Source: Apoda limacodes
Taxonomy: Eukaryota > Arthropoda > Insecta > Lepidoptera > Limacodidae
Reading direction: 5' to 3'
NCBI GenBank assembly: GCA_946406115.1
Contig: OX291545.1
Span: 11,670,001 to 11,734,000, forward strand
DNA length: 64,000 bases
A program made the translations under genes and the position numbers. Below, piece by piece: positions 1 through 64,000 of this stretch (positions within the stretch are counted from its first letter, which is position 1; each line of letters starts with the position of its first letter). The notes below the pieces were generated by a model. That model searched no databases, was not told where the DNA came from, and saw nothing but the letters and a program-made list of their open reading frames with translations.

Positions 1-152
1 GGTATGAGAATGAAGATTTCATTAATCTTATGACTACGGTCTCTAATCAAGAACCTTCTTTTTCCTTTGTTAATAAGTTCTACAAGCACTCTTGTTACTC
101 TGTAAGGGATCTCCAAGCGTTACACTATCTATTGCCTGAAAAGCAGTTTTGA
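1..152 (+). CDS. Possible 3' end of an unrecognised gene (last coding piece)
   Basis: From base 3 a reading frame of 49 sense codons runs to a TGA at 150-152. Its composition is protein-like (mixed acidic, aromatic and basic residues, ending LLPEKQF) and unlike the stop-rich frames around it. It is cut by the window edge, so start, exon structure and family cannot be judged. I do not recognise it, and it resembles none of the transposon proteins elsewhere in this window. It could be the last exon of a host gene or a chance open frame. Confidence 0.3.
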   Translation, partial: YENEDFINLMTTVSNQEPSFSFVNKFYKHSCYSVRDLQALHYLLPEKQF

Positions 153-2040
153 GCTTATGAGGTGAACAGTCCTGAGCACTAGTCACAGTTTTATAAAATT
201 TCCCACTTTTGACCTATACACTTGGTGAAAGCTGCAGCTGGTTGACAAAAGTTTATCATGATTGAAGATGATCTAGCGGCTAAAGTATGGCTTGCTTTTT
301 ACTAAAGGCCATAATCTATTGTAGAAGTAAGTGTTGACTGCCATCTTTGAATATTGATTTCCTACACTTAAAATTTAACCTGAGTCCTTATAAGTTCTAG
401 ATGTGGTTACACAACAAAAACTTGTGTGTTCATTATATTAAGTGTATGGTTTGTTCATACACTCTTTAAGTCATCATCAACCAACAATTATGAACTTTTG
501 TTTGTAAATAAGTTGTTGGTTAGTGATAGGTGAATAGTTTTATTACAAGTGATGCCCTAGTTGTTGCACGTGTCCATATTCTGTGGTGACCGTTTACCAT
601 CAGGCGGACTGCAAGCTTATTTAGCACCTTAGTGGTATAACAAAAAATGCAGGTGTGTTTTTATAGTTTATTGTATTATGTTGTATTATGGTAACAATTA
701 TATTTCATTCCATGTGTGCTTGTTGTGTATATATTTCATTTATTTCTTAGTAACATTTATTTACACTTTGTCCTTTCTTATTTGCATAAAAGTAGCAGTA
801 TTCACAAATTCAGGTGTTAATTCCATTTTGCTATCATGACAGGACAGCATAGGTATATCAACCTTGTAACATATCTTCATCATATTATCTGCAAAATAAT
901 TTATAAAATTAGCCATAAACAATATGGTATTAAGGTAAACAGTAAGTTATAATAAGTAGGTCCTGGAGTTAAGCAGTATATTCTAGGATTTGAAAAGAGT
1001 AATGGAAGTAATCCTACTAATGCTTTATAATGTTTAAGTTAGTGACAATGATGAAATGAAATTTGGCACACACAGATTATTATTAGAATTGACCAACAAA
1101 TATTTTATAATGATTATTCTGTTGAGTAATAATCAGCTGATTAAGTTTCTTCCAAAACTACTTTTTAATTGCAATATTGTGGTTAAGAACACCTGTAGCC
1201 TATGCTGTAGGGCAGTATTTGCTCTCTGCCTCATAAATATATATAAATTGGTAGATTTCACCTAATTCACTTTGATTACCTATGTTTACAGTAATATTCT
1301 TAAAGTTGTTTTTTTAATTGAGTTGCCCTAATGATTAAATACTATTGTTGTGAATGTTGGGTAGGTATACTTGCAGAAAACTGACCCAACATAAAAGAAA
1401 GGGTGATTAGGTATCGCAATTCAAACAAATACCACTTCAATTGTTTGGTATATTTTAGGTTATAGGTTTTAACTGCAAGTTTTCCTATTTCATTTATGGT
1501 GTAATGAATAAGTAGGTCCCAGTATCTTGCCGTGAAATACATACAATTTTCTTCGATTTTAGTAATCTTATGTTGTCAACTTCCTAGATTATTTAATAGT
1601 AGGTAACAGTATTTTATAGGCAATTTTAAATCAGCACAGTCAATGTCTCTGGTATTCTTTTCACTATTATAAGCGAGTTAAAATTCACAAACACACAAAA
1701 TTAACCAAAACACTAGTTTAAACAGAAAATTGTATTAGGTACGACAAAGCGTATTCTGACCTCGCACACTGGTTTCTGTTGTGTTACTTGACTTTGATTC
1801 ATTTCTTGCGGATATCTGATTTAACAATCAATGATTTGAAAATGTCTAAAGTCTTTAATTAATTTGATATTAGCTTTGCAATCAGAAAGCGATCAGTTTG
1901 CATCCATTAAAAAGGTAAACGCAAATTTGACAGTTCATATGGCTTGCTAACCGCTCGCTAATCGTGATTGTTGTCATTCATAATTCCGATTTTGGAGCTT
2001 TCTATGACGCGTAGCGATTGAAAATGCATTTTTAACTCCT
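153..2040. other. Non-coding AT-rich stretch
   Basis: No convincing coding region on either strand. The short frames at 1056-1265 (+) and 1342-1542 (-) lack protein-like composition. Apart from the LINE tail at 563-648 nothing is recognised. Confidence 0.5.
563..648 (+). mobile_element. 3' tail of a LINE, family also at 27.7, 34.3, 35.5, 37.6 and 44.3 kb
   Basis: Carries the block 'accatcaggcggac' followed by 'caccttagtggtata' and an A-rich end. The same order of blocks closes the LINE fragments at 34,251-34,501 and 35,521-35,603 (+) and, reversed, 27,670-29,120 (-). It is a 5'-truncated insertion. Confidence 0.7.
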
Positions 2041-2724
2041 AAATCGCCTGATAGAGGCGCTAGCGTCGACTTATTGCTACTTGCAACGCGACCGCTGCTT
2101 CATAATTCGAAATTGGTGTTTGACAGCGATGATTGCGAAATATTAGGCTCTTGCACTGCTCACGCAAGATTGGTGATAACCCCGCAGGTTGCCTCATATA
2201 AGTATCTAGGCCTTACTATTGATAACCGTTTTTCATGGAATCAACATGTAGAAAATGTGTGCAGTAAATTACGTGCAGTCTTAGGAAAATTATTTAACTT
2301 AAAGTATATTGTTAGCAGGAAAATTATGTACATTTTATATTTTGCTCTAGCCGATGCAATTGTAGGATACGGGCTGGGTGCCTATAGACTTACTTTTAAT
2401 AGTAATTTAGATAAAATTAAATCACTTCAACAAAGGATTTTAAAACTATTAATTGATAAAAAGAAGAAAACAGAATTAAAGTTAAATTATGAAAATTTAT
2501 TTAAAATTTGTAAGATTCTACCGGTGGATAAAAACCTAAAATTAAATGTGTTAATGAGGCAATACAATAATGATACATTTAAAGAAAAACGAATACATAA
2601 GTACCCAACCCGATTATCCGAAAAGAATAAATTAAACGTTTACACGACTAATAATTATTATGGCAAACGCACGCGTCAATGGATAATCCCCACGCTAATA
2701 AATGAAATACCCCCAGATATTTAA
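2041..2724 (+). mobile_element. Non-LTR retrotransposon fragment, C-terminal part of reverse transcriptase
   Basis: The 216-residue frame at 2074-2724 reads as the end of a LINE reverse transcriptase. It has the YKYLGLTID motif (RT thumb region) about 45 residues in, then a helix-rich tail ending in a short basic stretch. Jockey/CR1-type elements show this order. The endonuclease and catalytic YxDD part are missing, so it is a dead 5'-truncated copy. The frame ends at TAA 2722-2724 and is followed by an AT-rich 3' UTR-like stretch. The clade is not certain. Confidence 0.75.
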
Positions 2725-3048
2725 AAAAATGTAAAATCTAAGATTCATTATACAAAATTCAAAAAGTGTACTATGGAAATACTATATCTCGAAATATACT
2801 TAAAATTATTAAACAAATAGACACCATTATTTTTTGTTATATTTAATTAAAGTTTAGTTTCATATTATATACTACCATATTATGATGTATAATGTATAAA
2901 TACGCAATTTAGTACCATATTATTACAGATAATAATGTACTAGTACCTAAATTGTTAATAAATATTAATGCTTTCATTATTACTATCTTATATTATATTA
3001 GATATAATATTTGTGAACACTAATGCATAATTGTTTATAATATTTATT
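2725..3048. other. AT-rich stretch, probably the LINE 3' UTR
   Basis: Very AT-rich with repeated short 'attatata'-like words. No coding frame. It lies between the LINE fragment and the inverted transposase copy. Confidence 0.4.
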
Positions 3049-4732
3049 CTATAAGTAAGCTAAATGTAAACGAGGACCGCTGCCGACAAACTGTTTAAAC
3101 AGTTTGGAAGATAATAATACATGTATATATTGATTTGTGTAAGGATAAAATAAATTAAAAAAAAAAAAAGACATGAAATTAACTCGATCTCTGTTTATCC
3201 TTCCACTTAAAACAGACTCTGCTAGTGAATTGGGCATTTCTACACGACTCAAAGCCTGGTTAAGGATTAATTGTGCATCAGGATGGTCGGTTATTACTGG
3301 ATGAAAATTATTTAGTAAAGATGCAGCTATTCTAAAAACTTCCATTAAGTTGCGAGCATAGATGTTAAAATATTTACTTCTAAATAGTTTAAAATCCCGC
3401 CTTAACCGACCATTTACCACCTCTACCACTCACCTACACATAGTGACCCAACGAGATTTATTGGCTTTTAATGTAGACAATTGTGTTTCTCCTGTGTCTA
3501 AACTCTAGTTGGTGTATGGAATAGCCCAATGAGGTCAATAGTCCTATTGCATCTCGGAAGCCATGATCTAGGATAAACACATCATTTTTACTGAAGTAGG
3601 ACCTTAATGGCGAATCTGGGTCTCTAAATAGGGACTACATAATATCAGCATCTGATTGGGTTGCTGGATAGGGTCCTAACGCTTCTATGATGTGTCCATC
3701 AGTTAAAACTATTAGAAATGGCTTCACCAAGTTCTGGTACTTATGTAAACTCTATGTTTCTTTTTGAAATAAATAATAAGATGATTTTTGGATGTATATA
3801 TAACTACCATCGCAGATTACAATAGGATTATTTTCTTCTGTCCCGAACAAACCTTTGGGTATCAGAAGATTGTGGGCACTGTGATTAGCTCTTGTTAGAT
3901 GATTTATACCTAAATGTATTGGTACATAATGTTCTGTTAAGCAGTTTCTAACTTTTCATATGTAGGTAATCACAGTGCCCTTACTAAGTAAAGATTAACT
4001 AGCCATTCTAACCATTGGTTCACCTGTTCTTAATTTCACTAAATATAGGCCTAAAGCAGTTTTTGCTTTTTTGCAAAGTGTTCCTAATTCTGGCACACTG
4101 TCCAATAATGACATAGGGTATTACTGGTACTTTCAATATTTTCAAAATCTAGTGTTAATTTATTGGGAACACTTGACAACAATTCCAACATACTGTATAT
4201 TGGCTTGCATTAAAACTATGACTAAATCCATCATAGTCATTGATCATATCCCAGTTATACAAAACAGAATGAATTACACAGACTCAGGCATTTTCTGTTA
4301 CATACAGTTTTTGATCTTTTAAAATTGCTATTCTCAAGTATCTGGGAACCCTATGTCGTTCTGCATGATTACAATCAGGTACAAAATATTGGTTAGTTGT
4401 TTCAGAAGTGCATCTATAATTTGTTAGTTGAATGTCACTTTGGCTAGATATAATATTGTCAGCAGCAGTCCAAGAATCAGATTCTGAACTAGGCAATACT
4501 GAGCTGGTTGGTACCGAAGAATCTCTCTCAACTGGTTGAGGTTCAGATGATCCCAGAGCCTCAAAAATGTGCAGTACTGAGCTGTCTGGTACTGTAGAAT
4601 TTCCCTCTACTTGCTGAGGTTCAGGTGGTTGTGCAGCATCAGAAATGGAAACTACAGGTCCTGCTGGCAGTACAGGACGATTCTGACGTGCACGGATCCA
4701 ACAAGCGTGGCATGACCAAGCTTCTTCAGGAA
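3049..4732 (-). mobile_element. Decayed DDE transposase (DDE_Tnp_4-like), copy 1
   Basis: Read on the minus strand, broken frames match the transposase at 41,567-43,520 from end to end. Shared parts are a CHACW zinc-ligand stretch near 4,700, a C-x4-RxRVPRY stretch (4,284-4,496), FCDG/DGSY-type first catalytic Asp near 3,815, the DIM block near 3,640, a second Asp in ILDHGFRDA near 3,560, and the Glu block VEVVNGRLRRDFK at 3,380-3,429. Several stops and frameshifts interrupt it. A poly-A run and a foreign end replace the C-terminal SWIM-like part. It is inverted relative to the 41 kb copy and about 38 kb away from it. Confidence 0.8.
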
Positions 4733-6364
4733 CCTGAAAAGGAGTAAAATCCTAATATTAAACTAAAATCCTAATCCTAATATTGTCAAGCGCAATATAA
4801 CTCAATACTGTATACATGCATTCCTAGTAGGTACAATCAAACAAAGTTCTAAGTGACCACCTCTAAGACCGGTTTTGCTTGCACTTATCAGTGAAAACAT
4901 ATGAGACCGTGGACCGTATAATGTCACATTCACAGGATTACTTTCTTAAATGTATATTTTTTTCTTAGAAAATATCGCCTCGGCTCGAACAACCGGAAGC
5001 CGTAGCAGACTATATGGTTATTAATTAATTATTAAATCAAGATTAATTTAAATATTTTAAAGAAACGAACAAATTATATTTAGGAATTCAAAGAGACTCC
5101 TTGATAGCCAATTGGATAGCAAACCAACATGGCTTGTGGCGCGCATTTCTTTACGTCGTACGAGAATGGAATTTACTATTACTTACAGAAGATCCCTGAA
5201 TTCGAAGTGCTACAAAAAAACCAAATTATTGTAACAGTTAGTGAAAAAAGTCTTTAATATCATATTAAAAAACACCTACTAATTAAAGTAGGCAACAAAA
5301 TATTTCATAGACAGTGGTGCCACGTTCAAATTGTATATTTTTGTAGCAATGATAATTTAAAAAGTTACTTTTTTTATGGTCTACTTTTTTTTTATGAGTA
5401 CGCCCTAGAAAAAGATATCTTTTTTCGTAGGGTTTGTATATCGGAGACATAGTTTTAAGGTACGTACAGACCCTTAGTATTTAGATCGTATGACCCTAAT
5501 ATAATATATTGCATGTAATATAATATGTCATTTGTAATCCTAATCACCGAATAAAAATCAATTTTAATGATATATGTTGTTAAACCTGCCCTTTTCTCCT
5601 TCGCCCTCACTCACTATACGCAAAACTCAAAGTATTTTTATTCATGTAGACTTTAAAACTGAACTTTTGAATCAGTTCAGTTTTATTATTAATTTTATAG
5701 ACTTCACCACCGGTTCGGAATGATTTTACCGAGAAAAGCCGGCAAAATTAATGTAAATTATGTATTATCTAACATCGGAAAAGGACAGGTGATTTATTAA
5801 ACTTAAGTCAATTATAAAAATGTAGGCTACAAGCTGCCCGGAGTCCTCGCTCACTCTTTGCTATTAATAAAAAAAAAACAGGAAAATCATTTTCGCTACC
5901 GTAAAAAAATTAAAAAAAAACTTATATGACCGAGCGACTAGGGTCTAGGGCAGATGAAAGAAAAGGCTTAATATGAACTCTAATTGCGATGATTTTTAAG
6001 CCTTAAACAAATTGCACTGCTTATTTGTTTTAAAATTATGTTGTCTTACCTCTTCCTTCGGAGAACAACCGCAGAGAGTGGGTTAATTCAAGGAGTCTGC
6101 AATACCTAAAGGCACCAACGGTTTATTATTACGTGTCTAAAATGTTCACAGCACTGTTTATTATTCACACACGCACTTTACTTCAAAGAAACTCAGTTAT
6201 TATAACGTTTAAAACAGTCTTATAAACACGACATATTTTACGTTGATTTCAAAAAGTGTTAACAAAATCAACAAGGCATCACTAGACAACATGTATTTTT
6301 TTATAAATCAATGTCAAACCTATACAACCGTAACACTTTTCCTCATTGATTTGTTACGTGTAGC
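4733..6364. other. Non-coding stretch
   Basis: AT-rich, no protein-like frame longer than about 75 codons, and no match found to the other repeats in the window. Bases just left of 6,365 may include the degraded 3' end or LTR of the copia remnant, but I could not see a matching LTR pair. Confidence 0.4.
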
Positions 6365-8140
6365 CCTCTTGCCTGGCTTTACAAAACCTCGGTTTAGTTA
6401 TTGGCTTCGTAAACATATCCAGCCAGTTGATCCTTTGAGCTTGTTTTCAATAGTTCTTCTACTAACTAACTAACCTTCTTGTACTAACTCTCTTACAAAG
6501 AAATGTTTGACTCGTATGTGTTTTGTTCTCTTATGAAACTCAAGATTGTATGCAAGATAAATTGCGGCTTCGTTGTCCACTTTTAAACTTGGATTTCCAT
6601 CTAGTGTTGTAATGTCCTTAAAAATTCTCTAGAGCCAGATGAGTTCTAGAGCCGCTCACTCGTTGCTACAATTTCAGCTTCCGTAGTAGAGATAGCTACT
6701 GATGGTTGCCTTTGACTAAGCCAAGAAACGGCACCTCCCTCGTATAGGCAAACTACACCAGTGATTGAACGTCCACTTGATGGATCTCTAGCATGATCTG
6801 CATCACTAAAGCCCTGGATGATCTCGTTCTGATCAGCTGTGCATTTGATTCCGTAGTTCAGAGTCCCTTTCAAATACCTAAAACTCCTTTTAACATGAAG
6901 CCAGTCTAGCTAGTTGGGTTTGCTAACTTCCTAGATACAACTCAACAGCATATGCTATGTCAGAACGTGTCTCAACCATGAGGTATGCAAGGGCACCTAC
7001 AGCTTCTCTGTAAGGGAAATTATTCCCATCATCAACATTCCCTGATTCAGTGGCATTAATGTCTGAACTAATAATTAGGATTGAAGTAGGATTGCAGTCT
7101 TGCATTCTGAAGCATTCGAGTATTTTGTTTGGGTAAGCTTCCTGTTTGATAGTAATGGAACTAAAAGTAATCTAAAAGTAAATTAAAGTAATCTTTGGTT
7201 TCAATTTCAAGTCCAAGATAGTAGCTTACAGGCTTTGTAGTTATTCTTATCCTTTGCTTCAGGTCACTTAAAAACGATTGCTCATACACAACCAGATGCA
7301 GGCACTAGACCGTCATCAACATACAGGCAAATGAGTATTTCCTTGTCCTTGATTTCCTTTACAAAGAGACAGCAATCGGCTTCATTCTGTTTAAAGTTCA
7401 TATTAAGAAGAATCTCTTGGAAACATGTGTTTCAACATCTTGGTGATTGTTTCAAATCATATAAACTTTTAGTTTCCAAATTTTTGAAGAGCCATCATGA
7501 AATCCATTCGGCTGTTTCATTTGAATCTCCTCATTTCCCATTAAGGTAGGACGTCGTAACATCAAACTGTACGAGGGAAAGACCCTATTTAGCATTTACA
7601 CTTGCTCTTACAGTAGCTAGTCTGGCGACTGGACTAAATGCTCACCATAGTCTAAGCCTTTTCTTTGTTTAAAGCCTTTCACTACAAGATGCGCTTCATA
7701 TTTATTAATAGAACCATTAGAAAGTCTCTTGATTCGAGAGACCTACTTGCAGGGCAGAGCCTTTCTATCGTGCGGTAATTCATATAGAGTCCAAACATCA
7801 TTTTCTTGAAGAGAAGTCAACTTTTTGTGCATAACGTTCAACCATTCCTTGCAATCCTCTTTGGTCATGACTTCTTTATATGTTTCTGGAGAGTTTGTAC
7901 TATCCACCAGAAAAACAAAGTTTTCCAGTCTTTGAGGACGTCTTAACGTGCTCCTGTTTCTGAGATTGTATCTGGGTACTGGATTCTACTCGGCATCAAT
8001 AAAATCTTCTGGTTCCCCAACATCAACTTGATCTTCAACATATGGTTCCACAATCCATTTCCATCCAATGTCGTATTCAATTAGTTTGCCTTTAATTGCC
8101 TTTTTGTTGAGCTTTTTTCGCTTCTGTTTTGGAATGTAGG
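6365..8140 (-). mobile_element. Ty1/copia retrotransposon remnant (RT to RNase H)
   Basis: On the minus strand, broken frames give copia pol in the right order. Near 7,830-7,600 is the start of the RT domain (EWLNVMHKKL, then SRIKR and KGFKQRKGLDYGEH). At 6,923-7,105 is the FPYREAVGALAYLM block with RSDIAYAV. At 6,646-6,873 is the RNase H block GFSDADHARD with TTEAE. Near 6,600-6,470 is VDNEAAIYLAYN with FHKRTKHIRVKHFF. Stops and frameshifts are spread throughout, so it is dead. Gag, protease and integrase were not seen, and no LTRs were identified. Confidence 0.85.
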
Positions 8141-8204
8141 CGTAGCATTCACTTCAAATGATTTTTAAATGAGAAATTTTCAGTTTTCTTGTATGCCGTA
8201 GCTC

Positions 8205-8382
8205 GAAATTAGTTGGACCTGAGCGATTCACTACAAGGTGGTCAGTCGCCGTAGCGAAAGCCGCAGGAAGACGCTGGATGTAGGCCGCCTCCAACCTTTT
8301 CTTTGGAAATCCATGGGGGAGGCCTATGTTCAGCAGTGGACTTCTAGCGGCTGAGATGATAATAATAATGATGATGATGAAT
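8205..8382 (+). mobile_element. RTE-like LINE 3' tail with ATG/ATA microsatellite end
   Basis: Contains 'gggggaggcctatgttcagc' followed by a GATGATAATAATGATGATG tail. This ending is very common in lepidopteran RTE-type insertions. Only the 3' end is present. Confidence 0.65.
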
Positions 8383-8894
8383 CTATACTTCTTTTCGATT
8401 AGTAGTGGGAACATAATTTATCACATAGAATATCAAGTATAAAGTAGGATATAAAGCTAGTATATGACTGTGATAATCTTTTTATTATTTATGTGTAAAT
8501 AAATACGTAGCAGGTTGACCATCATGCACAATAGTGTTGTGATCACAATTTTTTCTTTACTTAGTTGTCAATTTTAGATTCCACACAACAGGACATTTCC
8601 GCCATATATCTCAAACCCAAGAGCATTCGTTTCAACTGTCAATATTACGAACACGAATTACAAACAAGTGGTCCCGACCAATAATACATCAAAAGAATAT
8701 TCTCCATAGCTTTAAAGAGGCCGGAATATTCTGCATAATGTCATCGTATCTTTTTCTTTGTGTTATATCGACTCATTTTATATAATTTTTTTTTTTTATT
8801 TTTAATATTATAATGGGCTCGCACAGTCTTAGCAGACCATTTATGCATTTGCCAGAGTCAAAGTCAATTATATTATATCGTATCGAGGCGCGGG
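8383..8894. other. Non-coding stretch
   Basis: No coding frame or known repeat recognised. An oligo-T run at about 8,785-8,800 lies close to the left arm of the foldback element. Confidence 0.4.
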
Positions 8895-9440
8895 CGTTAC
8901 CGCGCGTCCTCGTTTTCAAGTCCCAAGATTGGGCGGGAGATTTGGTGTGGATCCTCAGATATTGCACGTCATGTCCTGCTTATTTCTTTATAATTCACTA
9001 TTCATGAGCCTTCGCTGCACAACTTTTAACACTCTTTCGTAAAACATTGCTAAAATATGTACATCGAAAGTCACTAAATGAATGTACAGTGTCATGTCTG
9101 GGAAACTATATCAGTTCGAAAAATTTTGAGCCTTGATCCACCAGAAAATCTGAAACAAACAAAAAACTAACTACAAACTAATATAAAGAGTTTTGGCGCG
9201 AATCTTAAGAAGGAGTGGTGTTTTTTCGTGTTTAATTTTTCTAAATCCATTTTGTGTGTTTCGATGTGTATATTTTAGCAATGTTTTACGAAAGCGTGTT
9301 AAGAATTGTGCATCGAAGGATCATGAATAGTGAATTATGAAGAAATAAGCAGGACATGACGCGCAATTTCTGAAGGATCCACACCAAAACTCCCGCCCTA
9401 TATTGGGACATGTAAACGAAGACGCGCGATATCGCCGCGA
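8895..9440. mobile_element. Foldback element: two inverted arms of about 175 bases
   Basis: The left arm (about 8,895-9,070) and right arm (about 9,259-9,440) are reverse complements over roughly 175 bases at about 80-85% by eye. Shared landmarks are 'gcgcgtcctcg', 'tgggcgggag', 'ggtgtggatcct', 'catgtcctgcttatttct' and, at the inner edge, 'cgtaaaacattgctaaa'. The spacer is about 190 bases. No transposase lies between the arms. A long-TIR non-autonomous DNA element is the simplest reading. Confidence 0.75.
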
Positions 9441-10283
9441 TAAAACTTGTATATGGCGCTTCGCCAAACTTATATAAGCACAGGACTATATTGAAGCATG
9501 ACTCTGGAGAAATGATATGCAATAATGCTAAATCTGGTCTCCAAATCGAAGAAGGAAGGAAATAATAATAAATAAATAAATAATAACTATTTTCTGTGGT
9601 CCAATCTTTCTTTTAATCTGTAATTTATTATTGTTTACATTAAGAGAATTTTTGGTGATTTAGTGAATTTTCTTGTGTAAGTTAATCATGCAGTGTTCTG
9701 GAAAGCATTTAAATATGAAATAATTGTATTGCTTTTTAACCTCCAGATTGACATAGCGTGATAAGTGAAGGTTTATTAGTAACGATAGTTTAGGTTAGGT
9801 AACTATGGATTTTCACGCCTATTCCAGTGATGTAGGGACTCTTTGTACGCCCAAGAACTTACTTTCCAAACTATGGTTAGAGAAACCATAAATGGCGGAA
9901 GCAGTGTTGGAATTGGACAGAAAAAACAAATTTGTATATAAATAACTTCTTAAACCTTTGCGGTTCTTATCAATATCTTTATATGTTTCGTGTCACCATG
10001 ATCAGTGGTGCCAGAATAGGCGACTTTTCGCTATTTAGGCTATTTCGAAGGGTGTTGGGGCGACTAAAATTTGCGATCGGCGACCAGTCGCATATAGGCT
10101 ATCTCGTAAAAATAGGCGTTTTAGGCCAACAAGAAATGACAATGCCGGCCGGCCGCTGATCTCTTTTCTGATTTTACACTTTATCTATATAACTTTTATC
10201 ATAAATAACACATTTTCTGTAAACCTTCCACACCAGCTGTTGGAACCTCCAGCATATCGTCTGCAAATGATGATAATAATGAT
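9441..10283. other. Non-coding stretch
   Basis: No protein-like frame. The 75-codon frame at 9,932-10,159 (+) has no recognisable motif and looks random. Confidence 0.4.
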
Positions 10284-10354
10284 GGTATTTTAGAAGAAAT
10301 GGTTTTATTGATATGTGATTGAATAATAGATTAAACCATTTCTTCTAAAATACC
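10284..10354. repeat. Hairpin with a 22-base perfect stem
   Basis: Bases 10,284-10,305 and 10,333-10,354 are exact reverse complements over 22 positions ('ggtattttagaagaaatggt' plus two), with a 27-base loop. The outer flanks do not pair obviously. The size would suit a small-RNA precursor or a very short MITE; the sequence alone cannot decide. Confidence 0.7.
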
Positions 10355-10997
10355 TCAATTGTTTTACATTATTTATACACAGATAGATTTTATTCATTTT
10401 AATGCTGTGGATGGGTGGTTCACTTTACAAAGTATTATTCATCAACAACTAAATCTGGGTTATATCTCTTAAAATAAAAAAGATAGGAAGTGATACTGTA
10501 ATATCGGCAAAGTGTGTGAAAACAGTAGTAGCACCACAAGTTAGTTACCTACTTACCTACGTATGCCTATGTCGTACAGGTGATTGACTCTCTCAGCTGG
10601 TGTCATCTGATTTTTTTGATATGTTTTGACCGTAGCCCACGGGGCACGGGGGGGGCACACGCCTTGCAAATTGCCAATCAAATTAATATATCGAAGTCCA
10701 CGTGGACTGTGTTATGGGTTATCGGTGAAATGAGTCATGTGTCATAATAAGGTTGGTCTATTTGAATATTGACCTACCTACTAATGGTTCGCATCATTTT
10801 GTCACTCAAGCAAGAATTGATTTGAGTTTTAAAAAAAATGTTATTTTATTTTTATCTTTACAAATCGATAGTGTTTCATGCACCTGATCACCTGTCCACA
10901 GCATTAAAACCATTAAAATTTAACAGTGTATACTTAATTTTTATTCTTTTTATTACCTTAATGTGTAATTGTTGATTATTATTATTGTCTGAGTAAG
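10355..10997. other. Non-coding stretch
   Basis: No coding frame. A G-run near 10,650 ('ggggcacggggggggcacac') is the only compositional oddity. Confidence 0.4.
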
Positions 10998-11612
10998 TAC
11001 AACTTAGGAAAAGAAATTGACATAAGAATAGCTAATGGTTGGAAGAGGTACTGGAGCATGAAGGAAATAATGAAAGATAAAGAACTACACATATCTACCA
11101 AATGTAAAGTTTTCAACACATGCATAATGCCCGTCTTGATGTATGGAAGTCAATCATGGGCACTTACACAGAAGAACAGTAAGAAACTAGCTATATGCAA
11201 ACATTCAATGGAGAGAAGCATGTAGCAAAACAGATCGCCTCAGAATTCAAGTAATTAGAAAAAATACGAAGGTTCACAACATTGAAACAAAAATTAAAAG
11301 ACTGAAATGGAAGTGGGCTGGACACATGATTAGGGGCAAAGAAAAGTGGAGTAAGAGGATTACCCAATGGTACCCCAGAGATGGAAAAAGGAGAGGAAAA
11401 CAATTTAAAAGATGGGAAGATGACTTCAGAAACATGGCGAGAATAACCTGGAGCAGAGTATCCAGAAATAAAGTAGAGTGGAAAAGGTTGGAGGAGGCCT
11501 TTGCCAACTGGCAAACAAACGAAGATAACCTCGATTTTATATAGATTAATTTGTTCTTGTTTATTGTATCTTCGCTTGAATAAAAAGGCTTATTATTATT
11601 AACTACAACTTA
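10998..11612 (+). mobile_element. RTE-like LINE fragment, reverse transcriptase C-terminus
   Basis: In broken plus-strand frames the translation shows VFNTCIMPVLMYGSQSWAL (about 11,110-11,170), then KHSMERSM, and after a frameshift KWAGHMIRGKEKWSKR and KRWEDDFRNMA up to the stop at 11,542-11,544. This order is typical of the last third of RTE-clade LINEs in moths. The tail ends in a short TTA repeat near 11,595-11,612. Stops and a shift show it is dead. Confidence 0.85.
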
Positions 11613-12853
11613 ACGATCTCAGTAAAAAAACTGGTCAAGTATGAGTTTGGCTTGTACACTGAACGGTAGATAGTTCTTCCACCATGACATCAAGTCTCAC
11701 AGGTTTATGCCTATCAGTTTTTGGAATTTTTTTCCTATATTTGTGATGTTACATCTTGCTATTTGCCAAATTTCATGATTCTAGGTCAACAGGAAGTACC
11801 CCATTGGTTTTGATTTATTTCTGTCACAATATGTGTCAATAATAGCATATTTTTTATTGCATTCAGAAGCATATCACTTAGAAGCTTGATTATTTAGAAC
11901 TTAAAGTTACTGTAGAATTTAGTATATGATATTAGTTTCAACTTGATACCTCCATGTGTAAAAGTAGTCAAAGGGTCTTGACAGACAGACAACAAAGTGA
12001 TCTTCGCCCTTTTTTTATGGTATGGAACTCAATGAGTTTATTAGTACAAATATGATGATTCTTAGTGTGTAGAGTATTATCAAGTAGTACATGAAAATAT
12101 CATTTATTTTAAAAAAAACTACTACAGTTTGTTAGTAGACAACTAGTAAAAATAGCTCAAAACTGGGAGATTTTCGGCTACTTTTCAAAATGAAAAAGTT
12201 GGATAATTTTAGGCTACTTAGTGTCAAATTTTTGGGGACTTAGATCCAAATTCATCTGGCAACACTGACTATGATTTAGTTGCATGTGAACATGTTCACC
12301 CGTAAACAAAATTAAAATGTATATAAACAAAATTGTACATCTTAGGAAAACAAGGGTAACTCAAAAAACCAGGCTTAAAATATTTTCAGGGCTTTGCATC
12401 ATGGGTAAAATTGCACTCTGACTATGATGCAAATTTTTGCTTGAAATTAATTTAAAATGATAGTAGAGCATCTCACTAATTCAAATTGAAAACAAAAATT
12501 TGGCAGCTTACCATAGTTTGTTGTGTGAAGAAAATAAAATAAATATTAAAAAACATAAAACATTCTTTATTTGTTTAAATTTTTTGGTTGTTCCAACATT
12601 CCCTTTGTAATAAATTTTCAAATGTAGGAACTTTTTACACTAAAACAAAGACATTCTTTACACCCTTTTTGTCTGTTGTATTTGCAACACTATAGAATTA
12701 TTTTGTTTTTTAATAATGTGACATGTTATTTTGTTCTAGGCTTATACTTAGTACAAAAGGCCAGAAGAATCGTTGTAGATCATAGCCTATTGACACATTT
12801 ATAATACATTTGTAAGGCATTTATGTACTGTGGCAAAATAATTTGTGGACATT
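11613..12853. other. Non-coding stretch with a MITE-like fragment; contains CWC25 upstream region
   Basis: At 11,625-11,665 the words 'actggtcaagtatgagtttggc' resemble the end of the inverted-repeat element at 38,676-39,236. The stretch just before 12,854 must hold the promoter and 5' UTR of the CWC25 gene. I see no clear TATA box or initiator. Confidence 0.4.
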
Positions 12854-12871
12854 ATGGGAGGTGGTGATTTA
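12854..12871 (+). CDS. cwc25: cwc25 coding exon 1 (18 bases)
   Basis: ATGGGAGGTGGTGATTTA followed at once by a consensus donor gtaagt. Six codons, MGGGDL. The exon is too short for ordinary ORF listing but matches the invariant family N-terminus and joins in phase with exon 2. Confidence 0.9.
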
Positions 12872-15800
12872 GTAAGTATTGTTGTTTTTTTGGTTTGATT
12901 TCTATTGGTATTATGTATTTTGAATGATTAGTTATATTACCTGTCAGATAGATATTGATGATTGTTTTTTATTATTTCACAATGCTTTCTACATATTATG
13001 GGTATCTTTTGACTAAAAACCTTTAAACTATATACATATCAAAACTCCACTAGTAGGTACAATGATGTGTGTGCAAATTGCTGTTAGTCCATAGTTAAAT
13101 AATAATTTGTTACTTGCAGTTTGGAATACCGTTTATATTGATACCATACCATACATGATTGCACATTTTTTTTTGGTTTACATTTTTGAGTTCCACATAT
13201 AACATTTTGTTCGCCTCATTTAATAAAACAAATCTGGCCTATAACAATTAAAAAAAAGTTTGAGAAAGAAGAAGGTATATATAAGCTTTGAAGTAATAAT
13301 AAATAAATAAATAAAAACTAAAACCCAATTACTAAAAAATCATGCTTCCAAAAGTATAAAACAAGATAATATTTTTATCTGAAATTTTTGTGTACAAACT
13401 ATTCAATTTACCTTATATTAAAAAAACAACTTACACATAATATATTTTAAAATAGGTATTCACTCTGAATATATGTTCAGAGAATAGCCATGGTTGATTG
13501 CCACCTATCCTAAAAAAACAATAATCAATCAAAACAATATTTGTTCAAATAGGTTTCTAAGAACACTTGAATCGTCAATACAACGTAAACAATGTTAGTT
13601 TCTGCCACAAAGCTGGCAAGAAGTCCTATTTAAAGTAGTAATACAATACTTTGATAATTAGCTAAAGAGTAAACAATATATACCGAAACACTTATAGGTA
13701 ATAAAAATAAGTTAGTAAAGTACTAAAAACAAAGTCAAACATGTCAATTATTATTTTTTATTTTTATGTAGCATATTTGGCGCACCATGTGAAGCGTCAA
13801 ATATTGTCAAAAATCGTTATCGCATTTATAATATACTAGATATGGCCTGCGGTTCCACCCGCCCCCAATTCGGTCATCGGTGCAGGATTTCAACAGCAAC
13901 TCCTCAATTATGGATGGAAATAGAAAACGGATAATACTTGACGTTTTCAATATAGTATAATAATATAATAAATATAGTATTAATAACCCGCTGCAATCCT
14001 CCATTGGTCGCCCGGCGCTAGAGAGGCTCTAAATGCGAGAGGGCGCATCCCACAAACTTGCACACATACCAATATGCATACACATACTCACAGACATTGT
14101 TTATCATAAAGTAGCTCAGCTGCCACACTGCCTTTTCCCAATTGCCTGACTTTCGGCAACAAATGCACACCATTTAACGTACAACATTTAAACAGTAGAA
14201 AGTGATTATAAGCTTTAGGGCAAAGTAGCATATGATGACCACAGCTTTCCTCTGAATGACATCTGACATGAAAGTATGTTTAGATGGATGTTTGGACTGA
14301 ATCCACTTCAACCACTAGACGGATCAGGATGGCTACTTTTTATCCTGAAAAATTTAAATATATCTAATAAACAGTCTTAACAAACTATATATAGCAAACT
14401 TCATTTGTATTATTACTTAAAGACAGCCTTGGGTAACTCCGGACATAACTATATATTTGGATATATATCCGAGGCCGGATATGTTACAACTCCTTCACTC
14501 TGCGTGAAATAAACATGTCCTATATCCAGGGAGTGAACGAACAAATCCAAATAAACGCGGACCGTGTCGCCCGTGTCGGTGGCACAGAGCGGCCGAGTAG
14601 CGATGCACGCATATCACTGAAAGTGAGAGAGAGAGAGAGCTAGCGTTGAATCGATCTCAGCGCTTTTTTAAATCACGCCTGCTAAACCCAATGTATATGC
14701 ATTGGGATATGAATTTCTATGCAATATGCTTTAAAGCACTTAAACCGCTTAATAATTAAGTAGACGTTTTTTGTCTTCAATTCAATTGTTTGTTTACGTA
14801 AGTATGTACATACTATAGAATAGTACTTACTACAATAGTTTTTAGTATTATCTGTGCTTTGTGACGTGCGCGTGAATATATGTTAGAAAAATATAATATA
14901 AGTGTCAATGATTACTAGTGTATTTGATGTGTGTTGTTTATTAATAATTATAATCGTTTACTTTCCTGGTAGGATTTGTTCATGTATCAGTACTAGACTG
15001 TGTAAATATTTACACCTATAAAAGTTTTGAGTTAAAATTGCGTATTGTGAATAAAAAAATAGTTTATAAATGTTACAGTCATAGTCTGAAATTGTATCCT
15101 AACCTAAGAAATGACTAGTCAAACAAAGCCCAATTCATACCTATCACAACTTATCAGCAAAAATGTTTTCGTTCGGAACGAATGAGGGATACAGTAACGA
15201 TTTGTGCACTCGTGATTGAAAGGTATGAAATCGATCCGAGGATGCGTTTGGCCGCGGTGTGCTAGAAAATTGCATATTTCCGCGGATATATTAAGCGGAT
15301 ATGGATATGCGAAGCGGATATATATCTTTAATCGGAATGATATGTGACATATCCAATCTTTGTCCAGAGTTACTTAGCCCATGGCTACTTAAGGAGTTCT
15401 AGGCCGATAAACGAATTAAGTATGGGCGGAGCCGCTAGCAAAGTCTAGTTATGAAGAATTAATAATGCATTAATAGTACAATGCATTACTTAAACAAGTG
15501 AGAGACTGCTTAATACAGACGCGGTTGTGAGGTGCAGTGCGGCGAGCGAAGGCGACGTTGTAATTCAGCCGAGTGTGTATACCGCGTTTTAGCTTTATGT
15601 TGACAACTGTACAGTGCCATCTGTTGATATTATTTAGAATGAACTTTGAAAGGTTTCTTGCAAATCTAAATTTCTTGATTAAAAGATTTCAAATTTATTT
15701 TCTTAAAATATGTTTTTGAAATAACTAAATATTTTGAAAAAGTGTTGTGGCTTGTATAGAGAAGTCCTTTTTATGCGTGCAAATAAAACTACACCTTTAC

Positions 15801-18800
15801 TCCTTTACCCAGTTGAACATTACAGAACTGTTGTGTTTATAGAAATTCTCAATCTCTTGGTATTGGACGAAACGGTTTCCCCAGTCATTCTGGTCCATTT
15901 CCTGTATTTTTGAGGGTTAATATAAGGTTTTTTTCTTGTTGTTTATATTTTTTAAGCAACATAAACAAGATCCAAAATTAAATCCCTTTTATTTGTTATT
16001 TAAAAATAGTCTTAAATCATTGTAAATCAAGTATATGTAAATAATGCAGATATTCATGTGAATATAAAATACCATGTGAAAACGAGTGTGGGAGTCTTGA
16101 CATATATATAGTACACTGGTCAGTGGGTCAAGTTAGTAGATTTAAAAGTCGCTTTTTTTCGCTTTCGCAGCAACTTTGCTGTGAATTCAACTGCATTTTT
16201 TTTTATATTTATATGTATGTCTTATGTTTAGCTATTACTTAAAGCATACGTCTATCTATGTATTTTTTTCACCAATAATAGAATTCAAAAAAGTCTTGGC
16301 ATCCAAACACCATAAAAAATCAAGAAAGGGTATGGAAGGCCGAGCAGGCAGCAGCAGAAGAGAAGAAGCGTATTCTAGAGTTGCAGCGAGAACGCTGTGC
16401 GGAGAAGGATCGAGAAGAGCTTAACAAAATGGCCAAAAATAGTGGGATAGCTGCCAACGATGACAGACTGCACTGGATGTATAATGTAAGTATAGGTACA
16501 CATTTTTATTACTATGCTATCTTACTCTATTTTGGTAACAACTCTCTAATAAATTTTATTTCACTAGGTTACAGCAAAATTGTCATTTACACTGATTTAT
16601 TTATTCACACCACTGGCTTTTCGGTGAAGGAAAACATCGTGAGGAAACCTGCATACGTCAAGTAAAAGACGTATGTGAAGTCCACAATCCGCACTGGGCC
16701 CGCGTGTGGACTATGGCCCAAATCACCCTCACTTGACAAATCGCCCTGCCCCAACAGTGGGGACGTATAAAGGCTGGCGAGTGACAGCAAAATAAAAAGA
16801 CACTTTGTTTTGTTCAGTGAATAAAATACAAAATAAAAGGAATGTGATAAAACAAGATGTGAATTGAATTATAAAATACATGTTTCTAATGTCATTGTTT
16901 ATATTTCCTTAATACCCTAGAGTAAACATTGGCAGGATGGATACACACTCACATCAAGGCAGAGCCTTTTGCACCAAACTTAATAGTACTGTGTGACAGG
17001 TGAGAGCCCATAGCCTCAACACTGTTTCTGAACAGCTACAGAGTGTTTCTGATCACGTGATCATACCTCTAAAATTTCATTTCAAACTGTTATGTTATTC
17101 AAAACTATAGTAATATTATTAATAAAGACTGTTAATATCTTAAAAGAAAATATCCCGCTGTTTTTTCTCTATACAAATGTATTCCACTGTTTCCTGCCTA
17201 GATTATAGCATTACAGTCAATTCCTATAAAAAAAAAAAACTGGGATCCTTTGAAACTCCAAAAAAATCTCTTTTGTAATACATTTACATACAATACAGTT
17301 ACGGTTGTGTGCTGTACGTATATAATAAACTATTTTTGAAGCAAACTAAACATTTAGATAGAATATTTATCAGGTAATACCTTTTAGGTGATGCGATTCC
17401 TATTAAATTTAGAAGAGAGGAGTGGAGAATAGGGTACTCTGATTTTGATAATTTAGATAAAGTTGGTAATGTAAATTAGGTATTCAATCAAATTTAATGA
17501 ACCATGTAACATTATAGAAAAATAAATTTGCACTTTAAAGGTTTAGTTGTCTATTGATTTGAGTTGAGTATCCTTTGAAAACTTTAAAACCCCTTTTTTT
17601 ATATACATTTCAGTTACTACGGCTACTACGGAACCCTACACGGCGCGTAAACCGACACGCACTTGACCGGTTGTTTTTCGACTAGTTTAAGTTTTCTTAC
17701 ATTACCCAAGAAAATCGTTATAAATTTTGATCTGTTTGAAGTATTTGAAACCAAGCTAGCTATTCTGGTCGTTTTACAGGGCCACGCGGGTCACTTCTTT
17801 ACCACTTTATATCAATATTAGTGCCGTGTGGCTTGTAATAGATGTTTAAGTGAACACCACTCTCAGGTCACGTGTGTCCTCAATGGCCTGAACGGTTAAT
17901 ATAGGGCGGCGCACCGGTGTTTGCAAATTCCCGTTTTTTGCTCAGCATTTAATGTGTTAACTTATTGCCAAGACTCTAACTACTAAGGACTTACTTCTCA
18001 TAGGTTTACAAGAATTGGCGAAAGAGTTTTACTCTTATACCGCTATTTACTAATGACTTATGGGACATACATACATATAAAGCCATCTTAGTTGAGATAC
18101 ACTGCTACAAAATATCTGTATTTCAGAAACCTGATAAGAAAGTCCAACAGGAAGATTATTTACTTGGAAAGGCTATTGACAGTAATTATGATAAGGCTGA
18201 TAAACCAGAACAGGATGTAATACCGGCAGTGGCTCGAAGGGTAGTAGGTTCCAGTATGGTCACTGCGGCCGCTGGCGATACGCAAGTAGACCTAGCTCGA
18301 AAGATGAGAGAAGATCCCTTGTTGCTGGTAAAAGAACGAGAGCGCGCGGCCCGCGCAGCTCTTTTGAACAATCCATTGCAACGCCGTCGAATAGCTGAGT
18401 TGTTAAAAAAGGAACAAGTAAGAATTTATAAAAACCATATAACTTTATAACTATGAACTCAAATTAAAAAATATATATTGTGTTCGAATAGAATTTATAC
18501 ATAAACTAATTGTGCCCGCGACATCGCCCGAGCTTAATGCCGTGATTCAAGCTCTAGCTAATCCTATACCAAAATCCAGGAGTATTAGTTATGAGCAGTT
18601 GGTTTCGGTTTCCTGTGTTATTTAATTTTCCCATCCTCTAAAAGCTTTTACATACTTGTTTAAATCCAGTCTTAACAAGCGATGAAACCCCCAAACCAAA
18701 TTCTTCCCCTCTAGTAACCTCCCGTTAGTATAAGGGGATGATTTAAGAAATACTGAAGTATTTCTTTCCTAATTCACAAAATATAAATTTTTATGGATTT

Positions 18801-20768
18801 ATTTCAAAAATAATCGGATCCCCATACAAAGTTTTTACTCTGTATGAGGTATAAAAAGGGTATGTTTTTACTCTGTACCCCTAAGCACATAACTTTTATA
18901 AAAAGACTGATATGCATACCCCTTAGGGGATGAATTTCGCGAAATCCTTTCTTAGTGGATTTCATTGGAGTGGTCTACATCAAAAAGAAATCTTTGTTCA
19001 AAATTTCATGTTTCTAGCTTCATTAGGTTGGGCTCGGCGTTGATGAGTCAGGCATGATAATCATTTGATGAATAATAAATAATATACAGAAACTTTCTTT
19101 TGTCAAATGCAATGGTTGATACCTATTAGAACTATGAACGGAGTAGAATAAAAGTAGTCTATATATTTAAAAACCAGCAGCCATTGTAGGTTGTCCCTAC
19201 AATGGCTGCTGAAGTAAATAATGCAGACAGGTAAGAATAAACAGTAGTGTAGTAAGTGTTGTGACATTCTCAATAGCCTATTCATACTTCAGATAAGTTG
19301 CGTTTTAATTTCTGCTTATAGTAACAGATTTTTCTGTTTGGAATGTTTAGAAATTCTATTGTATTTTCAGGAGCAGAGAAAGGAGATTAAATTAAAGAAA
19401 AAGACCAAGAAAAAGGATAACGATTTAGATACTATGTTAGCATCTAAACTCAGTGCCTTAGGAGGTGAGAAAAATGTTGATATTGCTACCTTACTAGCTT
19501 TGGATGATTCATCTTCAAGTTCGTCTTCAGATGATGAAAAATCGAAAAAGAAAAAACGTCAGAAAGGAAAAAAGAAATCTAAAAAGTCAAAAAAATATAA
19601 AAACAAGAAATCTAATTCAGGTAAGGATTCTTTGGATGATGTAAACATCAAAGCTTCATCAAGTAAACCACAGAGATCATCTAAAAAATTACGTATTGTA
19701 AATGAAAGAAGGGACTCTGAAGACAGAACTAAAAGTATAGCTAAAAAGAGATACGAGTCAGAAAGTAGCTATTCTGATGAAAAACTAAACAAGAATAGTG
19801 GTCAGCTTAGAAGTACAGAAAGAAATAAAGCACAAGATAGCAATTTAAAAAGGCCTCAAAATCATAAAATTGATTCTGACGAGGATAATTATCAAAAAAG
19901 AAGAAGAGTTAGAAGTAATTCGGTAGATCAAACTAAGTGGAAAAAGAACAGAACAAGTGACTTAGTAAAAAAGAGTAATATTAAAGAAAGAAATGAGTCA
20001 GATGAGCAGGCTAAGAGAAGAACAAATAAACGAAACAGTATCTCGGAAGATAAGACTGATAAAAGAACTGGAAAAAAAAGGAATTTGGAAGATAGGTCTG
20101 ACAAAAACACATACAGACGAAGAAGTAGATCAGAAGATTTAACCGATACGCGAATAAATAAACAAAAAAGCAATGTAGAAGACATGACTTCCAGAAAACA
20201 TAATAGTCAAAAAAGTACATCTGAAAATAGAGCTGACAGACAGGATAGACAAAGAAGTAACTCAGGAGAAAGTTGTGACAGGAAAACAAATAGACGAAGG
20301 AATAAATCCAAAGATAGAATTGAGAAGGGAATAAATATACGAAGAAATAGCTCAGAAGACAGATCCAACAGAAAAACAAAGAGACAAAGAAGTATATCAG
20401 AAGATAGATATGAGAGAAAAAATAATAAACCAGAAAGTAACTCAAAGAATCTATTTGACATAAAAATAAATAGATGCAGGAGTAACTCCGAAGACAGGAC
20501 TAGGACGAGGAGAGGGGCAATAAGTGAAGAAGAAAAAGCAGCTAGGTTGGCAGAAATGGCAGCAGCTGGCGTTGAACATGAACGCGAACGCGGTAAACGA
20601 GTAGCTGAACAATTAGCAGAAAAAGAGGTTACATCAACAGCAGGCAACCGCCGCGGTTACAATGAAGCCCGATCCTTACCGGATTCCCTACAAAGTCGCA
20701 TTCATTCTAACAGGCACTATATACAACGTAATGAAAGACATATGAACGAACATTTTGCTAGAAGGTAA
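12854..20768 (+). CDS. cwc25: Pre-mRNA-splicing factor CWC25 homologue (four exons)
   Basis: Spliceosome protein; in yeast and human, Cwc25 joins the activated spliceosome for the first (branching) step. Joined coding exons are 12,854-12,871, 16,282-16,485, 18,127-18,417 and 19,371-20,768, all phase 0 with GT/AG borders, giving 636 residues. The N-terminus reads MGGGDL then NSKKSWHPNT, the signature of the family, followed by the Cir_N helix with VWKAEQ. Residues 75-171 hold the DYLLGK and MREDPL blocks. The rest is a lysine/arginine/serine/glutamate-rich tail with about a dozen degenerate 15-18 residue units around 'RSxSEDR', then a conserved end (EEEKAARLAEM, ending HFARR). Human CWC25 is shorter, mainly in the tail. 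The start is fixed by the conserved MGGGDL. No clear AATAAA was seen after the stop. Confidence 0.93.
13290..13405. repeat. Fragment of the repeat also found at 44.4 and 44.8 kb
   Basis: 'aacaagataatattttta' with flanks matches, with changes, the left arm of the inverted repeat at 44,403-44,491. Lies in cwc25 intron 1. Confidence 0.55.
13828..13956 (+). mobile_element. Short interspersed repeat fragment ('gcccgcggtt' type)
   Basis: The series 'ctgcggttccacccgcccc', 'aattcggtcatcggtg' and 'ttgacgttttc' recurs at 35,284-35,400 and 35,446-35,500. Non-coding; in cwc25 intron 1. Confidence 0.6.
14429..15378. mobile_element. Inverted-repeat element with GGATAT-rich ends
   Basis: The left end 'gggtaactccggaca' (14,431) is mirrored by 'tgtccagagttactt' (15,361-15,375). 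Both ends are followed inward by clusters of 'ggatat'/'atatcc' words. No transposase frame lies inside, so it would be a non-autonomous element of about 950 bases in cwc25 intron 1. Terminal match is short and imperfect. Confidence 0.5.
16282..16485 (+). CDS. cwc25: cwc25 coding exon 2
   Basis: Acceptor 'aataatag', donor 'gtaagt'. 68 codons from NSKKSWHP to LHWMYN, holding the Cir_N-type helix (VWKAEQAAAEEKKR) and the WMYN block. Confidence 0.92.
16614..16790 (+). mobile_element. LINE 3' UTR fragment
   Basis: 'ggtgaaggaaaacatcgtg' and 'gaggaaacctgcata' followed by 'aatccgcactgggcc' is a very common lepidopteran LINE 3' UTR. Lies in cwc25 intron 2, same strand. Confidence 0.65.
17590..17690 (-). 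mobile_element. Fragment of the 'aaccggtcaagtgcg' MITE-like family
   Basis: Reversed, it reads 'aaccggtcaagtgcgtgtcgg' style ends followed by 'gtagggttccgtagtag', the same family as 38,676-39,236 and 36,776-36,935. Lies in cwc25 intron 2. Confidence 0.55.
18127..18417 (+). CDS. cwc25: cwc25 coding exon 3
   Basis: Acceptor 'tatttcag', donor 'gtaaga'. 97 codons from KPDKKVQQED to AELLKKEQ, including YLLGKAID and KMREDPLLL, both conserved CWC25 blocks. Confidence 0.92.
19175..19211. repeat. Short perfect hairpin, 16-base stem
   Basis: 'cagcagccattgtagg' at 19,175-19,190 and its exact reverse complement at 19,196-19,211, loop of 5 bases. Lies in cwc25 intron 3, about 160 bases before exon 4. 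Confidence 0.7.
19371..20768 (+). CDS. cwc25: cwc25 coding exon 4 with SR/ED-rich repeats
   Basis: Acceptor 'tattttcag', stop TAA 20,766-20,768. 465 codons. It starts with a poly-lysine and poly-serine section, then from about 19,700 to 20,510 repeats units of the form R-R/K-x-x-S-x-S/N-E-D-R, and closes with the conserved CWC25 C-terminus. The frame is intact across the repeats. Confidence 0.92.
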   Translation, partial: EQRKEIKLKKKTKKKDNDLDTMLASKLSALGGEKNVDIATLLALDDSSSSSSSDDEKSKKKKRQKGKKKSKKSKKYKNKKSNSGKDSLDDVNIKASSSKPQRSSKKLRIVNERRDSEDRTKSIAKKRYESESSYSDEKLNKNSGQLRSTERNKAQDSNLKRPQNHKIDSDEDNYQKRRRVRSNSVDQTKWKKNRTSDLVKKSNIKERNESDEQAKRRTNKRNSISEDKTDKRTGKKRNLEDRSDKNTYRRRSRSEDLTDTRINKQKSNVEDMTSRKHNSQKSTSENRADRQDRQRSNSGESCDRKTNRRRNKSKDRIEKGINIRRNSSEDRSNRKTKRQRSISEDRYERKNNKPESNSKNLFDIKINRCRSNSEDRTRTRRGAISEEEKAARLAEMAAAGVEHERERGKRVAEQLAEKEVTSTAGNRRGYNEARSLPDSLQSRIHSNRHYIQRNERHMNEHFARR

Positions 20769-21398
20769 AACAATTATTTCAACATCTTGAAGTTGAACTA
20801 ATAGGTTATAGTCCAGTACTGGAACGTTTTTTTTTTGTACAAAAAGTAAAATAATTCTTAAGGTTTTTATTCTTTCAATTATGGCATGTACAAGTTTTTT
20901 ACCAAATCTCTATTATTTAGCTCTTTTGAACTGTGTAAAAAAACTTAAACTTGAATATTTTTCCACTATCTTGTTCGGTACATTTTTCTTACTTATATAT
21001 AATTTTTATTACACATTCTGCTCATGCACATTGACATGGCCGTAGTTTCGATAATGTTAAAGTTGGAAGAGTTAATATTGTTTTCTCTAAAGTTTCTAAA
21101 TAAGTCATTGTAAATACCTAAATGATTTATTAAGAAAAAAATTAACAAGTTAAGCTTGTAGAAATAATTAATCATGCAGTTGAATACGTACATTAATATG
21201 TAAAGACGCACGAGGCATACGTAAAAAGGCAGCAAGCGACGCAGTGTGAACAACCACACGTTTAGATGCGGACATGTTTGGCTACGATCTAATGTTTGTA
21301 TATAAGGGTTCAATTAGGCCTTTTCTGGTTTTTAACAGAATTTCGGTACCGAACAATAACGAAATTATAGATCGGTACCTTCTGAACAAATGTAAAGG
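20769..21398. other. cwc25 3' UTR and intergenic DNA
   Basis: Follows the cwc25 stop. T-rich runs near 20,830 but no canonical AATAAA close to the stop. Nothing else recognised. Confidence 0.4.
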
Positions 21399-23624
21399 TA
21401 GGGGAGACCGGGTACAAAAGTAACACTAAACATTTTGTTTGATTTTGGTTTAGTCTAATATCCATACGGTTAAATTTACATAGCCACATATAATTTTCGT
21501 CTATGCTTTACATAAACAGCTATTCTTAACTATGATATAAATTGTTTTAACTAACTACAGAGCTTTAGAAATGCTAAGTCATTTGTTACTTTCGTCCCCT
21601 GTGTCAGGTCGTAAATAACACGTCACGGGTCAAGTGTAATATTTTAACATATACCTGCGCATTTGGTAGAAAATTATCAGTAATCAACATTGTCAAAAGT
21701 CGTGGCTAAGACATTGCTATTTATATTTTACAGGTACAATATTATAATCGTATATGTATGTTCATTGATTTTTATGCAATATCGTTTCCCTCTAGATCTA
21801 ATGTAGACTATTTATAGGAAGAACTATAATGTTTATTCTGCGTTAAAACCGCCTTTCTATCAAACTGTTCCGGCGCCCGGCGCATACCTCTCAATGTCAA
21901 GTAACACTTGCTGTCTTACTTGCACTTATTCAGAAATTAAATAGACACATAAGGCACAAAGGGTGATGATGACGCGTTGACTACCTGACCTCGGGTCACC
22001 AGTATCGGCACGTCACGTTTTTAACCAACGATAGGCAAGTGAGTCGAATCACTCCAATCCGCAATCACCGACCTAGGCGAATGGTTCCGGAAATGGAGAA
22101 TCGAAGTAAATCCCGACGAAAGCTCTGTCGTTCTCTTCACCAAAGGCCGCCCTCAGCGACCATTTTCCCTCTCACTTTTTGGCCGTGCCATTCCTTGGCA
22201 AAACAAGGCCATATATCTTGGTGAGACTCTGGATAGGCGTTTGAACTTCCGCGATCACACTAAAATAGTTAGAGACCGAGCCGCTTTTGTCCTTGGTCGT
22301 CTATATCCCATGATAGGCAAGTACAGTAAGATGTCGCTTAGATATAAGCTGACTCTTTACGTCACCTGCATGCGCCCCATACTAGCTTATGCTAGTGTCG
22401 TCTATGCGTTATCTAAACGCAATCTCCATAAACTCCAGACCCTCCAAAACCGCTTCCTCGAAGCGGCCTCCGGAGCCTCCTGGTACGTCCGTAATGCGGA
22501 CCTACACAGGGACTTCGAGCTCCCCACGATTCCCCAATATCTGAAAGACCTAGCAGTCCGCTTTATCGAGCGTACACAAAATCACCCGAATCGATTAATT
22601 GTGCAATCCACAAAGTAAAATCCCCCCGACCGACCTCGGCACGGTCGAAAAATTATTGTTAGGCGGCCTCTGCACGTACTTACGACCTCCTCTAATAGGG
22701 CCTCTCCCCTTACACGACGCCGACGTCCCCGGGTTTGTCGGTGAACGCACGGACCTAAGAGTGCCGGGGCGCTGCTTGCCCCCCACTCGCTCGCAATCGC
22801 AACCGCGTAACGGGGAACTCCCCTCCTGGCGCTGACTCACCTTCGGCTTCGAGGCTCACGCCGGTCGAAGAGACGACCCTAAGAGCGACAACCCCAGCCG
22901 AGGCTCCCCCCGCGGGGAGCCCTTGTGCGTTGGGCGCTCCTTCAGAGTCTCGCCCCAAAAGCTCGGTGAAGCATTAATGGCTGCAACAGCTAATTGCATA
23001 GTCAGTTCAGAAAAAAAACGTATTTATTATTCTTAATCTAAGAAAACAAAAAAGTTATGTCAATGTTTACATAAACAGGATGTTACTTTTGTCCCCATAG
23101 TGTAATGTTACTTTCATACCCTCTCAATTATTTGTGAATTAGCTCGTAACAGCATAAAAGTTTAATATGCTCTACATAAAACAATTATAATAATGTACAA
23201 GCAAACTAATGAAAAGGAATTATATCATATTAAATCAATTGGTTTTTACTAAAAATATGAGGAGCATGAACTAAATTTTTGCATGCCTACTAAAGGTGAG
23301 ATGTCTAGCAGCCTTGTGAATAATTTGTAACATCTTTTGTAAACCAAGTCTCTTCTTGTCTTGTCTTAAGAATTAGGAACAAAATAGCCACAAAGATATT
23401 ACACATCTCAACCCTACGTAAACACTAAGTTAATAATAGTAAAATGACGTACTTTTAGTTCGTAAAAACACATTTCGTCTTTTAATACAACACACAAACC
23501 CGACATACGCGTGAAAACCGATCTCGGCTGAGTTACAAACTAACCCACAATGGCCGCGGGCAGACCATTAGACCAGTAGACAAATCTACTGAGCGTTTGA
23601 TACTTTTGTATCCGGTCTCCCCTA
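21399..23624. mobile_element. 2.2 kb element with terminal inverted repeats, carrying a jockey fragment
   Basis: The left end 'gtaggggagaccgg' plus 'tacaaaagta' (21,399-21,423; one base differs between the two words) is the reverse complement of the right end (23,600-23,624), 24 of 25 positions agreeing. Inside, subterminal copies of the word 'ttacttttgtcccc'/'ttactttcgtcccc' recur near 21,585 and 23,082-23,115. A 6-base word 'caaatg' lies near both outer edges (21,387 and 23,625) and could be a target duplication, but spacing is imperfect on the left. No transposase of its own was found. The class is not assigned. Confidence 0.7.
22040..22980 (+). mobile_element. Jockey-type LINE fragment (RT end and 3' UTR)
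   Basis: Plus-strand frames with one shift near 22,225 give EWFRKWRIEVNPDE (about 22,075), then YLGETLDRRLNF and, at 22,241-22,618, FVLGRLYPMI, LYVTCMRPILAYA, LQNRFLEAASGA and WYVRNADLHRDFELP. This is the typical jockey RT C-terminal region. The GC-rich 3' UTR-like tail runs to about 22,980 and differs sharply from the AT-rich host element, so it is a nested insertion. Confidence 0.88.
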
Positions 23625-23984
23625 CAAATGCAGCTAATATGAAAACATGTTTTAAAAGTACCTTCTAAGTAGGCAGTGTATAAATAGTGCGGGTATGCAA
23701 TGCACTTATGTAGCTTCTGTTATAATTAGGGTGGAAACGCTAAGTGATCTCACTCGATTATTTCTAAACCATACACGATATCTAAATACTGATTATTGAT
23801 CCTGAAAGTGCTTAACGAGCTCTATCCAATGGTATCAATTATGGTTTATAAAATACACTGGATCTATTCGAAAATTTGATGTTTTCAGCTTTTATACATT
23901 CAGTATGGCGACATGAACTGCGATATTTTATTATTTAGGTAGGTACGTATTTTACTTAAAAAGATATGATGCACTTATTAAAAT
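23625..23984. other. Non-coding stretch
   Basis: Nothing recognised between the inverted-repeat element and the next LINE. Confidence 0.4.
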
Positions 23985-25850
23985 CCTAGAACGGCTTGTG
24001 CATCAACAACTCAACCTCTTTCTTACTAAAAATAACCTGTTATGTCCCTTGCAATCCGGATTCCGTCCTGGTCATAGTACGGTTACTGCACTCACTAAAA
24101 TAACTGACGATATCCGTTTTAGCGGGATTTTAGAAATGCATTAACCACGGTTGATTGAGTGGTTTCAAAGTTACTTTTGCGGCCGTCGACAGCGCATCCG
24201 GTTAGAACATTTATTTTCTGACTGGAGTACTACTACTGCTGGCGTCCCACAAGGTGGCGTCCCACAAGGTGGCGTGTTGTCTCCACTCCTATTTGCTATC
24301 TTCATCAATACTGTAACTCTCAAATTATCTTCTCTCTACCACCTAATTGCAGACGATCTTCAAATTTATACTCATGCGTCTGCCATTTAAAGCCATAGAC
24401 ATCATTAACGATAACCGCAGTAACATAGTTTAATGAAATGAATTCTATGGCCTTCCGATCAATCTTGTTTAATCACAAGTAATTATAATTGGTTGTCCAA
24501 AAATGTTGTCCAGGATTGACTTGCAACTGCTTCCCCAAGTAAAAGTCAGCGGAGTTCACATCCCGTAATGTAAATCAGTCAAATATATATGACAAATATA
24601 ATGTAGATATTCGTCCTTCAAGAAACAAGTTACTTTACTTTGAAATTATTATCTTGGTCACTAATACTTATACGTTTACTTTTCACTCTGGTTGGTCGAT
24701 ATTTGCATATTTTCCCTGTTGCTTCCCATAATTGACTATGCAGATTTATGCTATCCGACATAACTGAAGTACTACTTAACAAACTCGATCGCCTTCTCAA
24801 CTTATGCATCCGTTATATTTCCGGCTTACGTAAGTATGATCATGTCTCCCAATATCGTACACAGTTAAATTGGCCTAATATCCGTTTTCTCCGTAGTACT
24901 CATTTCTGACTTGTATTTATGGCATTCCTAATAATACTTTATCCCCTCCTTATGTAATAGAACGATTTGAGTTCTTGGGTTCCCAAGGGCGACAGATACG
25001 GTTTTGCCGTTCCAATCGCCTCCGCACCCCTGTGCACAATACGATATTTTATTCGGATTCGTTTACGGTCACAACAGTTCGTTTGTGGAATTACCAGTAA
25101 ATATTCGTAATGCAAAGTCACTAGAGAGCTTTAAACCTTTGTTGCATCGGTACTATATTGACATCCAAAATACATAGGTCAGGTATCGGTGCTTTTTAGT
25201 GACCTATGCCTAAATATATATAAAATTATGTATAATTTATTCACCTTCTTAGTTACATATTATACTTTATAATATTTTTATATACTATCTTTTATCACTA
25301 AATCTATTATCATTATTGAAGCTTATACCATATATTACAACAAACACTAAACAAGTCCTTATTTATGTCTACATTACCAATGGTTAACTGGTAAAAAATA
25401 CCTGAAGGCATTAAGTTCGCTTATGTACAAAATTAGTGCAATAAAGAATTTTATTATTATAATTATTATATTTCTTATTTTATGTATTTCGTGTTATGTA
25501 TTGTATGTATGTATGTATGTACATATTTATGTATAAGGTTATGTATGTATATTGTCTAAATTATTCTTATGTATCATTAATATGTAGGTATATAAAACAT
25601 AATTAAATATTATAATACATATTATTTATATGTAAATAACATTCCTTAATTTACACAACCTACTTTTTAGCTATTTTTACTTTTTCCTCAACCCAAAAGG
25701 TTGCCTGGTAGAGATTGCTGTTTAGCAATAAAGCCGCCTATTGTCCTTTTTTTGTGTTATATTGTCTTTTGTTATTATTGTGTGGTATAAAATTCAAATC
25801 TGTATGAATAACTTCGCTTATATGAAAGAGTATCTAAATAAACTGAACTG
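23985..25850 (+). mobile_element. CR1/jockey-group LINE remnant with full 3' UTR
   Basis: RT blocks appear in order in broken frames: QSGFRPGHSTVTALTKI near 24,055, GRRQRIRLE near 24,185, GVPQGGVLSPLLFAIFIN with a duplicated GVPQG (24,240-24,310), IADDLQIYTHA (24,340-24,385; catalytic DD present as ADDL), then LCIRYISGLRKYDHVS near 24,800. The 3' UTR shows 'gttgcctggtagagattgc' and 'aaagccgcctattgtc' at 25,700-25,745, a common moth LINE end. Many stops and an internal deletion. A TATG microsatellite at about 25,503-25,525 lies in the UTR. Confidence 0.85.
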
Positions 25851-27669
25851 AATTCTTTTGCCTCGATTAATTTTAAAAAAATTAAAAAATGATTAGCGCC
25901 AAAAAAAAATAATTACTATTTTGTTTTGTACTAATTTTGCGTTCACAGTGAGTTACAGGCAAACTCTACCGACTTTAACATTTTTACTGTACAGTAAACG
26001 AGTAAGAAATAATGAAGACGACCGAAATGCAAAAACTGAATTAGAAATATTGACCTAATCAAGATTGTGGCGGAATTTTTAACTTTTTTTTTTATGCCCG
26101 CTTATTCTTTAATGTTAGAAATACCTTAATAACTGAAGCGCAGCCGAAATTTGTTATAAAATGTGATTCTAACTACCAGGTAGGTAGGTACATGATCCAT
26201 ATGTGAAAAAAAAAAAACTTTAGAAATTTAGTTTACTTAAAAATTAAATTTTACTGGTCTACTATACCTTAATTTGCGAAAGCGATATGAGCCACAGTAA
26301 TTACGCGGGCCCAGTGTGGATTGTGGAGTAATCGCATTGCAAGTTTCTTCACCAAGTTTCTTTTACCCATATACTTTTAGTCCTAGTGGTCGTTAAAAAA
26401 AAAAATATGTTTTGTTTTTATTATATCTAGTTTTTAAATATAATCACACACTTTTATCAATCACAAAAAAATTACTTGTCGTCAGCAAGACCCAACGACC
26501 AACACCATATTAAATTTTTTTGTTTGTAAATATCTTGTTGAAACCTTTTTATTTTAATAAAAATCTTCATTGTACAGACAGTTTTATAACAATATACATT
26601 TAACTATTTAAAAAAAACTGGTTGCCTGTAAAGTCGGTATACGGGCGAAAGTTTTACGTGACAATGATTTTATGTCTGTCTCTCTCGCTCTTAGGCGGGC
26701 GCGTGCCTCTCACTCGCTCTCATTGTGAGCGCATAACGTGAGCGGAGCGTAACGCAGTTTCTTGAAGTGTCACCCGGCAAACCAATTTATAAGACGTTGT
26801 CACGTCAAAATAAAACAAGGTATATAATTGAAATTTTATAATTAAATAGAAAATAATGTACTGTACAAAATGATATATTATTTGGTTTTCCAAGAGCAGG
26901 GCTTGTCAATCCAGTGGTATTTTGTCTTTTACAATCTGAAACATAAATTATCATATTAATTACTTATATAAACTGAGGCTTGGTATTTATAATTAAACCA
27001 CGAGTTTTCTCACTTGCCAGATTGTGCTTATCAGTTAGGCAAGTAACAAGTTAGTACAGTCAAAGTAGATACATTGTTTGGCTAAAAAAACATTAGTTGG
27101 TAGAGTTTTAAATTTCAGTGCATATGTTCATTAAAACCTCTCTTCAAACAAAACAGTCCCCACGGTAGCTGTTGCGCTCGCGCCGCCATCTTGGAAAAAG
27201 TTGTTTTTGTTTATATGAAAAAATTGTAGGTATGAAAACTATAGCTTATTAAATATCCTACAAAATACTCATATATATTATTATTGTATCTCTAGTATTT
27301 TAGCTGTAATTCGACGCTAAAGAAGAAAATTATTTATTTATTTCGTTCAAAAATTGTTCACATATTTTTTTTAGACTTATATCATGAAACTACCGAGAGA
27401 GGAGGAAAGAGACAAATGAGAGATGCGAGAAAGAGATAAAATGGGAAGGGGAGGAGAGGACATACATGCATTATGTGACATGATGTGTATGGCTGGGTCA
27501 GAATGTGTTTTGGGGGCAATTGGTGGGTATAAGTACCACCAAATAGCCACGACCGGCTATCAATACCGAAAAGCTATTACCAGCCATCAGCTTATCATCA
27601 TCTTGTAGGTCTGTATACCTCACTTTCCATAAAGACTTAGGCAACTTATTCCGATTTACGTGACTATGC
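25851..27669. other. Non-coding stretch
   Basis: AT-rich with a GC-richer island at 26,640-26,780 and another at 27,160-27,200. A partial reverse match to the LINE 3' UTR type of 16,614-16,790 occurs at 26,300-26,350. The 61-codon frame at 27,423-27,608 (+) shows no motif. Confidence 0.4.
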
Positions 27670-29120
27670 TTTTTATTTGTTATTTATACCACTAAGGTGG
27701 CAAACAAGCACACGGTCCGCCTGATGGTAAGCGGTCACCGTGGCCTATGGACGCTTGCAACATCAGAAGTATCACTCGCGCATTGCCGACCCTTCAAAAA
27801 TTCAATAACATCTTTTTTGAAGAATCGCATACTGTAGTCTTTAGAGAAAACCTTGGCAGGGAGCTCTTTCCACAACCCAAGCGTTCGCGGGAGGAAGTTT
27901 CTCTGAAACCGCACTACGCGACCATTTCGGTTTTAAAGTGTGAGAATGAATTTCCTGCCGATGGCGAGCCGTGCGATGGTAGAAAGTAGCCGTGGGCATC
28001 AATTCGAACAATTCCTCAGAACACATCCCATTGTACAAGTGGTAGAACACACGCAGGGAGGCCAAGTCTCTCCTCAGACTTAAGGGTTCTATACGGCAAG
28101 TGAGTTTGTGGTCGTCAACAATTCTCACAGCCCGTCGTTGAACCGAGTCAAAAGGTCCAAGCTGGTATCCGCGTGCACCCGCCCAGAGATGGCAGCAGTA
28201 CTCCATATGGGGCCGAACTTGCGACTTGTAAAGCAGCAACCTCTGCCCCGACGTGAAGCACTGTCTCGCTCTGTTGAGTACACCTAGTTTTTTGGATGCC
28301 AGCTTCACCTTATCTTTTAAATGATCTCGGAACTGGACATCGCGGGAAATGTCAACACCAAGAATCCCAATGGTCTTGGAGGCAGAGAGGGGGGTGTTCT
28401 GGAATTGTGGGACTACAGTAAATGAGGTTTTCTTAGCGGTAAACGCGCAGACTTATGTCTTTGTAGGGTTGAATCGGACCAAGTTTACCCGTTCCCAGTC
28501 AGAGACCTTGGACAGTGTGGTCTCGATTTGAGACACAAGTTCTCCGCGGTTTCCCTCCACAACGGAACATCCCTCGTTCCGGAGTTTGCACGACCCTGGT
28601 AATAAGCGTCTCCAGTACTGTCATCTGTATAGCAATGCTTGTTGTTGATGTCCAACATGTCATTGATATGCAGTAGAAAGAGCGTAGGAGACAGCACCAA
28701 GCCTTGGGGGACACCAGCATTAATGCCCATGCCATCAGAAACCACTGTCAACTACGGTTCGTATGCGTCTGCGGGACAAAAAGATGGCCACCCATTTGCA
28801 CAAACCCTCGGGCACTACGTAAGATGGCAACTTCGATAAAAGACCCCGGTGCTAGACCAAATCGAACGCCTTCGCTATGTCCAGGCTACATGCCAATGCC
28901 TCCCCCTGACTCTCAATGGCTAGTGCCCATCGGTGTGTGAGATACACTAGAAGGTCACCAGTCGAGCGACCGTGGCGAAAGCCATATTGACGATCACTGA
29001 CCAGGTCGTGTTCTTCTAGGTATCTTAGAAGCTGTGTGTTGATCACACGCTCCTTCACCTTGGAGAGGAGAGAGGTAATAGCGATAGGCCTGTCGATTGT
29101 ATTGACAACTGTAATGACAA
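27670..29120 (-). mobile_element. CR1/jockey-group LINE remnant, minus strand
   Basis: Read from right to left: QYGFRHGRSTGDLLVYLTHRW and CSLDIAKAFDLV (28,852-29,058), GINAGVPQGLVLSPTLFLLHINDML with DDS at the catalytic site (28,600-28,730), then at 27,841-28,308 SKKLGVLNRARQCF, VRPHMEYCCHLWAGA, RRAVRIVDD and PLSLRRDLASLRVFY. The element end at 27,670-27,760 holds the 'caccttagtggtata' and 'gtccgcctgatgg' tail shared with six sites in this window. Frameshifts separate the blocks. Confidence 0.9.
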
Positions 29121-29540
29121 AAATGAAAATAGTTTAGATAATTTTAGGGACCTTTTAAATTATTTTATTAGAAATTGTTTATGCTAACTTTACATCAATC
29201 ATCAGTAACAGCGCACGTCGTCTCTCCTTCACTACCAGTTAATCTAGGTACTAGTATGTGGACAAAACAAGAAAAGACATATTATGTATCCGATCAACTA
29301 ATTGAAAAATATTAATACATGAACACTAGCGACGCTCGACCAAGTAATATAAAAATAAGTCAAGGCGGGCCGCAAAAGATTGAAGTCACTGGAGGCCCTC
29401 GAGATAATTATAAATTACGGCAGTGATGGTATTTTGAAACTAATCTATCCGGAATTAGCCCCGGTAACAAAATCTGTTTAGAAAAAATTGCCCTTTCATA
29501 CTGTTTGCCGACACAATTTTAAGGGCGTCCCTGTAGTCTG
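29121..29540. other. Stretch downstream of the LUBEL-like gene
   Basis: Should include the 3' UTR if the gene ends at 29,541. No AATAAA on the minus strand was recognised close to that stop, which leaves open that the last exon lies further left or outside the window. Confidence 0.4.
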
Positions 29541-32500
29541 TCATACCTCGGCACACATTCCGGCATATATGGGGTCAGTGTCCCAAGGTCCCCGCTCGGG
29601 CAGCGGTAGGGCTCGACGGCGCAGCTCGGCAACCAGCTCGGCGACATCCATGATGGGGATCGGGTCGAGCGCGCGTGCTCGTTCCGCGAGGTACTCGATG
29701 TAGTGAGCCCTGTAAGAACGGACCTGGTAGAGCGCGCGCTTGTAGACGGTGTCGGGGGCGCCGAGGATGCGCGGCGGGAGGCGCAGAGCGGCCCGTCGCA
29801 CCAGCGTCTCCAGGTCGTCGGTGCCCAGCAGCGGAAGTGGGTCGAGCGCCCGCCGACGCACCACGCGGCACAGGTACTCCAGGTAATGGTTCCTGCAACA
29901 CAGCCACCCCGCGCTCACCCCTACCCGCACACCCATACAAACACACTCTCATAATTTCTTACTGATAATGAAGCGATTACATTACGCCGCCGGGCTCGAA
30001 CCTCCGCCTCTCAGAATCCGAGACAGGCGCCGAAACCACTAGACCACCACCAACTAAATTATACACAATGAGCTAATTATACACTTAAATATGTTGATTG
30101 ATTTATGTCTTTTTACTGACTCCATTATAAAAAAAAGCAAACATGCATTTAATCTCAAGTAAATAATAATACACTATTAGATTATCCACGAAGGGATGTT
30201 CAGATTTATTATGAACGTCAACTGTGGCGGCTAACAATTTTGAATAATTAATGATGTATAGGTATTCCGCCCTAGAAACATATCGCCGCACCGGGCACTT
30301 ACCACCCAATATTGGTTGCTTCTATCGGGAATCGAACCCGAAATCTTCGACATGGTAGTCTAACGTACTGCCACTACTTCACGGTCGTCGTAGAATGCAC
30401 ATAATATATTCTTAACGCAACCTACCACTACAATACGCAGCGCCCGCCACGCGCCCTGCCACCAGCAGCCGGTCCGAGCCAGCGTGCCTTAATACAGGCG
30501 TACAGCGCCAGAAAAAAAAACAGTCGCACACTTTTAGTCGAGTTCTGCCTGGTGTAGTTTAGTCGTGCTAAAGATTGTGTCGTTATTTTTCTGATATTTA
30601 ATTGATATTTTTTTTGCAGATAGTGGTATTTTTTAATTAATCATAATTCTGTTCTGTAAAAATATACATACTTGCAAAGTCCAGCATGTTTGGGCGGTAC
30701 GTCGTTCCCACAGAGTCCATCGACGAGGCCGGTGGGTGTTTCGCGCTGTAGTTGCACCGGACATCGCGTCGATCCGCCATCCGGGCACTCGGTCTCGTAG
30801 CTTACGTTGTTCATCTGTCAATCAACGTAATATAAAATAAATTATATAGATCTACACATTGTTTTTTCGTAGACGCATAAGTAAGGGCCTCAGCACACAC
30901 GATGCGGCAACCGGCGACTTGTTCCTTTTCAGAAGCTCGATGAAGCTTCCAGTTGAGGCGAATAAGTCGCTTTATGGAAGCTCAAGCTTAAAAGTTGTGA
31001 AATGATTATAGACCGGGAAACAGTGACACAAAATATTGGGTCATTTGTACCAGTATGGCGGTTCTTCCGCCAAATGCAATACTAGTACAAATTGTTTTGC
31101 AAAAAATAAAAATTTACTCCCTTGCGGCGGTATGGCGGCCATTTGGAACCGTCCGAAAAGTATGGCATGGTGATGTTCGTGAATGGCTACTCGACGATGA
31201 TTAGCTGTACAAAAATTAGCTTGGTACAAATGCTAAATTTTTTAAATGAATGTGTTCGCGTCGGTGTGGCGGGCTGTAAGTCACACCCGAGAAGTATGGC
31301 ATTACGCTACCGCCTACTTATTTTTCATGGACTATCGGAAAATACAAGGACTTTTGTGGAACAAATCATTTCAATGACCCAATATTTTGTGTCACTGTCT
31401 AACGGTCTATTAGATTCTAATTAGTGTGAGTAGAAGGGGTTTGAAAAGTTACAAGAACCCCCTAAGTAGGTTCTTCTTAATTGTCTAAGTACGGAGACAT
31501 TATTAGACTTTTAGATATTTTTGCCTTTATCAACAAATTGAATCGTTAATTTTTCTTAAAAAGGTTATATAAGTATTTAAAACGCTCCTAATTTTCATAC
31601 ATGTTTATGAACGTTCGTATTGTGGTACAAACTTTCAGTTGCATCATGTCACGAAATAACCAACCAAGAAATTTTACTTGTATGATATAACTGTACACAC
31701 CACAAAGTGTACTCACTCACTATCATCTACCTATCCTACATTTTCCTGCTTGTCTTATTTTACAAATTCAAAATCAAGAAAACTTTGATTTAGGCTCAAA
31801 ATATTAAAAAAGACAAAATTAGAGACAAGTAAGAAAAAATAAGAAGCAGATTTTCTAACGACTAACGGAATATAAATAACAATAAATATTTTGGACATTG
31901 TTACACAATATTTGGGCCAACTGGTCCCAAATTGAGTTCAGCTTGTACAATCGATACCTGACAACGAATACAATATACTATAATACTTTTTTTTGGCAAT
32001 ACATAAAAAAATACCCAGTTTCAAGATAAACACAAAATGTTCATCACATTAATGTTTGCCTTGTGCGGGAATCGAACCCACGCGGCTCGATTGAGCAGTT
32101 GGGTCATTACCCACGGAGCAGTTTTATTATTGCCTTTTCTATTGTGATTTAACAAAGGAAAGTATCTGGAATAACTAGCAATATTTTTTTTATATTTTAA
32201 ACCTGTAAAAGTGTCTGAAGTTCATGTGGTTCCTTGTCCCGCAGATAAAAGAGGCAGTTCCTTGGATGGTGCGCATGTAGTCCGAGCTTGCTGCAGTACT
32301 CGGAGAGGCCGCACTGCGCACCCATCATGAACGGCTTGCCACATCCGTAGCAGAACTCGAACTTGCATTGTGTGCATGTAAAGTGCATGCATCCACCTCT
32401 GAAAACCATTTTTTAAGTAAATGCAAATATTTACGATGAAAATCTATCGTAAATTATTGTATTTGTTATAGTTTCGAATAAAAAAACCTGTTGGCATGCT

Positions 32501-35500
32501 TAGTGTAAGGTTTCCGTAGCTGTTACTATGTTGTTTAGTTAGAAAATAAGTTAGTAAGCCTAACTCTATGGAAACCATGTGATTCTAGTAAGTTATGGTA
32601 TTTTTTAAAGTAATTACAGTCCATATTTTCAGACAATGTATTCTGGGTGATATTTTGACTGACACAAACCTTAACGAAATTAGTGAATATTTCAAACGAT
32701 CATAATTTTAAAATTCTGTAGAAACTTGAGTATGGTTTTCAATTCCCCATAAACGCTAACTCCACTTCATAAGATATAGTTTTCTTCCCTAACTGCTCAA
32801 AACCTTGATGCGGGTGTGATTGCTTGGACACTCAAGGCGACTTTCTTTATCGAACTTTACTGAAAAAGCACCCGAAGATATACGATGTTTGCTGAACGTA
32901 AACATTGTTAATGTGAATCTTTAGTGAAAGGTGTGGTGCACGGCTAGACGAGGGGCTGAACGCTCCCGATTAACCTGTCTTTACATATAGCCATTCGAGA
33001 GCTGTCCAGCCAGTTATATGTTTTGTCGCGGTGCCATAAATTCGAGACGTTGGCGGATTTCTTTTCAACATTAAACGCGATTACCAACTGTATGAATGTT
33101 TAGGCTGCGCATGTGGTACACAGCGATTGAAAAAGAAGGTTTGTAACCTAGAGAGCGAATATTTGAAGTGACACCGCGGGCACTCGAGGCCGTTCTCCCT
33201 GAGGTGTTGCTGCACGGCCTGTGCCGCGCGCTCAGGGTCGTTGTCCTCGAGCCACGCCGCGAACTGATCGCACGATAGACCGTCGTGACCGCCCGACCAC
33301 TGCAACAATAACATCACTCTCATATAAAAATAACTAAAAACAACTATACCATAAAATAAATAATGGTACCTACTACACACATAACGGCCATTTGCCGCCC
33401 TCACCCTCCCTTGCAGTGGATACCTCACCGCACCCCGCATTTCTCGTATTATTTCCCGGCTCTAATGCAAAGTTTTGCACACGCACCTTTGCCTTTTTAT
33501 AATCACAAAATTAAAAAGTTCCATAATATATTTTGGCAAGGCATATTCGTTCCAAGAAAACAGCTGCAATTTAGTCAGTTTATCGAGCAGGTGGTAATAG
33601 CCATAAACTGTTTTTGCCATTCTTGTTAACAACGAATATTGCTGTTTGTGATGTATTTTGGCTTCCCTTCGCCTTTCTCATCCAACCATTTACTGCTATT
33701 TCATTCAAGTCAGTGCCGAAGAGGCGTCCTATACTGTGCTTTTCAGTATTCTACTCTAGAACTCGTCTACCCCATTACCCATAGATCCTGCGATGTTTCT
33801 TATTTTGCCGCTCTAGTTTACTAATGCTCTACTGTTATGTCAATAGTCTTTGCCTAGGTCCACGTTTCAGATTATATCCATAAACTGCCACAGAATAGTC
33901 GGCTAAGCTAAAAGATGATGATTCGTCATACGGTTAAACTAGAGTTAACTACTTTTCTCAAAACTAGCAAAAAACCTTAGCTACGAGAGGTAATAATTAT
34001 GTAAAATGAATCACACAATCACCTCAACAATGTATTCTAGCTTTAAAAGCAACAATAATACAGATTTGATTTGGTATTATTTGGTGTTACTATAGTGTTA
34101 CACCAAATCAGTAAAATAGTTATATAATGGTTGCGTAAAATTTCACCAGAAAGTTTTCAACTAATTTTCCGAGATTTCGCGAAAATATCGAAAGTCACAT
34201 TTGTCAAAACCTGGCCTTTTTTATATATAGTCTGTAGCTACCGGTATTATAGTGCGGTTTCAGAGAAACTTCCTCCCGCGAACGCTTAAGTTGTGGAATG
34301 AGCTCCCTGCCAAGGTTTTCTGCAAGGACTACAATATGGAGTTCTTCAAGAAAGAAGTTATTAGATTTCTAAAGGGTCGGCAACGCGCGAGTGATACCCC
34401 TGGTGTTGCAAGCTTCCATAGGCTACGGTGACCGCTTACCATCAGGCGGACCGTTAGCTTGTTTGCCACCTTAGTGGTATAAAAAAAAAAAAAAAAAAAA
34501 CAAGTAATGTTTAAACTCTCACTGGTTTTCTGCAGTTAGCGCAGCTGACTGACCGACACTCAGGACACCTCACTCTCTTCTGTTTCGGATGTACGAAGAA
34601 CCCTGATGAACACTCCACGCACCACCTGAAGTTTGGATCCCGAGCTAATGTTCGGTCTCGTAGCTGCAGGAAAATATGTAGTCTTAGTATCGTCAACTTT
34701 TCTGTACTTCTATATCTATGTCAGCGTTAATGTGCGAAATTCGTCTATCCTGAGGATTGACTAGTCAAAGTCCGGTGCATACAAACTTAAATTCGACATT
34801 TCATGTAGGGGTTTGAAATTGGTTAGGTCAGTCTGGGTTGTATTCATCGATGTTGTATTATGCTATATTAATTTGAACGACTAAGTAACCTAACTTTAAA
34901 CAATACCATACAGCTATCAGAACATGTTTTGTAGGAAGTTAAAGTTTTTATGAACCGAATTTTGGTTAGTTAATCTTCAGGTTTGACGGATTTCGACCTT
35001 CGACATGTACCTACATATACAACTATAGACATTTTTCTGGTCAGATCGCACTACGTGAAAACTTCTTATTGGTGTGTAGGTTACATTATTTGTTGCATTG
35101 TTCTGTGCTCATACAATATAAGAACCAAAATTAATGAAAATTGCTTTCTGTGTTCCAAATGATAAAAGTTTATCCGTGAAATTATGTCCGTGTAGCACTT
35201 CTAGTAAGTAGCGTGTGACACTTCTGATAAAAAATTTACTGACAAAATCTATTGAAAATGTCAGGACATAATAACTCATTATATAGAACTAGCTTTTGCC
35301 CGCGGTTTCACCCGCCCCAAATTCGGTTATCCGTGTAGGATTTAAACGGTAATACCTCAAGTGTAGAAAAAACCCGTATCACACTTGACGTTTTCATGTA
35401 GCCTATTTGCTTCCCCCGGACTCAAAGTATCTCCAAGCAAAATAAGCCCGCGGTTCCACGCGCCCCAAATTCGGTTATCGGTGTAGGATTTCAACGCCTA

Positions 35501-38500
35501 AATGTACCTTTAACCTAAGCGTCCACAGGCTATGGTGACAGCTTACCATCAGGCGGACCGTAAGCTTGTTTGCCACCTTAGTGGTATATAAAAAAAAAAA
35601 AAACGACAACTCCTCAATTATAAAAATAACCGACTCACACTTACATCGTATTCATATTCGTATTTCATATTAATCGGTACAGCGCTTAAGCGTGAAGAGG
35701 TAACAAACAGACAGACAGAAAGATTACTTTCGCTATTATAATATTAGTATGGGAGTATGGATATCATATAGAGATCGGTCTAAAATTATTAGGATCATCT
35801 TTACTTCCACTTTTGAGTGATATAATTTTACTATATTTCATTGTTTCCAAAAATTTTCCTTTGCAACACACTTATTGAATATTATGGCTAAGATTGGTGC
35901 TATGCTATCTATAATTTCACTAAGGACTTTAACTCACCCAGTTTTTTTTGAGTAAGAGATTTTAAAACCTTTCTTCAGAGGTAACATGATAAAATTTAAT
36001 ATAGCCTCATATTTAGGTACATTGCATTGTAAAAGTAATTTAAATGGAGAATATTATAATGCAGTAGTTGTAACTATAGGCATACCAGTAAAATGTTTCT
36101 CAAAAGAGTTAACAAAATCAAGATCTGACTCAATTATTTTGGAATCTTCAGTTAGTGAATAATGATTGTCACGAGATTTAAATTCTGCTGTTTTACTATT
36201 TATAACATTCCATGTGGCCATTATTTTGTCGTCGTTTTTTTTTTATTTTATTGCTTAAATGTATGGATTTTGCAACTCTATACCTGACTCAAAATCTATT
36301 TGCAATTCGGGTAAACAAAAATGACCTTGACGCGCGTTTTTCGCTTTGTTAGTCTATGCAACATATACATAAATACGTATACTATTTCTCATCGTAAATT
36401 TGGAATTTTGTAGATTTTAAGTTTAATCAGTGTCGTGATTTGAAAACCACTTAAAGAATGTGAAAATAAAGGTAATCATGTAAGTATTTTAATGATTTAT
36501 GGAGTGTAAGTATTTTAATTAAAAAGTGAACATTAAGTAAAGTAAGGTTATGTTTACAAGATATGCAAATAGATTTTAAGTTTTTTGATATTTTTGAATA
36601 CATTTTAACATAGTCAGTGAATGTGGGACTGTTATTTAGTTTCATAAGGTAAAACTCATACAACCTGTGGTAGCCCAGTACTTGAATTTCATTTTAACGG
36701 CTTTAATTTAAATACATGCTGATTACGACGGAATATTAGCATCACCATGCATTAAATGTAGCAATGGAATTTCCTTTTTAGCGTTCCGTACCCAGAGGAT
36801 GCCAACGGAGGCCTATTACTAGACTACGCTGTCTGCTTAGCGGCAAATTTTTTTTGTTCGTGTTTGTAAATTCCGTAAACGGTGGTAGGTACGGAACCCT
36901 CGATGCGCGAGTCCAACTCGTACTTGTCTCGTTTTATATGTGTACAGGATATAATATGTATATAACAATGAACTAGTGACCTTTCTCTGGAACAACTCGT
37001 GCACATCAGTGTCGAGTAGCGTCTTGAGCAGTATGTCAAGGTGCGCGAAGTACTCGAGCCAGGTGTCCTCAGTGAGTTCCTGGAGCTCAGGTTCCTTGCA
37101 GTACGGACACACGCAGTCCGCGATGCTACGCTCTGTCACTTGCACCGTGAAGTAGTGGCGTGCGCACTCGCGGCAGCAGCGGTGCACGCACCGCAGCATT
37201 GATACCATCTAACAAAAAAAAAATGCGTAAAATAAGGTTTTTTAGAAAAATAAATGTATTAAAATGTCAAAAATCGTGTTTGTGGAAACAATTAAAGATA
37301 AGAGTTTAAGTATCCTGTCTCAAAATATTAAACGCATAAAAACATACAAACTAAGATCTAGATCGACAATGACCAATTTGATACATACAGACCCTTATTA
37401 CACCTAATAATTCTGATATGAATGACTGAACCTAAGGTTACCTCGTTTGGTGACATATTTTCTAGTCAAAGTAGTAAGAAATTTTGTAAGGGCCTCTGTA
37501 ATCCGTACCTAAACTAATCCGAATGCCTCTGTAATCCGAACATCCCCTCAACTAATGAAAACATGAGACACAACTACAAAATTAGAATGGCGGCGTAAAT
37601 AAATGTGTTTTTTAATACCACTAAGTTGGCAATCAAGCTAACGGTCTACCTGATGCTATGAGGTCATACATTCTCTTTGCTATATATTTGAGGAACCAAA
37701 ACCAATTGCAAGGATTTTACAAACATACTTGAGTTGTGTCTGCGTTTAATGAATGCTTGGAATGGGCGATGGGTAAAGCATTTTCTATTTATAATTTATA
37801 CGCATGTGGGTATGTACTTACATACTCTCAATTACAAAAATATTTGTTACCCTTTCAAAATGTTACATACTATAATCCGAACGCTCCATAGATCCGAACA
37901 GGGTATAAATTTTGCGTGCTCGGGTTATCGAGGCCATACTGTAGTTTCCACATTGACTACTTGTCTGACTGATGCACTTTGTGCAGGGAAAGCACGCGTA
38001 ATTGTAGATACATACCTCATGTTCAGGGTAGCGCGAGGCACAGAGCTCACAGTCCTGGTGCAGATAGGCGAGCGCGGCGGGCAGGTCGGCGCATTCGAGT
38101 GCGGCGAGTAGTGCGGCCGGCGGATCAGCGCCGCGCGACACCAGTTCTACCGCTAGTCGCGCCTGCTCCCAGCTCTCACTTGCGCCTTCCGCGAGCAGCA
38201 TCCGGGCTTGTCGCTGATAAATCGTAAATCCACGACTTTATCACATAGTTAGACAAAAAGAAAATATTTGCTAGGAGCTAATTTTTTACAGGCAGTTCGT
38301 TACTCCTGTAATTAAAAAACTAATTATTATTTGTATCTATAAAAAGAAAACTTACCGCGATTGTCACATTATTTTTACGTGACTACCGTCCGCTGGTTAT
38401 AGGCTATGTGACGTCACATTAAATTAAATATGACGCCCCGTAGATTTCATAGTCGTGGACTAAAAAACATTTTTTTTCAATGATGACGTGCTGGGTATTA

Positions 38501-41500
38501 AATCAAACGTTAGCTGTTGCTTGCAGCTTTGCTTGCATGCACCTATTAATTAAGAATAATTTCTAAAATCACGACTCACTCAAGTAAACCTACTTAATAT
38601 ACATAAATAGTAATGAAAACGTATTTCATTATGGACTATATTAAATAAAAGCCTTTATGCATGCCAAAATTATAAATAAAAAACCGGTCAAGTGTGTGTT
38701 GGCCTCCGTAATTTACGAATACAAAAAAAAACACCATAAAGTGTGCCGGTAGCGGACACCCATCCAATCACTAAGCCAGACGTTGCGTAACTTTGAATAT
38801 CGTTTTCAATAAGAAATTTGTGAAAATCAACTACACTATTAAAAGACACAGTAACACATTCGTTTATTCGAAACGATATTGAAAGTAAGGCAATGTTGGG
38901 CTTGGCCAGTCATTGGATAGGTGCAGACCGCTTAGCGGTTTTGATTTTGTTTGTATTAGTCGTAAATTACGTAAAGGTTCGGACGAAACTCACAGTGCGC
39001 AAGTCCGTTTCACATTTGCCCGATTTTAATAACACGCATGTTAATTAAATAATTTACAAAGAAAAACAAAAAGTGTGCCGCTAAGCGGTTACCCATCGAT
39101 GTTGCTTAGCTTTAATATCGTTTCCAACAGACAAATTGTGTAACTGTTTCTCTTAATAATCACTATACGGCGCTGATATGGTAATTTAAGATGGCAATGG
39201 CTCAGGCCCCTCTCACACTTGGCCGGTTTTTATTATTTGTATTTTGTTTTTGCTCACACAATAAAATCATTGCAAGTTTCAAGCTTGTGTGTTACTATTT
39301 TAACGATAGAGCAAAAACAAAGAAAACGTGTTACTTGTATGGGGACACCCCTTAAATTTTAATGTTTTTGGCTTTTTATTATTTTTTGATATAATCCGCC
39401 ATGATGACACATATTCTGTGAAAATTTCAGGCTTCTACCTATTTCGATCGTTAAGTTAGAGCTCTTTAATGGTCGGACAGACTGACAGTGTAGGCTGTCA
39501 TAGGTCTCCGGTGGTACCTTGGGGTATCGAAGCTAAAAAACAAAACGTGTGTTTTGATAACGACATTAGCTGGGAGTACCTCCAACCTCCACGCCTTAAA
39601 ACTCCAACTTAATTAATAAATTAAATAATTAAAAGGTTTTGTCATTGTTTCGTATACTTCTACTCCTATTGAATTTAACGGATTAAGAGGATCGCGATCG
39701 GGAAAAATTTAACGTAAAATGTTACTGTTAATGCTAACTTGGGCTGTGACTGTGCACAAGTTGCACGGGTGCACTCTAGATAAAGCAGTAGGTAATTTTT
39801 TTAGGGAAGTCACTATTCGGTAACGGACAGGCCTATGTAGCCTTCAGCACCCAGGTATTTAGATGATTCTTTATTTATTCTTTAGGTGATAATAAATTAC
39901 TGAAAAATCCTCGATCTCTTTAGAAATTGGAAAGGTTAACAGTCCGGTTGATATATTTAGATAGAGGGTGGTATCCGGAAAGTATTCCGAAGTTAATGAA
40001 ATATTGGCTTTCATTTGGGGATACTCAAGTGCATTGGTGCCCATACATTTTTCTATGAAGATGTACCTACCAAAAATGTATGACTGGGAGATCGACGCTT
40101 GTTCCAACAAAACTTTTTATTAGTAAATAAAACTACTACACTAGGTGAAAATGTTTAAATTTGTGTTTAATAGTAATAGTTGTTTATAATAAAACAAAAA
40201 TTAATCAACGTGATTTTGGTGCATGACATTGGTGGTCTTCCGCAAAATTTTCGAATTTGGGAATATTTTCAATTAAAGCTAAACGCATGCAGGCTGTAAC
40301 ATGCAACATCTAACACTAAAAACCCGAGCACCCGCGCGGCTTTTTCACGTTGTTTCCCAGGGACCTTAATTGCTTTCTAAACCATAGTGATGCCATTGAT
40401 ATTATTTTATTTAAACAAATTATTTTTTTTTGCTCAAACAATATACGGCGATCGACTGTTTGGGCATCTCTGCTCTAGGGTATACAGTCTGAGTTTTTGA
40501 CCTCGAGGCCCCTGTGCTTACTTGGTAGGGGCAAAAAGCCTCGATTTTTTTTCAGTTTTTTGCTTTTATCTTCTGAAATAAGTGGTTTTTATGTACCAAT
40601 TAATATTACGAAGTTGTAAAACAATAAATTTGCTTTCAGCTTCACTAATCAAACGTATTTTTGACCCAAGACTAACCGAGACACAGAGGTTCAAAGAAAG
40701 ACAAATAATCAGAAAATTTAAAAACAAAAAATCGAGGGTTTTTGCCTTGTAAGTTTTTTTTTACCACATGCTGTGGACCAAAGAAGACTACTTGGCCACC
40801 GTAACGTTTGTCTACGCTGCGGACGCTCTCTTGCTTCACGAGTCAGCCATCTACTCAATACCAACTCAATCCGTGAATCAAGGATTTATAATGTGATACA
40901 AGAGTGGATTATACCTCGAATTGTAAGTTATACAAACACACACAAACATAATTCATATATGCATGATAGTCACACTTACAGCGTGTGCCTCCTATGGCTA
41001 CAAGAGCCAAACATCTGGGCCTCACATGAGGTACCCATGACCATAGACTTAGATTGACAAAATAATGTATTAAGTCCTCCATCCACCCTTAATGATAATT
41101 ATCAAGGCAGAAAAGCTTTCACATTTTTTACATATATGTAATCAAGTTTTTGGCACTTGATATTGCCTGACATCATTATTAACTCTTTTAGCCATGATTT
41201 TCTTTCGATTAAGAAAAAGATAAAGATAGTATATTTTACCACAGATTACAAAAAATAATGAACAGTGGCAGTCTCTGCTCTCTGCCTACGTGATGTTTAG
41301 TTTTGTTCAGTATTACAAGAAATATGTCAATACAGCCTAGACTAGATAAAAAATAAAAACACATGTGGGATCCATACTCCTGGTCCTAATTTCTCTTTGT
41401 TGCTGGAGTTTTGGGGACTACATAGGGTACTCATCACATAATATGATAGACAATGAGTAGGATGTAATGCGCTAATTGTAATCTTTGTATTGGTATTTGG

Positions 41501-44500
41501 TAAAAGTAAAAAAAAACATTCATTAACTTAATAAATTACAATTTAGTTTATGTATGTCTGTTACAGATACAAGCAGCGTGTTACATATGCCATGCTTGTT
41601 GGGTGGCTGCAGACAGAGCTGCTATCCATATGGTCTCAGGCCCATCAACTTCGTCCCAACAAGATGACCTTCAAGAAGTATTACCACAGGCACAAGATAT
41701 TCCTACTTTGTCTACAAATAAAGGAGTTGGAAGCAACCAACCGGAACCTACTATTGTTTTGCCACAATACATGCGAGCTATTGAAACTAAAAGTAGGTGC
41801 TTCATTGAAGGATGCCGGAGAACAGAAAGATACAGAGTTCCACTTTCTACTAGAAAAATGTTGCTTAATAAATATAAATATTACATCCCTGAAAATAACC
41901 GTCTTTGTGATCTACATTTGGTTATTGAAGCATGGGATTTTCTTGACAGTTTGAGATCCAATTATGTTCAGTCTTTTAGTGCAAAACATATTCAGGACAT
42001 GATGTCCTTAAAAGAAGTTGTAGATAGTGGACTACTTCATTTTGAAAACATAAATGACATGAATGACCATGTTGTGCATACGTGGATTGGATTAAATAAA
42101 GCACAGTTCCATCAGATGATCACTATAGTTTCCCAGTTGTTGGGAATGCCAAAAGCAACCTTAGCTCTGGCCGCCTATCTTATAAAACTCAGAACTGGGG
42201 ACTCCAATGAAAGGTTGGCATCTTTATTAAAAGTGTCTAGGCCAACTTTAGAAAAGTGGATACACCAAGTAAGAGAATTACTCACAGAGTATTTCGTACC
42301 TAGAAATCTTGGTTTAAACCACTTAAACAGACAACAAATGGTAGAAAGAAATCTTGCCATACCTAATTCATTGTTCGGAAGCTTTGAGGGAGTTGATACA
42401 CCAATCATCATTTTTGATGGAACATATTGAACATATGAGGAAAAAAGTTCCAATTATTTATACCAAAAAAAAACATATAGCACGCACAAGTACAGAAATC
42501 TGTTAAAGCCATTTTTAATTGTTTGCACTGATGGGCATATTATAGATGTTTTGGGTCCATACCCAGCCACAACTTCTGATGCTGACATCATGAAAAACGA
42601 ATTTGCGAATGGGAAACCTTTGCGCAAATATTTTCGTCAAGGTGATGCATTTATATTAGATAGAGGCTTTCGTGACTCATTACCTTTGTTGCACCAATGT
42701 GGATATAGGACATACGTGTCTGCTTCGCTAGAGGAGGGTGAAACGCAGCTATCAACTAGTGAGGCAAATAAATCAAGTCACCATATGCCGTTGGGTGGTT
42801 GAAGTTGTCAATGGCAGATTCAAACGTGACTTCAAATTATTACGGCAAAATTATTTCAATGTAGCCAGTAAAAGTTTCATGAAAGATTATGAGGTGGCTG
42901 CTGCCCTTTTGAATAAATTTCACCCTCCTATAGTTGATCGAATAGATGCTGTGGGAATAATACAAGAAATAGATAGGTATATGACTACAGAAAATGAATT
43001 AGTAGATTTTATTACAAGAAATAATTATAATAGGCGTCGATCTAATTTTGAAACTATCACAGTACAGAACGATAATCTAAATGATTTTCCACAGCTCTCC
43101 GATAGTGAATTAATTCTGATATCTTTAGGAACATACCAAATCAAGCAGGCACGTTCCTACTATGGTGAACATGTAAGAGGAAATGATGGTTTTGTTATAG
43201 AGGTGTGCAGGGAGGTCAGCAGTAGCCTCCTTCGAGAGCTGTCGTCTTCCAACACTTCCTGGCTACTTAGGGGTCGCATACTATCACGACATATAAGTCG
43301 AAAAACTTATTTTATATATATTTTAGTCGACAGCTCTCGTAGAGAAAGGGAAGCTATTAAAACGCATTATTGTAACTGCATCGTAGGCAGACGTACTGTA
43401 GGTTGCTGCGCTCACTTCATGTGCATTATATGGTATCTTAGCTGGGCTAGGTACCAAGATAATATTGTTCCACCTGCACAATTTCTGGACGATGTTTTAA
43501 TTATAATAGAAGATGAATAAAATACTAAATAATTTTTTGTTGGTTTTATTTTATGTAGTGCCTGCCTAGTATGTACCTTCAGCCGTTATACGCCTCACTG
43601 CAGGGGCACAGGACTCCCTCGAACAGGGGGCTAATGCCATAGTCCACGTGCTGGCCTAGTGCGGATTGGCGGACGTTGTCGAGCTAGTGGCCACTCAACT
43701 GTCATATGACAACAGTCAGGACCGACTGTTTCACGTGCTCTCCGAAGCACGAAGGAGCTCAGAAAAGTGTGCCAGTAGGCGGTCACTCATCCAGGTATTG
43801 ACCACGCCCGATGTTGCTTAACTTCGCATATCGTCTCCGATAGTCTCTAACAGACAAAGCCACTGAGCCACAAGCTCCTTAACCGTAAAATCACCGTGTT
43901 TCGCCTTCAGGAATCGGCCGTTGTTGAAGATTGTAACATAACCTTACTTTTACTAAATCTCTGATAACTCTGCTCTCAGATTGTCAAAACTCACAGAACT
44001 TTTAGCGAAGAACTAATAAGTTTGAATCTATTGCACCATTTTCATGTCTTTACATTCAGGCCCAAGGTTGTATGTAATCGTTTCCTTCTCCTTTAGCACA
44101 GAATCCTGAGGTGAGGTCAAAAACATAGATTCTACGCCCCAGTTGTATGTCATTACGGGATAGCTTAATGACATACCAAAATTTCATTAACTTCGGAATA
44201 CTTTCCACCTAGAAAGTCGATATCGACTGAATTATTAAGATGTCTTACAAATTTCGAACCGTAGCCTATGGACGCTTGCAACACCAGGGTGCTACGTGTA
44301 AGTTAGGTATATTACATGGAAAACAATTGACCTATACCAAAAAATGTTTGGCTTTGCTTATACTTTATCACGAAGTTATAACCCCAAACTAATTTAAATA
44401 AAAATTAAGTTCAAAAACTAAAACCAGACTACTAAAGAATCACGATCTAAAAAGTATGAAACAAGAAAATATTCTTATCTGAAATTGCTATGTACAAACT

Positions 44501-44687
44501 GTTCGCTAAAATTCGCCCTTCGAATTTGCTCACATTTATTTTCTATATAAATAAATTCATTACACCCGAATACCGACCGTATGTAATACCTGACATAATT
44601 ATACGGAACCCGCTAGCTAATGCACATGACTACGTGACCTACCGAAGACACCTTCAAAGGAAAGGCCAAAGCTACTCAGCGCCAACG

Positions 44688-44718
<31 letters not shown>

Positions 44719-47700
44719 CTGCGTGCGTGCGTGTTTGTGTGTGAGTATGTTAATATATGTATGTTATTTACTTTATAGACGATTAATATTAAATAGTTTT
44801 TATATAGCAATTTCAGATAAGAATATTTTCTTGTTTCATACTTTTAGATCTTAATGCTTCAGTAGGTTTTAGTTTGAACTCATTTTCATAATTATAATAT
44901 TCGGTACTTATTATTAATTTGTAATAGTTACTGGAAAGCATTATTGAAAGGTAGACATAATGATAATGATATTTAGTTCCAGATTTTCTTTTACTACTGC
45001 TTTAGCTACCTGTTTTCTTGTTTCATACTTTTTAGATCGTGATTCTTTAGTAGTCTGGTTTTAGTTTTTGAACTCATTTTCATAATTATAATATTCGGTA
45101 CTTATTATTAATTTGTAATAGTTACTGGAAAGCATTATTGAAAGGTAGACATAATGATAATGATATTTACTTCCAGATTTTCTTTTACTACTGCTTTAGC
45201 TACCTGATTATTAAAAGCAAAGTTGGTTCAGTGTTATGTTTTTAATTTTTCGAGAACCTACAGGGATAGAAAATTAAATATTAGTTATCGTACCTCTGGA
45301 GATCCCTCAGCTAGACGCACTTTGGCCAGGTCGATAAGTTGCCCAGAGACGCGGCGAAGTGTCAACGGTGGTGGTGGTGGCAACGGCGATTGCCTAAGTT
45401 CTTGAACGGCTCTTACGATCGGCGTAGTGTCTTCAGCGTCGCTTTCCGTCCATTCATCATCAGATCCACAAGTCTCTCGAAAAAATGGCTTCTTTTTTTC
45501 TTTTGCTGGCGACATGTTTTTACTTGTAGATTCTACTGGTTCTGGATGCTTAGGTGAGGGCTCTTTTTGCCCCTGAGTAGCTACAGGTGGAAGAGGTGCT
45601 GGTTTCTTTTTGATCAATGGTGATACGGGCGGTTTAATTTCAGCCGCAGAGGTACTTGGCGCAGGTTTTGATGATTTATCAAATAGCTTAGTTTGCAACT
45701 GTTTGACATGTCCCAACTGAATGTTACCGAATTTAGTTTTTGGAGGAGCAGGTGCAGGATATTGTTTGGTAGAAGTACGACGTACAGGAAGCTTAGAAGC
45801 AACTAATTTGGGGCTTTTATCAAGTTTTAGTTTGTTGTTTTGTAGTACTTTTATAAGTTTCGGTATGTTAGATTTAATGGAAGATATTTTGTTCATATTT
45901 TTATCATTTTCTGGAACATAAATGTCTTTACTTGGAGACGTATTCTTTTTGTTAGCGTCAATAAAATTTGTTTTTAATGCCGCATTTATCATTATTGTAT
46001 CTACATTATTTATTTCTGATATTTGATCATCATTCGCAGAAGCATTTCCCATTACTGTATCTACATCGTTTGTTTCTGATATTCGTTCATCATCCGCAGA
46101 AACATTTACCATCACTATTCCAACATCGTTTGTTTCTGATATTCGACCATCATCTATAGAAGCATTTACCATCACTGTATCGACATCATTTGTTTCTGAT
46201 ATTCGATCGTCATCTATAACAGTCGTATAATTATTTTGTAAATTTTCATCGCTACTATGTATGACCGGTCTTTTTTCATGTTCTTGATCAGGAGAGTCAC
46301 TTTTGAAAACACTGGAATGAGTGGTAGCATTTAAATAATTTTCTTGGAAAATAGTTTTATCACTAATATTTGTAATCTCATTATTCTCTATGTGTCCTTG
46401 TGTAGAGAAAACATCGGCCCGTTTCGATATTCCCCTATAAGTTTCTTCCGAAATGCCAATTTCATTTGTGTTATTTAAATGTCTTGATAGCTCACTGTTT
46501 CCTGTTAAATCGTTTTCCAAATAACCTGTGTTGGAGTGGCACTCCACATTCTCCAGTACCGCATTGTAAATTGTCAGGTTTCTTTCGGTAGTTATTATTT
46601 TAGTGGTTGTCTCTGGTATGAACGAAGATAATGTTATTTCTTGCTTGTTGTTAGTCATACTCTTAAGCACTGCTGAATCATTTAAATCAGTTTTGTTAAG
46701 ATGATTATCATTTGAGGGCATTTTAACAAGACTTTTGCTATCGTCTGTAGTTTTTAACTGTTCATAAATCTCTTCGAAAGTATTTACAACAGAGAAATTA
46801 TTATTATGATCTTTTGTTCTAGAGTTATTTGAATTTGATGGGGTTTGTAATAACTTTGTATCCTGTCTTTCTGGGCTATTCTTTGGTTGGCTGACTTCTA
46901 CCGTAAGTACACTTTCTTCCTGTAAGCTTTTTGCTATAGAATCTAACATTTCAATATTAGTTTGTTGAAAACTTTCAAACTCATCAATTGCTTCTTCAAA
47001 TTGTTCATTGTCTTCAGAACTTGTTCTATTCCTTATCGAAGCATTTTTTTGTTCTGATTGATGTCCACTGTTACTTTCGGCATTTGACGACCTTTTATCA
47101 TCAGATGTCAAATCATCAGATTCTTCCTCAGTATTGCTATAAGTTGTCTCGTGTTCCGAAGAATCAATATCATTTGAACTATTTTCAACATCACTGTGTG
47201 TTACGCCATCGAGTGAATTAATATCGGACGTAATTTCTTCTTTCATTTTCTGGATGAGCCTTTGAGTATCATCAAATATATCTATTAAATTATTTGATTT
47301 TTCCACAGCTGCTTCATTGTGGTTTATTTTGCTATTATTTAAAACTTGTGCCTCCTTTGTTGTATCCTTATTCAATAGAAAATGGTTTTGCGCTTCGCTA
47401 GTAGAAGCATTAAAGATTTCCGTATCGAATTGATTAATATTTTTCAAACCTTGATTTTGTTCGTTTTGTGAAGCTATCTTTAATTGTTGAGATACTAGCT
47501 TCTTTTCAATTTTTGTTTCTATTACTCCACTTTGTGGTAAAATAGCTGATAGATTTTGAAATCCTGTAAACTCACCATGTATCTTTGCTGTCTGTAGCCT
47601 ATTAATGTTATCAGAATTTATGTTGGTAGCATGTGACACTTGTGCATTATTTGTTTTGATACTGTTGTGGTCGTTATGCATTTCAAGATTATGGAGATTT

Positions 47701-50700
47701 GTACCAGTTCTTGTGGGTATTTCATTGTTATTTTGAATATTTGGTAGTGGACTTGTCCTCGTGAGTGCATTGTATGCATCTATAAAATCATTTTCAGACT
47801 GTCCTAAATCAATATTTTCCGGTTTATTTTGAGAAGTATTTTGCAGTGTTGTTTTATTGGCTAATAGTCCTTTCAAAAGTAAGTTTTCATCAATAGTTGG
47901 CACACCTGCTTGTATTAATAGTGATTTTAGTTTATGCGCTATATTCTCTGTGTTACTTACTGCTTTACTATCTTTTCCTTTACTCAATGGTTCTGCATAT
48001 TTTTCCATATAAGATTCACTTTTAAATTCTGTTTCATATGGTACATACATCCAACTATCGTCTGGCAATTCAGTCTGTGGCGGCAACTCAAATTCATCTG
48101 AACTATCTTCTGCTGAAATGTAAATGTGGATGGTTATGATGCAGTATGATGAGAGTACGATCTCTTAATGTTAATGTTGTGTGGTTTGCAAGAGATTACC
48201 GCGCAAGCGGCGGGTTGACCTAGAGGATACCGGCGGTGCCGCGTCATCATCGGCGCCTGTAGGTGGGCCCCATACGTGACCTCGCACGCGCCCTTCTTGA
48301 CTCACGCCTATTTCTGCCATCTGCAATAAAGAATAATATTGCGGCAATGATCTAGCGACATAAGAAATTATCCGTCTGTAGCTTTTTAGAGTTCCGTAGC
48401 CAAATAGCTAAAATCCTTACCCTACCTTATAAATTCGTCATGTCCGTACACCCGTCCGTAAATCACACATCACTTATGATTCCGCACCGTCTTTGGGTAC
48501 ATTTTAATAAAATTTCACAGAGATCTGTCTTTTTTGAACCACCATACAGATGTCTTACGGAAATTAAGAAAAAAAAAGCGCTGTAGTCAAAGAAGAAGTA
48601 GATTTTATATTTATGGACCAAATGGCTCTAAACACAATAGGTTAGTTTAGTGTCAAAAAAAAATAGTTAATTACAAACACAGAGGTTACCTGTCGCCGGT
48701 ATGCATCGAGGCAATCAGTGACGGCGGGCCACATGGCCCCACGGTGTCTTGCGAGCGCTGCCCGCGCCTCTCGCTCGGTGATGCGCGCGTCTGGTGCGAG
48801 CCGCTCCGCGGCAGCACGCACTCCCGCGCACAACCCAGCCCAGCGCGCTCTCAGCCACGCTAGGGGCGCGCCCGGGCTCTGCGCCAGCGCCGCCTGCACC
48901 TCGCCCGCATTGAACCCTAATTTCCCCGCTTCTGCCATCAGCCGAGCCAGCTCCATGTTCCGCTCCGCTTCTCGCTTACTTTCAGCAGCAACCAATGCCT
49001 CTAAAGACAATGCCCTATTTGCTGATAATGGTTCCGGAGACGCTGCCTATGAACAAAGTTGTTTCATTAGTTAAGAAAGACAATATTTTTAATCATCCCC
49101 ATGCTAAGCAGACGGTTAGGAATCACATTGGGTGTACCATGATTCTTGTAGTGCACTGCCAAATTCTAAGTTGCGCTACTGGACTGGTAGGTACCATTTA
49201 CCGAAAACACTTTGTAGTTTTATCGTTACAGTCTCAGGTACAGGATAAACTAATGTCATAATTTTCTGAATTTATATTCCTAAGTCTTCTTTTAAAACAC
49301 ACACGGAAAGATATGTGTTGCTGTTATTCGGAGGCCGCCACTTGCTTGATTGTGAATTGCAATATAAGATATATATATTTTTAATATAAAGTAAGAAAAA
49401 AGTGTTGATTAGATTGTTGTAACCTCTGATCCGTAATAAGCTGATTGACGCGAGTGCCGGCGGCGCAGGTCGAGGTGCGAAGCGCGGCGCGTGAGCCTGC
49501 TGGCGGCTGCGCCCGCGCCTCTTCGCCGCTCGCTGCCGCTCCAATCCCCGGGGCTGCTGTCTCGTGGCTCACGCCATTGCCACCGCCCACCCACCGCGCG
49601 GGCACTGCGCTCACTTTCCTATAATTTTGAAAACATGTACTCATAACGAGCTAAAAATTTGAAATTGTCAAGTACATATTGCAATGTGTGTACGTCCCTA
49701 CTACGTGCGTAATAATATGTGTTGTATGTCGCACTTAGAATTTTTTTGTAAGTATACCAAGCGGTACTGTAACTTAACAATTATGTGCTCACCCTGGTCT
49801 CTGAGGAGAGTGAGTGCCGGCTGTGCGAGCGCTCGCGGTGATCGTCGCGCGGTCGACGTCGCGGTCGCGAGCGCGATTCCGACGGTGCGCGCTCCCACGT
49901 GCTCGGCGCCTCGTACGTCTGCAAAACATTACTATAGAATATATAATAATACTACTACAAACAGAATGGCCATTCGTTTCGGCCCCCCTCCCTTGAAATC
50001 AATACCTAACCGCACCCCGCACTTTATTATAATAACACAGCCTCAACATTAATTTTATTCATGCAGTCGGCCATTGAAGGCGTCTAGATAGAGCAATAGT
50101 AAGGTGAGGCGTGCGGCGAGACGGGGAGCGAGCGCTCCCGACTACCCTATGTCTTTACATAGGGCCATTTGGAAGCTGTAGAGCCAGTTTCTGATTGTTC
50201 TCTGATTTATCTTCAAATCCAACGTGATGACCGACTGTATGAATGAAATAAATGTTTAGGCTGTGGTAATTGTTTACCTGCGTTGAGATACTTTGTGGCG
50301 GTGGCGAAGTTCCTGTGTTTGATTTGGATCTCGTAGACGTGATAGAGGGGCGTCGTTCAGGAGAGACGCGCGGGGGTGATGTCCCAGTGGACTTTTTTTG
50401 GATATTTGTCGAAGAGTTGGTAAGAGAACGCGGTGGAGACGAACCAACCGACACACTATGGTTTGTTGGCTCCGCTTTTGCTTTTATCTGTTCTCGATAT
50501 GGTGAAGCTTTTGCGTTATTAGTCTCCGAGGTTTGTACTTCTTTAGGAGGCGAAGGTCCCACAGCCATGTCGTGTCGGGACGACTCACTGCTCTGGTCCC
50601 TCTGTGGCGTTACTAAACGATTCGTTAGCGTTCTAGTTTTCTGCTCATCACGAGGTGGCGATGGACCGCATCCGGTAGATGTGCGTTCCTTTTTTGGCAA

Positions 50701-53700
50701 GTTTTTGGTTGATTCACTATCTGCGAAACAAAAGTTGACAAAAGTAAAAAGTATACCTAAATTGTGGTACTACTAATACCTATAGTTTTAAGAAGATAGA
50801 TGGATATTGATAGATCTTGTGGGCTTTTTCGTTGCTGTCACTTTAAAAAGTTCCTCCAAACAGCCCAACAAGGATATTCAACTAATCATGGTCCCTTTTT
50901 TATAGGAACTACTAGTACATGGTTAATTAGTTCTATAAAATCTCTCATGAGGCTATTTACGTTTACAAACATAAAACAAACTTCTTAAAATAATATTCAA
51001 AAAAATGGAATTGAATTAAATTAAAAGAAATTTGTAATTATATTTAAGTAATTTGCCCAAATAGCGTTAGCTCTCTATTTTTTAAATTTATTTAACCGAA
51101 TAAATAGCAAAGTAAATTACTGCGTCGAGTTCGTGTCCGCAAGGAACTCCTGCGCTCCGGCGGCGGGGTGTCGACTAGCTTGATCGCTGCGACGGCGTCG
51201 GCGACATCGGCGGCGGCGGCAGCGGGGCGCGGCGCGGCTGTCGGCGTGCGGCAGCAGACGGCGCACACGCGCGTACCCGCCTCGTTCACGAACGTGCAGT
51301 GCTCGCATTGCCAAGCCGTATCCGGCGCGTCTGGGGCAGGACCTAACGAATCCTTTTCTACCATTTCCTGTTTAAAAATAATGCGGTTAGTACGTAAGTT
51401 TGATCAGAAATTTATTAATTCGCTCAACGAGAAACTCTCTCTTGATACAACACTGCAAGTAACTTCGCAAAGTTACTTTTTTTAATTACACTAAACCCGT
51501 GCTTGGAAAATATTGGATTGGATTTGGGCCCTAATGCCTGATCAGAGTTGTTTAATTAATATAATTTTTTCATACATCCAAGAAGTCGCCTATTATCTGC
51601 ACTAAGTATGGTATGATAGATATGTTTCGAGTTGACTGAGAGTACCTGTGAGTTGGGTTCGTCTTGTCCGTCGCTCTCGGAGTCAGCGTCACTAGAGCAG
51701 GAGGGCGGCGGAGAGGGAGAGCGGGCTCGCGGGCGGCGGGAAGCACGCGATCGCACGCTGCCCGCGGGCGACGCAGCACGCGAAGCCGCTCGCGATGTCG
51801 CCCGCGACAAACTTCCACCACCCACTGCAACTTTATAAGATGCAATCATAGTCTCCCGTTTCGGCTACTGTGTGCGAACTGCTCTGGCCTCTCCACAAAA
51901 ACCGCGTGATTCGTGGTTACTTATACAATAAAAAAGCAAATGACGTGTTTATGTATACGGGCAAATGTGTGCGTAATCATCTATCTATGTTTGTTTATGA
52001 CCATAGAAATATGTTTTATATAGTACTTACCTCTTCTAGACGTCTGCGGCGTTCGTGGAGGGTGAGCATGCGGGTGTGCGTGAGGGTGCAGAGGCTGCAT
52101 GGGGTGAGGAGTACAACACGGCTGCGGCCAGGATGGAAAGTAGGGGTGGTGGAGATCGGCACAACTTCCATACCGCCACGCCCCTGTCGTCATCCCCGTG
52201 TTACATTGTACACACCCCGGGCATGCCCCTGCTGTCCCGCCTAATTCCAAAACGGAAGCACCCCTTCGCAACGGACGCCCCCAGTTTTGATTTTCGTTCG
52301 ATATGATTTCAGGTCCTTCCCACGCATCTGCAGCCATTCCCTATCATTCAGAAAAAAGGAAACAATCAGTTGTTTGTGATTAATACATATTAATATATAT
52401 TTCAGATGCAAGTACCGACTTGGTACGCTTTACATTTATAACTAAAAACTAGACCATAATAATACATAACAATTGATAGACGAAGCTCATTAGATACTAT
52501 ATTTTATGTGGCAATGTAGTTTAAAGTACTTAAAAAATTACACATAGTGTGATGTATTCGACTCGTTAAAACAACCAAGTGTGATGTGTCCGACTCATTA
52601 AAACAAACAAAATTAATCCAAACTCGAGGAGTTTTCTAGAAGCCACTGAAGAGTTCCACTTTCCACCACCTGGTTTCAACATCACATACTCTCTATAGAA
52701 CCGTATTATTGTATTGTCATCGATATTATAATCATATTGTACATTTGCATAGTTTTATATCAATACGACAGTTACAATATTGTTTAGTAGATTTCATATA
52801 TTATATATAGTCTAGTAGTAGTAGTAGTAAGGAATACTAACCACATTAGGAGTTATATTGTAACCCGCCAGCGATCCACGTTGACGCCCCCAGGTTGCCG
52901 AAAGGTGTCCCATCGTATTAGTCTGACCCTGAGTTTGTGAGACAGGAGTTGCGTGTATCGCGGGTCCTATGTGATGCACTGACGGAAGGTACGGCATGCT
53001 ACCGAGATGCGCTGCAGGCACTTTGTTCATATGATGAGGAGAAAGTTGGTGGTGGGTATGTGTAGGTGAATGATTGTTGAGTGTTACGGTAGGAGACTGG
53101 ATGTGTAGGCCTGGAACTACGTTTAGCGTCCCCAGTGTAGACCGCCGTTGATCTGGCGTGGCGAGCCTCGGACTGGCGCTAGATCTGTCGCCGCTTATCT
53201 GCATTAGAAACAATTTTAAAAAATCTTGTGAAACATGAACAAAACGTATGAAAATTTATTTGAAAACAAAAAACAACTATATGTAAAACAAGGTAAAAAG
53301 ATGTAAACAACATGGCGTCAAAAGCTGCAAATATAAATAGTTAAATGGATAAACATAATATGTAGTTAGGAAGGTTTGACTGCGTCTTCTTGTACAATGC
53401 TTAAAACTTTCTCTTTTTTAAAAGCAGATATGTTCCGTAGGTAAACTGCGAAAACGGAACCTTTTATATTTTCGGAATTTCTGTCTATCCGCTGATTCGT
53501 ATATCGCAGCGGTGTAATTCCGCAATCTCAGACAATTCTAAAAAGTGTGATGTTGCTTCCACCGGAGAACCCTAAGAGGAATGAACTCCCTGTTTTCCAT
53601 ATGCAAAATTAAAAAAGCAGTGATTGGATTTTTACTTAAAAACAATATTTTAATTTCATTTCGAAAAAGAATACAGGAAGTAGGTACATCGATTCTTGAT

Positions 53701-54193
53701 GCTAATAAATAAAAAAAACCCACACTTCTGGACCGAAAAGGCTACAGTAAATTCATATAATTGTCTGCTAGCTAGCTAGCTTTTCATTGCAGGATTGCTA
53801 TGGCTGTTTGATGTTAATTGTAATAAAGAAAACAATTCTCATTCGTCCAATTGAAAGCACAGAATAATTTGAAATTACAAGAACAAATGACATTCTTCTT
53901 CTGATACATTTTAATACTTTGACATAAAATAATATAAAATAGTTGTACATTTAGTTACTTTTATTAAACAACAGACTATTCTATGCATTCAATTTTGGTT
54001 TGCTACGAGACGTAATATTGCAATCTATCCATAAATACACCAAAAATACAGCCCACCAGCAATCGGGTAGGTAAAAATTATGCCTTGAATAGAATACCTT
54101 ATGTCTTCGCGGCGGAGGCACCGGCGGTGTCGCTTTTGGTGGCAACGGAGGCAGCTCAACTCGTGGTGAAGGTGAGGTCGGTAGTTGCAGTGC
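29541..54193 (-). CDS. lubel: RBR E3 ubiquitin ligase of the LUBEL/HOIP family (5' exons missing)
   Basis: Family members join ubiquitins head to tail (Met1 chains) and act in innate immune and NF-kB signalling. Eighteen exons join in phase: 54193-54098, 53198-52842, 52340-52031, 51824-51646, 51367-51121, 50720-50278, 49918-49793, 49618-49424, 49046-48690, 48320-48200, 48112-45294, 38213-38016, 37208-36981, 34663-34523, 33299-33148, 32398-32203, 30814-30672, 29892-29547, about 2,218 codons. Domains: NZF (51.2 kb), UBA-like helices (48.7-49.0 kb), RING1 (38.0/37.2 kb), IBR (34.5 kb), RING2 with active-site Cys (33.2/32.4 kb), LDD region (30.7/29.7 kb). The first exon here starts in phase 0 after an acceptor, so the N-terminus is missing. 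The end is either TGA at 29,541-29,543 or a splice at 29,547. Confidence 0.92.
29547..29892 (-). CDS. lubel: lubel exon: LDD helices, apparently two units
   Basis: Acceptor 'tgttgcag'. 115 codons. Unit one: [20 protein letters not shown] then [11 protein letters not shown]. Unit two: [20 protein letters not shown] then [15 protein letters not shown] has one such unit. After YAGMCAE the frame can either splice (gtatga) or read one Val codon to TGA at 29,541-29,543. YAGMC resembles the HAGLC that precedes unit one, which hints at a further exon. Confidence 0.88.
29987..30054 (-). mobile_element. tRNA-derived SINE head
   Basis: Reversed, shows an A-box (TGGTCTAGTGG) and B-box-like GGTTCGAGCCC at tRNA-like spacing, but the stems do not close as in a working tRNA. 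Lies in the last traced lubel intron. Confidence 0.5.
30309..30372 (-). mobile_element. tRNA-derived SINE head
   Basis: Reversed, contains 'cgggttcgattcccg' (B-box with T-arm) preceded by an A-box-like segment. Lubel intron. Confidence 0.5.
30672..30814 (-). CDS. lubel: lubel exon: start of LDD region
   Basis: Acceptor 'tctgacag' region ending at 30,815, donor 'gtatgt'. Encodes [14 protein letters not shown] to HAGLCK, joined in phase after LQTLLQ; matches the HOIP stretch between RING2 and the linear-ubiquitin-chain determining helices. Confidence 0.88.
31009..31409. mobile_element. 401-base MITE in a lubel intron
   Basis: Inverted ends: 'tagaccg' then 'acagtgacacaaaatattgg' and 'gtcatt' at 31,009-31,055, mirrored at 31,370-31,409 with few changes. 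Flanking TA dinucleotides fit a Tc1/mariner-type target, but this is not proven. No transposase inside. Confidence 0.85.
32058..32124 (-). mobile_element. tRNA-derived SINE head
   Basis: Reversed, 'gtgggttcgattcccgc' gives a T-arm with B-box; upstream bases resemble a D-arm. Lies just downstream (3') of the RING2 exon in the lubel intron. Confidence 0.5.
32203..32398 (-). CDS. lubel: lubel exon: RING2 with catalytic cysteine
   Basis: Acceptor 'gttttcag', donor 'gtttaa'. Reads [17 protein letters not shown]; the Cys codon at 32,389-32,391 corresponds to the HOIP thioester-forming cysteine. [14 protein letters not shown] follows, as in HOIP. All zinc ligands expected here are present, so the ligase should be active. 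Confidence 0.94.
32931..33109. repeat. Dispersed repeat, copy 1 (partner at 50,101-50,266)
   Basis: Shares 'gcgctcccgac'/'acgctcccgat', 'gtctttacata', 'gagctgt' and 'ctgtatgaatg' in the same order with 50,101-50,266. Both copies end close to a lubel exon border. Confidence 0.65.
33148..33299 (-). CDS. lubel: lubel exon: IBR end and start of RING2
   Basis: Acceptor 'ttgttgcag', donor 'gttaca'. [17 protein letters not shown] is the linker helix and [16 protein letters not shown] opens RING2. Ends after two bases of the Arg codon completed in the next exon. Confidence 0.92.
33381..33457. repeat. Dispersed repeat, copy 1 (partner at 49,963-50,035)
   Basis: 'ggccatttgccgccctcacc' and 'caccgcaccccgcat' match 49,963-50,035 in order. 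Confidence 0.6.
34251..34501 (+). mobile_element. 3' end of the dispersed LINE, with poly-A tail
   Basis: Plus-strand copy of the end of the 27.7 kb LINE: 'tcccgcgaacgct', 'gagctccctgccaaggtttt', 'gggtcggcaacgcgcgag' and the 'aggcggacc' tail, ending in about 20 A. The long A-run suggests a fairly recent insertion. Lubel intron, opposite strand. Confidence 0.88.
34523..34663 (-). CDS. lubel: lubel exon: IBR domain, first part
   Basis: Acceptor 'tcctgcag', donor 'gtgaga'. 47 codons with [22 protein letters not shown] and CANCRKP, the paired Cys ligands of the in-between-RING domain. Confidence 0.92.
35284..35515 (+). mobile_element. Short interspersed repeats ('gcccgcggtt' type), two partial copies
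   Basis: Two successive partial copies of the repeat at 13,828-13,956 ('cccgcggtttcacccgcccc' and 'cccgcggttccacgcgcccc'), followed at 35,606-35,752 by its usual end 'ataatattagtatggg'. A LINE tail is inserted between them. Confidence 0.65.
35521..35603 (+). mobile_element. LINE tail nested in the short repeat
   Basis: 'tatggtgacagcttaccatc', 'aggcggaccgtaagc' and 'caccttagtggtata' with an A-run, same family as 34,251-34,501. Confidence 0.75.
35755..36235 (-). mobile_element. LINE fragment around the start of reverse transcriptase
   Basis: Read on the minus strand: TWNVINSKT near 36,220, [19 protein letters not shown] near 36,150, then [11 protein letters not shown] near 35,900 and, after shifts, [17 protein letters not shown] near 35,800. 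FRPISI is the RT motif that follows the endonuclease in jockey/CR1 elements. Broken by stops; lies in a lubel intron. Confidence 0.8.
36776..36935. mobile_element. MITE-like fragment ('gttccgtacc' family)
   Basis: 'gttccgtaccc' at 36,783 and 'ggtacggaaccctcgatgcg' with 'gagtccaactcg' at 36,889-36,918 are hallmarks of the family at 38,676-39,236. It ends about 45 bases from the RING1 exon border. Confidence 0.6.
36981..37208 (-). CDS. lubel: lubel exon: rest of RING1
   Basis: Acceptor 'ttgttag', donor 'gtcact'. 76 codons. [14 protein letters not shown] and [11 protein letters not shown] give the remaining RING1 ligands; the helical [14 protein letters not shown] follows as in HOIP. Confidence 0.92.
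37611..37665 (-). mobile_element. LINE tail, minus strand
   Basis: 'taataccactaagttggc' and 'ggtctacctgatg' are the reversed tail of the dispersed LINE family. Lubel intron. Confidence 0.65.
38016..38213 (-). CDS. lubel: lubel exon: pre-RING helices and first RING1 cysteines
   Basis: Acceptor 'tttatcag', donor 'gtatgt'. 66 codons, [10 protein letters not shown] to RYPEHE. The CELC pair supplies the first two zinc ligands of RING1. Confidence 0.88.
38676..39236. mobile_element. Inverted-repeat element of about 560 bases
   Basis: Left end 'aaaaaaccggtcaagtgtg' and right end 'cacacttggccggttttta' are reverse complements with one or two changes. Inside are two copies of a 'taagcggt...cccat' block with 'tttaatatcgttt'-like words. 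Fragments of the family occur at 11,625, 17,590 and 36,776. Confidence 0.75.
39237..40516. other. Lubel intron, nothing recognised
   Basis: No exon-like frame found on the minus strand. The 79-codon frame at 39,871-40,110 (-) lacks splice sites that would fit the lubel phase and has no motif. Confidence 0.4.
40517..40753. repeat. Imperfect inverted repeat of about 240 bases
   Basis: 'ggcaaaaagcctcgattttt' at 40,530 and 'aaaaatcgagggtttttgcc' at 40,727-40,746 pair with few changes. It abuts the transposase gene on its left and may be its 5' end or a separate MITE. Confidence 0.55.
40773..43520 (+). pseudogene. DDE_Tnp_4-like transposase, copy 2, with one stop and one frameshift
   Basis: DNA transposase inserted in the largest lubel intron, opposite strand. 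Exon 1 ends at 40,922 (donor gtaagt) and exon 2 starts at 41,567 (acceptor 'gttacag'), in phase. Exon 1 gives CLRCG and exon 2 CYICHAC, together a four-Cys zinc site like a ZAD. Then [15 protein letters not shown], a helical region, and the catalytic core: Asp in IIIFDGTY (42,415), Asp in FILDRGF (42,652) and Glu in VVEVVNGRF (42,800). The end [16 protein letters not shown] (about 43,370-43,420) is SWIM-like. Breaks: TGA at 42,428-42,430 right after the first catalytic block, and a frame change near 42,775-42,783. PIF/Harbinger relatives share the DDE core. The start codon is not certain. Confidence 0.85.
43580..43880 (-). mobile_element. LINE 3' UTR-like repeat fragment
   Basis: 'catagtccacgtgctggcct' and 'agtgcggattggcgga' followed by 'tgctctccgaagcacgaagg' is a frequent lepidopteran repeat; its first part is the reverse of the kind at 16,690-16,720. 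Confidence 0.55.
44258..44293 (-). mobile_element. LINE fragment, minus strand
   Basis: 'gcctatggacgcttgcaaca' matches 27,742-27,762. A short relic of the dispersed LINE tail. Confidence 0.55.
44403..44885. repeat. Inverted repeat arms flanking a GTGC microsatellite
   Basis: The left arm (44,403-44,491) is the reverse complement of 44,805-44,885 ('aagaatattttcttgtttca' and flanks). Between them lies a run of GTGC units at about 44,688-44,735. The copy at 45,013 onward matches the left arm even better than 44,826 does. Confidence 0.75.
44826..45206. repeat. Tandem duplication, two units of about 187-194 bases
   Basis: Unit 1 (44,826-45,012) and unit 2 (45,013-45,206) are nearly identical, both from 'ttttcttgtttcatactttt' to 'tttagctacctg'. 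Differences cluster in the first 60 bases. It ends 88 bases from the lubel giant exon border. Confidence 0.88.
45294..48112 (-). CDS. lubel: lubel giant exon: 939-codon disordered linker with 20-residue repeats
   Basis: Acceptor 'acatttcag', donor 'gtacga'. The single 2,819-base exon is rich in Asn, Ser, Asp, Glu and Thr, with few hydrophobic clusters, so it is likely disordered. Four perfect-length 60-base units at about 45,984-46,223 encode ISETNDV-type repeats. The last 160 residues change to Lys/Pro-rich ([16 protein letters not shown]) and then [12 protein letters not shown] before LPPPPPL. It ends [10 protein letters not shown] and splices to the RBR exons. Confidence 0.9.
45984..46223 (-). 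repeat. Four in-frame 60-base tandem repeats in the lubel giant exon
   Basis: The word 'tttctgat' recurs at exactly 60-base spacing (46,013; 46,073; 46,133; 46,193). Each unit encodes a DDxxISETNDVxTVMxNAS-like 20-residue block. Confidence 0.9.
48200..48320 (-). CDS. lubel: lubel exon: short linker
   Basis: Acceptor 'attgcag', donor 'gtaatc'. 40 codons plus one base, [10 protein letters not shown] to STRRLR, joining the UBA-like exon to the giant exon in phase. Confidence 0.75.
48690..49046 (-). CDS. lubel: lubel exon: UBA-like helical domain
   Basis: Acceptor 'ttcatag', donor 'gtaacc'. 119 codons. The order [21 protein letters not shown], then [19 protein letters not shown] and [10 protein letters not shown] parallels the HOIP region that binds the HOIL-1L UBL. 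In insects the partner is uncertain. Confidence 0.85.
49424..49618 (-). CDS. lubel: lubel exon: Arg-rich segment with Trp
   Basis: Acceptor 'aattatag', donor 'gttaca'. 65 codons, [10 protein letters not shown] to SAYYGSE, with [14 protein letters not shown]. No known domain. Confidence 0.75.
49793..49918 (-). CDS. lubel: lubel exon: Arg/Ser-rich segment
   Basis: Acceptor 'ttttgcag', donor 'gtgagc'. 42 codons, [10 protein letters not shown] to SSETR, strongly basic with SR dipeptides. Confidence 0.8.
49963..50035. repeat. Dispersed repeat, copy 2 (partner at 33,381-33,457)
   Basis: See partner: 'cccccctccctt', 'aatacctaaccgcacccc' in the same order. Lubel intron. Confidence 0.6.
50101..50266. 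repeat. Dispersed repeat, copy 2 (partner at 32,931-33,109)
   Basis: 'gcgagcgctcccgac', 'gtctttacatagggcc' and 'ccgactgtatgaatg' match the partner. It ends 12 bases from the lubel exon at 50,278. Confidence 0.65.
50278..50720 (-). CDS. lubel: lubel exon: repeated S/T-x-SPP motifs
   Basis: Acceptor 'tttcgcag', donor 'gtaaac'. 147 codons with five spaced copies of a G-x-S-P-P motif ([40 protein letters not shown]). They look like proline-directed phosphorylation or SH3/WW-binding sites; this is inference. Confidence 0.85.
51121..51367 (-). CDS. lubel: lubel exon: NZF-type zinc finger
   Basis: Acceptor 'aaacag', donor 'gtaatt' (weak but phase-correct). Contains [20 protein letters not shown], i.e. 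W-x-C-x2-C-x3-N-x6-C-x2-C, the ubiquitin-binding NZF pattern found in HOIP and LUBEL. An Ala/Arg-rich linker follows. Confidence 0.88.
51646..51824 (-). CDS. lubel: lubel exon: Arg/Ser-rich segment
   Basis: Phase requires the acceptor 'gttgcag' at 51,825-51,826; starting further upstream is blocked by an in-frame TAG. Donor 'gtactc'. Encodes [18 protein letters not shown] repeats and an acidic serine end ([10 protein letters not shown]). Confidence 0.7.
52031..52340 (-). CDS. lubel: lubel exon: Trp/Cys/His-rich low-complexity segment
   Basis: Acceptor 'atgatag', donor 'gtaagt' (consensus). 103 codons plus one base, GMAADAWEG to TPQTSRR. Includes the His-Pro run [10 protein letters not shown]. 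Some Cys pairs (CPGC, CVQC) are close together but do not make a known finger. Confidence 0.75.
52842..53198 (-). CDS. lubel: lubel exon: His/Ser/Thr/Pro-rich disordered segment
   Basis: Acceptor 'aatgcag', donor 'gttagt'. 119 codons starting [10 protein letters not shown] and ending NITPNV. Many His and Pro, no fold recognised. Confidence 0.75.
54098..54193 (-). CDS. lubel: lubel exon: proline-rich segment
   Basis: Acceptor 'ttacaag', donor 'gtattc'. 32 codons, [10 protein letters not shown] to PPPRRHK, dominated by PPxPP-type runs. Most 5' exon found; upstream exons must exist. Confidence 0.7.
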
Positions 54194-55036
54194 CTTGTAA
54201 GTACAAACATTACAATATACACGATGAGTTAATTAGTAAAGATAATATCCTAAATAAATAACTTCGACGATAAATAGAACAGGGATGAAAAGCAATTGCT
54301 TTAGATGGTTGCCTCTTTGACTGGTATTTTGCGAGAGTGTGTAAGTGTTCCTATAAGTCGACGTATGTAAACACTTATCACTATCATAAAACAAACTAAT
54401 AATAAAATGTATTTGTTTAGTATTTAAGTATTTTTATTTTATTTTATTTGTACAACTTACATGGTTTTAAGGTAAGTGTATTTTTGACTAACACACTATG
54501 GACCACGGTCTGAAATAACCATTTATTATTTTTATTAAACCGCAGAACTATATTAACTAAATTTTAATATATATATCGGCTTAGAAAAAACTTAACTATT
54601 AGGTAGGTAGTAGGTACTTATTTGCCAAAATGAGGAGCTTATTTGCAACAGTCTCGAGTACCTACCCCAGACTGCAATTCGAAAGAAATGCAAGTAGGTC
54701 TTACCTCTAGAGACCCGTGAAACCTACCTACAACCCAGGCCAATTTGCGTAAGTACCTACTAAAAAAAATTTTTGAGCGTATAAAAATGTTGTCTTGGCG
54801 CCAACCATGAGTAATGTACGGTACGGTATCGCCCCGTAGGCACAAACATATAATAGATGAAGATTTTCATAGAGCAGTTGGTAATCATTCTACACTAGAT
54901 CCCTGTGTGGATTAGTCACACTAGTAGTAGGGAGGTACGGGAACTGGCTCAACTTTGAGGGGGCCTGTGAGGGGGTTATTGGGGGCCCGCGAAAAAGCTC
55001 TCTACACACTCGCGGATCATATGTGAATCAACTTTA
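54194..55036. other. Non-coding stretch upstream of the first traced lubel exon
   Basis: No exon recognised. A G-rich patch at 54,955-54,995 with the palindromic words 'gggcccgcg' precedes the minisatellite. Confidence 0.4.
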
Positions 55037-55246
55037 TTCGCGGTCTAATTATTTTAATTCGCGGTCCAATTACTTTAATTCGCGTGTGGATCTATTTTAT
55101 TCGCGGTCTAATTATTTTAATTCGCGTGTGGATCAATTTTATTCGCGGTCTCATTATTTTCATTCGCGTGTGGATCAACTTTGTTCGCGATCTAATTATT
55201 TTAATTCGCGGTCCAATTATTTTAATTCGCGTGTGGATCAACTTTA
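55037..55246. repeat. Minisatellite: ten 21-base modules of two alternating types
   Basis: Every module starts with 'ttcgcg'. Type A is 'ttcgcggtctaattatttta' plus one A; type B is 'ttcgcgtgtggatcaacttt' plus one A. The order is A A B A B A B A A B, then a broken unit from 55,247. Because 21 is a multiple of three, all frames stay open and produce false ORFs on both strands. Confidence 0.95.
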
Positions 55247-55269
55247 TTCGCGGTTCTATGAAATGTTCT

Positions 55270-55860
55270 GCGTGCAGTGTCAACAATGGTTTTTAACAAC
55301 AATAGATAATTCATTATTTAGTTTCTTTCAGTTTCTTTTATCTACGAGGTTTAATTTTTTGTAAGTCTCTGTGGGTAGCAACGATTTCAATGAATTGTAA
55401 TAACAATAAGACGTTGATTTATTTCTTAAATGCCGTGGGAGGTCCCTGCTAACAGGTTGATACATGTTTTACTACGAAGAGGCGTCATCTTTAGAAAATT
55501 TTTCAATTGAAATTATTTATTTAAGCTCTGTGACAAGCAAATACAGCTACTTACAATGCCAATATGGATTGTGATAACAAAAGATAACTTATTGTTTGGT
55601 GTCCTTTATTTTGAACTTAAGCTTTAAAATTAAACGGCAGATTATTTCTTCAATGCACTTCCGAGGAGGTCTGTTAACAATTAGACACATGTTATCTATA
55701 GAAATATTTTCTATTAAAAATATTTATTTAAGCTCTTCGTCATGCAAACATTCCGATACCAGGTACTTACAATGCCAATATGAATTGAGTGATAACAATA
55801 GATGGCTTATTGTTTAGTTTTTTTTTTCCGACGTTGATTCATATCGTGTGAGGTCTCTGT
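55270..55860. repeat. Degenerate tandem repeat, period about 216 bases
   Basis: 'ttacaatgccaatatg' at 55,551 and 55,767 (216 apart), 'tatttaagctct' at about 55,517 and 55,725, and 'cttattgttt' after each define two clear units. A more diverged start of the same motif ('acaacaatagataattcatt') is seen at 55,298. No coding content. Confidence 0.75.
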
Positions 55861-55902
55861 CATATCCTGTTGGAACACGCAAAGACATGTAGGCTATAAC
55901 CA

Positions 55903-55941
55903 TATATATAAGGAACCACAGTAAAATTCACACTGCAGTCT
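55903..55941 (+). promoter_or_regulatory. TATA box and initiator of the small two-exon gene
   Basis: 'tatatata' at 55,903-55,910 is followed about 30 bases later by 'gcagtct' at 55,935-55,941, an arthropod initiator-like sequence. The ATG at 55,996 lies about 60 bases further on. Confidence 0.6.
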
Positions 55942-55995
55942 TATTCGTGAGTTTCAAAGTTATACCTACAGTGTTTTGTGTTCATATTCCATCAA

Positions 55996-57063
55996 ATGGA
56001 GGTAAGTTTAATTACTTAATTTTCTCGATAGTGTATGTTTTATTGTTTTTTCATAATGTATGTGTGTAATTGTTTTATTATTGTCCTGTTTGGTCAAATG
56101 GTTAGTGCAGCTAACTGCGGAGCCAAGGGTCACGGGTTCGAATCCCACAAGGAGCAGGTGTTTTTTGTGATGATTAAACATTTGTTACTGAATCATGGAT
56201 GTTGTTTATATGTAGTCTATGTACTGATATTCTATGGTTGTTGTTTCTGGTTACCATAACACAAGTTTAATACTTAGCTTGGGGTCGGAACCATCTATGT
56301 GTATACGTTTATGTATATTATTTTATAACGGTATTACATAATTAGCGTCTAACCAATAGTTAAAGTACTGAGTTCCAATATTATTATTTTTTTTCTCTTA
56401 TGTGCTTGTAACAGCAATTAATGTGTGTTAGTATATTATTCAATCGAATCAAATAGTGAAGTTTGTTTGTTTATTGTTCTTTAACCCAGCAATAGAGATT
56501 ATTAGCACTATAAGGAAATTTTATTAATACAATTTTATTAATTTCATTTTTATTAACTTATTGTTTTATAATTTTTATTGTTCCAGCCTTTATCCCCGGA
56601 AAATTATACGTTAAAAAATTATTACTTTCCTTTGGATATGAGTCAAGAAGAAACTAAAGACTGTACTATTCAAAAAAATTTGAAAAGCACAACAAAGCGG
56701 AATATCAAAAGTATTGACGCATTTTTTGAAAATCCTAAGAAAAGAAAATCTCAAGCAAAGTCTTCGTGTGTCAGTCAAGGCAATGAAAATGGAATCTCTT
56801 ATATTTCTACCAATAATGACGACACAACGTCTGCAAGTCACCTATTAAAAATTGAAATATATAATATGAAAAAGATAAAGGACATACCAGCTGAAGATCA
56901 TTGGAAATACGCAGACTTAAAAGTTAAATATTATACACAATCACATGACGACCAGCATTATCTAAGTACCCGGGATTCCATATATAATATTACAAAACAA
57001 ATAGCAATGAACTGTGATTGTAAAAAGTTCTTCATTGAAACTAAAGATAAGCGGGGATATTAA
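55996..57063 (+). CDS. Small two-exon gene of unknown function with nuclear-signal and PIP-like motif
   Basis: Exon 1 is ATGGAG (55,996-56,001) directly before a consensus gtaagt; exon 2 is 56,587-57,063 after 'tattgttccag', in phase, giving 160 residues. Around residues 42-56 the protein has SIDAFF followed by PKKRK. SIDAFF resembles a PCNA-binding box without its leading Gln, and PKKRK is a classical nuclear signal. The C-terminal third is mixed charged (EDHWKYADLKVKYYT) and ends CDCKKFF to RGY. I do not recognise the family. It lies divergently beside the Polinton-like block and could be an accessory gene of that element or a host gene. The intron holds a tRNA-like SINE head. Confidence 0.55.
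56088..56157 (+). mobile_element. tRNA-derived SINE head
   Basis: A-box-like TGGTTAGTGCA and B-box GGTTCGAATCC at tRNA spacing, with weakly paired ends. Not a convincing functional tRNA. Sits in the intron of the small gene. Confidence 0.55.
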
Positions 57064-57169
57064 TTTCATTCATTCATTTACAACTTCTTAACATTACTTA
57101 ACAGAGAACGCCAAAGCTTAAAAACAACAATAGATTTACCCCCACGCTTCATTCAATAACAAGTAGCCA

Positions 57170-57487
57170 TTGTCAGAGTCAGTGTATTTAAAGACGGGCA
57201 AAAGACTTCTAGTCAATATTTTCTCACCAGCAAACACCATGGATGTGTTCAAAGATCGTGAATACGACAAGGATTTGCTTAACATGTGTTTTGAAGCGGA
57301 AAGAAAATATTTGTTACTCAATAGTGGTTACTCACTTCCGATATCACAACCATACGAGGAACGTAAAATTAATATTTTGACGGTGATGGACCAAGACAAG
57401 AAAAGGAAATGTGCATTTCATACACACAAGAAGATTTATCACCATCTTTCTATAGTCCTCAAGATTATGTTTAGCTTAAGAATGTAA
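57170..57487 (+). CDS. Uncertain ORF after the small gene
   Basis: Open from 57,170, first ATG at 57,239 (MDVFKDREYDKD), stop at 57,485-57,487, followed 15 bases later by AATAAA at 57,502-57,507. Composition is protein-like (AERKYLLLN, ERKINILTVM). It may be a separate small gene, a further exon of the gene at 55,996, or 3' UTR. No good donor joining the two was found. A distant BEN-domain resemblance of the first 60 residues is only a guess. Confidence 0.35.
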   Translation: MSESVYLKTGKRLLVNIFSPANTMDVFKDREYDKDLLNMCFEAERKYLLLNSGYSLPISQPYEERKINILTVMDQDKKRKCAFHTHKKIYHHLSIVLKIMFSLRM

Positions 57488-57587
57488 AACACTGTTTATT
57501 AAATAAATAAATGTTGAATTAAAAATATCGTTTTTTTATGTAATAAGTTTCCAACAAATAAAACACATAAATTCATAAATCTATAAG

Positions 57588-57593
57588 TTTATT
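57588..57593 (-). terminator. Poly(A) signal overlapping the protease stop
   Basis: AATAAA on the minus strand at 57,593-57,588 contains the TAA stop codon of the protease gene. This economy fits the compact element. Confidence 0.6.
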
Positions 57594-58032
57594 TTAAAAA
57601 AATTGCTTTATAAAGTGCTCTTAAAATTAGATCATTATACAGAGTGTTATTTGAAAAAATGTTTACAAAATCCATCATAGAAATACCAATAGATCTCATA
57701 AATAGATACACTAAACAATATTCACCACAAACTGATGTATAATAATTTTGTATCATTTTTGCATTAAAAAAATATTTTTTAGCGTTCCTTTGCATAAATA
57801 TTTTATGATATCCAGTTGGTTTTCGGCCATATGAATCGAAATATTCACCGAAACCATTTTTGTCTATGTGAATAGCAATCCAATGAGATCCTGGTTTAGT
57901 GTCAGGATCTAAGTTACTTACAATATATGATGGATACGAAATGAAAACGGGCATGCGATTTGAAGCAAAAACATTGCATTCTGCTAATGGATTAATTTTT
58001 TTTAATAATTTACGTATTTCATAAGTATCCAT
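57589..58032 (-). CDS. Adenain/Ulp1-like cysteine protease
   Basis: 147 residues. Capsid-maturation protease of the Polinton type. His50 (GSHWIAIH), Asp66 (YFDSYG), Gln95 (IQNYY) and Cys102 (VCGEYC) form the order and spacing of the C5/C48 protease active site; Gln to Cys is 7 residues, as in adenovirus protease. ATG at 58,032 is the only early Met. Length is short but usual for this group. It is the last gene of the block, 74 bases after the major capsid gene. Confidence 0.92.
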   Translation of the reverse strand: MDTYEIRKLLKKINPLAECNVFASNRMPVFISYPSYIVSNLDPDTKPGSHWIAIHIDKNGFGEYFDSYGRKPTGYHKIFMQRNAKKYFFNAKMIQNYYTSVCGEYCLVYLFMRSIGISMMDFVNIFSNNTLYNDLILRALYKAIFLK

Positions 58033-58106
58033 TACACCTCTCGTAACTACAAAAGTTATTTTCAGAATGAATAAAATAATAGCTTTAGAACAATATATAT
58101 GTTTTT

Positions 58107-59420
58107 TTAACTATTATAATCTACACTTACATCACGATTTTTATTAATTTCTATAATGTTGTCAAATTCTGCATATATAATACAATTTACTGTAGTTTTT
58201 AAAGAGTTTTCGAAGCGGACTTCCAATCTAACACTTCCATGTCTTATTAGATTCCAATGCGATTGTGAATTGGATGAAAGATCTGGGGTTAAATCAAAGG
58301 CTAATAAACAGTATCCATTGGCAAATTCTTCTCTAGATATATCATTACCTTCATTCAAAAAATGAATACCAGTTCCCGAATATAAAGTGTGATATGCTGA
58401 TGTAAATAAACTGCTATCAAATGAAGGTTGCAATGTTTTAGAAGGTATTTGTTGGCCATCTACATATAAGCTAAACATATTTAAATTAAAGTTTTGAAAA
58501 TTATATGGGTTCATATTAAAACTTCCATTAAAGGCTGAATTATTTACAAAACCAACTATACATCTTTTGGGAACTTGACCTAAAAAAATATTATCAAGTG
58601 TTTTTCCTTGGATTCCTGAAGGTAACGTCATAACCTTGACTTCCGCACGCGTTATAGGGTATTTGGCAGTAGTGTTGGCTAAAACTTTTTGATGAGCTAA
58701 TAACACAGAAGGACTTATCCTAGCCCTTCTTATTAAAAGTGTTGCATCATTGATTTGCACTTTTAACTTTAAATCTGTACTAGATGACATTAAGTTAAAT
58801 GATTCTTTGGTACGTACTAATTTAATACGTAATTCAACACCGTTTATCAAAAATTTGTCTTGATTAAATATATCACCATGTAAATGACCAATCAATTCAA
58901 CTTCCTTGCTATCTTTCGTAAACTGCTGTCTCTTGGTGTAGCCTTCATTGCTTTCATCAGCAGAATCCATTTTGTTTGAGGTATCTTTATACCACAAACC
59001 ACATGTAAGATGAGATTTTTTTGCAGCAGGACCATAATTTAATAAAGTTTCAATATAAGAACGATAGGCATAGGTGTTGTTTGGTGGGGAAACAAGCTTT
59101 TGATTTAGATAAACATCCATTTGATTAAAAAGAGAATGTAACCAGTTATTAACTGGGGCAACACTTGTCGCTGCAGTTAATACAGTTGAATCATGATTTA
59201 AAACTCTAACTTTTAATTGGAGTAATGTATTAGATAAGTCAATATAGTCTTCTCCTGTACCAGGAACTTGAAATTCTATGGGACCTTCATCACTCAAAGA
59301 TGAAATCGGTTTATAATGAATCCACTGACCATTCTCTATGCTTGTTTGTGTTGTTGGTAATGCAAATAAATCTAATTCAGACTTAGCACATTCACATGAA
59401 GTATTATGTAAGAACGACAT
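58107..59420 (-). CDS. Hexon-like major capsid protein (double jelly-roll, inferred)
   Basis: 437 residues, starting MSFLHNTSCE. The opening (ELDLFALPTTQTSIENGQWI, YKPISSL, then GTGEDYIDLSNTLLQLKVRV) is characteristic of Polinton major capsid proteins and of the animal F54H12.2-like proteins derived from them. NWLHSLFNQMDVYLN and FELRIK-like beta-strand segments follow. I infer the double jelly-roll fold from family knowledge, not from this sequence. Placed directly after the glycine-rich protein (15-base gap) and before the protease. Confidence 0.88.
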   Translation of the reverse strand: MSFLHNTSCECAKSELDLFALPTTQTSIENGQWIHYKPISSLSDEGPIEFQVPGTGEDYIDLSNTLLQLKVRVLNHDSTVLTAATSVAPVNNWLHSLFNQMDVYLNQKLVSPPNNTYAYRSYIETLLNYGPAAKKSHLTCGLWYKDTSNKMDSADESNEGYTKRQQFTKDSKEVELIGHLHGDIFNQDKFLINGVELRIKLVRTKESFNLMSSSTDLKLKVQINDATLLIRRARISPSVLLAHQKVLANTTAKYPITRAEVKVMTLPSGIQGKTLDNIFLGQVPKRCIVGFVNNSAFNGSFNMNPYNFQNFNLNMFSLYVDGQQIPSKTLQPSFDSSLFTSAYHTLYSGTGIHFLNEGNDISREEFANGYCLLAFDLTPDLSSNSQSHWNLIRHGSVRLEVRFENSLKTTVNCIIYAEFDNIIEINKNRDVSVDYNS

Positions 59421-59435
59421 TATTATTTGTTTGAT

Positions 59436-59885
59436 TTAAGAAAAAATATCACAACTATTCTTATTAAAAACTTTTTTAGTAGTTCTTCTTTTCGTTGCTT
59501 TCAGAGCAATGGCTGATCGTTTATTACGTCTCTTGTTTTTATACCCTGATCCAGTCATAATGCTATCAATTTTACTATCTGCTTTCCGTTTTAAATTACT
59601 TGTTGCATCTTTCATGCGAGATTTAATAGAATCATTCATAGGTTGTGCATTCATCATATCAGACAGGAGACCTACACCCATATTCAATGCTTCTTTACTG
59701 ACTGCCTTTGCTCCACTCGATAGCAACGGAAGTACAGATCTAAACAATCCCCCTAAAAAGCTTCCGATTCCATGGCCTCGTTGATATGGGACACCTTTGT
59801 AAATGATCCCCACTCCTGAACCAGCTTGATGAGAATAATAACTTTCATATGGGCAAATACTATGATTACGATTATGAGAATTCAT
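59436..59885 (-). CDS. Glycine-rich amphipathic capsid-associated protein (pVI/pX-like)
   Basis: 149 residues. Residues 37-75 (HGIGSFLGGLFRSVLPLLSS and following) are glycine-rich and amphipathic, and the C-terminal 50 residues are very basic (KNKRRNKR, KRRTTKK). This layout resembles adenovirus membrane-lytic/core minor proteins, to which adintovirus proteins have been likened. Function is inferred. Its ATG overlaps the penton stop as ATGA. Confidence 0.7.
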   Translation of the reverse strand: MNSHNRNHSICPYESYYSHQAGSGVGIIYKGVPYQRGHGIGSFLGGLFRSVLPLLSSGAKAVSKEALNMGVGLLSDMMNAQPMNDSIKSRMKDATSNLKRKADSKIDSIMTGSGYKNKRRNKRSAIALKATKRRTTKKVFNKNSCDIFS

Positions 59886-60652
59886 CTTATTCGTTTAAAA
59901 TGAAGTTTAGCACACGCAGTTCCAAATTGAAATGGTATTGTTGCACCTGTGTTTGTCCTTATATCTATTTCTATAGTATCAAACTCACGACGCATAACAG
60001 GTATATAGTGAGCTGGTGTAAACACATTCATTTTATAACCACCGTAAATATATTTTGTTGGGTCTAATGGAACTATTCGTAATAGTGATGTCATTACATC
60101 ACCCACAATTTGAGGTTGCACAATATCAGAGTACAAAAAAAGTTGTGAAGGCAATCCTAAAAACAAATTAACAGGACGTTTAGCTATGTTGTTTGCAATT
60201 AAATTAGTTTTTGGTCCAAAACCAAGTTGAAGACTTAGCTGTGGTGACATCCTTAAAGATAAAATGTTTTTATTTTGGGGTGTTAAAGAAAAGAGTTTTG
60301 ATGTCTCATCAAAACGAAACTTTATACAATCTTTTAAAAGGGGATTACTGTTAAGGGCATTTAGAAGCTGATCAATGTCATCATATGTTGTAGCGGGTAT
60401 GTGGGTTTTATATTCTGCAACACTTTCAATGTTGTCGACCAATATTTTTTTTCTAAGATATAGAACATTTTCATGTTCTCTGACATTTAAAATACTAAAA
60501 GGGTAATGAAATTCAACTAGTCCTACCAGCCACTCCCCTTCTAATTTAACTGTTTTAGGAAGCTTCGTCAAAAAGTTTGTTGTTGTATTGTTTGGGAAAT
60601 AGGTCATTGAACTGTTACTTAACAGAGTCAAATAAAAGCTTTCTTGACTCAT
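59882..60652 (-). CDS. Penton-like minor capsid protein (single jelly-roll, inferred)
   Basis: 256 residues. The N-terminus (SFYLTLLSNSSMTYFPNNTT, then NFLTKLPKTVKLEGEWLVGL and VEFHYP) is typical of Polinton minor capsid proteins that fill capsid vertices. It overlaps the integrase stop and the next start by 4 bases each (ATGA). No breaks. Confidence 0.85.
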   Translation of the reverse strand: MSQESFYLTLLSNSSMTYFPNNTTTNFLTKLPKTVKLEGEWLVGLVEFHYPFSILNVREHENVLYLRKKILVDNIESVAEYKTHIPATTYDDIDQLLNALNSNPLLKDCIKFRFDETSKLFSLTPQNKNILSLRMSPQLSLQLGFGPKTNLIANNIAKRPVNLFLGLPSQLFLYSDIVQPQIVGDVMTSLLRIVPLDPTKYIYGGYKMNVFTPAHYIPVMRREFDTIEIDIRTNTGATIPFQFGTACAKLHFKRIR

Positions 60653-61746
60653 ATTAATTCAATGTTAGATGTTGGAATCCAGGTATTGAATTTTGATGGA
60701 TAACCTTTCCACTTGACCAACACTTCTTTTCTGCCTCTAATATACCTAAAACTTATGATTTTATCTATTTTGTGCTTAAGGGTGGGGTCGTATAAAACTT
60801 TTTGTAGTTCTTTAGCATAAAATGTACCTGATATTGATTCTCCTTCTAAATCATTAAGTGTATAAAATATATAAACTTTATAAGGCGACCTATGAATAAT
60901 TGATGATATAACAAATACTTCATCACTCCAATTAGTTTCATAGCCTTTTTGAAATATATGTTTATGCTTAGTTATTCTTACATGGTCACCAATTTGAAAC
61001 TTAGGAAGCTCTGGATATATATTTTGGTTTTTATTTTTCCTGTCATATAAATTAGACCAAACAGTCATAATATTACTAGAATTGACGTCACATGGACACA
61101 TTTTTATACTCGAATGGTAACTGTGATTATATGAATACATCAAATCTTGCAAAATATCTACATATCTATATGTATTTTTGTGAGTGAAATAACGCCACAT
61201 TTTCATCTTAAGAGTTCTTTGAAATCTTTCTACAATACTTGCTTTAATATCTGGATTATTCGTTGTGTAGTAATTTATGTTTTTACTCTTAAAATACCTT
61301 CTAACATCTTTTGCAACGAATTCACTACCCTTATCAGATTGTATATGTTTTGGAGTTGCGTTAGCTTCTGTAAATATACTTTCAAAGCATTGTATTGTAG
61401 TTTCTGAATTCTTTTTTTTCATACATCTTGCAAAAGCATATTTACTAAAGACATCAATGACACAGATAATATATTTATAATTATCGTTATATTGACTATA
61501 GGTTCGCATATCGCTTAAATCAACTTGCCAAAGGTCGTTATAGTTAGATAAAATGTATTTATTTCTAGAAAACTTTCTCTGAACAGGTCTATGTAAAGTA
61601 TATGTTTCTTGCGCCTGTAACCATTTTTTTACTTCTTTTCTATTCATCTTTCCATCCATAGCTTGGGTTAACTTATCAATACTACTATAACCAGCTGGAT
61701 TAGAAACATCATAATATATTTTGTCTATATCTAATACGGTGACCAT
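60649..61746 (-). CDS. Polinton integrase (rve core plus chromodomain)
   Basis: 365 residues. Retroviral-type integrase that would insert the element. Residues 69-230 form the core with Asp76 (WQVDLSD), Asp138 (IQSDKGSEF) and Glu173 (SIVERFQRT), the DDE triad with 34 residues between the last two. Residues about 328-365 (FRYIRGRKEVLVKWKGYP, then TWIPTSNIELI) are a chromodomain, which may guide insertion to marked chromatin. A classic HHCC zinc motif is not evident at the N-terminus. The ATG overlaps the upstream gene by 16 bases. Confidence 0.94.
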   Translation of the reverse strand: MVTVLDIDKIYYDVSNPAGYSSIDKLTQAMDGKMNRKEVKKWLQAQETYTLHRPVQRKFSRNKYILSNYNDLWQVDLSDMRTYSQYNDNYKYIICVIDVFSKYAFARCMKKKNSETTIQCFESIFTEANATPKHIQSDKGSEFVAKDVRRYFKSKNINYYTTNNPDIKASIVERFQRTLKMKMWRYFTHKNTYRYVDILQDLMYSYNHSYHSSIKMCPCDVNSSNIMTVWSNLYDRKNKNQNIYPELPKFQIGDHVRITKHKHIFQKGYETNWSDEVFVISSIIHRSPYKVYIFYTLNDLEGESISGTFYAKELQKVLYDPTLKHKIDKIISFRYIRGRKEVLVKWKGYPSKFNTWIPTSNIELI

Positions 61747-62489
61747 CTTTCCCAGTCAATTTTCTTGCTTTTTATATCTTTTAAAGACGTTCTCGGTGTT
61801 TCACTACTGGGCGTAGCATGTTTTTCAGGGGGAGAAGTTTCTTTAAATTTCTCTATATGTAGTTTCTTAACATACTCCAATGTTGTAGGATTACCGATAC
61901 AATATAAAGGTAAACTTATATCAGTTAATAACTGAGAAAATTCTCCCCTCGGTTTTGGACGTTTTAGCTGACGTAAGGTATCATTAATCAAATCTACAAT
62001 ATTGGTCCCAGGTATAACCTGCTCATTTATAGTGATTCTCCCTTGTGTATCCCATTTGACTTTATCATTATTTTCTATCAACGTTTTAATTAGCAGTTCA
62101 CCTTTTTTTTTAAATGTCCTTGGAATTAATCTCATTAAATAAAAATAAGAATAGGGCTTATTGTAAACTACGTCCCTCTCTTTGGATGGTGACTGTGTAA
62201 GTAATGGTTCAGCTTTAATCTCTTCTTCTTTATATTTTTCTGTTAATTCACTGTCATCCGACACCAAAGGCAATTTTAGTGGTTGTCTTTCTTCACCAGT
62301 AAAATACAAATATCTTTGTAATGTTTGTGAATAGAGCTTCCACTTCTCACGGTCTTCTAATTTCCTACTAAGAATATCCCGCATTTCCTTATCTAGTCGC
62401 GACAAGGAATCTTCAGGAATAATTTCTCTACGTTTGAGCCTTTCTAAGACGTTAGGTTCAATTAATAACATCTTTTTAGCGTTCTCCAT
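61731..62489 (-). CDS. Conserved Polinton-associated protein of unknown function
   Basis: 252 residues from the ATG at 62,489 (MENAKKMLLI); the frame stays open to 62,531 but with no earlier ATG. An N-terminal helical part (PNVLERLKRREIIPEDSLSR, DKEMRDILSR, LYSQTLQRYLYFTG) is followed by a linker and a C-terminal domain with VKWDTQGRITINEQVIPGTN, IVDLINDTLRQL and PRGEFSQLLTDISLP. Proteins with both blocks are widespread in invertebrate Polinton-like elements; I know of no proven role. Confidence 0.75.
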   Translation of the reverse strand: MENAKKMLLIEPNVLERLKRREIIPEDSLSRLDKEMRDILSRKLEDREKWKLYSQTLQRYLYFTGEERQPLKLPLVSDDSELTEKYKEEEIKAEPLLTQSPSKERDVVYNKPYSYFYLMRLIPRTFKKKGELLIKTLIENNDKVKWDTQGRITINEQVIPGTNIVDLINDTLRQLKRPKPRGEFSQLLTDISLPLYCIGNPTTLEYVKKLHIEKFKETSPPEKHATPSSETPRTSLKDIKSKKIDWERWSPY

Positions 62490-62493
62490 TTTC

Positions 62494-62814
62494 TTATATG
62501 ACAGAATTGAGCAAAGAACTAAGAACTGCACCCAAAATTACAGGTAAGAATGCACCACCTTTCTGTATAATTATCTTTTTTCTGAATTTATTTCTTCCTT
62601 TAGAAACTAATTTCCTGAGAACCACTTTGTGTTTTTTTAATTTAGACTTTTCTTGCTCCTTTAAAGGAATTTTACCATTTAAAACATTAAAAATACATTC
62701 ACAGAGACAGTTTATTTCTTGTTCGTTACAACTTTTTAATAGTGCCTCACAATACTTTGGTTTAAGTGTATGTAAAGCTTTTAATAATTCTTTATGTGCC
62801 TTAACTCGTCTCAT
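62494..62814 (-). CDS. Small basic protein with hydrophobic C-terminus
   Basis: 106 residues. Residues 10-70 are helical and Cys/Lys-rich (LHTLKPKYCEALLKS, INCLCECIFNVLNGKIPLKE), 60-81 very basic, and 86-106 hydrophobic with GGAFLP. The tail could be membrane-active or core-associated as in small adenovirus-like proteins; inference only. It has a shorter relative directly upstream. Confidence 0.75.
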   Translation of the reverse strand: MRRVKAHKELLKALHTLKPKYCEALLKSCNEQEINCLCECIFNVLNGKIPLKEQEKSKLKKHKVVLRKLVSKGRNKFRKKIIIQKGGAFLPVILGAVLSSLLNSVI

Positions 62815-62867
62815 TATTATTAATTATTAAAAACATTTGTTTAAATAAATTTTGATAAAATAACTGC

Positions 62868-63110
62868 CTATAATACTGTTGACACTAAACAATTTAAATT
62901 CAGGGACCTCAGTGAATATCTCTTCGTTTTTTTATTTGTTTTTTCTTTTAAATTAATTTTTTCTGCTAAAATAAAATTAAGCTGTTTACAAATATTGTTT
63001 AATTCTTCTTTACTAGTTGTTTCTTGTAAAGTTTTGCAATACTTTCGTTTCAATACTTTTAATATTACACTAAATGAATTATTATTACACGTTGTTACGG
63101 TTCCGTGCAT
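62868..63110 (-). CDS. Small protein, shortened relative of the next gene
   Basis: 80 residues from ATG at 63,110, overlapping the ATPase stop by 16 bases. ILKVLKRKYCKTLQE and LNNICKQLNFILAEKINLKE line up with the same positions of the 106-residue protein, but the GG-x-hydrophobic tail is missing. It looks like an old tandem duplicate. Confidence 0.65.
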   Translation of the reverse strand: MHGTVTTCNNNSFSVILKVLKRKYCKTLQETTSKEELNNICKQLNFILAEKINLKEKTNKKTKRYSLRSLNLNCLVSTVL

Positions 63111-63772
63111 GATGTTGAACTAATTGATATTTGATCCTTCATATTACATTTAAATCCTTTTTTTGGTATGTAAACAGTACAAAAAATATTATTGAGTGGA
63201 AATATATTACTTTTAAAGCGATACATGTCATTTGTTTTTTGTTTTAGATCTATCATCAAATAACCATGCGGATCACTAGTGGCATCTTTATAGGCTTCCT
63301 CTACAAATTTGGAATTATCAGGAAAAACTTGTCGTGCTAAATGGCGTATTTGAGTTCTGTCCCGAGGATTTTTGAAATAAATTATATAAGAAGAGTTTAG
63401 TGAAATATCACGTTGACCTTTACCTTGATGAAATAAATTTTGAGTTATATAGAAAACGCTTAAATTTCTGTGATGGCTCCCTTTAGTAAAAATATCAACA
63501 ACTCGTCCATCCGATTCTCGCATTAGGTCATCTATAACCAGTAATTGAGGTTCATTACCATCAAACATATTTAAATCTGGAATTCCTTGAGTGTATATAA
63601 CATTACTAATATTATACAGTGGCTGCATTTCATCGTAACACCAAAATATATGCTTAAAATCTGTGTCACATATTTTTTTAGCGCAGTTTATAAAATTTGT
63701 AACAAAATTAGATTTTCCACATCCACTCGGACCTGCTACTATAGCTGTAAAAGGGTGTGAGAAATGAAACAT
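63095..63772 (-). CDS. FtsK/HerA-like (A32-type) genome-packaging ATPase
   Basis: 225 residues. Would pump the element's DNA into capsids. Walker A is GPSGCGKS at 14-21; Walker B is LLVIDDL at 77-83; a sensor-like FYITQNLF with polar Asn follows at about 107-114. The length suits Polinton ATPases. ATG at 63,772 follows an A-rich leader. First gene of the block in this window. Confidence 0.93.
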   Translation of the reverse strand: MFHFSHPFTAIVAGPSGCGKSNFVTNFINCAKKICDTDFKHIFWCYDEMQPLYNISNVIYTQGIPDLNMFDGNEPQLLVIDDLMRESDGRVVDIFTKGSHHRNLSVFYITQNLFHQGKGQRDISLNSSYIIYFKNPRDRTQIRHLARQVFPDNSKFVEEAYKDATSDPHGYLMIDLKQKTNDMYRFKSNIFPLNNIFCTVYIPKKGFKCNMKDQISISSTSCTEP

Positions 63773-64000
63773 CGTTTTTTTTTTTAATACGTGTTAGCTT
63801 CATAAGGATTTTAAGTCAAATGTCATTTGTTCACATTGAACATTAGTTTTAAATAAAATACAGTAATACTATAAAAATCATTTATTAAATATTTTAAATA
63901 GTAAAATGTAAAGTTGACAAAACAAATAATTAGGGTTCCTTTTTCTTTTTTTTTTTATTAAATTAAAACAGTTTAATTCAGGCACAGAGAAAACCAATAT
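63773..64000. other. AT-rich non-coding end of window, probably still inside the element
   Basis: No ORF. Upstream of the ATPase start, so it should hold the promoter for this gene block. The element's polymerase gene was not reached. Confidence 0.4.

What the first reader, a model, noticed from the sequence alone, without database searches (positions are those of the whole stretch)
57589..63772. Apparently undamaged Polinton/adintovirus-like structural block
Nine overlapping or closely spaced ORFs cover the packaging, capsid, maturation and integration functions with intact catalytic residues and no stops. Most such copies in animal genomes are broken. An undamaged set suggests recent insertion and perhaps the capacity to form particles, if a polymerase gene lies past 64,000.
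Basis: partly seen in the sequence, partly recalled or inferred. Interest (0 to 1): 0.88.

Follow-up and report, generated by a model that had tools for sequence, protein, structure and literature searches.

The report
Intact Polinton late-gene block, likely lepidopteran
A stretch of what is likely moth or butterfly DNA carries nine uninterrupted reading frames of a Polinton, a virus-like jumping element, among them genes predicted to make a capsid, a maturation protease, a packaging motor and an integrase; it is a well-kept member of a known kind, and whether it can still move or form particles is untested.

The parts
63095..63772 (-). ATP: packaging-ATPase candidate, 225 aa
   Evidence: Walker A and B; Pfam RNA_helicase E 2e-4 just above cut-off, Pox_A32 0.013 and Adeno_IVa2 0.017 below cut-off; no packaging ATPase found in PDB by sequence. 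Function inferred.
62868..63110 (-). ORF8: 80 aa basic protein, short paralogue of ORF7
   Evidence: 37% identity over 49 residues to ORF7, E 7e-08; lacks ORF7's C-terminal segment
62494..62814 (-). ORF7: 106 aa, strongly basic with hydrophobic C-terminus; virion-core-like guess
   Evidence: K+R minus D+E = +17, 23% K+R; no confident family. Role inferred.
61731..62489 (-).
   Evidence: 65 homologues, the 7 rows naming an organism all Lepidoptera; start conserved; model pLDDT 74.6, pTM 0.46, no confident fold match
60649..61746 (-). INT: integrase with rve core and C-terminal chromodomain, 365 aa
   Evidence: Pfam rve 4.3e-14 and Chromo 7.9e-10; D,D35E intact; 1,182 homologues; retroviral integrases and Rhino/HP1 chromodomains in PDB
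59882..60652 (-). penton (minor capsid) candidate, 256 aa
   Evidence: position and size only; three unrelated Pfam hits below cut-off (best LEF-8, E 0.0095), no PHROG hit, best PDB E 0.63
59436..59885 (-). ORF3: 149 aa basic, Gly-rich; candidate core or membrane-active precursor
   Evidence: K+R minus D+E = +18; loose adenain-like motifs NMGVG at 68 and MTGSG at 110, but the same loose pattern also occurs once in MCP and once in the penton candidate; motif rule recalled, role inferred
58107..59420 (-). MCP: double jelly-roll major capsid protein, 437 aa
57589..58032 (-). PRO: adenain/S273R-type cysteine protease, 147 aa
   Evidence: phmmer to ASFV S273R E 2.8e-4 over residues 38-124; H50 D66 Q95 C102; no Pfam hit
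57239..57487 (+). small ORF (82 aa from its ATG) facing the block; likely accessory gene region of the element
   Evidence: AATAAA at 57502 and 57506 on this strand, and at 57588 for the opposing strand: the two frames converge about 100 nt apart; no Pfam match for the longer frame 57170-57484
56578..57063 (+). ORF with a PCNA-box-like stretch (IKSIDAFF) followed by KKRK; possibly exon 2 of a spliced accessory gene
   Evidence: no Pfam match, best PDB E 0.31; PCNA-box reading recalled, untested
55996..56586 (+). predicted start codon (55996), donor GTAAGT (56002) and acceptor (ends 56586) of that gene, with a TATA box at 55903
   Evidence: read by eye, positions and matching phase 0 checked; no splice predictor or RNA used
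55484..55818 (.). two diverged direct copies (about 77% identical) of a roughly 120-bp unit in the left subterminal region
55022..55273 (+). 21-bp tandem array (unit ATTCGCGGTCTAATTATTTTA); possible part of the left terminal repeat
   Evidence: 6 matches with up to 3 mismatches, none in 100 shuffles; assignment inferred

Best explanation
The block is the late-gene block of a Polinton/Maverick (adintovirus-type) element that likely inserted recently into what is likely a lepidopteran chromosome, and it would work by packaging the element's DNA into double jelly-roll capsids and re-inserting it with its own integrase. Shown by sequence or model: the nine stop-free ORFs, the integrase domains with chromodomain, the double jelly-roll fold of the capsid model, the protease match and its active-site residues, the ATPase motifs, and the lack of change at conserved sites. 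Inferred: that a protein-primed family B polymerase lies to the right of 64,000 and copies the linear DNA; that the ATPase fills a shell of capsid and penton proteins; that the protease trims basic core precursors (ORF3, ORF7); that the integrase, guided by its chromodomain, joins the ends to host chromatin.
For: ORF structure beyond chance. Integrase domains and D,D35E. Capsid fold. Protease match. Contig lengths shared between the capsid and integrase hit lists: 15 observed against 0.5 expected, from the first 62 and 73 of 120 rows each; five lengths are shared by capsid, integrase and ORF6. Equal length stands in for 'same contig' and was not verified, but it suggests that the block travels as a unit. 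The 7 organism-named rows among the 62 closest capsid hits and the 7 among the 65 ORF6 hits are all Lepidoptera. No departure at 115 (MCP), 65 (INT) and 31 (ORF6) conserved columns; zero stops in 2,017 codons gives a neutral-divergence bound of 0.87%.
Against: No polymerase recognised in the window; right end unseen. The conserved-column test discriminates weakly: 52 of the other 116 MCP rows and 76 of the other 115 INT rows also show zero departures, and the ORF6 median is zero. Capsid and protease have no Pfam match and the ATPase only marginal ones; PDB sequence searches found no packaging ATPase and no capsid. The penton is unproven. ORF8 looks like a shortened duplicate. No relative was found in viral contigs or prokaryote genome contigs.
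Confidence: 0.85

Rival explanations
1. A partial Polinton (a sub-case that the best explanation leaves open): the late block is intact but the polymerase half is lost or broken, so the copy moves only with help from other copies, if at all.
For: No polymerase or right terminus seen; nothing in the window excludes it.
Against: Stop-free late genes imply little time since a working ancestor; a young partial copy needs a second event.
Confidence: 0.3
2. A domesticated capsid cassette kept by the host for its own use (as polydnavirus-type gene sets are in wasps; recalled).
For: All nine ORFs open, conserved residues kept.
Against: The integrase, which a host would not need, is equally intact; relatives are many, and one Parnassius cluster has 164 members. 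Selection inside the host was not tested.
Confidence: 0.05
3. A contaminating or episomal virus sequence joined to host sequence by assembly.
For: The junction to host DNA could not be located exactly.
Against: The same window holds host-like sequence to the left: an RBR-type E3 ligase C-terminal domain at 29,541-29,936 (E 3.3e-13); the window has no N. Reads across the junction were not available.
Confidence: 0.05

Closest known systems
Polinton/Maverick-type relatives in Lepidoptera (rows naming Plutella, Parnassius, Melitaea, Bicyclus, Leptosia, Colias and others)
   Same: Capsid protein 73-79% identical to the organism-named lepidopteran rows (closest unnamed row 81%); integrase 66-77% in the first 73 rows bar fragments' coverage; ORF6 40-51% in the first 58 rows; shared contig lengths suggest co-location
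   Different: Nothing of kind; a further copy. Complete relatives could not be fetched for gene-by-gene comparison. The rows themselves are not labelled Polinton; that reading is ours.
Spodoptera frugiperda Maverick 1 and 2 (PMC5803895; search listing, passages and the Maverick section read, figures not seen)
   Same: Tandem small ORFs on one strand, with ATPase (228 aa there, 225 here), integrase with chromodomain and adenain-like protease (133 aa there, 147 here)
   Different: The paper reports a PLA2-bearing parvovirus-like CAP and no homologue of the usual Maverick capsid (PY); here there is a double jelly-roll capsid and no PLA2-type Pfam hit in the nine ORFs at E up to 1. Eight small ORFs there, nine here; gene order after the integrase seems to differ, going by that paper's ORF numbering. 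Its proteins were not aligned with ours.
Adintoviruses (definition read in passages of PMC11071296; the founding paper PMC8502044 is not held)
   Same: Integrase with C-terminal chromodomain and a hexon-type capsid protein
   Different: The defining polymerase with OTU-like N-terminus is not in the window; comparison with the Alpha and Beta reference hexons was not made.
Virophages mavirus and Sputnik
   Same: Double jelly-roll capsid fold
   Different: Capsid identity about 10-12% in the structural alignments; protist hosts (recalled)

Membership tests
Polinton/Maverick | retroviral-type integrase (listed in PMC11071308, passages) | tested here: met
   Pfam rve 4.3e-14, D,D35E
Polinton/Maverick | double jelly-roll major capsid protein | tested here: met
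   model and structure comparison
Polinton/Maverick | Ulp1/adenain-type cysteine protease | tested here: met
   S273R match E 2.8e-4 and active-site residues; no Pfam hit
Polinton/Maverick | packaging ATPase (A32/FtsK-type) | tested here: inconclusive
   Walker motifs present; A32 and IVa2 profile hits below cut-off; no PDB relative by sequence
Polinton/Maverick | single jelly-roll penton | tested here: inconclusive
   no credible sequence match for the 256-aa ORF; not folded
Polinton/Maverick | protein-primed family B polymerase | not testable with these tools
   would lie right of 64,000; genome search unanswered
Polinton/Maverick | long terminal inverted repeats and 6-bp target duplication (recalled) | not testable with these tools
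   right end outside the window; longest inverted pair within 53,000-64,000 is 27 nt
Adintoviridae | integrase with C-terminal chromodomain | tested here: met
   Pfam Chromo 7.9e-10 at residues 326-363
Adintoviridae | polymerase with OTU-like N-terminal domain | not testable with these tools
   not in window
Adintoviridae | hexon recognisable by BLASTp against Alpha or Beta references | not tested
   reference sequences not fetched

The most novel reading that the evidence does not exclude
A living, infectious lepidopteran adintovirus caught just after integration, still able to make particles, carrying a convergent, spliced early gene whose product recruits the host PCNA clamp and so couples element replication to host S phase.
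Probability: 0.08. Interest if true: 0.75.

Novelty: new member of a known kind. Interest (0 to 1): 0.3.

Why it matters
Whether animal Polintons are transposons or viruses is an old question: they encode capsids, yet an extracellular form has been hard to show (so the abstract of PMC7805220 in the listing). A young copy with its late genes open is a good place to ask for transcripts, small RNAs and particles. It also shows a double jelly-roll Polinton lineage spread over at least six named lepidopteran genera, beside the PLA2-CAP Mavericks described from Spodoptera. As a finding in itself it is one more copy of a widespread element.

Tried and rejected
Viral contigs were scanned for capsid (single and alignment), integrase (alignment) and ATPase relatives and for the 21-bp array: none. 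Genome contigs with the capsid alignment: none. So no complete relative could be read for gene order, polymerase position or terminal repeats.

ORF6 was folded to look for a function: mean pLDDT 74.6, pTM 0.46; no confident match in PDB or viral models (best E 1.0 and 0.015). The model was searched whole, not domain by domain.

A tRNA-like stretch near 56,100 was suspected by eye; ARAGORN and Rfam up to E 0.5 gave nothing, so no claim is made.

Other Polinton pieces in the window: tblastn of the nine proteins found only themselves, the ORF7/ORF8 pair (E about 4e-5) and four hits at E 0.27-0.75 or so that look like chance. The last 229 bases were translated in six frames; no polymerase end can be recognised from so little.

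Considered and rejected: chance ORFs; an old decayed copy; phage origin: PHROGs gave significant matches only for the integrase (transposase families), and weak ones for ORF3, ORF8 and the ATPase (E 0.007-0.07).

Literature searches: (listings only, apart from the papers named in the report). No claim of 'not in print' is made beyond the one search for F54H12.2.

Full report
What is there. On the minus strand, 57,589-63,772 holds nine ORFs of 80 to 437 aa, covering 97.6% of the block with junctions from -16 to +74 nt. The runs are far longer than composition gives: longest 442, 368, 268, 258 and 225 codons against a maximum of 166 in 200 first-order Markov sequences. In transcription order, right to left: ATPase candidate, ORF8, ORF7, ORF6, integrase, penton candidate, ORF3, major capsid protein, protease.

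Relatives. The capsid protein has 3,051 homologues at E 0.001, of which 120 are listed; the 7 organism-named rows among the closest 62 are all Lepidoptera (Plutella, Parnassius twice, Melitaea, Bicyclus, Leptosia, Colias; 73-79%), the first named non-lepidopteran row being the firefly Aquatica leii at 63%. ORF6 has 65 homologues, the 7 organism-named rows all Lepidoptera. The host is therefore likely a moth or butterfly; no tool named it. Source contigs of identical length recur in the capsid and integrase lists (15 observed, 0.5 expected), a proxy suggesting that the genes travel together.

Age. Zero stops in 2,017 codons bounds neutral divergence since a working ancestor at about 0.87% per site, and 0 of 211 conserved columns changed (95% bound 1.41% per residue). 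Both assume no selection within the host, and many other rows also show zero changes (52 of the other 116 capsid rows, 76 of the other 115 integrase rows), so this says 'young, like many copies', not 'uniquely intact'.

Left side. A 21-bp array (55,022-55,273), two diverged 120-bp copies and a plus-strand region converging on the protease gene, with poly(A) signals at 57,502/57,506 and, for the other strand, 57,588, look like the element's left end; this assignment is inferred. A TATA box at 55,903, an ATG at 55,996 followed by GTAAGT at 56,002, and an acceptor ending at 56,586 in the matching phase (read by eye, positions checked) suggest a spliced gene whose second exon is the 56,578-57,063 ORF; it carries IKSIDAFF then KKRK, which recalls a PCNA-binding box and a nuclear signal. 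Expression, splicing and binding are untested.

Surroundings. To the left lies host-like DNA, with an RBR-ligase C-terminal domain at 29,541-29,936 (E 3.3e-13) and, on the same strand, a weak RanBP-type zinc-finger hit at 51,092-51,364 (E 0.0018, below cut-off); from recall these fit a HOIP/LUBEL-type gene.

What could not be done. The region right of 64,000 was not reached: ten genome searches did not complete. Polymerase, right terminus and target duplication remain unknown.

Against the literature. Two apparently intact, transcribed Mavericks are described from Spodoptera frugiperda cells (PMC5803895, passages and the Maverick section), with chromodomain integrase and adenain-like protease but a PLA2-type capsid-like protein instead of the usual Maverick capsid. 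The present element has the usual capsid fold and no PLA2-type Pfam hit. Adintoviruses are defined in PMC11071296 (passages) by a polymerase with OTU-like domain, a recognisable hexon and a chromodomain integrase; here the integrase is met, the hexon comparison untested and the polymerase out of reach. Three adintovirus genomes, one complete and two near-complete, are also reported from Drosophila samples (PMC8363768, passages). A full-text search for F54H12.2, the name that databases give to several capsid relatives, found no paper in the held library. Verdict: a real, well-preserved, new member of a known kind.

Noticed in passing
window 56578-57063 (+): ORF with PCNA-box-like IKSIDAFF and KKRK, possibly exon 2 of a spliced accessory gene facing the late block.
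   Followed up: partly
window 62494-63110 (-): ORF7 and ORF8 are tandem paralogues; ORF8 is shorter and lacks ORF7's C-terminal part.
   Followed up: partly
window 55022-55273: 21-bp tandem array with TTCGCG cores; no other match in the window with up to 3 mismatches.
   Followed up: partly
window 29541-53213 (-): Pieces of what may be one host gene: RBR E3 ligase C-terminal domain (E 3.3e-13) and a weak zinc-finger hit; the element may lie upstream of it or in a 5' intron.
   Followed up: partly
window 41603-42430 (+): Transposase-like ORF with HTH_Tnp_4 (E 9e-06, just below cut-off); the next ORF, 42738-43520, has no Pfam match.
   Followed up: no
window 59436-59885 (-): ORF3 carries two loose adenain-like motifs; a precursor trimmed by the nearby protease is possible, but the pattern also occurs once in two other ORFs.
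   Followed up: no
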